Shown here piece by piece: positions 1 to 64,000 of a DNA stretch of 64,000 nt. The stretch is from Chondrosia reniformis (lineage: Eukaryota; Porifera; Demospongiae; Chondrillida; Chondrillidae). Under the pieces are notes generated by a model. That model ran no database searches and was not told the origin of the DNA. It saw only the letters and a program-made list of their open reading frames with translations. The stretch lies in NCBI GenBank assembly GCA_947172415.1, contig OX359190.1, positions 2,604,001 to 2,668,000 of the forward strand, in the 5' to 3' direction. Within the stretch, counting starts at the first letter, position 1. Every line of letters starts with the position of its first letter. The translations under genes were made by a program, and so were the position numbers.

Positions 1-338
1 TTCAAAACTTGTCTGAAATATAGTTAGTGAGCTAGTATGCTGTGTGGTGTACCTCCATTGCTATATATATGTGGTGTGCTATATGTAGTGACCCCACTGG
101 TCCAACTGGTGGTTCTGGTGAATGTGAACCTGGTGGAGAACACGGAACTGGGGTTTCATCTGGACCAAGTGCAGCAAGAGGTCAGGTGGGTGACCATGGC
201 AACCATGGAACTGATGGTAATCGTGGAGAACACATTGTCAGGGAGATCCTGAAGACACTGGTGCAAGAGGTCCTCCTGGACCACCAGGTCCATCTGTATG
301 GTCCACCTGGAGACATTGGTGCAAGAGGTCACATATTT
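1..338 (+). pseudogene. Collagen-like exon, unit 1 (5' end outside window)
   Basis: The exon at 89-338 follows acceptor ATGTAG and ends at donor GTAAGT (339). It reads as Gly-X-Y repeats such as GPTGGSG and GDHGNHG. The triplet pattern is in one frame for 89-241, moves to another frame for about 242-296 (GDPEDTGARGPPGPPGPS), and returns to the first at 297-338 (YGPPGDIGARGH). Two compensating indels therefore break the collagen pattern, although the first frame stays open. The same breaks occur in all four units, so they predate the duplication. The exon ends in phase 0, whereas the next downstream exon (SELENOO, 499) needs phase 2, so an in-frame fusion is not expected. Collagen-like origin is secure; a functional product is doubtful. 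Confidence 0.6.
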
Positions 339-415
339 GTAAGTTAAATGCTGATTCGGACCTTATTTAAAGAACTCTTATTTCTATTGCTCAATAACTA
401 GACAATTTATCATGA

Positions 416-5086
<4,671 letters not shown>

Positions 5087-5140
5087 AAATATACTCATCT
5101 TATTAAGTAAGTGTACATAAATGACTAATGTATGAATATA

Positions 5141-5576
5141 TCTTAAGGACGGGTTTAATTGCGAGTACTTAAGTTTGCGATTTGGCTACCCCTCACATTT
5201 TGCTGGTACTAATAATTGCGGAATTGCAAAAAATCAACCATACCAAATGCAACTAGCCGATATTCAACTACTCCTAGTCCTGACTCACTGAGTGTGGGAA
5301 CAGTCAGCCTCGTTGATTTCAGATGTAGCTGGTGATGTAGCGGTCACGAATAATAGCGCAAGCGTGTTAACGTTTCGTTAAACTGAGTTTGACCCTTGAA
5401 CTACTAGCCAGTATGTCAGATAGTTTGAAGATTCGATTCTTTCGATTCGAATTAAGCGAAAATTCAAAATTACTCCCAAGAAATATTTAATATTCACGTG
5501 TATTAAGTATTGCGATCTCGACCTAAATCGCAAAATTCGCAATTAATAGTAGTCGTTATTAAACCTTCCCCTAAGG
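5141..5576. mobile_element. 436-bp TA-flanked MITE (unit 1)
   Basis: It is flanked by TA on both sides (5139-5140 and 5577-5578). Units 2 and 3 lack it and have a single TA at the site. The ends are imperfect inverted repeats with shared core GGTTTAAT followed by CGA. It has no coding capacity. TA duplication and size fit a Tc1/mariner-type MITE. It sits in the 3'-UTR intron of SELENOO. Confidence 0.75.
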
Positions 5577-6036
5577 TAACTAAAAATTGCTTCATTGTTG
5601 ATTTATGAGGTGTTAATTGGGACTATGTTGACCATATAGGGCAGCCATATTTTTTGGCCATCCCCAATTAAAGTGTACTACTGTTTATAATGTAGTCAAA
5701 GGCCATATCAATTTATGTTATACTATGTCACTTTATTCTTTTGCATTCCACACCTATTCCAATATAAACATTATAATCGTGTATAAAATACATTCTATGC
5801 ATAATGCGTACGTACATATAAACCGTTGTATATGTATGTATACATAATAGATATTCATTCAATCCCATATATCTTGCTGACATGATTACATGATTTCAAC
5901 CTTGTTTTACATATATATCCTTTCAGAATGCACACTCTGTTCTAATGGTCTGAATCTGGAATTATTGTAATGATTGCAATTTATTTACTATACGTAGATG
6001 TTGCAACTTCTCAGTTTGCCTATGCACAGCAAATTA

Positions 6037-6079
6037 ATGAAGAGTTTGTCTTAAATCTATGAGACAGACAATCTCTGAT
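6037..6079 (+). promoter_or_regulatory. SECIS element, SELENOO unit 1
   Basis: ATGA (6037-6040) begins an 11-bp stem, AGAGTTTGTCT against AGACAATCTCT with one mismatch. The apical loop opens with AAA about 12 nt after ATGA, and TGAT (6076-6079) closes the non-Watson-Crick quartet. CAGC/GCTG outside can form the lower helix. It lies in a second 3'-UTR exon that begins at 5937 after intron 5107-5936. It would recruit SBP2 to recode the UGA. Confidence 0.8.
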
Positions 6080-6564
6080 GTTGAGAGGCTGAATATTCTG
6101 TTAATCTTCACTAAATAGCAACTTATTATTATTATTATTATTAAGTAATTATAAGAAATGTGAATATCTTTTATTAAACAGTGGTGATAAGCAGCTATAT
6201 AACGTATATCTCAAAATTTTGTAATATTGTGTCCTAAATATTGTTCAAATTCATGATCAGTGAAGCTTACAATTACATCACTATAATACCACAGATCATA
6301 ATTTTGCAATTGGTGTGAAAATCACCAATTCACCAAAATAAATTCTCCCCCAATATTTCCGGTTGTCCACCAATATTTATAACTACGTAGTATAATGAGA
6401 ACTGCTACAAACTTCATCCAAAATTATATACCATAGGATAATACCAACTAGTAGCTATATACAAATGTATTTTGAATTTTCAAAGTATATATTGCACACA
6501 CATATATAGGTAATGTACAAAATACTAAATACTAAAGGGTTATTTGTATAAATGTAAAAATAAG

Positions 6565-9500
6565 TTAAAGGGGGAAATCCTCTTTCAGTTTCTTAAGAAT
6601 CTTTTCATGAATCGGATAGTCATCTGATGTCTGCTGGAGAACTTTACCAAACAGATACAAGCTCTCCACTGTACCAGTGGTCAACAGGTGGAGAAGGAAG
6701 ATACTGTTTGCCTCCTTTGTTTTCTTTGCCTTCCCAATCTCCTGATACACCTCGAGAGTGATTAGTGGCTTTTTATCCACTCCCTCGAAGAGGTGATTCA
6801 CTATCTTGTCAACACAGAGGTTGCCCAACAGGTAGAGCCAGTGTTTTGATTGTATCGTTTCTTTCCAATTGTCTGGAACACCTATACAAAACACATGCAA
6901 TAACATGAACAATCATTACACCTTCATGATGTAGTAAACTGAACACAAATTCAAATGTTTCTAGTATACATTACACTGTATATGGTTTATACAGTGAATA
7001 TGCACTCACTCTGCTTCCTGGTGCCTCCAGTAGCAACTTTACATTCTCCAGAAAAGGACTCTTTATAGAGAAGGAACTGGTCTCCATCAAATTCAAGATC
7101 ATCAGTCATGACAAGCTATGTATATGGAATACAAAATATCAATACAATTGTCATGCATAAAATTGACTAACCCAAAATGTGCCAGTCATATATAGTAATT
7201 CTATAATAAAGTTTGAGAAATTGTATATCATCAGCCTTGTAAAGTTACCAAAAATTTCCAATTCGTTTAGCATTGAAAGTATGAGAAAGACAAAAACTGA
7301 AATGTCAATTTTGAATAAGTTCCAGAACACCTGGAATACACCTCATACACCTCTGTGTACTGTATAGTGCTGTTCAGTAAATACAATTGCACTGCGTGTA
7401 GCATACAAAACTTACAGAACTGGTGTCGTTGATACATTCTTTAGTAACCCAAATCGACTCTCTTGGAGTTAGTGGCTTTATTTCATCCAGCCTGGTACAA
7501 ACACCTGTCACCTGACTATCGGCTTCAAAACGCAAAAGATGCAAACTGGGCTTAATGCAATTTTTAAGACAGCAAACGACTCCATCTTCTAAAGTGGCTT
7601 TCTCTTCAAGAAACTCTGCACCGAACACCGCTTTGCTCACATGACAAATGCGCTCGTACATCTCCCTTCTGATGTGCTTGCAGAGCTCAGTCAAGGACAG
7701 ACTTAGCTTGGGAAAGTGCTGAGGAACCAACAGTTGGAGTTGAATGAGGTCTTCCTTTTGGGAAAGGATAATGTGAGCACTCTCTTGAGAGAAAATGAAC
7801 TGTGTGGTGTCTGATTTACTGGGACAGTACCTCCACTGCTTTCCTCTCAGCTGGATTGGGCTCACTACCTCCTCCTTGAGTGCTTGTCTGCCACTTGCAA
7901 TATCTACAGCCAGTCTGTGGAATAGACCAGTTGGTATGCAGGTATACCTCTGATCTTGGACGGAATGGAATGAGAAAGTGTATGCCAAAGTAGCCACAGA
8001 TGCTTCAGGCAGGTGGATCTGCCTCTCGGGAAGGGCTGCTGGAATGAAGTAGCGTGTCTCCTTCTCTCTCACTTTGGCTGCAATACCAATTTTTACCAGG
8101 ACCTCCAGGAGCCATCTTGTTGGGATGTCAGCATTGATATCTAGCTGTCGAAACAAGGCCTCTGAAACAGCTTCAGGAATTACTCCTTTTTCCATGAAGA
8201 TACGTAGCTCTGGGCTTGGACATTCACTTGGGCCATACTGGACTGATAGCACTTTGGACATTTCCTTGTACAGAAAGGTTGCATCTGTACAGATCCACTG
8301 CTCTTTGTACTCACTCAGGTCAAAGTACAAATAGAACCCAAGGCAATGAAACAGGTTCAGCAGTGCAAGTAGCTGTCTGTCAGGATCTACTGGTTGAATA
8401 AATTGGCATCGGAGGCAAAACTCTTTCAGTTCTGTCAGCTTCCACATCTTCTTTTCCACACTAGATGTGATTAGTTGCAGGCAGAACCAAACTTTGGGGA
8501 CTTTCAATGCTAACCGATTATTGGAATCTGCAAGCTGAGAGCGAAGGGCATTAACTACTTTGCAAGTGTGATCCTTCATCATGCTGTCTCCCTGTAGTTG
8601 ACTGTCTAATAGAAAGTAGCTACCAGCACCTTTGTATGCAACCTCTTTTGGGGGGAAAACCCTATTGCCATCATAAGGCTTGTTGTCCATTTCCTCTAGA
8701 ACCTTCTTGTTGTGGTCCAGTAGAGCTCTCTTAGTTTCAGGATCTTCAGGAAGATGGGAAAGGTGAGTGCCAACAAGGAAAATGCGAAGTTGAGGCTCAT
8801 TAGGCATGTCAAATGCTTTCAACTGCCGCTTGCTCTTCATTGACATTGTGTAGGCAGCTGTAATGGACTCCTTCATCAATTCCCAGGTTGAACAGCTGTT
8901 GGCTCTCTTCTCTTCGGTGGCTCCATCTCGACAGAAAGCATTGATATACGGATCTGTCAACCTCTCTGAAGCTTTAAAGACATGCAGAAAGTTGCAGGGA
9001 AAGTCCAGTAGGAGTGGAACGACATTCTGAAAGGAGGGCTGGCCTCCTGTGTCAAGGAGGTAAATGAATGTACACTTCTTTTCATCAAACTCTGCTTCAG
9101 TGGAGAGATTGTGTTGGCGCAGGAAGCTGTCCCTGGCTTGCTCTAGCAGCTCCAGTGGGTCTTGTACTGCTAAAGCCTCAGTGGTATCATCTCTATGGCT
9201 AGGAGGAGGAGGGGAATTGGAGACAGCGGTTGGCAGCTTGGTCGTCTCACTGGCTACCTCTGTTGTCTTGGTGATATCACCAGGTAAAGTGGCATCATTA
9301 GATGAAGCCTGTGGAAGAGAGGCAGGTGGGGCTTCTAGAGTACTGCCTGGAAAGACCTTCCTTTTCTCCATCTTAACCTTTGAAATAAGCTGCCCTAGCT
9401 TTTCATCTGTTAAAACTTTCCAGGAAGGACCAACTGCCAGACATTTAACGAAATCATACTTCTCTTCCTCTCCCTGACTCCCCTCTCCCTGATCCTCTAT

Positions 9501-12500
9501 TCTCAGGTTCTCTTCTTTCTGGTATTCCTCCAACCGATCTGTTCTTCCCTTTGTGTCTCCATCCTCAGCAATGGTGGCCACTTCAGGAGCTTCCAGCACT
9601 CCAGTGCTAGTTTTGTCTTCTCTTGGTGTGTCGTGGAGCAGGTAGTGCTTCAGTGAGGTTTTACCAACTCGAGGGCCTCCTGTCAGGAAACAGTAAAAGA
9701 TGTTAACCTCAACGGAGCCATGCCCTTCTATGGCTTCTTCATACCACTGGGGTTCCTAGATCGCACAACAACAAATCATGTAATAAACAGAAGTAAACTA
9801 TTATTACATATTTTATATTAACATAGTTACAACAATTGTCTTTATTCAATGATTACAGTTCTCAAGTCTATATACATAGGTTCAATTATGCTAGTTATAT
9901 AAAAGTGTGCAGTTTTTAAAGGTTCAATGAAGCGGATATTAGGATTTGAATAATGATCAACGTTGGGGTCAAAAATATTTCATTTGCTCTCAAAAGGAGT
10001 ACATGAATAAACACTTAATAAACATACGTAAAAAACTATAAACAATTGTAGGTTAAAGAATTGCCATCTACGTAGACTAACTTCAGTTGTTGGTTGAGTT
10101 TGGGTGATCATGAAGTAGAGGATGTACACTATAATTTAGAATGAGATTGACTAGTCTAATGTACAGGCTACACAGACATTACAACATTTAGAACTATTTT
10201 ACAGTTCCTAAAATCTACCCTCCTACCCTAACCAAGATGAGATATGGCAGAGGACCATACAGACTGTCCACTGTCGTTAGATCAATTCACTTGTGTGTGG
10301 GTCTTGGTATGAGGCTAATTGCATTGTGTGTTGCTTACACCAAATCAGTTCGAGTAATATATTAATGTATCTTCTAATACGTACACTGCTGGGAAGATGT
10401 CCAAATATAGAAACTAAAAGCAGTTTAGTATAAGGTACAGAGCTGACCCAAGTTGAATAACTTATTCTAAATAAACGTTATAATCCTAAGTAACAGTTGT
10501 CAATTGTTCCAAAACATGCTGCACATGGCCCAGTGGAGAAGAAGAGAAGGAGAAACTCTGTATCCTAATCCGAAACACTCGCTATGCTTAGTTCCCTATA
10601 GGCCTTCACTCTAAAGTAGATGTAGCATGTACTGAGAGAAATGGTGTGATAGATTATTCCTACATATGTACATAATCTTATGCACAGTGCAAGTTGTGTT
10701 TATAAACAAAGAATTAAAAGGTCAGTAATTATCAAATCACTTAACCCATTAACGACTGCTCACCCCTTTTCGGACCAGTAGTGCATGGTGAAGGACGGCG
10801 ACAATTTAAAATGGCCGAATTTATATATATTTTATACTATTCGATAGCGCATGTTGTAGGCAATACGAATATTGTGTTTGTACACAGTTTACTGCGTGTA
10901 TTAGACATAAAAGTTAAGTATAAAGTAAGAATAATTATGCAATCGTTTACATTAAAACGCACGTGGGCGTCCTATGTAAACAATGTTCACGGCGATGGAA
11001 GAAGCCTTTATTCGTCAGCATTTGCCTTTCTTCTCTTGGTTGTCAGTTGCTCTAGCGTATGATAAAGCTTAAAACACGGATTAGGAGGCGGACAAAGGGG
11101 TATTGGGTCTGAAGGCGAACATTGACTGCAGCAAAAGTAAGTTCTTCTACGTTGGAGACAAATACGGCAATGCCCTCTCCTATTTTGTCTCTCCTGGAAG
11201 TGCCGCTCAGTCAAACGTGTCACTGAGGCAGGATCATGGAAGCAGGGTTGTCTTTTGCGGGAGTTATGGCTGGCAATTAGTTGGCTGGCAATCTGTAGTG
11301 TAAATTCCTTCTGGGTAAACTGCTTAGTGGCTGTCTCCTTGTATATAACGTAGGCATTGACTACTGCCAGGTCTAGCAAAAAGTAAAAAATCCTCAGCCA
11401 CCATTTCTTGGATTTTTTACTACAAGAGTAGGTCTTGCGCCTAAAATCGAAAAGATCAACCCCACCCATATAAGTGTTATATAATTTAATGCTTTCGGGG
11501 CAAGGAACCTGCTGCCTAGTGCCATCCTTTGCTGTCCTCATTACATGGGTGGTGTTATGGGGATGAACTAATGTGTTTATGATGGCAACTGGTTTTTTGT
11601 CTATCCAAACCAGGCACTCAGTTTTGCCATCATTAACAAGTATGGATTTGTGTCCCCCCCTTGGCAGTGTCTTTCCGAGGGTCTTCAAATCGCGTAGAGC
11701 CTCAGGAAATCCCCTCCGGTTTACACGAGCAGTTCCAATAAGGTATGTCTGCTTCTGGTGGAGGGAACAGGCTAGAGAAGGACTGGTGAAAAAGTTGTCC
11801 GTATAAATATGGTGACTTCTGCCTTGGATGGAATGGCAGAGCATCTGAACAACTTTTTCACCTAGTCCACTCTCTGGGGAGCCACCCATTGCACCTAGGT
11901 ATACCTCAAAATCATAGGCATACCCATTTCTGGAATCACACATACACCACACCTTGTATCCTCGCTTTACGGGTTTCAGTGGCATGTACTGTTTAATGCT
12001 GGAACGGCCCTTAAACAGTACCATAGCTTCATCGACAGCCAGTTCCTGGTGTGGGTAGTATGCTTTTTGGCTGCATTCTTTCAGTTTGTTGAATAAGGGT
12101 CTCACCTTATAGAGTTTGTCAAAATTGGGTTGGCCTGGTGAGGGCATTTTGGTATTATCGTTCAGGTGGAGGAATCGGAGTATGCTCTTAAAGCGGTCCC
12201 TAGACATGCCCCTTGTGATCCCAGGAGCACCAAGAAGGGGATCCATACTCCAATAATCATTTATTGCAGGCAGCCTATGAATTCCCATGGCTATTAGGAT
12301 CCCAATGAACGATTTCATCTCTGGTACCGTAACATTTTCCCACGTAGGGCCAGGATGGCTTTGTTGGCTGTAGAGGTTTGTTTGATCGGTGATCAGCTGG
12401 AATGTGGCTGCATCAAATATTGCCTCAAAGACAGAGAGAGGGCTACAGCTTTCATCAAGGTTCAAAAGAGACCCTGACTTCATTGTAAATGGTGGATGGT

Positions 12501-15500
12501 CAAAGGATCCTTGCGATGAAGTAGAAGGAATTGGTGTTGGTATTGCAGAGATATCCTGTATAGAGGGGAGTGAACACGGTTGTTCTGGAGTTGATGCCCG
12601 AACTGGAAAAGGGTTGGAAGGTGGTGGAGACTGAGGTTCAACAACCTCTTCATCTTCATGAACGACTTCTTGAGCTTCTTCAAGGTGATCTCTGGATATC
12701 ACAGGTCCTATATTGGTATCAATTTCACCAACTTCAGCAGATTCCCAGAGATCATCCTCAGACAAAGCCCAATCACTGTCATCACTGTCTGCTGTTTCAT
12801 TTACTTTTCTTATAATGAAAGAAGTGTTCATTCTTTTAGCCATTGTTTCTTCAGTGTAATGTCAGCTAGATTTACAAAAGCTAAAGAACCATGAAAGCGA
12901 TTTTGTAAGTCATTTATATATGAACGATTGTCACACGTAACATTCGCGTAGTAAACTATAGGATTAGGAATAACCTAATCACTTTTTAATTTGTTACCTT
13001 TTGTTGCTGAGTAAGCGCCGATTTTTGCTGGATAGATAAGATATAAAGAGTAATCTTTATAGCTTCAAAACCGTCCTTTTTGATCAGCAGTAAGCTGTTT
13101 CCATGTACGTACGTATTAGGCGCCACTTATTGTGTATTACGCAAGCGGAAATGGCTGCCTAGGGAAGCGAGTTGGTATTTGATCAAATTCTACCGTCAGT
13201 TCCTGAAGTACTCCCCCGAATCAATACAGAAGAGAGTCATTTTAAGGTAAGCTTTCAACTAAACTTTAGTTTTGACCTTAAAATACACTTTAAGGGTCGA
13301 TTCGCCGGTGCTGGCTCAGAAGGGGTGTGCAGTCGTTAACGGCCTTGCGAAAGTAGAAAACGCAGTCGTTAAAAGGTTAAAGTTGTGTTTATAAACAAAG
13401 AATTAAAAGGTCACTAATTATCAAACTGCTAATGGATTATGACTTTGGAATATTTGGTTCAATCACTTTTAGAAGTAATAATATTCAAATAATATTCACT
13501 TTCAAATACCATATATTTTATAGCAAATAAATTGATTTCTTCCCTTATACGTACATTATAAGTGACGCATTCACACATTTATGATAAACAGTAGCTTTAC
13601 AAGAATGTTGGGGAACATTAGGTAACCATTAATCACAACTCAGTCAATCCCAAAAGTGTATGCATAAGGATTTTTCAGTAGTGTTTAAATGAGGAAAATT
13701 TGATAGCCTGCATAAGTTAAATCATTGTGGCCTTTGAAGGCTGTGCTAGCACAATGGCATCTTAGTTGTGGGTACGTGGTCTACTTTTCTAAGACCTTTT
13801 ACACATTACTCCCTACACAATGCACATGCTATGTAGCAATCACAGTGTATATGTACATATCAGGTAATATATACATACGACATGTTAGGCCATACGTAGG
13901 TACATATACAAATGATGATTCAGCAACTATAAATCAATGTATCCTTTGATTTTTGAGTGTCTATAGAAACAGTATTAGTAACACTCTGAGCTTTGAATCA
14001 ACCAGATCAATTCACATGTGAGTAGGTGTTGGTAGGAGGCTAATTGCATTGTGTGTTTATGGACCTCAAAAGAGGTTGAATAATATACGCATCACCAAAA
14101 TTCTCAAAATATTTATATGTAGACAGCCATTTTTCTAACACACTGCTTGGAAGATGTACATAGCAACTAAAAGCTATCTAGTATAAGGAAACTCCTTTTG
14201 AATCTATGTACGTATACAGACTTACACACTCAAACAATGTAGTATATCATTCTCAAATGATAAGAATGCTACATTCTCGATGATAATGTTACTGAAAAAA
14301 CTATTTTACTGTACCTTTATGCATTTAATTGAACAAGGAACACCAGATTTAAAAACATGATACCTCTCTCAGTCGAATGATCTGACTAGTACTATGACAA
14401 CATATTCACTGCTAAATGGCTGTCAGCATAAAGACTTAATTGGTAGCAATTTACACTTTCTGCTGTTGGCAAGTGGCTCAACTAACAATCTATAACTAAT
14501 CACTTGTACGTACACAGGACGAGAATACATTCAAGTTGAAACATACGTACGTACGTAGGTCTACATATACGCGACAATAAACACTCTAAGTAATCAGACA
14601 ATGAAGCTAACAATTCTAGCGGATAACACTTGGAACGCTTTACTTTCTCACTTTAACTGTAAAGAGCAAGGAAGATTTAACAATCTTCGTTAGTGGAAAC
14701 AAGTAAATACTTACTCGTAAGAGAACACTAATCTAAAGAAATACAAGTCGTATTACCATTGAAAATAGGAAAGAAAACCTAATGTTTCTATATTAAAATG
14801 TACGCGAAGCGCGCAACGAATGTTAACATAACTTGTACTGTAATTAGCTACTAGCCTACATTAATTGCTTCCTATAAAGATCGTCTAAATAGAAGAACCA
14901 TACGTATCTATATTAGAACACACGAAGTGAATAATTGCTTTATCACTATAAATCTCAGACATCAGTACTTCACATAAACTTAACACAAGGAGCTTTTATA
15001 GAACAGAAACTAGACACTTCTAGTTCGGCAAAGGCTATGTTCGGTGAAGTTAGAGCAGTCGATATACTTAAAGTGCTTTCCCTCTTATTAACATTCACTG
15101 ACAAATCTATTTGACTTTATTTATCTCTCTTACCTTACTTCAACAAGGTAAACCTGATTTAAGAACTTAGTAGTTCCCAAGATCAACGAATGATTTAAGT
15201 AATCATCAACAAGGTTTAAAAACTTAGTAATCATCTAAAGCAATACAAGTCTTGCTACCATTGAAAATAGGGAATAAAACCTTCTAATGTTTCTATTTTA
15301 AAGTTTACGCGAAGCGCAATGGTTTAAGTAATCATCAAAACTTTAAAAACTTTGTAATCATCTTATCATTTATCTATACCTTACTTCAACAAGGTAAACC
15401 AGATTTAAGAACTTTGTAATCATCTGCCTAAGATCTAGACGTTGACGACTATTTTTCACTGGTAAAATGGCCGACTTTTGGCTGCCAAAATAAAACTTTG

Positions 15501-17570
15501 CAGCAATTTACTCAAATTGTTGTTACTTAGTTAGCAGTTTATTAATTGTGTCTATTCATTATGCGCTCCTGCAACATCTTATAACTAATCACACGAACGT
15601 ACACAGGACGAGAAATTAATATTCTGCAAATTACATGCAAGAAACCGTTTTACAATTTGGCACTTTTATAAAACGTACACACTCTACTTTCTCCTTCAAA
15701 TACAAAGAGCGGATGATACAAGAAGACTTCTAACAGTCCCCGTTAGTGGAAACAAGTTAACACTTAAACTCGTGAGAGCGTTCGTAGGAAACACTCGTAC
15801 GAGAACTTTACACGCGCTACGTGTACACTGAGCGCACAAGTTAGGTGACTCTAACGAAGGAAATAAAACCTTTTAATGTTTCTATTTGTAGGAGAAAGTG
15901 CACGCGAAGCGCGCAACGAATGTTAACAAGACTTGTAATACTTTAATGTAATGTTTTGTAATTAAATAAGTTACTAACCTCAACTGCAATATCGTACTGT
16001 ACAGCTCTTGTCTCATATTCTCCTCCATATAATCCTCCTCCAATGGTGAGAAAAGTAGTTCCGTTGAGGGAAGCCGTACAATTGTAGTGATAAGACGTTT
16101 CTTTACTAATTTTTGTCCACTTCTTCTTCTCGAAAATGAAGATTGCATCTGGACCCACTAAGACTGGTAGGGTGCTGTATTGTAAAAGTGAACTGTTCCT
16201 TGGTGCATTCTCGAGCCTTTCCCAGTGATGTACTTCATTATTGGTAAGTGAAGCCATAAAATTCTTCTTATTCATTCTCCGAAAATATCCATTCCAGTTG
16301 TAGATGTAAATGTATTCACCACACAATGCCATGTGGTGATGTGATAATGGTAGAGGAAGTTTCAGATTCGACTGGATCCACTTTCTATTCTTAATATCCA
16401 GGAATTCAATTGTGTCTTTTCCTGCTCCTGCTCCTCCAGACACAATTACTAAGTCTCCAATAGCAAGAACACCTGGATGGTATCGGGCAGTGTGCATTGG
16501 AGGATATAGCTCTAACCATTCTTCACCTGTCCATGTCACTGGCTTGCTTGTACGAGTGCGATGAGTGTCTCTACCTCCTATCAGAGTTAACTGATCTTTT
16601 ATGATGGTGGCTCCACTGAAAGAATATGGAGATGGAGGTAGTGTTGACCATTTCTTCTTTAGTACATTGTATACCTGAATGATCCGTTCAGATGCCTTAT
16701 TTCCACATTTTCCCCCGTAGACAAATACTGTTTCGTTAATTACAACTGCCTTCCCAAATCGAGTTCCAATCGTCGCTACCGGTATTTCAGTTGATTTCAG
16801 GAAGTGACCTCCTCCAGCTGTCAAGAGGTCACTTTGAAATACCTAATTAGAGACAAGAAAGAAAAGATAATATTCACTGTTTGGAGGAACTGAATGACAT
16901 GGAAGGAGCAAGTTCTGTAGCAGCTTATTGCAAGAACACTTTGAGGCCTGTAAGTGCCGTAAATGTTCTTGTCTAAATATTCTTAACGTGCATGCATGGC
17001 TCATAGTTTAATAATGCTCATATTTTAAACTTTATAACGTTTACAGTGACAAGCTAATTGCCACCAGTAGAGTAACAGAATGGTTATTCAGTTACGGAAA
17101 GATTACGAATCAGTTCCTCGCTTTCTAACTTGTCCCCTAAAAGGATATGAATCACGTGTGTCTCTTCGCTCTATAGTTGACTGGTTTGGTTTAGGTTTTA
17201 CACGGACCCAACAACTGTAATTGAAGTACTCGAGCCAGCCAAGTATTCCTTTCTAGACAAACCCAATCGAACGGAAACTAGTCTCTGAATGTATGCCAAT
17301 TAGTCCCGACAGGTTCACTTAAAATATCTATTCTACTTTACTTCTGGCTAATTACTTAAGCTTGTTAGCCACAGAGCCAGTTACTTACAATATCTACATT
17401 ATAAACATCTGTAGCTAATTACCTGCTTAAGTTTGGCTATTATCTCAAACCAAGCGAGTTTTAATTTTGGCACTGAATTCGGACCAGTAATAGTTAATAT
17501 AACGCTCCCATAAACTGCTTTAGTTAACAAGAGACCTATTAAGTAAACTTACGTTCTCCACGTTCATCAT
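6565..17570 (-). CDS. Kelch-Roc(GTPase)-COR-CARD protein, copy 1
   Basis: Five exons splice in frame to 1,214 aa: 17553-17570, 15979-16842, 7416-9755, 7010-7115 and 6565-6881. Residues 7-294 form a Kelch-type propeller (GG doublets at 49, 95, 142 and 274; Trp at 71, 115, 161, 213 and 248). P-loop GGPRVGKTS is at about 320-328, G3 motif DTGGQ at 529-533, and VGTHLS at about 622 stands for G4 but lacks the usual Asp. COR-like sequence covers about 705-915, and a CARD-like helical domain about 1110-1214. A low-complexity insert separates P-loop and G3. Exon phases agree at every junction. The start is the ATGATG in exon 1; upstream in-frame sequence is hydrophobic without ATG, so the N-terminus could be longer. 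A piggyBac interrupts the 6.2-kb intron. Sensor-GTPase-CARD order suggests an immune or death-pathway receptor (inference). Confidence 0.75.
9756..10740. other. Intron sequence, copy 1, left of piggyBac
   Basis: This is the long Kelch-GTPase intron. No exon, ORF or RNA is recognised. It matches unit 2 (28842-29828) closely. Unit 3 has replaced much of it with Helitron-bearing DNA. Confidence 0.6.
10741..13380. mobile_element. piggyBac transposon with TTAA target duplication
   Basis: TTAA lies at 10741-10744 and 13377-13380. Terminal inverted repeats begin CCCATTAACGACTGC on the left and CCTTTTAACGACTGC on the right (reverse complement). Unit 2 has the empty site with a single TTAA near 29829. 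The element is 2,632 bp, inserted in the Kelch-GTPase intron after the units separated, and carries one open transposase. Confidence 0.93.
11008..12843 (-). CDS. piggyBac transposase
   Basis: This uninterrupted 611-aa protein has an acidic Ser/Pro-rich N-terminus (about 1-125). The DDE_Tnp_1_7 core follows, with catalytic Asp candidates in AVDEAM, YTDNFFTS and GGVDLFD. The C-terminus is Cys-rich (HCRICLQ...CCSQC...), matching the zinc finger that binds DNA near the transposon ends. Family transposases excise and insert at TTAA without footprints. Length equals that of full piggyBac proteins and there is no frameshift, so the copy may be functional. ATG at 12841-12843 is the natural start; about 530 bp separate it from the right end. 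The gene is antisense-independent of its host: it lies on the same strand as the host Kelch gene, within its intron. Confidence 0.95.
   Translation of the reverse strand: MAKRMNTSFIIRKVNETADSDDSDWALSEDDLWESAEVGEIDTNIGPVISRDHLEEAQEVVHEDEEVVEPQSPPPSNPFPVRASTPEQPCSLPSIQDISAIPTPIPSTSSQGSFDHPPFTMKSGSLLNLDESCSPLSVFEAIFDAATFQLITDQTNLYSQQSHPGPTWENVTVPEMKSFIGILIAMGIHRLPAINDYWSMDPLLGAPGITRGMSRDRFKSILRFLHLNDNTKMPSPGQPNFDKLYKVRPLFNKLKECSQKAYYPHQELAVDEAMVLFKGRSSIKQYMPLKPVKRGYKVWCMCDSRNGYAYDFEVYLGAMGGSPESGLGEKVVQMLCHSIQGRSHHIYTDNFFTSPSLACSLHQKQTYLIGTARVNRRGFPEALRDLKTLGKTLPRGGHKSILVNDGKTECLVWIDKKPVAIINTLVHPHNTTHVMRTAKDGTRQQVPCPESIKLYNTYMGGVDLFDFRRKTYSCSKKSKKWWLRIFYFLLDLAVVNAYVIYKETATKQFTQKEFTLQIASQLIASHNSRKRQPCFHDPASVTRLTERHFQERQNRRGHCRICLQRRRTYFCCSQCSPSDPIPLCPPPNPCFKLYHTLEQLTTKRRKANADE
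13381..14504. other. Intron sequence, copy 1, right of piggyBac
   Basis: No exon or RNA is recognised. The short ORF at 13725-13949 is AT-rich and not preserved between units. Sequence is near-identical to about 29830-30950 of unit 2. Confidence 0.5.
14505..15945. repeat. Diverged direct repeats in the Kelch-GTPase intron, copy 1
   Basis: Two blocks (about 14505-14845 and 15588-15945) share the same order of motifs: ACACAGGACGAGAA, GTTAGTGGAAACAAGT, ATAAAACCTTYTAATG (variant in block 1) and CGCGAAGCGCGCAACGAA followed by TGTTAACA. A partial third copy is at 15236-15320. The second block ends about 35 bp from the Kelch exon donor. Confidence 0.6.
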
Positions 17571-17676
17571 CCTCAGCAATGCAAACAAAAGGAAAAACTG
17601 AAAACTTAGCAAATACTTTACTGACCACACTGTTACTATATGCCGTTACTATAACGACCGTATTCCTTATTTAACT

Positions 17677-17767
17677 ATTGGCGGCAAATCTGAGTGTTTT
17701 CCCGCTATTCTTGGGGGGAAAACACTTCCTAATAAAGTAAGATAATACATTTCGAAATGTTTATATA
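17677..17767 (-). promoter_or_regulatory. Promoter region of Kelch-GTPase-CARD copy 1
   Basis: Read on the minus strand: TATATAAA (17767-17760), the perfect palindrome ACATTTCGAAATGT (17760-17747), an inverted repeat GTGTTTTCCC/GGGAAAACAC (17694-17703 and 17716-17725) and a CCAAT box (17681-17677), 107 bp before the start codon. All are kept in copies 2 and 3. The inverted repeat could be an operator or a 5'-UTR hairpin. Confidence 0.5.
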
Positions 17768-17839
17768 GCAAACACTATATTGACTCAATCAAGCCTCAAC
17801 AAACTGCATCCTTCAATTTAAAGACATTCAATTTGTTGT

Positions 17840-20266
17840 ACTTGGAACATGTAGAGATTGTGCTGCAGTGGTGTGTCTGGTGAACAAGGAGCTCCTGTAT
17901 TGGTTGGTAGTAGTGGTCCCCAGAGGTCAGACTGGAGAACAAGATCAGGATATGGCAAGGATGGCTGACCTTTAAGTTGTACTTAACATGAGGATAGGGA
18001 ATGAGATTCCCAGTTTATTGACCCTGCCAAATGTACTTTCTTGTCTGCGGCACATTCAAGTATGATCACATATCTAATCTACTGCACCACCTCAATGATT
18101 TAATTCTCCTCCATGCAGCCGTTATGTAAGGTAAAGCTTGTCCTGTTTTCTGGATCGTAGGAACTAGTTCTAGCTATCTATGTAAAGAGTGTATAAAGGT
18201 GTTCAAAGATTCGACTACTTTACAGCATTACAAAGTAACAAGTGGAATGTCAATTTCCAAGTGAAGGACACATCTTCTCCTTTGTGGTACAACTACCAGT
18301 GTAACTAGTTGAGACACTCGGCAATGACAATGAGGTCGCCTCAGCTGGTGACTGCAAGTGCACCTCTGTACAGGGACCAGCAGGACCTTAATTACTCAGA
18401 GATAGGATTCTTGACTAGTCCCATTGGTGCTACAGGGATCATCTACCTTTTAACCTGTGGAAATGTACGTACAATACATTATTTTATGATTTGATAATAT
18501 GATGTATGAAATTTACTTGTAGTTGGTACAGATGCTCTTCCAGTTTTTAGCTAGTTAAGTGTCCTATATGATTATATTCCTTTGGATTAGTGTTGCTTTA
18601 GTGAGGTATTGTTGTGTCTGCATGTTACACTAAAGGACCTTAATTACTCAGAGATAGTATTCTTGACTAGACTCTCTAGCCAGTGGAGGTCACTTGTTCA
18701 GGGAGGGTAGTTGTTTTGTGAGGTCTACATTCCATAGGATCTTAATGAGGAAGTACTATTCCCATGAATAACATTATGAGAGTCCCTATTCATATGGTAA
18801 TGTTATTCATTTGTTCTCCTTCCCTGCAGGGTACAAGTGTGCCATTGTCACCTACTTCTGCATAATACTAGACCTGAAGGCATACTTATGATTGGTAACT
18901 ATACAACTTAAAACAGGTCCAAGTGTGTTTAATCTGTTACCATGGCTACATAAGTCAATTCATGTTGTGTCTTTAGGTGCAGGGAGCTGAGGGTCCCATT
19001 GGTGCTACGGGAATAAGAGGTGATCTTGGTGCACCAGTAAGTTGTCATACATACAAAGTATTATCATGAAAATGTCTGACTGTCCATTGTATAAAGTGAC
19101 TTGCATTCCTACGACTGTAGGGTCTGACAGGAGGTCAAGGTCCTGCTGGAAATCCAGGAGATGATGGAGCAGCAGGACGTGTGAGACTCCAAGGAGACGG
19201 AGGTGCATGAGGAGGGTCTGGAGATGGTGGACCTACGGGAGCCCAAGGACCTAATGGTAGTGATGGTGGTCTAATAGGACTTAAGGGTGCTAGGGGAATG
19301 TGTGGTGAGCCAGGAGATGTTGGAGAAATGGGTGATGCTGGAGATGTGGGTGTAGAAGGAAATGTTGGTCTCCCTGGTCCACAAGGACCTGCTGTAAGTA
19401 TATGTGTGGAATGTATTGCTGATCGTTGATAGTATTTGATGACTTGTACAGTGTTGCACACTCTGTATAATATTAATATTCTTTTTACACTCTATGATGC
19501 ATAATTATTAGACTGTCATCAGCTAGAGTGCTCTTCTCCCTGTTACTGTACAGGACAGTGAGGGTGGACCTGGTTTAGCTGGAGGTGAAGGGCTATGGGT
19601 GATGATGGAACAGTGGGAAGTGCTGGTCCCCAAGGTGCCCAAGGAGAACCAGGTGACATGGGTCCAGTGGGTCCACAAGGCTTCCGAGGTGCTGATGGAT
19701 GGCCAGGTCGTGAAGTGTAAGTAAACCTCTATGTTGGAGAACTGGGTGATGCTGGAGATGTGGGAGTTTAACAGGAAATGTTCATCTCCCTGGTCCAAAA
19801 GGACCTGCTATAAGTATATGTGTCAAATGTATTGCTGAAATACATTGCTGATCTTTGATAGTTAGTGTTGTACACTCTGTAATATAATAAGAATTCCTTT
19901 TGCATAATTATTAAACTAGTCCTTTCTTCAAAACTTGTCTGAAATATATAGTTAGTGAGCTAGTATGCTGTGTGGTGTACCTCCATTGCTATATATATGT
20001 GGTGTGCTATATGTAGTGACCCCACTGGTCCAACTGGTGGTTCTGGTGAACGTGAACCTGGTGGAGAACACGGAACTGGGGGTTCATCTGGACCAAGTGT
20101 AGCAAGAGGTCAGGCGGGTGACCATGGCAACCATGGAGCTGATGGTAATCGTGGAGAACACATTGTCAGGGAGATCCTGAAGACACTGGTGCAAGAGGTC
20201 CTCCTGGACCACCAGGTCCATCTGTATGGTCCACCTGGAGACATTGGTGCAAGAGGTCACATATTT
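17840..20266 (+). pseudogene. Collagen-like block, unit 2
   Basis: Exons are recognisable at 18977-19036 (GAEGPIGATGIRGDLGAP), 19121-19393 (91 codons of Gly-X-Y), 19554-19716 and 20017-20266, each with GT-AG borders. A weaker Gly-rich segment lies at about 17870-17970. Codon 19208-19210 is TGA where unit 3 has AGA. Exon 19554-19716 changes frame near 19594, and the last exon carries the two shared frame changes. About 19733-19800 is a decayed duplicate of the end of exon 19121-19393. It was probably a secreted short-chain collagen that has decayed. The intervening 18050-18970 holds no other recognisable gene. Confidence 0.65.
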
Positions 20267-20329
20267 GTAAGTTAAATGCTGATTCGGACCTTATTTAAAG
20301 AACTCTTATTTCTATTGCTCAATAACTAG

Positions 20330-24617
<4,288 letters not shown>

Positions 24618-25122
24618 AAATATACTCATCTTATTAAGTAAGTGTACATAAATGACTAATGTATGAATATAACTAAAAATTGCTTCATTGTTGATTTATG
24701 AGGTGTTAATTGGTACTATGTTGACTATATAGGGTAGCCATGTTTTTTGACCATCCCTAATTAAAGTGTACTACTGTTTATAATGTAGTTAAAGGCCATA
24801 TCAATTTATGTCACTTTATTCTTTTGCATTCCACACCTATTCCCATATAAACATTATAATCCTTATAAAATACATTCTATGCATAATGCGTACGTACGTA
24901 CGTATAAACTGTTGCATATGTAAGTATATATAATAGAAATTCATTCAATCCCGTATATCTTGCTGACATGATTACATGATTTCAACCTTGTTTTACATAT
25001 ATATCCTTTCAGAATGCACACTCTGTTCTAATGGTCTGAATCTGGAATTATTGTAATGATTGCAATTTATTTACTATACGTAGATGTTGCAACTTCTCAG
25101 TTTGCCTATGCACAGCAAATTA

Positions 25123-25165
25123 ATGAAGAGTTTGTCTTAAATCTATGAGACAGACAATCTCTGAT
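25123..25165 (+). promoter_or_regulatory. SECIS element, SELENOO unit 2
   Basis: ATGA at 25123, AAA in the apical loop and TGAT at 25162-25165. It is identical in fold to unit 1. The preceding 3'-UTR intron is 24638-25012, without the MITE. Confidence 0.8.
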
Positions 25166-25652
25166 GTTGAGAGGCTGAATATTCTGTTAATCTTCACTAA
25201 ATAGCAACTTATTATTATTATTATTATTAAGTAATTATAAGAAATGTGAATATCTTTTATTAAACAGTGGTGATAAGCAGCTATATAACGTATATCTCAA
25301 AATTTTGAAATATTGTGTCCTAAATATTGTTCAAATTCATGATCAGTGAAGCTTACAATTACATCACTATAATACCACAGATCATAATTTTGCAATTGGT
25401 GTGAAAATCACCAATTCACCAAAATAAATTCTCCCCCAATATTTCCGGTTGTCCACCAATATTTATAACTACGTAGTATAATGAGAACTGCTACAAACTT
25501 CATCCAAAATTATATACCATAGTATAATACCAACTATAGTAGCTATATACAAATGTATTTTGAATTTTCAAAGTATATATTGCACACACATATATAGGTA
25601 ATGTACAAAATACTAAATACTAAAGGGTTATTTGTATAAATGTAAAAATAAG

Positions 25653-28600
25653 TTAAAGGGGGAAATCCTCTTTCAGTTTCTCAAAGATCTCTTTATGAGT
25701 CGGATAATCATGTGATGTCTGCTGGAGTACTTTACTAAACAGACACAAGCTCTCCGCTGTACCAGTGGTCAACAGGTGGAGAAGGAAGATACTGTTTGCC
25801 TCCTTTGTTGTCTTTGCCTTCCCAATCTCCTGATACACCTTGAGAGTGATTAGTGGCTTTTTATCCACTCCCTCGAAGAGGTGATCCACTATCTTGTCAA
25901 CACAGAGGTTGCCCAACAGGTAGAGCCAGTGTTTTGATTGTATCATTTCTTTCCAATTGTCTGGAACATCTACACAACACATGCAATAACATGAACAATC
26001 ATTACACCTTCATGATGTAGTAAACTGAACACAAATTCAAATGTTTCTAGTATACATTACACTGTATATTATATACACAGTGAATATGCACTAACTCTGC
26101 TTCCTGGTGCCTCCAGTAGCAACTTTACATTCTCCAGAAAAGGACTCTTTATAGAGAAGGAACTGGTCTCCATCAAATTCAAGATCATCAGTCATGACAA
26201 GCTATGTACATGGAATACAAAATATCAATACAATTGTCATGCATAAAATTGACTAACCCAAAATGTGCCAGTCATATATAGTAATTCTATAATAAAGTTT
26301 GAGAAATTGTATATCATCAGCCTTGTAAAATTACCAAAAATTTCCAATTCATTTAGCATTGAAAGTATGAGAAAGACAAAAAACTGAAATGTCAATTTTG
26401 AATAAGTTCCAGAACACCTGGAATACACCTCATACACCTCTGTGTACTGTATAGTGCTGCTCAGTAAATACAATTGCACTGCATGCAGCATACAAACTTA
26501 CAGAACTGGTGTCGTTGATACATTCTTTAGTAACCCAAATCGACTCTCTTGGAGTTAGTGGCTTTATTTCATCCAGCCTGGTACAAACACCTGTCAACTG
26601 ACTATCGGCTTCAAAACGCAAAAGATGCAAACTGGGCTTAATGCAATTTTTAAGACAGCAAACGACTCCATCTTCTAAAGTGGCTTTCTCTTCAAGAAAC
26701 TCTGCACCGAACACCGCTTTGCTCACATGACAAATGCGCTCGTACATCTCCCTTCTGATGTGCTTGCAGAGCTCAGTCAAGGACAGACTTAGCTTGGGAA
26801 AGTGCTGAGGAACCAACAGTTGGAGTTGAATGAGGTCTTCCTTTTGGGAAAGGATAATGTGAGCACTCTCTTGAGAGAAAATGAACTGTGTGGTGTCTGA
26901 TTTACTGGGACAGTACCTCCACTGCTTTCCTCTCAGCTGGATTGGGCTCACTACCTCCTCCTTGAGTGCTTGTCTGCCACTTGCAATATCTACAGCCAGT
27001 CTGTGGAATAGACCAGTTGGTATGCAGGTATACCTCTGATCTTGGACAGAATGGAATGAGAAAGTGTATGCCAAAGTAGCCACAGATGCTTCAGGCAGGT
27101 GGATCTGCCTCTCAGGAAGGGCTGCTGGAATGAAGTAGCGTGTCTCCTTCTCTCTCACTTTGGCTGCAATACCAATTTTTACCAGGACCTCCAGGAGCCA
27201 TCTTGTTGGGATGTCAGCATTGATATCTAGCTGTCGAAACAAGGCCTCTGAAACAGCTTCAGGAATTACTCCTTTTTCCATGAAGATACGTAGCTCTGGG
27301 CTTGGACATTCACTTGGGCCATACTGGACTGATAGCACTTTGGACATTTCCTTGTACAGAAAGGTTGCATCTGTACAGATCCACTGCTCTTTGTACTCAC
27401 TCAGGTCAAAGTACAAATAGAACCCAAGGCAATGAAACAGGTTCAGCAGTGCAAGTAGCTGTCTGTCAGGATCTACTGGTTGAATAAATTGGCATCGGAG
27501 GCAGAACTCTTTCAATTCTGTCAGCTTCCACATCTTCTTTTCCACACTAGATGTGATTAGTTGCAGGCAGAACCAAACTTTGGGGACTTTCAATGCTAAC
27601 CGATTATTGGAATCTGCAAGCTGAGAGCGAAGGGCATTAACTACTTTGCAAGTGTGATCCTTCATCATGCTGTCTCCCTGTAGTTGACTGTCTAATAGAA
27701 AGTAGCTACCAGCACCTTTGTATGCAACCTCTTTTGGGGGGAAAACCCTACTGCCATCATAAGGCTTGTTGTCCATTTCCTCTAGAACCTTCTTGTTGTG
27801 GTCCAGTAGAGCTCTCTTAGTTTCAGGATCTTCAGGAAGATGGGAAAGGTGAGTGCCAACAAGGAAAATGCGAAGTTGAGGCTCATTAGGCATGTCAAAT
27901 GCTTTCAACTGCCGCTTGCTCTTCATTGACATTGTGTAGGCAGCTGTAATGGACTCCTTCATCAATTCCCAGGTTGAACGGCTGTTGGCTCTCATCTCTT
28001 CAGTAGCTCCATCTCGACAGAAAGCATTGATATACGGATCTGTCAACCTCTCTGAAGCTTTAAAGACATGCAGAAAGTTGCAGGGAAAGTCCAGTAGGAG
28101 TGGAACGACATTCTGAAAGGAGGGCTGGCCTCCTGTGTCAAGGAGGTAAATGAATGTACATTTCTTTTCATCAAACTCTGCTTCAGTGGAGAGATTGTGT
28201 TTCAGCAGGAAGCTGTCCCTGGCTTGCTCTAGCAGCTCCAGTGGGTCTTGTACTGCTAAAGCCTCAGTGGTATCATCTCTATGGCTAGGAGGAGGAGGGG
28301 AATTGGAGACAGCGGTTGGCAGCATGGTCGTCTTACTGGCTACCTCTGTTGTCTTGGTGATATCACCAGGTAAAGTGGCATCATTAGATGAAGCCTGTGG
28401 AAGAGAGGCAGGTGGGGCTTCTAGAGTACTGCCTGGAAAGACCTTCCTTTTCTCCATCTTAACCTTTGAAATAAGCTGCCCTAGCTTTTCATCTGTTAAA
28501 ACTTTCCAGGAAGGACCAACTGCCAAACATTTAACGAAATCATACTTCTCTTCCTCTCCCTGACTCCCCTTTCCCTGATCCTCTATTCTCAGGTTCTCTT

Positions 28601-31600
28601 CTTTCTGGTATTCCTCCAACCGATCTGTTCTTCCCTTTGTGTCTCCATCCTCAGCAATGGTGGCCACTTCAGGAGCTTCCAGCACTCCAGTGCTAGTTTT
28701 GTCTTCTCTTGGTGTGTCGTGGAGCAGGTAGTGCTTCAGTGAGGTTTTACCAACTCGAGGGCCTCCTGTCAGGAAACAGTAAAAGATGTTAACCTCAACG
28801 GAGCCATGCCCTTCTATGGCTTCTTCATACCACTGGGGTTCCTAGATCGCACAAAAACAAATCATGTAATAAACAGAAGTAAACTATTATTACATATTTT
28901 ATATTAACATAGTTACAACAATTGTCTTAACTCAATGATTACAGTTCTCAAGTCTATATACATAGGTTCAATTATGCTAGTTATATAAAAGTGTGCAGTT
29001 TTTAAAGGTTCAATGAAGCGGATATTAGGATTTGATCAATGATCAACGTTGGGGTCAAAAGTATTTCATTTGCTCTCAAAAGGAGTACATGAATGCCTAC
29101 TTAATAAACATACGTAAAAAACTATAAACAATTGTAGGTTAAAGAATTGCCATCTACGTAGACTAACTTCAGTTGTTGGTTGAGTTTGGGTGATCATGAA
29201 GTAGAGGATGTACACTATAATTTAGAATGAGATTGACTAGTCTAATGTACAGGCTACACAGACATTACAACATTTAGAACTATTTTACAGTTCCAACAAT
29301 CTACCCTCCTACCCTAACCAAGATGAGATATGGCAGAGGACCATACAGACTGTCCACTGTCGTTAGATCAATTCACTTGTGTGTGGGTCTTGGTATGAGG
29401 CTAATTGCATTGTGTGTTGCTTACACCAAATCAGTTCGAGTAATATATTAATGTATCTTCTAATACGTACACTGCTGGGAAGATGTCCAAATATAGAAAC
29501 TAAAAGCAGTTTAGTATAAGGTACAGAGCTGACCCAAGTTGAATAACTTATTCTAAATAAACGTTATAATCCTAAGTAACAGTTGTCAATTGTTCCAAAA
29601 CATGCTGCACATGGCCCAGTGGAGAAGAAGAGGAGAAACTCTGTGTCCTAATCCAAAACACTTGCTATGCTTAGTTCCCTATAGGCCTTCACTCTAAAGT
29701 AGATGTAGCATGTACTGAGAGAAATGGTGTGATAGATTATTCCTACATATGTACATAATCTTATGCACAGTGCAAGTTGTGTTTATAAACAAACAAAGAA
29801 TTAAAAGGTCAGTAAGTATCAAATCATTTAAAGTTGTGTTTATAAACAAACAAAGAATTAAAAGGTCACTAATTATCAAACTGCTAATGGATTATGACTT
29901 TGGAATATTTGGTTCAATCACTTTTAGAAGTAATAATATTCAAATAATATTCACTTGCAAATACCATACATTTTATAGCAAATAAATTGATTTCTTCCCT
30001 TATACGTACATTATAAGTGACGCATTCACACATTTATGATAAACAGTAGCTTTACAAGAATGTTGGGGAACATTAGGTAACCATTAATCACAACTCAGTC
30101 AATCCCACAAGTGTATGCATAAGGATTTTTCAGTAGTGTTTAAATGAGGAAAATTTGATAGCCTGCATAAGTTAAATCATTGTGGCCTTTGAAGGCTGTG
30201 CTAGCACAATGGCATCTTAGTTGTGGGTACGTGGTCTACTTTTCTAAGACCTTTTACACGTTACTCCCTACACAATGCACATGCTATGTAGCAATCACAG
30301 TGTATACGTACATATCAGGTAATATATACATAAGTACATGTTAGGCCATACGTAGGTACATATACAAATGATGATTCAGCAACTATAAATCAATGTATCC
30401 TTTGATTTTTGAGTGTCTATAGAAACAGTTTTAGTAACACTCTGAGCTTTGAATCAACCAGATCAATTCACATGTGAGTAGGTGTTGGTAGGAGGCTAAT
30501 TGCATTGTGTGTTTATGGACCTCAAAAGAGGTTGAATAATTTACGTATCACCAAAATTCTCAAAATATTTATATGTAGACGGCCATTTTTCTAACACACT
30601 GCTTGGAAGATGTCCATAGCAACTAAAAGCTATCTAGTATAAGGAAACTCTTTGAATCTATGTACGTATACATATATACGTAATATGTACGTATACAGAC
30701 ATACACACTCAAACAATGTAGTATATATATCATTCTCAAATGATAAGCTACATTCTTGATGATAATGTTACTGTACCTTTATGCATTTACTTGAACAAGG
30801 AACACCAGATTTAAAAACACGATACCTCTCTCAGTCGAATGATCTGCCTAGTACTATGACAACATATTCACTGCTAAATGGCTGTCAGCATAAAGACTCA
30901 ATTGGTAGCAATTTACCCTTTCTGCTGTTGGCAAGTGGCTCAATCTATAACTAATCACTCGTACGTACACAGGACGAGAAAACATTCAAGTTGAAACATA
31001 CGTACGTACGTAGGTCTACATACACGCGACAATAAACACTCTAAGTAATCAGACAATGAAGCCAACAATTCTAGCGGATAATACTTTGAATGCTTTACTT
31101 TCTCACTTCAAAGAAAACTTAACAGTCTTCGTTAGTGGAAACACTTAAACAAGTACGTATCAGCGCTCATAGGACACACTCGTATGAGAACATTAATCTA
31201 AAGCAATACAAGTCTTGTTAATATTAACATTGGAAATATGGGAAATAAAACCTTCTACTGTTTCTATTTTAAAGTGTACGCGAAGCGCGCAACAACTGTT
31301 AACATAACTTGTACTGTAATTAGCTACTAGCCTACATTAATTGCTTCCTATAAAGATTGCCTAAATAGAAGAACCATACGTATCTATATTAGAACACACG
31401 AAGTGAATAATTGTTATCACTATAAATCTCAGACATCAGTACTTCACATAAACTTAACACAAGGAGCTTTTAGAGAACAGAAACTAGACACTTCTAGTTC
31501 GGCAAAGTCTATGTTCGGTGAAGTTAGAGCAGTCGATATACTTAAAGTGCTTTCCCTCTTATTAACATTCACTGACAAATCTATTTGACTTTATTTATCT

Positions 31601-33871
31601 CTCTTACACTTACTTCAACAAGGTAAACCTGATTAATGAGCTTAGTAGTTCCCAAGATCAACGAATGGTTTAAGTAATCATCATAAACTTAGTAACTTTA
31701 AAAACTTAGTAATCATAAGATCTAGACGTTGACGACTATTTTTCACTGGTAAAATGGCCGACTTTTGGCTACCAAATAAAACTTCGTAGCAATTTACTCA
31801 AATTGTTTAGCAGTTTATTAATTGTGTTTATTCATTATGCGCTCCTGCAACATCTTATAACTAATCACACGAACGTACACAGGAGGAGCAATTAATATTC
31901 TGCAAATTACACGCAAAAAAAACGTTTTACAACTTGGCACTTTTATAAAACGTACACACTCTACTTTCTCCTTCAAATGCAAAGAGAGGATGATACAAGA
32001 AGACTTCTAACAGTCCCCGTTAGTGGAAACAAGTTAACACTTAAACTCGTGAAAACGTTCGTAGGACACACTCGTACGAGAACTTAAAGCAATACAAGTC
32101 TTGTTAGCATTGACACACGCTTCGTGTACACTGAGCGCACAAGTTAGGTGACTCTAACGAAGGAAATAAAACCTTCTAATGTTTCTATTTGAAGGAGAAA
32201 GTGCACACGAAGCGTGCAACGAATGTTAACAAGACTTGTAATACTTTAATGTAATGTTTTGTAATTAAATAAGTTACTAACCTCAACTGCAATATCGTAC
32301 TGCACAGCTCTTGTCTCATATTCTCCTCCAGATTCTCCTCCAATGGTGAGAAAAGTAGTTCCGTTGAGGGAAGCCGTACAGGTGTTGTCATTAGACGTTT
32401 CTTTACTAATTTGTGTCCACTTCTTCTTCTCGAAAATAAAGATTCCTCTTGGACCTACTAGGACTGGTAGGGTGCTGTATTGTAAAAGTGAACTCCTCAA
32501 TGGTGCATTCTCGAGCTGTTTCCAGTGATGTACTTCATTATTGGTAAGTGAAGCCATAAAATTCTTTTTATTCATTCTCCAAAAATATCCATAAAACCAG
32601 TAGTAGATGTAAATGTATTCACCACACAATGCCATGTGGTGATCTGATAATGGTCGAGGAAGTTTCAGATTCGACTGGATCCACTTTCTATTCTTAATAT
32701 CCAGGAATTCAATTGTGTCTTTTCCTGCTCCTTCTCCTCCAGACACAATTACTAAGTCTCCAATAGCAAGAACACCTGGCCAGTATCGGGCAGTGTGCAT
32801 TGGAGGATATAGCTCTAACCATTCTTCACCTGTCCATGTCACTAGCTTGTTTGTAGGAGTGCCATGAGTGTCTCCACCTCCTATCAGAGTTAACTGATCT
32901 TTTATGATGGTGGCTCCACTGTAAGAACACGGAGATGGAGGTAGTGTTGACCATTTCTTCGTTAGTACATTGTATACCTGAACGATCCGTTCAGATGCTT
33001 CATTTTTACAGATAAATACTCTTTCGTTAATTGTAACTGCTTTTCCGAATTCAGTTCCAATAGCTGCTTCCGGTATTTCAGTTGATTTAAGGAAGTGACC
33101 TCCTCCAGCTGTCAAGAGGTCACTTTGAAATACCTAATTAGAGACAAGAAAGAACAGATAATATTCACTGTTTGGAGGAACTGAATGACCAAGTTCTGTA
33201 GCAGCTTATTGCAAGAACACTTTGAGGTCTGTAAGTGCCGTAAATCTTCTTCTCTAAATATTCTTAACGTGCATGCATGGCTCATAGTTTAATAATGCTC
33301 ATATTTTAAACATTATAACGTTTACAGTGACAAGCTAATTGCCACCAGTAGAGTAACAGAATGGTTATTCAGTTACGGAAAGATTACGAATCAGTTCCTC
33401 GCTTTCTAACTTGTCCCCTAAAAGGATATGAATCGCGTATGTCTCTTCGCTCTATAGTTGACTGGTTTGGTTTAGGTTTTACACGGACCCAACAACTGTA
33501 ATTGAAGTACACGAGCCAGCCAAGTATTCCTTTCTAGACAAACCCAATCGAACGGAAACTAGTCTCTGAATGTATGCCAATTAGTCCCGACAGGTTCACT
33601 TAAAATATCTATTCTACCATTAGTTCTAATTACTTATTCTACTTTACTTCTGGCTAATTACTTAAGCTTGTTAGCCACAGAGCCAGTTACTTACAATATC
33701 TACATTATAAACATCTGTAGCTAATTACCTGCTTAAGTTTGGCTATTATCTCAAACCAAGCGAGTTTTAATTTTGGCACTGAATTCGGACCAGTAATAGT
33801 TAACGCTCCCATAAACTGCTTTAGTTAACAAGAGACCTATTAAGTAAACTTACGTTCTCCACGTTCATCAT
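25653..33871 (-). CDS. Kelch-Roc(GTPase)-COR-CARD protein, copy 2
   Basis: The exons are 33854-33871, 32282-33133, 26502-28841, 26096-26201 and 25653-25969 (1,210 aa, no internal stop). The 2,340-nt GTPase-COR exon differs from copy 1 at only about nine residues, including ASKTTM for ASETTK and LKHN for RQHN. The Kelch exon differs at about 36 residues plus small indels. The first Kelch GG doublet is lost: VYGGKCGNKA in copy 1 is represented here by ICKNEA. The P-loop GGPRVGKTS, DTGGQ and the CARD-like tail (NVPDNWKEMIQSKHWLYLL) are intact. The long intron has no transposon and shows the piggyBac empty site. Promoter motifs match copy 1. Confidence 0.75.
28842..32281. other. Kelch-GTPase intron, copy 2
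   Basis: It holds no recognised gene. It contains a tandem duplication of about 57 bp (29772-29887) around the piggyBac target site, and the two diverged direct-repeat blocks at about 30953-31325 and 31855-32245. Confidence 0.6.
29772..29887. repeat. Tandem duplication of about 57 bp
   Basis: AAGTTGTGTTTATAAACAAA and the following ATTAAAAGGTCA occur twice. In unit 1 the piggyBac inserted at the TTAA between the two copies. Unit 3 has only one copy. Confidence 0.8.
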
Positions 33872-33977
33872 CCTCAGCAATGCAAACAAAAGGAAAAACT
33901 GAAAACTTAGCAAATACTTTACTGACCGCACTGTTACTATATGCCGTTACTATAACGACCGTATTCCTTATTTAACT

Positions 33978-34068
33978 ATTGGCGGCAGATCTGAGTGTTT
34001 TCCCGCTATTCTTGGGGGGAAAACACTTCCGAATAAAGTAAGATAATACATTTCGAAATGTTTATATA
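33978..34068 (-). promoter_or_regulatory. Promoter region of Kelch-GTPase-CARD copy 2
   Basis: CCAAT (33982-33978), inverted repeat (33995-34004 and 34017-34026), palindrome 34048-34061 and TATATAAA (34068-34061), in the same order and spacing as copy 1. Confidence 0.5.
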
Positions 34069-34139
34069 GCAAACACTATATTGACTCAATCAAGCCTCAA
34101 CAAACTGCATCCTTCAATTTAAAGACATTCAATTTGTTG

Positions 34140-36560
34140 TACTTGGAACATGTAGAGATTGTGCTGCAGTGGTGTGTCTGGTGAACAAGGAGCTCCTGTA
34201 TTGGTTGGTAGTAGTGGTCCCCAGAGGTCAGACTGGAGAACAAGATCAGGATATGGCAAGGATGGCTGACCTTTAAGTTGTACTTAACATGAGGATAGGG
34301 AATGAGATTCCCAGTTTATTGTCCCTGCCAAATGTACTTTCTTGTCTGCGGCACATTCAAGTATGATCACATATCTAATCTACTGCACCACCTCAATGAT
34401 TTAATTCTCCTCCATGCAGCCGTTATGTAAGGTAAAGCTTGTCCTGTTTTCTGGATCGTAGGAACTAGTTCTAGCTATCTATGTAAAGAGTGTATAAAGG
34501 TGTTCAAAGATTCAACTACTTTACAGCATTACAAAGTAACAAGTGGAATGTCAGTTTCCAAGTGATGAAGGACACAGCTTCTCCTTTGTGGTACAGCTAC
34601 CAGTGTAACTAGTTGAGACACTCGGCAATGACAATGAGGTCGCCTCAGCTGGTGACTACAAGTGCACCTCTGTACAGGGACCAGCAGGACTCTAATTACT
34701 CAGAGATAGGATTCTTGACTAATCCCATTGGTGCTACAGGGATCATTTGAAATCTACCTTTTAACCTGTGGAAATGTACGTACAATACATTATTTTATGA
34801 TTTGATAATATGATGTATGAAATTTACTTGTACACAGATGCTCTTCCAGTTTTTATCTAGTTAAGTGTCCTATATGATTATATTCCTTTGGATTAGTGTT
34901 GCTTTAGTGAGGTATTGTTGTGTCTGCATGTTACACTAAAGGACCTTAATTACTCAGAGATAGCATTCTTGACTAGACTCTCTAGCCAGTGGAGGTCACT
35001 TGTTCAGGGAGGGTAGTTGTTTTGTGAGGTCTACATTCCATAGGATCTTAATGAGGAAGTACTATTCCCATGAATAACATTATGAGAGTCCCTATTCATA
35101 TGGTAATGTTATTCATTTGTTCTCCTTCCCTGCAGGGTACAAGTGTGCCATTGTCATAATACTAGACCTGAAGGCATACTTATGATTGGTAACTATACAA
35201 CTTAAAACAGGTCCAAGTGTGTTTAATCTGTTACCATGGCTACATAAGTCAATTCATGTTGTGTCTTTAGTTGCAGGGAGCTGAGGGTCCCATTGGTGCT
35301 ACGGGAATAAGAGGTGATCTTGGTGCACCAGTAAGCTGTCATACATACAAAGTATTATCATGTAAATGTCTGACTGTCCATTGTATAAAGTGACTGCATT
35401 GCTATGACTGTAGGGTCTGACAGGAGGTCAAGGTCCTGCTGGAAATCCAGGAGATGATGGAGCAGCAGGACGTGTGAGACTCCAAGGAGACGGAGGTGCA
35501 AGAGGAGGGTCTGGAGATGGTGGACCTACGGGAGCCCAAGGACCTAATGGTAGTGATGGTGGTCTAATAGGGCTTAAAGGTGCTAGGGGAATGTGTGGTG
35601 AGCCAGGAGATGTTGGAGAAATGGGTGATGCTGGAGATGTGGGTGTAGAAGGAAATGTTGGTCTCCCTGGTCCACAAGGACCTGCTGTAAGTATATGTGT
35701 GGAATGTATTGCTGATTTTTGATAGTATTTGATGACTTGTACAGTGTTGCACACTCTGTATAATATTAATATTCTTTTTTACACTCTATGATGCATAATT
35801 ATTAGACTGTCATCAACTAGAGTGCTCTTCTCCCTATTACTGTACAGGGCAGTGAGGGTGGACCTGGTTTAGCTGGAGGTGAAGGGCTATGGGTGATGAT
35901 GGAACAGTGGGAAGTGCTGGTCCCCAAGGTGCCCAAGGAGAACCAGGTGACATGGGTCCAGTGGGTCCACAAGGCTTCCGAGGTGCTGATGGATGGCCAG
36001 GTCGTGAAGTGTAAGTAAACCTCTATGTTGGAGAACTGGATGATGCTGGAGATGTGGGAGTTTAACAGGAAATGTTCATCTCCCTGGTCCAAAAGGACCT
36101 GCTATAAGTATATGTGTCAAATGTATTGCTGAAATGCATTGCTGATCTTTGATAGTTAGTGTTGTACACTCTGTAATATAATAAGAATTCCTTTTGCATA
36201 ATTATTAAACTAGTCCTTTCTTCAAAACTTGTCTGAAATATATAGTTAGTGAGCTAGTATGCTGTGTGGTGTACCTCCATTGCTATATATATGTGGTGTG
36301 CTATATGTAGTGACCCCACTGGTCCAACTGGTGGTTCTGGTGAATGTGAACCTGGTGGAGAACACGGAACTGGGGGTTCATCTGGACCAAGTGTAGCAAG
36401 AGGTCAGGCGGGTGACCATGGCAACCATGGAGCTGATGGTAATCGTGGAGAACACATTGTCAGGGAGATCCTGAAGACACTGGTGCAAGAGGTCCTCCTG
36501 GACCACCAGGTCCATCTGTATGGTCCACCTGGAGACATTGGTGCAAGAGGTCACATATAT
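34140..36560 (+). pseudogene. Collagen-like block, unit 3
   Basis: Exons are 35271-35330, 35414-35686, 35848-36010 and 36311-36560. The 35414-35686 exon is fully open (AGA at 35501 where unit 2 has TGA). The one-base frame change in exon 35848-36010 and the double frame change in exon 36311-36560 remain. The 34140-35270 interval holds only weak Gly-rich traces. It shares its upstream flank with the promoter of Kelch gene copy 2, which is divergent. Confidence 0.65.
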
Positions 36561-36637
36561 GTAAGTTAAATGCTGATTCGGACCTTATTTAAAGAACTCT
36601 TATTTCTATTGCTCAATAACTAGACAATTTATCATGA

Positions 36638-41505
<4,868 letters not shown>

Positions 41506-41554
41506 AAATATACTAATCTTATTAAGTAAGTGTACATAAATGACTACATATATA

Positions 41555-41755
41555 TATATAACTATATATGGTAGCCTTAAGTGGCCGTGGCTTAATGCGT
41601 CGGGCTATGTACCTGGGCGGACGGCCTGTTAACCTTAAGTGGCGATAGTTTATACGTGTCCAGGTATAGCCCTGTGCCCCTTAACCACTTTTGGTTTGCT
41701 TTTATACATTCATTGTAAGCATGGGCACTCTAATAATAATAAAAATATATAACCA
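41555..41755. mobile_element. Possible SINE-like insertion
   Basis: About 195 bp is present only in unit 3, near the site where units 1 and 4 carry the MITE. TGGCTTAATGCG resembles a tRNA-type A box. The segment ends in a short AATAATAATAAAA tail. No convincing B box or target duplication was found, so the class is uncertain. Confidence 0.35.
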
Positions 41756-42208
41756 TTGTTTCATTGTTGATTTATGAGGTGTTAATTGATACTATGTCGA
41801 CTATATAGGGTAGCCATGTTTTTTGACCATCCCTAATTAAAGTGTACTACTGTTTATAATGTAGTTAAAGGCCATATCAATTTTATGTTACTATGTCACT
41901 TTATTCTTTTGCATTCCACACCTATTCCCATATAAACGTTATAAATGTGTATAAAATTCATTCATTCTATGCATAATGCGTACGTACATATAAACCGTTG
42001 TATATGTATGTATACATAATAGAAATTCTTTCAATCCCATGTATCTTGCTGACATGATTACATGATTTCTTGTTTTACTCACATATATATCCTTTCAGAA
42101 TGCACACTCTATTTAAATGGTCTGAATTTGGAATTATTGTAATGATTGCAATTTATTTACTGTACGTAGATGTTGCAACTTCTCAGTTTGCCTATACACA
42201 GCAAATTA

Positions 42209-42251
42209 ATGAAGAGTTTGTCTTAAATCCAAGAGACAGACAATCTCTGAT
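42209..42251 (+). promoter_or_regulatory. SECIS element, SELENOO unit 3
   Basis: ATGA (42209), AAA loop and TGAT (42248-42251) are kept. The changed loop bases (CCAAG for CTATG) do not touch the core. The lower helix is altered by a deletion after GAGAGG. This exon is open in one frame here (42070-42276), but homologous copies have stops, so it is 3' UTR. Confidence 0.78.
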
Positions 42252-42728
42252 GTTGAGAGGTGTTAAGCTTCACTAAATAGCAACTTATTATTATTATTAT
42301 TATTAAGTAATTATAAGAAATGTGAATATCTATTATTAAACAGTGGTGATAAGTAGCTATATAACGTATATCTCAAAATTTTGAAATATTGTGTCCTAAA
42401 TATTGTTCAAATTCATGATCAGTGAAGCTTACAATTATGTCACTATAATACCACAGATCATAATTTTGCAATTGGTGTGAAAATCACCAATTCACCAAAA
42501 TAAATTCTCCCCCAATATTTCCGGTTGTCCACCAATATTTATAACTATGTAGTATAATGAGAACTGCTACAAACTTCATCCAAAATTATATACCATAGTA
42601 TAATACCAACTATAGTAGCTATATACAAATGTATTTTGAATTTTCAAAATGTATTACACACATACGTATATAGGTAATGTACCAAATACTAAATACTAAA
42701 GGGTTATTTGTATAAATGTAAAAATAAG

Positions 42729-45700
42729 TTAAAGGGGGAAATCCTCTTTCAGTTTCTCAAGAATCTCTTCATGAATCGGATAATCATGTGATGTCTGCTG
42801 GAGTACTTTACCAAACACACACAAGCTCTCCGCTGTACCAGTGGTCAACAGGTGGAGAAGGAAGATACTGTTTGCCTCCTCTGTGTTGTTTGCCTTCCCA
42901 ATCTTTTGATAGACCTGGAAAGTGATTAGTGGCTTTCCATCCACTCCCTGGAAGAGGTGATTCACTATCTTGTCAACAGAGAGGTTGTCCAACAGGTAGA
43001 GCCAATGTTTGGATTGTATCGTTTCTCTCCAATTGTCTGGAACATCTACACAGCACAAAATTACAATAATGATTACACAATCATGAGAGGTAGTCAACTG
43101 AACATAAATTCAAATGCTTCTGGTACACATTTTAGTATATACACAGTGAATATGCACTCACTCTGCTTCCTGGTGCCTCCAGTAGCAACTTTACATTCTC
43201 CAGAAAAGGACTCTTTATAGAGAAGGAACTGGTCTCCATCAAATTCCACTTTACCAGCCACACCCAACTATACAGAAGAAGAAAAAATATTACTTATTGG
43301 ACTAAAAGAATACTAACATTTAATACACTTTAATTAATGTAACATAGTACAGTTATTGTTGTACAGTCTAATTAGCTACTACTACATATACTCTATTTGG
43401 TTTCAATTAATAGTTGCCATATAAACTTACACAACTGGTGTCATTGTCCTGTTCCTTTGCAACCCAAACAGACTCTCTTGGAGTTAGTCTAGTCGGCTTG
43501 TTCAGTCTGGTACACAGACCCTTTCTCCGGTTGACAGCTTCAAATCGCAGAAGATGCAAACTGGAGCCCTCACAATTCTGGTGACTGCAAATGACCCCGT
43601 CCTCTAAAGTGGCTTTCTCTTTGACAAGAAACTCTGCTCCAAATACTACCTCACTCACATAACAAATGCGTTCGTACATCTCCCTTCTGATGTGCCTGCA
43701 GAGCTCAGTCAAGGAGGGCTCTGTGTTAGGAAAGTCCTCAGGAACCAACAGTTGGAGTTGAATGAGGTCTTCCTTTTGGGAAAGAGCAATGTGGGCATCT
43801 TCTTGTGTGAAAATGAACTGTGTACAGCCTGATTGCTTGTGATAGTAATTCCACTGCTTTCCTCTCAGCTGGACTGGGCTCACGTCCTCCTCCTTGAGTG
43901 CTTGTCTTCCACTTGCAATATCCACAGCCAGTCTGTGGAATAGACCAGTCGGTACACAGCTGTACCTGTTCAATTTGTTGGAACCAAATGAGAAAGTGAA
44001 TCCCAAAGTGGCCACAGATGCTTCGGGTAGATCGATCTGCCTTTCAGGAAGAGCTGCTGGAATAAAGTAACATATCTTCTCTGTCATTTTGGCTGCAATA
44101 CCAATTTTTACCAGGACCTCCAGGAGCCATCTTGTTGGGATGTCAGCATTGATATCTAGCTGTTGAAACAAGGGCTCAGAAATAGCTTCAGTAATCACGC
44201 CATTTTCAATGAATCTGCATAGTTGTGGACTTGAAGATTCAATTGGGCCATACTGGACTGATAGCACTTTGGAGATTTCTTTGTACAGAAAGGTTGCATC
44301 TGTACAGATCCACTGCTCTTTGTACTCACTCTCACTCAGGTCAAAGTACAAATAGAACCCAAGGCAATGAAACAGGTTCAGCAGTGTAAGGAATTGTCCG
44401 TCAGCATCTACCGGTTGGATGTATTTGCATCGGAGGCAAAACTTTTTCAGTTCTGTGAACTTCCACATCTTCCTTTTTACACTAGATGTGATTAGTTGCA
44501 GGCAGAACCAAATTTTTGGGACCTTCAGTGTCAATGGGTAGTTGGCGTCTGAAAGTAGAGAACGAAGGACATTTACAGCTTTACGAGTGTGCTCCTGCAG
44601 TTTGCTGTCTCCCTGTAGCTGACTGTCCACTACAAAGTAGCTACCAACACCTTCGTAGACAACTGCTTTTGGGGGGAAAACCCTGTTGCCATCATAAGGC
44701 TTGTTGTCCATTTCCTCTAAAACCTTCTTGTTGTCGTCCAGTAGAGCTTTCTCAGCTTCAGGATCTTCAGGAAGATGGGAAAGATGAGTGCCAACAAGGA
44801 AAATGCGAAGTTGGGGCTCATTAGGCATGTCAAATGCTTTCAACTGCCGCTTGCTCTTCATTGACATTGTGTAGGCAGCTGTAATTGACTCCTTCATCAA
44901 TTCCCAGGTTGAACGGCTGTTGGCTCTCTTCTCTTCAGTGGCTCCATCTCGACAAAAAGCATTGACATACGGATCTTTCAACCTCTCTGAAGCTTTAAAG
45001 ACATGCAGAAAGTTGCAGGGAAAGTCCAGGAGGAGTGGAAGGACATTCTGAAAGGAGGGCTGGCCTCCTGTGTCAAGGAGGTAAATGAATGTACACTTCT
45101 TTTCATCAAATTCTGCTTCAGTGGAGAGATTGTGCTTCAGCAGGAACCTGTCTCTGGCTTGCTCCAACAGCTCTAGTGGGTCTTGCACTGCTAAAGCCTC
45201 AGTGGTAACATGTCTAGGAGGAGAAGGGGAATTGGAGACAGCGGTTGGCAGCTTGGTCGTCTCACTGGCTACATCTGTTGTCGTGGTGATACCATCAGGT
45301 AAAGTGGCATCATTAGATGAAGCCTGTGGAAGAGAGGCAGGTGGGGTTTCTAGAGTGCCGCCTGGAAAGACCTCCCTTTTCTCCATTTTAACCTTTGAAA
45401 TAAGCTGCCCTAGCTTTTCATCTGTTAAAACTTTCCAGGAAGAACCAACTGCCAAACATTTAATGAAATCATACTTCTCTTCCTCTCCCTGGCTCCCCTT
45501 CCCCTGGCCTTCCTCTCCCTGGCTCCCCTTCCCCTGGCCTTCCTCTCCCTGGCTCCCCTTCCCTTGGCCTTCCTCTCCCTGGCTCCCCTTCCCCTGGCCT
45601 TCCTCTCCCTGGCTCCCCTTCCCCTGGCCTTCCTCTCCCTGGCTCCCCTTCCCCTGGCCTTCCTCTCCCTGGCTCCCTTTACCCTGGCCTTCCTCTTCCT

Positions 45701-48700
45701 GGCTCCCATTCCCCTGGCCTTCCACTCCCTGGCTCCCTTTCCCCTGGCTTTCCACTCCCTGGCTCCCCTTCCCCTGGCTTTCCATTCTCTGCTTTTTTTC
45801 TCTCTGGTATTCCTCCAACCGATCTGCTCTTCCTTTTGTGTCTCCATTGTCAGCAATGGTGGCCACTTCAGGAGCTTCAAGCACTCCAGTGCTAGTTTTG
45901 TCTTCTCTTACTGTGTTGTAGAGCAGGTAGTGCTTCAGCGAGGTTTTACCAACACGCGAGCCTCCTGTGAAGACTGCACGACTAATGTTCACTTCAACTG
46001 AACCATGTCCTTTTATGGCTTCTCCATACCACTTTGGTTCCTGCATGGCATACCAAGAAGAGATAGCTATCATAGACAATTGATATAAAGTGTAATATGT
46101 GTTTACAGTGTAATACACATGCACTTATAATAAGCATATTTGAAGTATTCACTATTCTCACCCACTAAGTCATTCTATGAATAAGCAGTTTCAATCATTA
46201 TCCTAATTCACAGGTTCTCGGTTTATTATTCCTCAACCGCCTGCTACAGTTAACATGTGATTAACCAGAAACTACTTGAAAGTCCTTCTAGACAATCTGT
46301 GGAGTGTCCTAAATAGTTTGGTAATTTCTTTATCAGTTCAACCTTATCTGTTATTTGCTGTATTCAAACTGACGCCAGACATTTTTACCGAATTACATGC
46401 ACATGATATTGAACCTACGTACCTACGTTGGAATGACTTTATGAGAAATGTGACTACTTTTAAATGTGCATTATGTTGTAAACTCATGTATACATGGACT
46501 CTTAATCCAACTAAAAGTACGTAGCTTTCAAACGTCATTTTAATGTTTAAACGGACATGGTTATATTTTCACATTTACATGACACGTATACGTAGGTAAC
46601 GTAATAATGACGGCTTGAAAGACGGCATTGCATGCTAAACGCCTACTAGAATACGTTAAGTACAAGCGTATGAAGATATTAGCTCTTTAGCTGACTGAGC
46701 ATACCTCTTTCTAAATATGGAAGGTGATGACCACTAATTGACTGCGGAATTTCTCCAGGAATGTCGAGAACTGCAACAGTAAATCCGTAGAGAGTCCTCA
46801 GACCCTTTTGGAAGCCGTGATTGCACAATGATTTCATCCTTAACAGGTTAACAATAAACAATAGATTACCCACAAAGGGACAATCTGTATTCATAAACAA
46901 ATATTCCTTTGACAATTCAGTCAGTAGGTCAGTAGGTCAACTAACAAGAAGCATCTTTAGAGAACAATCAATTCAGCCAAGTAATACAGTCAATACCCGA
47001 CATCTCTTCTGAGTGACACATTCATTTGACTTCTGTTTATCTTTCACTTACTTTGAACAAGAAAGACTAAAAACGTGGAAACTATAAAATGATGATTATT
47101 GTACATTTGTACATATGAAAATGCGACACCAGCTAATCTCACAAGCATCAGTCTATCTCCACCACAATCCTGGAGATGCCAATCTGACCATTGAAGAATT
47201 GCAAGCCATATGGTTGGCAACCTTAGATCTGAACTTTTTATGAAGCGCATTCAACGATATGCAGCCAAGATACTGGGTTCAAACCAATATTGGTTTCAGC
47301 GTCATCAGGAGCTTTATGACTTACTGGAACAAAAAGGACCACCAACCTTCTTCTGAGCAGTCAGCCTGCAGATATGTAAGGAATAGCCTGAGCTGCACAA
47401 GCTCATGGCACACCCCAGGAACATCAACTACACACCAAATGAGAGTTCAAGCAGTGATTAACAATCCACACATCACAGATTGGTATTTTTCTTGGAAGTT
47501 GTCAGATTGGATTACTCATTGGTTATACAACACACTTGATGTTGACTGGCATTGGTGTTGTTATGAGTATTAGGCCCGTGGCAGCACATGTGCACATGGC
47601 TGTGCAAAGCTGAAAATTGATCCAGTCTTCATCTGCAAGGGTGAGGCACTGGTATATGCCACTGTTCATCAGGAGTGGAGTCATTCATTGTGGTAACTAA
47701 CCAGTCACAGTATTCCAATGCTTGTGCGCCATGGAAGTGAAGGATATCAATGACACTGAAGATCAAGATTACTGTAACACTATCAATACTGTGCAGAGAC
47801 ACACAAGGTGTAGTCCAGCATATTACCTCCACAAAAAGGTTGGTGAGCAGGACCAGCACTGTCGATTTGATTACCCTCGACCTCTCCAACCAACATCTTC
47901 ACTGCAATTTGAGAAACTCAACGAGGTACACTTGGTGTAATTCTGACTACCAAAAGAAATGATCCTCGAATAAACTCACATAACCGGCTAATGATTCAGC
48001 ATTGGCGTGCAAATGTGGACATGCAGATCATTGTTGATGTTGACGCCTGTGTGAGATACATGGCAAAATATGCTGCCAAAGGTGAACCCAGATCAAAAGC
48101 TCTCTCCTCAGTCTTTCAGTCTTGTGTGGGCTGCTTAGCTGTTGACAGTGACACTTGTTTGGGGTTGCGAATGCTATGGTCAGATCAGTTGGTGAAAGGG
48201 ACTTTAGTGCTCCAGAGACAACACACCAGTTTACCTGTGGTAAGCTGTACTTTCAGCTTTGTTACTGTCTGTCTGGATGGTAGTTACAAACTGAGCAAGG
48301 ATAATCTTGGTGAGCATTCCCTTAAAATGTCAATGTTTGACCACTAAGTAACACATTCTTCTCTCCTTGATATGAACCTCATGGAATTTGTATCCAACTA
48401 CAATGTCACCCACTTAATAGGCTGCAATTCGTTTTAGCCAATCTTTGGCCTAATAGCCGTTTGGCCTAATAACCAGTAGCGTCCTTTATTATAAATAAAT
48501 ATGCTTATAAAATACAGTGGTTTGAATAATATAAAAGTTTAACATGTACATAGTCAATATCTCCTAAAATGGTTAAACAAAGTGCTCTGAGTTTGAGTTT
48601 GAGCAGACAGCTTAGTAACCAACGTTTTCGTGAGCATCGATAGCTGTCCAGTCACGCCTCGGCCTGAATTTGGATGCTCCTCTGTTGTTGGCAACAGAGG

Positions 48701-51700
48701 AGCATCCATTCATCCTGCTCTTCAATGTTTGCAAGTTCTTCATCTTAGATGTCAGTGTTTGCATTTTCTTCTATTTGCTGTTGTGTCTGATCAAGCTCAT
48801 TGGCAAACTCTGGAATGCAGTTCTCTGCAACTGATGTCATACATAGGAAACTGTGATAGGCTTGAATGCAGTTAGCGTCTGTGTCTTCAACATTGAGTAG
48901 AAATTCTACAAGAGTGCTCAACATGGGTAAAAATGACACGCCAAGAAAGCGCCGATAACTCTCTGTCACCATGGCAACGTCATTTACCTATTATTCACAC
49001 AAGAACTCTTAATGCTCAGCAGAAGACAGCATATGACATAATCTCCTCTCATTATATGCAACTCACTGAAGATGGTAACTCTCCCCCTTTGCGCATGATG
49101 GTATGTGGCACTGCAGGCACTGGTAAATCATACCTAATCAGTGCCATTGCTCACACCTTGGCAGTACATGCCTGCTAACTGCAACTACAGGTATGGCAGC
49201 TTTCCATATATGTGTGGTCGAGTATTTGTGCAAGTAAAAATAATACTCGCAATTGTTAACACCTTTGGCACAACGATTATATTATACAGCACATATATTT
49301 TGGTGTGAAGTTTAAGATTGCAAACGTAAGAATGCCAAGAAAAGATATCTCTGTGCAGTGGCTGGAATCGAAAGACCGTTGCAAGATACATCGAATCAAT
49401 GTCAGACATATCATTGGTGACTTATCAAAGATCGATATAGGAATGGAAATCATCGTAACACTAAACACTCGGTACTATAGTGCAACTATGGTCAATTTAA
49501 TGGATTGGTTTCCTCCTAAAAAGACTATGCAGAAGAGAAACAAAGGCCAAGAAAACATGCTGCCATCTCAGCTGTGACTTTCAAACCTAAGAATCAACTT
49601 TAGAGATGCAAATAAACAATAAATTTTGTTGAAATTAGTACCTTCGGCATTTTACTCGTGCGAGTACTCTAGTAAAAACACATGTTACATGGCTAACTAC
49701 TTTTAATCCCCACTGTATTAATGTATCTTCTAATACGTACACTGCTGGGAAGATGTCCAAATATAGAAACTAAAAGTAGTCTAGTATAAGGTACAGAACT
49801 GACCCAAGTTGAACAACTTATTCTTAATAAACGTTATAAAGTAACAAACACTCAAATTGTCAATAGTTCCTAAACTGATGTACATGGCCCAGTGGAGAAG
49901 AAGAGAAAGAGAAACTCTGTATCCTAATCCAAAACACTCGCTAAGTTTAGTTCCCTATAGGCCTTCACTCTAAAGTAGATGTAGCATGTAAGAGAAATGT
50001 ATATAATTTTATGCACAGTGCAAGTTGTGTTTATAAACAAACAAACACTTAAAAGGTCACTAATTATCAAACTGCTGGATTAGGACTTTGGAATATTTGG
50101 TTCAATCAATTTTAGAAGTAAGCTTCAATATTCAAAAAGATGAGATGTTTTCAAATCAATTGCAATACCATACATTTTAGGAACTATCGGAAACAATTAA
50201 TTCTTCCCTTATACGTTCATTATAGAACCAAAAAGTGACGCATAACACATTTATGACAAACAGTAGCTTCACAAGAATGTTGGGAAACAATAGGTAACCA
50301 TTAATCACAATTCAGTCAATCCCACAAGTGTATGCATAAGGATATTTCAGTAGTGTTTAAATGAGGAAAATTTGATAGCCTGCATAAATTAAATCATTAT
50401 GGCCTTTGAAGGCTGTGCTAGCACAGTGGTATCTTAGTTGTGGGTACGTGGTCTACTTTTTTAATACCTTTTACACGTTACTCCCTACACAATGCACATG
50501 CTATGTAGCAATCACAGTGTATACGTACATGTCAGGCCATACGTAGGTATACAAATGATGATTTAGCAACTAAATCCTCTTATAATGGTTTATCCTTTGA
50601 CCTTTGAGTGTCTATTGAAACAGTATTAGTAAGTCTTTGAATCAACCAGATTAATTCACATGTGAGTAGGTGTTGGTAGGAGGCTAATTGCATTGTGTGT
50701 TTATGGACCTCAAAAAGAGGTTGAATAATTTATGTATCACCAAAATTCTCAAAATATTTATACGTAGACGACCATTTTTCTAATTACACACTGCTTGGAA
50801 GATGTACATAGCAACTAAAAGCTATCTAGTATAAGGAAACTCTTTGAATCTATGTACATATACAGACATACACACTCAAACAATGTAGTATATCATTCTC
50901 AAATGATAAGAATGCTACATTCTTGATGATAATGTTACTAAAAAAAAAACTATTTTACTGTACCTTTCTGCATTTACTTGAACAAGGAACACCAGATTTA
51001 AAAACATGGTACTTCTCTCAGTCGAATGATCTGACTAGTACTATGACAACATATTCACTGCTAAATGGCTGTCAGTATAAAGACTTAATTGGTAGCAATT
51101 TACCCTTTCTACTGTTGGCAAGTGGCTCAACTAACAATCTATAACTAATCACTCGTACGTACACAGGACGAGAAAACATTCAAGTTGATACATACGTATA
51201 CGTACGTAGGTCTACATACACGCGACAATAAACACTCTAAGTAATCAGACAATGAAGCTAACAATTCTAGCGGATAACACTTGGAACGCTTTACTTTCCC
51301 ACTTTAACTGTAAAGAACAAGGAAGACTTAACAGTCTTCGTTAGTGGAAACAAGTAAATATTTATCAGCGCTCATAGGAGAACACTAATCTAAAGAAATA
51401 ATACTTTGAGTGCTTTACTTTCTCACTTCAAATGCAAAGAGCAAGGAAGACTTTACAGTCTTCGTTGGTGGAAACACTTAAACACGTACTTATCAACGCT
51501 CGTAGGACACATTCGTACGAGAACATTAATCTAAAGCAATACAAGTCTTGTTAACATTGAAAATAGGAAATAAAACCTTCTAATGATTCTATTTTAAAGT
51601 GTACGCGAAGCGCACAACGAATGTTAACATAACTTGTACAGTAATTACATTACAATCTATTTGACTTTATTTATCTCTCTTACACTTACTTCAACAAGGT

Positions 51701-53888
51701 AAACCTGATTAAAGAACTTATCATCTGCCTAAGATCTAGACGTTGACGACTATTTTTCACTGGTAAAATGGCCGACTTTTGGCTGCCAAATAAAACTTTG
51801 TAGCAATTTACTTAAATTGTTGTGACTTAGTTAGCAGTTTATTAATTGTGTCTATTCATTATGCGCTCCTGCACCATCTTATAACTAATCACACGAACGT
51901 ACACAGGACGAGAAATTAATATTCTGCAAATTACACGCAAGAAACCGTTTTACAACTTGGCACTTTTATAAAACTTACACACTCTACTTTCTCCTTCAAA
52001 TACAAAGAGCGGCTGATACAAGAAGACTTCTAACAGTCCCCGTTAGTGGAAACAAGTTAACACTTAAACTCGTGAGAGCGTTCGTAGAACACACTCGTAC
52101 GAGAACTTTAAAGCAATACAAGTCTTGTTAACATTGACACGCGCTTCGTGTACACTGAGCGCACAAGTTAGGTGACTCTAACGAAGGAAATACAACCTTA
52201 AATGTTTCTATTTGAAGGAGAAAGTGCACACGAAGCGCGCAACGAATGTTAACAAGACTTGTAATACTTTAATGTAATGTTTTGTAATTAAATAAGTTAC
52301 TAACCTCAACTGCAATATCGTACTGTACAGCTCTTGTCTGATATTGTACTCCTCCAATGGTGAGAAAAGTAGTTCCGTTGAGGGAAGCCGTACAGGTGTT
52401 GTAATAAGACGTTTCTTTACTAATTTGTGTCCACTTCTTCTCGAAAATAAAGATTCCATATGGACCTACTAGGACTGGTAGGGTGCTGTATTGTAAAAGT
52501 GAACTCCTCACTGGTGCATCCTCGAGCCTTTCCCAGTGATGTACATCATTCTTGGTAAGTGAAGCCATAAAATTCTTCTTATTCATTCTCCAAAAATATC
52601 CATCCCAGTTGTAGATGTAAATGTATTCACCACACAATGCCATGTGATGTTCTGATAATGGTTGAGGAAGTTTCAGATTCGATTTGATCCACTTTTTATT
52701 CTTAATATCCAGGAATTCAATTGTGTCTAATACTCTGCTACCTGCTCCTACTCCTCCAGACACAATTACTAAGTCTCCAATAGCAAGAACACCTGGACTG
52801 GATCGGGCAGTGTGCATTGGAGGATATAGCTCTAACCATTCTTCACCTGTCCATGTCACTAGCCTGTTTGTACGAGTGTAATGAGTGTCTTTACCTCCTA
52901 TCAGAGTTAACTGATCTTTTATGATGGTGGCTCCACTGCGAGAACACGGAGATGGAGGTAGTTTTGACCATTTCTTTGTTAGTACATTGTATACCTGAAC
53001 GGTCCGTTCAGATGCTGCATTTTCACATTTTCCCAAGACAAATACTCTCTCGTTAATTGCAACTGCCTTCCCATATCGAGTTGCAATGGTCGCTTCCGGT
53101 ATTTCAGTTGATTTAAGGAAGTGACCTCCTCCAGCTGTCAGGAGGTCACTTTGAAATACCTAATTAGAGACAAGAAAGAAAAGATAATATTCACTGTTTG
53201 GAGGAACTGAATGACATGGAAGGAGCAAGTTCTGTAGCAGCTTATTGCAAGAACACTTTGAGGTCTGTAAGTGCCGTAAATCTTCTTGTCTAAATATTCT
53301 TAACGTGCATGCATGGCTCATAGTTTAATAATGCTCATATTTTAAACTTTATGACGTTTACAGTGACAAGGTAATTGCCACCAGTAGAGTAACAGAATGG
53401 TTATGGCTATTCAGTTACGGAAAGATTACGAATCAGTTCCTCGCTTTCTAACTTGTCCCCTAAAAGGATATGAATCGCGTGTGTCTCTTCGCTCTATAGT
53501 TGACTGGTTTGGTTTAGGTTTTACACGGACCCAACAACTGCAATTGAAGTACATGAGCCAGCCAAGTATTCCTTTCTAGACAAACCCAATCGAACGGAAA
53601 CTAGTCTCTGAATGTATGCCAATTAGTCCCGACAGGTTCACTTAAAATATCTATTCTACTTTACTTCTGGCTAATTACTTAAGCTTGTTAGCCACAGAGC
53701 CAGTTACTTACAATATCTACATTATAAACATCTGTAGCTAATTACCTGCTTAAGTTTGGCTATTATCTCAAACCAAGCGAGTTTTAATTTTGGCACTGAA
53801 TTCGGACCAGTAATAGTTAACGCTCCCATAAACTGCTTTAGTTAACAAGAGACCTATTAAGTAAACTTACGTTCTCCACGTTCATCAT
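42729..53888 (-). CDS. Kelch-Roc(GTPase)-COR-CARD protein, copy 3
   Basis: The exons are 53871-53888, 52305-53159, 43431-46040, 43162-43267 and 42729-43045, giving 1,301 aa. The GTPase exon is 270 nt longer than in copies 1 and 2, because the linker between P-loop (GGSRVGKTS) and G3 (DTGGQ) contains about ten 10-residue repeats of type EGQGKGSQGE (DNA 45481-45785); the other copies have one. This copy is the most diverged in GTPase-COR-CARD. Acceptor TGCAG precedes GAACC at 46040. The Kelch part carries a small insertion (GSRVLD) after one GG doublet. The long intron contains a decayed Helitron. All phases agree. Confidence 0.75.
45481..45785 (-). repeat. 30-bp coding minisatellite inside the GTPase domain
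   Basis: About ten units of 30 bp are in frame; the seven on the G3 side of the protein repeat are near identical and the other three are more varied. They lie between P-loop and G3, where switch I would be. Confidence 0.93.
46041..47100. other. Unit 3-specific intron DNA, left of Helitron
   Basis: It does not align with the intron of copies 1 and 2. Short ORFs (46276-46524 +, 46679-46915 -) are not recognised. The part near 46930-47060 faintly resembles the intron repeats at about 31450-31640. Confidence 0.4.
47128..49180 (+). mobile_element. Decayed Helitron (Rep and Pif1 helicase fragments)
   Basis: Frame-shifted fragments read NLRSELFMKRIQRYAAKILG (about 47217-47280), INNPHITDWYF, LDVDWHWCCYEY then a stop, and ARGSTCAHGCAKLKIDP, which is the HUH region with the first His replaced by Cys. 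Next comes LMIQHWRANVDMQIIVDVDA and YMAKYAAKGEPRSKAL (47991-48110). At 48990-49178 a Pif1-type helicase start reads LNAQQKTAYDII and Walker A GTAGTGKSYLI. Several stops and frameshifts make it non-autonomous. Element ends were not located. Confidence 0.8.
49305..49577 (+). CDS. Unrecognised 90-aa ORF beside the Helitron
   Basis: It reads MKFKIANVRMPRKDISVQWL onward to ENMLPSQL and is basic, with a WFPPKK motif near the end. The first ATG is at 49305. No family is recognised, and it has no counterpart in units 1, 2 or 4. It may be a captured host-gene fragment carried by the Helitron, part of another element, or chance. The same region is partly open on the minus strand. Confidence 0.3.
   Translation: MKFKIANVRMPRKDISVQWLESKDRCKIHRINVRHIIGDLSKIDIGMEIIVTLNTRYYSATMVNLMDWFPPKKTMQKRNKGQENMLPSQL
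49720..52304. other. Kelch-GTPase intron, copy 3, right part
   Basis: Homology to units 1 and 2 resumes at 49722. No exon is recognised. Direct-repeat blocks lie at about 51145-51660 (with an extra internal duplication of the AAAGAGCAAGGAAGACT part) and about 51880-52265. Confidence 0.55.
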
Positions 53889-53994
53889 CCTCAGCAATGC
53901 AAACAAAAGGAAAAACTGAAAACTTAGCAAATACTTTACTGACCGCACTGTTACTATATGCCGTTACTATAACGACCGTATTCCTTATTTAACT

Positions 53995-54085
53995 ATTGGC
54001 GGCAAATCTGCGTGTTTTCCCGCTATTCTTGGGGGGAAAACACTTCTGAATAAAGTAAGATAATACATTTCGAAATGTTTATATA
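53995..54085 (-). promoter_or_regulatory. Promoter region of Kelch-GTPase-CARD copy 3
   Basis: CCAAT (53999-53995), inverted repeat (54012-54021 and 54034-54043) and TATATAAA (54085-54078) match copies 1 and 2. Confidence 0.5.
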
Positions 54086-54149
54086 GCAAACACTATATTG
54101 ACTCAATCAAGCCACATCCTTCAATTTAAAGACATTCAATTTGTTGTAC

Positions 54150-55156
54150 TTGGAACATGTAGAGATTGTGCTGCAGTGGTGTGTCTGGTGAACAAGGAGC
54201 TCCTGTATTGGTTGGTAGTAGTGGTCCCCAGAGGTCAGACTGGAGAACAAGATCAGGATATGGCAAAGATGGCTGACCTTCAAGTTGTACTTAACATGAG
54301 GATAGGGAATGAGATTCCCAGTTTATTGACCCTGCCAAATGTACTTTCTTGTCTGCGGCACATTCAAGTATGATCACATATCTAATCTACTGCACCACCT
54401 CAATGATTTAATTCTCCTCCATGCAGCCGTTATGTAAGGTAAAGCTTGTCCTGTTTTCTGGATCGTAGGAACTAGTTCTAGCTATCTATGTAAAGAGTGT
54501 ATAAAGGTGTTCAAAGATTCAACTACTTTACAGCATTACAAAGTAACAAGTGGAATGTCAGTTTCCAAGTGAAGGACATGCACAGCTTCTCCTTTGTGGT
54601 ACAACTACCAGTGTAACTAGTTGAGACACTTGGCAATGACAATGAGGTCGCCTCAGCTAGTGACTGCAAGTGCACCTCTGTACAGGGACCAGCAGGACCT
54701 TAATTACTCAGAGATAGGATATGTGTGAAATGTATTGTTGATCTTTGATAGTTAGTGTTGTACACTCTGTAATATAATAAGAATTCCTTTTGCATAATTA
54801 TTAAACTAGTCCTTTCTTCAAAACTTGTCTGAAATATATAGTTAGTGAGCTAGTATGCTGTGTGGTGTACCTCCATTGCTATATATATGTGGTGTGCTAT
54901 ATGTAGTGACCCCACTGGTCCAACTGGTGGTTCTGGTGAATGTGAACCTGGTGGAGAACACGGAACTGGGGGTTCATCTGGACCAAGTGTAGCAAGAGGT
55001 CAGGCGGGTGACCATGGCAACCATGGAGCTGATGGTAATCGTGGAGAACACAGTGTCAGGGAGATCCTGAAGACACTGGTGCAAGAGGTCCTCCTGGACC
55101 ACCAGGTCCATCTGTATGGTCCACCTGGAGACATTGGTGCAAGAGGTCACATATAT
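54150..55156 (+). pseudogene. Collagen-like block, unit 4 (deleted)
   Basis: Only the weak 5' segment and the last exon (54907-55156) remain. About 1.4 kb holding three collagen exons is missing; the junction lies at about 54719, where GAGATAGGAT runs straight into the ATGTGTGAAATG that precedes the last exon. The last exon has the same two frame changes as the other units. Confidence 0.65.
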
Positions 55157-55233
55157 GTAAGTTAAATGCTGATTCGGACCTTATTTAAAGAACTCTTATT
55201 TCTATTGCTCAATAACTAGACAATTTATCATGA

Positions 55234-55443
<210 letters not shown>

Positions 55444-56050
55444 TAGCCATATTTGAATAGATTAGTAGCACTTGTGCTGTATAGACATCAATCAAATAGT
55501 TCTATCCCCAAATATCCAGTGTAGTTCCTCACATGTTTTATTTTACTACTGCTATTGGTAATGCAAAGAGAAGGTAAGTAAATTATGGTAACTATTACAA
55601 ACTGGTTGAAAAAGCTTGCCGGCGCTTCACGTGTATTTGGTTCAAGCACTAGCTGAGCAGTCACTCATATGTTGAATGGTAACTACTCAGAACTGGTTCA
55701 ACCAACTTCCTGTTGCCTAATGATTGTTCTGGATTAAATAGCCGTGTCCAAAGCCCCTTTATTTACACTTTTTAGATGATGGAGGTCGTTATGCCTACGA
55801 CCAGCAGCCTTCCATTTGCAGATGGAACTTGAAGAAGCTCTCAGAAGCTCTGGCACCCTATCTCTCTTCGGAAGATGTTGCTGGTGTCCTCAAAATGTAC
55901 GTACTTATTAGCTACTGTATATGAATGAATAATCTAACACGCCATTTTTTTACAAGCTACATATACGTGCTTTAGATTGAAAGGCCTGTCATAGAATAAG
56001 GATTTCTTCTAACTGTATTTAACTTACCTTTTGAAAGGATCATCTTTCAA

Positions 56051-56163
56051 CTTTTAGAGTGTCTAAAGACGATTTGTTGTCTCTTCTTGGTGGTCAGATG
56101 TTTCGATCCTGAGGGTCTTCTTCAGTGACTTCAACAAAACTGCATCTTTAGACACTCTAAAAG
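56051..56163. repeat. 113-bp inverted-end element (unit 4)
   Basis: It has the same 19-bp inverted ends as units 1-3. Confidence 0.65.
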
Positions 56164-56796
56164 GATACAAGAGTTTTCTCCTTCTACTTCTTCTTCTCCT
56201 GTTACTTCTTCTTCTCCACTGGACCATCCCTTCATCAAGTATATTTATATTTCATCGTAGCATGCATGAATGATCAATTTTCAGATTAACCTACTGTATG
56301 TGTAGTTAGCTATCTAACTTATACATGTTTAGGTATGATGAGGAATTTGAGAAGTGTTTTCTAAACAAAATGAGAACAAAGGTAGGATTTCTAGTTAACA
56401 TCTGACATGCTAAATATGAATGTACGTACATTACTATAGACATGCGTTCATGCCTATATACTGTGCATACTGTAGACATGTGTTCATGCATGTATACATG
56501 GTGTGTATATCATTCATTACCTATCTTCCCTTTTCTTTATGTAGCTTGGACTGATTCATGTCAAACTGGAGGAGGACATGTGAGAAGATTTACTGTTATA
56601 GTATTTTTAGAAGTTTTGTAACTTCCACATCATTGTAGCTATAAAGAGCCATGGATTAAAATGTACAAAGGATAATCCGTTCAATTAGTGTTACTTAATG
56701 CTGAAGAAATCATCATATTCATAATGACTGCAACTAGAATACCTCCCTATCAATAAAGTGATAGGAGTTATTTGTTGCATTCATTTTGATACTGTA

Positions 56797-56938
56797 ACTG
56801 GCTATTTGAGCATCAGCATCATTCTGAATGTCCTTATTTAACTAGTGTTTTCCTTCCTGTTTTATTTTTTCTGCTAATGGAGGTCGAAATGTTCAGAATA
56901 CTGATTGAAAAAATGTTGCTGATGCTCAAATAGCCAGT
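56797..56938. repeat. Foldback element (unit 4)
   Basis: It shares its length (142 bp) and left-arm deletion with unit 1. Confidence 0.7.
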
Positions 56939-57514
56939 AATGGTAACGGTAGTATTCACAGAAACGTTTGTAATCAGGGTAACTGTAGTAGTCACAGTAA
57001 TGGTTTTATTAATATATGTAGATGTATTATACAATGTACAGTAAACACGTATATACGTAGTTTGTGTATGTATTTTGATTTGTTTAATAATTGAGTGTAC
57101 TAACATTACATGCTACAAATATACAAAAACAAAAAGGTAATACTTGTTCTCAAAACTATTTCAACAAGAGTTCTATATACAGGGTGTACATATATAGATG
57201 TGGTATTTGAATACAATTACATAATTACGTATGACCAAGGTATACAATTTGATTTGTTTTTGATTTAGCAAACTGATTGAAGGATTCCTTGACACATTGC
57301 ACAAGACAGGTATTTCACTAGTATCATCCTAAACTGCAGTAAATATCTTCCTTTGTGTCTCTTTAAAATAGCTTGTGACTTCACCAATGGATTCCGTGGA
57401 CTGAATAACTTGTGTATTCCAGGGTGCTGTGGTGATGAAAGGTATACCTCTTGACCACTCTTTCATCTTCCTACCTTTGCTTGTATACTATCCACTAATA
57501 TCTCCTTTTCTTAC

Positions 57515-58182
57515 TCCATCCACCCATCATCCATCCATCCATCCATCCATTCATTCATTCATTCATTCATCCAACATCCATCCACCCATCCATCCATCCA
57601 TCCATGCATCCATCCATCCATCCATCCATCCATCCATTCATCCATTCAACCAACCATCCATCCATCCATCCATCCATCATCCAACCATCCATCCATCCAT
57701 CCATCCATCCATCCATCCATCATCCAACCATCAATCCATCCATCCATCCATCCATCCATCCATCCATCCATCCATCCATCCATCCATCCATCCATCCATC
57801 CATCCATCCATCCATCCATCCATCCATCCATCCATCCATCCATCCATCCATCCATCCATCCATCCATCCATCCATCCATCCATCCATCCAACCAACCAAC
57901 CAACCATCCATCCATCCATCCATCCATCCATCCATCCATCCATCCATCCATCCATCCATCCATCCATCCATCCATCCATCCATCCATCCATCCATCCATC
58001 CATCCATCCATCCATCCATCCATCCATCCATCCATCCATCCATCCATCCATCCATCCATCCATCCATCCAACCAACCAACCATCCATCCATCCATCCATC
58101 CATCCATCCATCCATCCATCCATCCATCCATCCATCCATCCATCCATCAATCCATTCATCCAAGCACCTATCCATCTATCCG
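57515..58182. repeat. Large (CCAT)n tract in SELENOO intron (unit 4)
   Basis: About 670 bp of tetranucleotide with a few AACC and CATTC variants. It is open in several frames (Ile-His-Pro-Ser and Met-Asp-Gly-Trp repeats), but these are not genes. Confidence 0.97.
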
Positions 58183-60531
58183 ATTAATTCTTCACTCAAT
58201 TTCTTATTCCAGTGATGTTGATGTTACATTGACTTACCTTTTAAGTCAGTGCTGTTCTCCTGAAGAGTGTGTCACGTTGCTTACTCCATCCTCCTCCTTC
58301 TCACTGTAAGAACCTCATATTAATGTCGGCCATGTCTTTAGGAAATGTTGTTTAGATTATTCATACCATGCAGATATGAGTCTATTGAATATCTCACCAC
58401 TACATAGGGGAAGCTTTGGAATGATGTTTATGTCACAAAAGCAAATGGGCAAAATGATAAAAGCAAAGAAATTGAAAGTAAGTTTACCTCTTAGCATTTT
58501 GTCATAGTGCTATTTTTCCTTTTAATTAGTATACAAATAAGGTGGGACTTTATATACAAACTTTTGATCACGTTCATTACACATATAATCTTATTTTATC
58601 TTAGGAAACCACAGTAAAGGAACTAGAGGAAGATAACAAAGCCATGTGGAAGGAATGACTACTGATTTACAGGTCTTTATCTGTTATGTTATGCACGAGC
58701 CATTTAGAACACTACTCCCCAGTGCTCATAATCTGTGACAGCCAATTTATTTATAATTAGAATGTACCCTGAAGTTGTGTCTTCTATGATGTTGTATCAG
58801 TTTTCATTTAGTAGTGCCTTTTTCACTCATTTTCTGTACAAACTTGCAAGCCAACACAATTCCTTTACAGCTGGCTTTAGCTTTAGATAGAATCACTTTA
58901 TAGTATTGTGAACTTTGAGTATGTGAAATAAGTTAGGAAATGTACGTGTAAGCCAAGGGCTCACAAAGATCAAGAAGAAGACAAATTCCCAGTTTCATTG
59001 ATAAAGGGTGGAATTCCCAGAAACAGCTATCTGGCCCAGTGGCAAAGAAGAGAAATAGAAGGAGAAACTCTTGTTTCCTCATTCCAAGCCCTCATTAGGT
59101 TTACTTCCCTATATGCCTTTACTCTTAAGTAGATGTAGTATATATACGTACAAGAAGAATGATGAATGTTTGTGTGCAACAGTTTTTTATTCTTTGCAGA
59201 AAGAGACTTGCCCAAGAAAGAGCTGATACCTCCAGTCAAGAAGATATTATAAAAGTGTGTTTCTCATATGTATGCATGTGGATATACACAGTTATTACTG
59301 ACTTTTAACTTTCTTTAAACATTATCAGTTGAACAAGGAAAGACTCTGCATTATGAATGCCAATAACCCGAGGTGAGCAGTATTGATCAATAAGCCTTTT
59401 ATTAGTCTGGAGGACCAGACCTTACATCCACTTTGTGTTGCAAGTGTGGTCTATTCTAATTATCTGTGAACAAGGTTTATTTCCACAATGTTGCCTCAAT
59501 CTTGTCTCCCTTTTAAGTCAGCTACGTACAACGCTTTTCTAATTTGTATCAAATCTGTAGTAAATTAGATAAGCTAAATCTCAATGATACAGCTCATTTC
59601 CTATATGTGGTAGCTAGGGGCCATCTTAACCACTAGACATCAGTCTTAGTATAGGAATTCATATGTATACATTGTATTTAGATACCTGTTATTACTGCAG
59701 GTTTATCCTCAGGAATCACATAGCTCAAAGGGCAATAGAGCTGGCGGAAGAAGGGGATTATTCTGAGGTACCAAAAGTCAAATTGAATGATGTCATATAG
59801 AGCAGTTTTAAATGCATACATAATTAATTTGGTTTTCTAAAACCTATGGCTACTCTAATGTTATACTGGATTGCCATGCAGTCTGCCAGTTCTTAAATAT
59901 AGTGTTAATAACGACGTTTGAAAATTAAAAACTGTCCAATTAAAGCTAGAAAATTATTCATGAAATAACCATGCAAGCCACAAGTATCCAAAATGTTGTC
60001 AAACCTCATGAAGAGCTCGAGGGCCAAACGTGAAAAGACATTGTTGGAATTGGAAACAGTAGAACTGGTTTAAGTAAACAGTTCTCTGCCACTGAGCTAC
60101 ACTTGCCACAGCAGTGCTCCATTTCTCACGATTGGCCATAAAAGTATTTATTATTAGTTGGTTAAGGACATTTTTATCCTCTTGGTTTAATTCCTTCCAA
60201 TTGGTCTGCCTCAAAGGTATATATGATCTGTTATGTATATTTCTATGAGGATCAAGTAACAGATATTCCTAAAGTGAAATGAATCTATATTCTTAGACTA
60301 TCATGATCTGTTATCTCATTATGCCATTCTCTTTGATTCATCCAGGTTGATAGGGTTCTCTGTTTGCTAAAGAATCCATATACTGATGAGGGAAATCCTG
60401 CAGAAATGTCAGTAATTGACCACAGCCAACAACCCACTACAAGCAGGCAGCAGTCTGCTTCATCAAATGACAAGAAAGGGAGTTTCTACTGCAGCAAACC
60501 TTCACTTCAAGCTTTAGGACTATCTGTTACT

Positions 60532-60534
60532 TGA
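60532..60534 (+). other. SELENOO: UGA selenocysteine codon, SELENOO unit 4
   Basis: TGA TCC TCA TAG is kept even though exon 9 has a second in-frame TGA. Confidence 0.75.
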
Positions 60535-60597
60535 TCCTCATAGAAATATACTCATCTTATTAAGTAAGTGTACATAAATGACTAATGTATGAATATA

Positions 60598-61033
60598 CCT
60601 TAAGGACGGGTTTAATTGCGAGTACTTAAGTTTGCGATTTGGCTACCCCTCACATTTTGCTGGTACTAATAATTGCGGAATTGCAAAAAATCAACCATAC
60701 CAAATTCAACTAGCCGATATTCAACTACTCCTAGTCCTGACTCACTGAGTGTGGGAACAGTCAGCCTCGTTGATTTCAGATGTAGCTGGTGATGTAGCGG
60801 TCACGCATAATAGCGCAAGCGTGTTAACGTTTCGTTAAACTGAGTTTGACCCTTGAACTACTAGCCAGTATGTCAGATAGTTTGAAGATTCGATTCTTTC
60901 GATTCGAATTAAGCGAAAATTCAAAATTACTCCCAAGAAATATTTAATATTCGCGTGTATTAAGTATTGCGATTTCGACCTAAATCGCAAAATTCGCAAT
61001 TAATAGTAGTCGTTATTAAACCTTCCCCTTAGG
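60598..61033. mobile_element. 436-bp TA-flanked MITE (unit 4)
   Basis: It is the same element and site as 5141-5576, with TA at 60596-60597 and 61034-61035. The terminal repeats CCTTAAGG and CCTAAGGG-type are slightly better preserved. Confidence 0.75.
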
Positions 61034-61493
61034 TAACTAAAAATTGCTTCATTGTTGATTTATGAGGTGTTAATTGATACTATGTTGACTATATAGGGCA
61101 GCCATATTTTTTGACCATCCCTAATTAAAGTGTACTACTGTTTATAATGTAGTTAAAGGCCATATCAATTTTTTATGTTACTATGTCACTTTATTCTTTT
61201 GCATTCCACACCTATTCCCATATAAACGTTATAAATGTGTATAAAATACATTCATTCTATGTATAATGCATACATACATATAAACTGTTGCATATGTATG
61301 TATACATAATAGAAATTCATTCAATCCCATGTATCTTGCTGACATGATTACATGATTTCAACCTTGTTTTTCCCACATATATATCCTTTCAGAATGCACA
61401 CTCAATTCTAATGGTCTGAATGTGGAATTATTGCAATTTGTTTACTATACGTAGATGTTGCAACTTCTCAGTTTGCCTATACACAGCAAATTA

Positions 61494-61536
61494 ATGAAGA
61501 GTTTGTCTTAAATCCATGAGACAGACAATCTCTGAT
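61494..61536 (+). promoter_or_regulatory. SECIS element, SELENOO unit 4
   Basis: ATGA (61494), AAA loop and TGAT (61533-61536) are all kept. Confidence 0.78.
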
Positions 61537-61559
61537 GTTGAGAGGCTGAATATTCTATT

Positions 61560-62270
61560 AATCTTCACTAAATAGCAACTCATTGTTACATGTAATATAC
61601 GTACTGTTTTAAAAATATGTTTTAAAAATATAAGTATATATCTCATAAAATACAATTTTTTAAAATAATTTTGTGTCCTTTTATTGTTCATATTCAGTGA
61701 AGTTAACAAGCAGACTATTGTAAACTATAATCTGATCATATATATAGGTATAATAGTCTGGTACATATACATGCAGTCTTCTTTTGATTGGTCATATACG
61801 TTATCTGAAGCCATTTCTTGGTTCAAGCTTTATGTTAACTCCATTTTTGGCAGCTAAAGTAATGCCAACCTTTAATTGCAGAGGGACCTATCTATATAAT
61901 TAGTTGATTAATGCAAGGACTAATTTGTATAATCGAAAGTACAAGTCATAATCAATGAAATAAGGCATGTACGTACTATACATTAATCTCATATATAGAC
62001 TAGAATTTTAGAACTACAACTTAACGAAATGAGCTAAAAGTAAATATAAAAAAACTCTAAGTAAACTAAATATATACGTATAATATAATGGAAACTGCTA
62101 CAAACTTTGGCCAATTATATATACTATAGTGTTAGAACTATAGTAGCTGTATACAAATGTATTTTGAATTTTGAGAGTTTCAAAATGTTTTGAAATATAT
62201 ATTACACACACATATATAGGTAATGTACGAAATACAAAATACCAAAGGGATATTTGTATATATGTAAAAA
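61560..62270. other. Spacer between SELENOO and CARD remnant, unit 4
   Basis: It is AT-rich. Homology with the other units is lost from about 61580 and returns at about 62090. No gene is recognised. Confidence 0.4.
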
Positions 62271-62274
62271 TAAG

Positions 62275-62496
62275 TTAAAGGGGGAAATCCTCTTTCAGTT
62301 TCTTAAGAACATCTTCATGAATAGTATAGTCATCTGATGTCTGCTGGAGTACTTTACCAAACACACACAAGCTTTCCGCTGTACCAGTGGTCAACAGGTG
62401 GAGAAGGAAGATACTGTTTGCCTCCTTTGTGCTTTTGGCCTTCCCAATCTCCTGATACACCTCGAGAGTGATTAGTGGCTTTCCATCCACTCCCAC
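62275..62496 (-). pseudogene. Truncated CARD exon of Kelch-GTPase-CARD copy 4
   Basis: It reads VDGKPLITLEVYQEIGKAKS to the stop KLKEDFPL, matching the C-terminal 70 or so residues of the other CARD tails. The exon is cut after CCATCCACTCCC, where hammerhead-bearing DNA begins. The first part of the CARD, the 106-nt exon and nearly all of the GTPase exon are missing. The Kelch exon is not in the window. Confidence 0.8.
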
Positions 62497-62683
62497 AACG
62501 ATTCTCCTAATAACACAAAATCTAATAAACTGTCGAAAGAGACAGTTAACTGAACAATGTACAAAGGTTGCAATGTATTATATACGGATTATCGATGTAA
62601 TATCTTCCAGTGATATTCCGTATTACAATTATTGGTATTAAAATATTCGTTTATTATTTTACAACATTTCGTCGCTCAGGTAT

Positions 62684-62728
62684 ACCACACTGATGAGCCC
62701 TAAAGAGGGCGAAACAGCTGTCTGTGGT
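62684..62728 (+). ncRNA. Hammerhead ribozyme, minimal type I
   Basis: Stem I ACCACA (62684-62689) pairs with TGTGGT (62723-62728). The core CTGATGA is at 62690-62696. Stem II is GCCC/GGGC with a six-base loop, followed by GAA at 62711-62713. Stem III is ACA/TGT with a two-base loop, and the predicted cleavage follows C62722. All conserved core positions are present. Such short-stem-III hammerheads are known from Penelope-like elements and retrozymes, so the 62500-62930 insert is probably retroelement-derived. Confidence 0.8.
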
Positions 62729-62988
62729 TCATTGATGATTTTTGCCATCATTGGATGACTGGGAGGTCATCACTGGTGGCCACAAATAGGACTTCGCTCC
62801 CCCAGCCAAGTAGACGATTGTCACTTGGTTGGTTGGTTGGTGTAATATCTGAACAGATAGCCCAGCACAGGCTTACGTGCAATAAACTCCCCTTTTCGAT
62901 CATAGTACATTCTTGTTATACAGTATAATTAGCTACTACTATACGTATACTCTATTTGGTTTCAATTAATAGATGCCATATAAACTTA

Positions 62989-63016
62989 CACAACTGGCCA
63001 TGGTGTCACTGTCCTG
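62989..63016 (-). pseudogene. Scrap of GTPase-COR exon end, copy 4
   Basis: The donor (reverse complement of CTTAC) and CAACTGG...TGTCACTGTCCTG match the end of the copy 3 GTPase exon at 43429-43451, with about 6 bp inserted. Homology stops at about 63016. The stretch 63020-63440 shows no recognisable gene. Confidence 0.6.
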
Positions 63017-63445
63017 GGAAAATTATAATTAGATCTAGAGCCATGCAATTGAAATTAGCCATTATCTTGCAACAAATAATATGGAGAACAATCAAAATAA
63101 TAAATACAATTAATCATGCAATTATGCACATCTTTGAATTTTTGAATTTTCGAATTCAGTATAAGGTACAGTACGTATATACTTAGGCTTATATACGATA
63201 TAGGAATACAAGCCCATGACCATTTATTAAGTACGTATACTGCACGTGTATCAGTGATAATATATTTCACAAGAAAGTAATTTAAGTGTTTCCATGCAAC
63301 CAGTCAGCTGTGCAAGACACTATTACCTATACAGATGACATGGCCGTCTGATACAGGAATAAATAGTATATCCAAAAATATCTACATACAGCTGTAAATA
63401 CTAATTACATGTTAATTAAATGTACATAGAGACAAAGTGTAGTTT

Positions 63446-64000
63446 TTAAAAGTTAAAGTTGAAATCCTCTTTCAGCTTCTCAAGAATCTCTTCATGCACT
63501 CCGTAGTCATCAGATGTTTGATGAAGCACTTTACAGAACAACCAGAACTGCTTTACTGTACCAGCAGTCAGCAAGTGTCTCATAAAGATCGTGTTTGCTT
63601 CTTTATTGCTCTTGGCATTTCTGATTTCATCATACACCTGATGAATGATCAGTGGCACTCCTTCCACTCCTTGATAGAGCTCATCAACTATCTTGTTGAC
63701 AGCCAAATTGTTTAAGAGGTAAAGCCAGTATTTAGTCTGTAAGGTCTCTCGCCAATTGTCAACATCTACATAAGTGTAAGAAACAGCAGTTTTAAAACAT
63801 AACATTATATTTATACACTCATTTACATGAACAGTTACCAAAAACAGCTGTTGTATATTTGAAATATAAAAGAAACGACAACAAAAAATACACTTACTTT
63901 TATGATCTCTAAGTCTAGGGCTAGTGCTAGAAAGCCCTCTTGGGTCACTAGAGATGTCACGCTCTCTTAGGACAGTGGAGTTTTGGTTGTAGGCAAGGTC
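63446..64000 (-). CDS. 3' end of a divergent Kelch-GTPase-CARD paralogue (cut by window edge)
   Basis: The last exon 63446-63765 encodes a CARD-like tail beginning NVDNWRETLQTKYWLYLLNN, with the same phase-1 acceptor as the other copies and an extra codon near the stop. The preceding exon starts at 63898 (donor GTAAGTG) and runs off the window; it reads DLAYNQNSTVLRERDISSDP and RGLSSTSPRLRDHK, unlike the 35-residue exon of copies 1-3. It is clearly a separate, older family member, showing the cluster continues to the right. Confidence 0.7.
   Translation of the reverse strand, partial: DLAYNQNSTVLRERDISSDPRGLSSTSPRLRDHKSKCIFCCRFFYISNIQQLFLVTVHVNECINIMLCFKTAVSYTYVDVDNWRETLQTKYWLYLLNNLAVNKIVDELYQGVEGVPLIIHQVYDEIRNAKSNKEANTIFMRHLLTAGTVKQFWLFCKVLHQTSDDYGVHEEILEKLKEDFNFNF

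Follow-up and report, generated by a model that had tools for sequence, protein, structure and literature searches.

The 64,000-nucleotide stretch of chromosome 2 of the Chondrosia reniformis (kidney sponge) assembly analyzed here (hereafter, the window) carries three copies of a Kelch-encoding exon, and it raises the question of whether the residues at which these copies differ form a recognition surface under diversifying selection, as was claimed in an earlier note on this DNA, and of what type of protein such a surface would serve. The three exons were recovered where that note had placed them, all on the minus strand (Table 1), and every residue trio which it listed was confirmed in the three-copy alignment; in the order copy 1/2/3, these are F/Y/R at residue 75, R/G/K at 91, R/G/Y at 95, YH/YW/SS at 121 to 122, A/E/V at 138, L/R/Q at 164, H/D/E at 168, and DA/RG/YG at 232 to 233. 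All three copies differ from one another in 17 columns, and because 14 of these are among the 31 sites that are hypervariable across the family, the three-way differences exceed chance. The copies, selected sites, loop register, conserved back end, recombination signal, and exon order described below were established by computation.

The Kelch exon encodes six blades with GG and Trp, their registers being assigned by inspection, with the exceptions of blade IV (no GG), blade V (GP), and one blade in which Phe replaces Trp. Pfam matches include Kelch_1 (E value of 3.4e-16, copy 3) and Kelch_6 (1.1e-10, copy 1), while most of the solved structures closest in sequence are Kelch domains of KLHL proteins and KEAP1, the best being KLHL12 (1.5e-12). 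The exon of copy 1 is bounded by a putative TAG acceptor immediately before it and a putative GAG/GTTAGT donor after it, whose letters are identical in 20 of 20 copies. The adjacent introns, which had been described as nearly identical between copies, are not uniformly so: between copies 1 and 2, identity is 98.6% in a 3.5-kb segment including the GTPase exon and 91.6% in 1.9 kb of intron, between copies 1 and 3 it is approximately 88%, and, across 20 copies, high similarity is limited to the nearest 150 to 180 bp flanking the Kelch exon on either side (pi of 0.03 to 0.06), with values of 0.08 to 0.10 farther upstream and 0.12 to 0.23 farther downstream. A short upstream frame (MSHACTLRIF...) appeared exonic because the adjoining upstream sequence is very similar in 20 loci; it was rejected as a coding first exon, being broken, or shifted in its 3′ part, in several copies.

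At least 98 copies of the Kelch exon, at 61% identity or more, are present in the genome, among which 88 lack an inner stop and 10 contain one. Of 80 exons retrieved, L032 (inner stop) was dropped and L085 to L088 were aligned but left out of the group tests, for which 75 copies were divided into three bands of similarity to copy 1 (groups A to C); these bands are not tested clades and are not fully independent, since conversion between groups is possible. In group B, 16 of the 20 rows derive from a cluster at 1.87 to 2.19 Mb. The same codons are hypervariable in all three groups, and six members of a family located on a different chromosome, at 36 to 40% identity, are hypervariable in the same places. 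When sites were selected in two groups and dN/dS was measured in the third, 24 hypervariable sites gave values of 3.5, 2.0, and 4.0, compared to 0.76, 0.73, and 0.65 for the rest of the exon (the 31-site list was chosen by entropy, and the 24-site lists by replacement counts or by site posteriors). In the attached GTPase exon, dN/dS is 0.37 and 0 of 780 codons are positive; this comparison covers 16 of 20 loci, as L014 and L024 have no long frame and L017 and L019 are cut by a 10-kb edge. Across the Kelch exon as a whole, dN approximates dS (0.074 and 0.085, respectively, for copies 1 and 2), a finding which the earlier note had held would speak against its reading; it does not do so here, because the replacement excess is confined to about a tenth of the codons. 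Shuffled blocks of 300 GTPase codons yielded 0, 3, 8, and 12 false positives, and in the same control the group A omega fell from 1.34 to 0.79. Recombination thus inflates single-tree tests, so that both the raw counts of sites and the M8 likelihoods convey more certainty than is warranted, and neither a global omega above 1 nor M8 fits were used as measures of magnitude.

The hypervariable sites are concentrated after the blade GG doublets and 8 to 15 residues after the blade Trp, registers which coincide with those of peptide contact in KEAP1. KEAP1/KLHL proteins share the six-bladed Kelch domain with the sponge family and contact their ligands at GG+1, GG+3, GG+6, W+11, and W+12. With registers set partly by eye, 28 of the 31 sites occupy loop registers, a count for which the registers of blade IV, blade V, and the N-terminal blade, as well as the limits of the loop windows, were fixed once the sites were known. 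When only exact GG and Trp and the distances named in the earlier note are applied, 18 of the 31 fall within 50 residues, where 5.4 are expected (p 5e-8), which bears out the enrichment in BC and DA loop registers proposed there. Variable sites scattered over buried strands, the other outcome that had been named as contradicting selection, would not appear to be the case, since the sites fall in loop registers instead, a placement derived from sequence register and alignments to KLHL structures. The family-wide dN/dS, the loop-register enrichment, and the absence of positive codons among 780 in the GTPase exon all support diversifying selection on what is predicted to be a recognition surface. 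The family combines two hallmarks of its proposed functional class, that of nonself recognition receptors, namely, diversifying selection on a putative ligand surface (as placed by register) and a conserved signaling part.

Table 1. Features of the window (positions of the window; all on the minus strand)
Feature	Position	Strand	Basis or remark
Copy 1 Kelch exon	15979..16842	-	288 codons, six-bladed propeller; open frame, Kelch Pfam matches
Copy 2 Kelch exon	32282..33133	-	Open frame, Kelch Pfam matches, three-copy alignment
Copy 3 Kelch exon	52305..53159	-	Open frame, Kelch Pfam matches, three-copy alignment
Copy 1 ROC/COR-like GTPase exon	7374..9755	-	Open frame; putative coding end at GTAAGT donor
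Copy 2 ROC/COR-like GTPase exon	26430..28841	-	Open frame, Pfam, alignment
Copy 3 ROC/COR-like GTPase exon	43407..46124	-	Open frame; in-frame 30-bp repeat
Copy 1 CARD-like exon	6568..6888	-	tblastn; Pfam CARD among paralogues
Copy 2 CARD-like exon, ends in stop codon	25653..26009	-	Pfam CARD among paralogues; 5′ edge approximate
Copy 3 CARD-like exon	42732..43058	-	tblastn; Pfam CARD among paralogues
Next gene's CARD-like exon	63461..63769	-	tblastn, Pfam CARD among paralogues; its Kelch exon lies outside the window
Next gene's second CARD-like exon	62278..62514	-	tblastn
Copy 1 N-terminal DA loop, residues 28-29	16756..16761	-	Register by eye
Copy 1 blade I BC loop, residues 45-52 (hypervariable 45, 49, 50, 52)	16687..16710	-	Site variability, register
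Copy 1 DA loop, residue 75 (F/Y/R)	16618..16620	-	Site variability, register
Copy 1 blade II BC loop, residues 91-97	16552..16572	-	Site variability, register
Copy 1 DA loop, residues 121-122 (YH/YW/SS)	16477..16482	-	Site variability, register
Copy 1 blade III BC loop, residues 138-142	16417..16431	-	Site variability, register
Copy 1 DA loop, residues 164-168	16339..16353	-	Site variability, register
Copy 1 blade IV BC loop, residues 182-184	16291..16299	-	Blade without GG, register by eye
Copy 1 DA loop, residues 215-216	16195..16200	-	Site variability, register
Copy 1 blade V BC loop, residue 232 (D/R/Y)	16147..16149	-	GP for GG, register by eye
Copy 1 DA loop, residues 252-253	16084..16089	-	Site variability, register
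Copy 1 blade VI BC loop, residues 270-275	16018..16035	-	Site variability, register

The usual order, in which the Kelch exon is followed on one strand by a ROC/COR-like GTPase exon and then by a CARD-like exon, which the earlier note had left unmentioned, is seen at 54 of 56 scored GTPase exons; the architecture counts (55, 55, and 54 of 56) draw on all CARD and Kelch rows of the two chromosomes concerned. The P-loop (GG.RVGKTS) and DTGGQ are invariant in 13 of 13 aligned GTPase exons, and Roc and COR Pfam matches both occur in all 13 at E values of up to 0.1 (best, 3.6e-3 and 3.6e-4), these scores being weak and under the curated cutoff in the three copies for which scores are listed. The usual G4 Asp is absent from the GTHLS motif, and a PDB sequence search with the GTPase exon returned no match. 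In this exon, 14 of 790 aligned residues separate copies 1 and 2, rather than the previously noted nine or so of 780. CARD matches are present in 9 of 16 CARD-like exons and are weak (best E value of 4.3e-5, the first one below the cutoff); the unrelated SCAPER_N matches equally many (9 of 16; best, 4e-5), and searches of these exons against the PDB gave only weak unrelated matches (best, 0.33 and 0.042). In one cluster, a DEATH domain follows Kelch instead, and 26 of the 35 DEATH matches on chromosome 2 are preceded by a Kelch exon. No NACHT match was found in the scanned exons; the genome contains at least 101 (101 scored of 139 candidates), two of which lie on chromosome 2 (2.45 and 8.10 Mb), neither within a Kelch unit. 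The exons scanned gave no LRR match either, the place before the GTPase exon being occupied by the Kelch exon. The earlier term “receptor-like” is appropriate only in the sense of a soluble NLR-like protein, as judged from the known exons, in which the highest 19-residue hydropathy is 1.57.

Evolution of the Kelch exon is uncoupled from that of the GTPase exon to which it is presumably spliced, an observation new to this analysis: Kelch dS and GTPase dS are uncorrelated (120 pairs; Mantel r of 0.05, p 0.44), and the nearest relative by Kelch is also the nearest by GTPase in only 1 of 16 loci. Linkage within the Kelch exon is low, that of group C still being above background, and the GTPase exon recombines too, with all four combinations in 57% of site pairs. 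Because independent evolution is coupled with low Kelch linkage, gene conversion among copies is the probable form of this recombination.

It is, therefore, proposed, with a probability of roughly three in four, that the window harbors members of a family of NLR-like intracellular nonself sensors, apparently soluble, in which the rim of the Kelch propeller is under diversifying selection. The Kelch, GTPase, and CARD-like exons probably encode a single protein, in which the Kelch propeller would act as the sensor, followed by the ROC/COR-like GTPase and the CARD-like death fold or, in one cluster, by the DEATH domain as an alternative back end. The BC and DA loops would form a rim that binds nonself ligands, microbial or allogeneic, which would vary from copy to copy. 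Binding may then be relayed via the GTPase switch, and the death-fold domain at its receiving end would recruit signaling or cell death partners. Diversity would be maintained by replacement mutations at approximately 25 to 30 rim codons under diversifying selection, while gene conversion would reshuffle rim variants among copies and homogenize the remainder of the exon. More tentatively, the approximately 100 Kelch exons might constitute one recombining pool of rims feeding at least three back ends (GTPase-CARD, GTPase-CARD-DEATH, and DEATH), a germline combinatorial repertoire that would supply ever-changing combinations of sensor and rim in the animal and its offspring without V(D)J-type machinery, an extension which we consider conceivable but somewhat doubtful.

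The same machinery could instead be directed at a self ligand and serve allorecognition (tissue fusion or rejection between sponges) rather than microbe sensing. This is unlikely, though deserving of serious consideration: the closest evolutionary analogue, in which propeller-rim selection accompanies concerted evolution, is an allorecognition family in the sections of its description consulted (PMC1805685), but approximately 100 mostly open germline copies, in a sponge described as harboring dense microbial symbionts (PMC12181767), suit a broad sensor repertoire at least equally well.

A mutation hotspot or a targeted diversifier (DGR- or deaminase-like) acting on the Kelch exon, with selection of minor importance, might account for the two- or three-base differences in 2,316 of 6,184 hypervariable codon pairs in group A and for the base skew at hypervariable codons, where second-position C amounts to 7%, compared to 24% elsewhere. 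That skew, however, is also expected from selection for polar and aromatic residues, and the first position of these codons shows all four bases. Silent divergence beside the sites (0.069, 0.110, and 0.104) is not raised relative to that farther off (0.093, 0.128, and 0.111), which makes a hotspot unlikely, and third-base purine/pyrimidine switches, counted at hypervariable codons, are rarer where they are silent (58 of 700 in four-fold boxes versus 265 of 1,455 in other codons; p 4e-10), so that this explanation appears highly improbable. Slightly more improbable still is relaxed constraint, whereby redundant copies drift and loops vary freely; an exon-wide dN/dS of about 1 and the inner stops in 10 of 98 copies are in keeping with it, but drift cannot yield replacement at 2 to 4 times the silent rate at sites picked in other groups, nor can it explain the same sites in a family of 36 to 40% identity. 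Just as poorly placed is the view that the proteins are KLHL-type ubiquitin ligase substrate adaptors engaged in an arms race over substrates, which the predominance of KLHL/KEAP1 structures among the closest by sequence, KLHL12 foremost, would favor. KEAP1/KLHL proteins have a BTB-BACK-Kelch architecture, whereas no BTB match lies within approximately 170 kb of the listed Kelch exons on chromosome 2, although a strongly diverged BTB may escape detection; scoring of all 68 candidates in the genome gave 62 matches, and chromosome 2 carries two of them (3.26 and 7.40 Mb), of which the closer one is separated by approximately 170 kb from the listed Kelch exons. What comes after Kelch instead is the GTPase and death-fold exons. 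Silent divergence, cross-validated dN/dS, third-base switches, and the BTB scan led to the rejection of these three readings.

The proposed sensor family has counterparts of different composition. The NWD/HNWD proteins of Podospora anserina (HET-E, HET-D, and HET-R) likewise possess a beta-propeller sensor, a few selected positions on the interaction surface, and sequence exchange, with repeats traded within and between genes and an NTPase sensor that triggers cell death, according to the sections consulted (PMC1805685, PMC2873952). There, WD40 and NACHT are combined and near-identical tandem repeat units are exchanged, whereas the sponge exons match Kelch and ROC/COR-like domains, with six unlike blades in one exon, exchange among approximately 100 genes, and a ROC/COR-like switch. 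The brown algal LRR-ROCO candidate immune receptors join a ROC-COR GTPase, for which the sponge family has a ROC/COR-like candidate, to an exchanging sensor that likewise has a few positively selected surface sites; their LRR sensor is divided into many 72-bp exons subject to shuffling and alternative splicing, and the parts of that account drawn upon describe no death fold (PMC11378527), in contrast to the single whole-domain Kelch exon and the CARD-like or DEATH end of the sponge family. Sponge NLRs, in the portion of PMC12909245 used, form a similarly large family of presumed intracellular sensors with death folds but combine NACHT with LRR, CARD, or DEATH, in place of which the present family has ROC/COR-like and Kelch matches. 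Among Roco proteins, DAPK1 carries a death domain and some members carry WD40 or Kelch motifs, such that Roc-COR is known with a propeller or with a death domain singly, while the sections of the Roco literature consulted describe neither a union of Kelch, ROC-COR, and CARD, nor a hypervariable rim, nor a family of approximately 100 copies (PMC6320773). On our best reading, by analogy, the family would work like the NWD/HNWD and LRR-ROCO receptors while being made of different parts.

It has long been asked how animals that lack lymphocytes recognize so vast an array of microbes or foreign cells, and sponges house dense communities of symbionts. If the proposed reading is correct, this sponge would possess previously unrecognized internal immune or self/nonself sensors, whose rim changes fast while the signaling part is conserved; as candidate intracellular sensors, they would represent a second large class, similar in copy number to the NACHT exons of this genome and with a GTPase of the type familiar chiefly from LRRK2 and DAPK1. 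Repertoire evolution would then be convergent, the combination of a selected propeller rim with exchange among copies being shared with fungi and, in an LRR version, with brown algae, and the rim codons are ready-made targets for ligand screens and for sequencing at the population level.

The three Kelch exons of the window (copies 1, 2 and 3) are present on the minus strand, and their alignment bore out every residue difference that the earlier note had cited for a hypervariable ligand face under diversifying selection. A search of the assembly (117,379,552 bases, 15 contigs) with the Kelch exon of copy 1 identified at least 98 such exons with an identity of no less than 61%, complete or almost complete (one begins at residue 37); 88 of them lack an inner stop. 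At least 94 are located on chromosome 2, 91 of these between 0.77 and 4.0 Mb, all such counts being lower bounds, as 131 of 240 candidates were scored, with 132 matches; more distant Kelch families are carried by chromosomes 7 and 14. From the family of copy 1, 80 exons were retrieved and 79 aligned, and 75 of these were placed, by band of similarity to copy 1, in three groups: A with 24 exons, B with 20 and C with 31. The variability ranking is headed by the same positions in every group, 14 of the 17 columns that differ in all three window copies coincide with hypervariable sites of the wider family, and 74 distinct strings of rim residues (BC and DA loop positions of the propeller) were found among 75 copies.

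A site-wise model on a fixed tree assigned 30, 17 and 43 sites (groups A, B and C, respectively, an order kept below) a posterior above 0.95 for a replacement rate exceeding the silent rate, with overlaps among groups of 15, 21 and 14 sites (1.8, 4.5 and 2.5 expected) and 13 sites common to all (91, 95, 122, 138, 142, 168, 183, 215, 216, 252, 253, 270 and 271), and M8 was favored over M7 by 546, 345 and 584 log units in the three groups. These figures are inflated through recombination: when 300-codon GTPase blocks were fully shuffled, 0, 3, 8 and 12 sites came out positive (0 or 1 unshuffled), and omega in group A went from 1.34 to 0.79 after shuffling, with 33 sites still scored positive. 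A tree-free test was therefore performed, in which the 24 most replacement-variable sites were picked from two groups and measured in the third. At the picked sites, dN versus dS was 0.643 versus 0.184, 0.733 versus 0.366 and 0.626 versus 0.156, corresponding to dN/dS of 3.5, 2.0 and 4.0, versus 0.76, 0.73 and 0.65 at all other sites. Silent divergence as high as replacement divergence, which the earlier note had held to speak against its claim, is indeed seen exon-wide (dN versus dS 0.100 versus 0.093, 0.123 versus 0.136 and 0.103 versus 0.112), but the selected sites still stand at 2.0 to 4.0; judgment at the level of the exon would therefore have misled.

A local mutation hotspot does not explain the unraised silent divergence beside the picked sites or the reduced number of silent third-base switches. 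In none of the three groups did dS rise beside these sites, being 0.069, 0.110 and 0.104 within two codons and 0.093, 0.128 and 0.111 farther off, and third-base purine/pyrimidine switches amounted to 58 of 700 in the four-fold boxes that make them silent, versus 265 of 1455 in other codons (p 4e-10). Minor synonymous codons are slightly rarer at hypervariable codons (118/1999) than elsewhere (1441/17884). Selection on the residue explains this pattern of dS and codon usage.

Placement on the propeller was by sequence register, using 31 sites with entropy above 1.5 in at least two groups. With exact GG doublets and blade Trp only, at the distances of the earlier note, which had assigned the variation to the BC and DA loops, 18 of the 31 sites fell within 50 residues (5.4 expected; p 5e-8), in support of that assignment. 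Windows of GG+1 to GG+8 and Trp+8 to Trp+15 (residues past the GG doublet or the blade Trp), picked with part of the registers after the sites were known, captured 28 of 31 in 96 residues (p 4e-12), leaving sites 209, 212 and 228 outside. The GG+1 contact residues of KEAP1 are Y334, R380, F478, Y525 and Y572. Contacts of KEAP1, listed mostly from portions of PMC6891428, lie at GG+1, GG+3, GG+6, W+11 and W+12. Six copies of the chromosome 14 family (36 to 40% identity to copy 1) are variable at the same positions as the copy 1 family, with 2.45 residues per hypervariable site versus 1.23 (p 1.5e-14).

The Kelch exon is followed on its 3′ side by a single long, ROC/COR-like exon (GTPase exon), whose P-loop and DTGGQ motif are unchanged in all 13 copies aligned, each of which matched Roc and COR-A weakly. 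In 16 loci the GTPase exon showed a dN/dS of 0.37 and 0 of 780 positive sites, and phase 0 is kept, by inspection, between the Kelch and GTPase frames. A short exon 3′ of it matched CARD weakly in 9 of 16 copies. Of 56 GTPase exons scored from 212 candidates, 55 have a Kelch exon within 15 kb 5′, 55 a CARD-like exon within 3 kb 3′, and 54 both; downstream of 100 Kelch places, a scored GTPase exon was found in 54 and a CARD-like exon in 68. Within the cluster at 1.87 to 2.19 Mb on chromosome 2, a scored GTPase or CARD-like exon lies downstream of 0 of 20 Kelch exons, and a DEATH domain lies 3.7 to 9.3 kb past 10 of them. In the one stretch of this cluster that was scanned (L095), 5.5 kb after the Kelch exon at 2.0036 Mb, a DEATH domain scored above the cut-off (E 8e-6), and neither GTPase nor CARD was matched. 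Kelch genes of this cluster would represent the same sensor joined to another output, and CARD and DEATH occur together by position at some loci (e.g., near 1.129, 1.311 and 1.343 Mb). The known part of the protein looks soluble, since no 19-residue window across the three exons exceeds a hydropathy of 1.57, the usual mark of a membrane helix being about 1.6.

Across 120 pairs from 16 loci, with variable sites removed from the Kelch estimate, dS ranged from 0.026 to 0.121 in the Kelch exon and from 0.004 to 0.556 in the GTPase exon, and the two were uncorrelated (Mantel r 0.05, p 0.44). Copies 1 and 2 differ by a dS of 0.018 in GTPase and 0.085 in Kelch, copies 1 and 3 by 0.260 and 0.082, and the nearest relative is the same by both exons in 1 of 16 loci. 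Kelch r2 between biallelic sites up to 15 bp apart is 0.09 to 0.13; beyond 15 bp, groups A (0.04 to 0.08) and B (about 0.06) lie close to the no-linkage expectation of 0.04 to 0.05 for the sample sizes, and group C (0.06 to 0.10) lies above its no-linkage value of 0.03. Permutation shows a weak decay over distance (p 0.06, 0.03 and 0.15), and all four combinations occur in 583/990, 1240/1830 and 1367/3003 site pairs. At the same 16 loci, the GTPase exon (146 sites) has an r2 of 0.35 within 15 bp and 0.14 at 300 to 900 bp, compared with 0.21 and 0.05 for the Kelch exon (24 sites), and four combinations in 57% of pairs versus 73%; the GTPase exon recombines as well, but less than the Kelch exon. 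Shoulders of 150 to 180 bp flanking the Kelch exon have pi of about 0.03 to 0.06, with 0.08 to 0.23 farther out; they may be splice elements or the places where conversion tracts end. The simplest reading is that gene conversion is frequent between copies and centered on the Kelch exon.

Features of the locus and genome (C2 and C14, chromosomes 2 and 14)
Feature	Location	Strand	Remarks
Kelch exons, copies 1, 2, 3	window 15979-16842, 32282-33133, 52305-53159	minus	
Low-diversity shoulders	copy 1, window about 16843-17020 and 15825-15978; equivalents in other copies		pi about 0.03-0.06
Distant Kelch family (loci L089-L094)	C14 0.8-1.1 Mb		same propeller positions vary
SelO exons	window 36638-36850, 20871-21029	plus	
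SelO exons, fullest set	C2:2492473-2497076, repeats to 2.718 Mb	plus	
Collagen-like exon	window 35414-35722	plus (opposite to Kelch gene)	Pfam Collagen, E 8e-10
Glycine-rich frames resembling collagen-like exon	window 19964-20275, 36258-36569	plus	
Transposase frame, open, 617 codons	window 11008-12861	minus	DDE_Tnp_1_7, E 1e-88
30-bp in-frame repeats, GQGKGSQGEE	window 45425-45907	minus	in copy 3 GTPase exon
Long arrays of short tandem units	window 57405-58309, 38859-39262		spacing mostly 8 and 12 bp; reads PSIHPSIHP

Tandem units at 2.49 to 2.72 Mb carry plus-strand exons of SelO, a protein AMPylase, mostly two exons only, with earlier exons in some places (fullest at 2.492 to 2.497 Mb), which look like a gene fragment hitch-hiking in the tandem duplication. 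The piggyBac-type DDE_Tnp_1_7 frame sits within the intron between the Kelch and GTPase exons of copy 1; the corresponding introns of copies 2 and 3 contain no transposase frame of at least 150 codons. GQGKGSQGEE is repeated in copy 3 alone of the three window copies and so marks a linker of variable length. The PSIHPSIHP arrays occur in two of the window's units. NACHT exons form tandem arrays on chromosome 7 (0.9 to 1.36 and 2.15 to 2.77 Mb; at least 101 matches genome-wide), an expansion separate from the Kelch family.

Going by excerpts of the reports, the Podospora NWD/HNWD genes (PMC1805685, PMC2873952) and brown-algal LRR-ROCO genes (PMC11378527) are among the closest in logic to the Kelch family. 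By term search, Kelch and Roco are unmentioned in the main text of a 2026 NLR survey of the sponge Dysidea avara (PMC12909245), and the matches listed from full-text literature, which lacks most subscription papers and all of bioRxiv, included no account of the family, although one may exist elsewhere. Excerpts of two further papers describe sponge Kelch-motif genes, which may or may not be related to the present family, whose transcripts drop upon microbial stimulation (PMC6208332) and dense microbial consortia in Chondrosia reniformis (PMC12181767).

Judged from sequence, selection, its register-based placement, the conserved back end and recombination are demonstrated. More tentatively, the approximately 100 Kelch exons might constitute one recombining pool of rim variants feeding several signaling back ends, a reading whose probability was lowered to about 0.35 because group C linkage exceeds background and the GTPase exon recombines too. 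Each copy would probably act as a cytosolic sensor whose rim would bind a ligand, either microbial or self-derived, with the GTPase as the putative switch, in the position that NACHT has in NLRs, and a death-fold domain that would recruit partners. Gene conversion would disseminate rim variants in new combinations and make the remainder of the exon more uniform, and selection would keep the rims different between copies.
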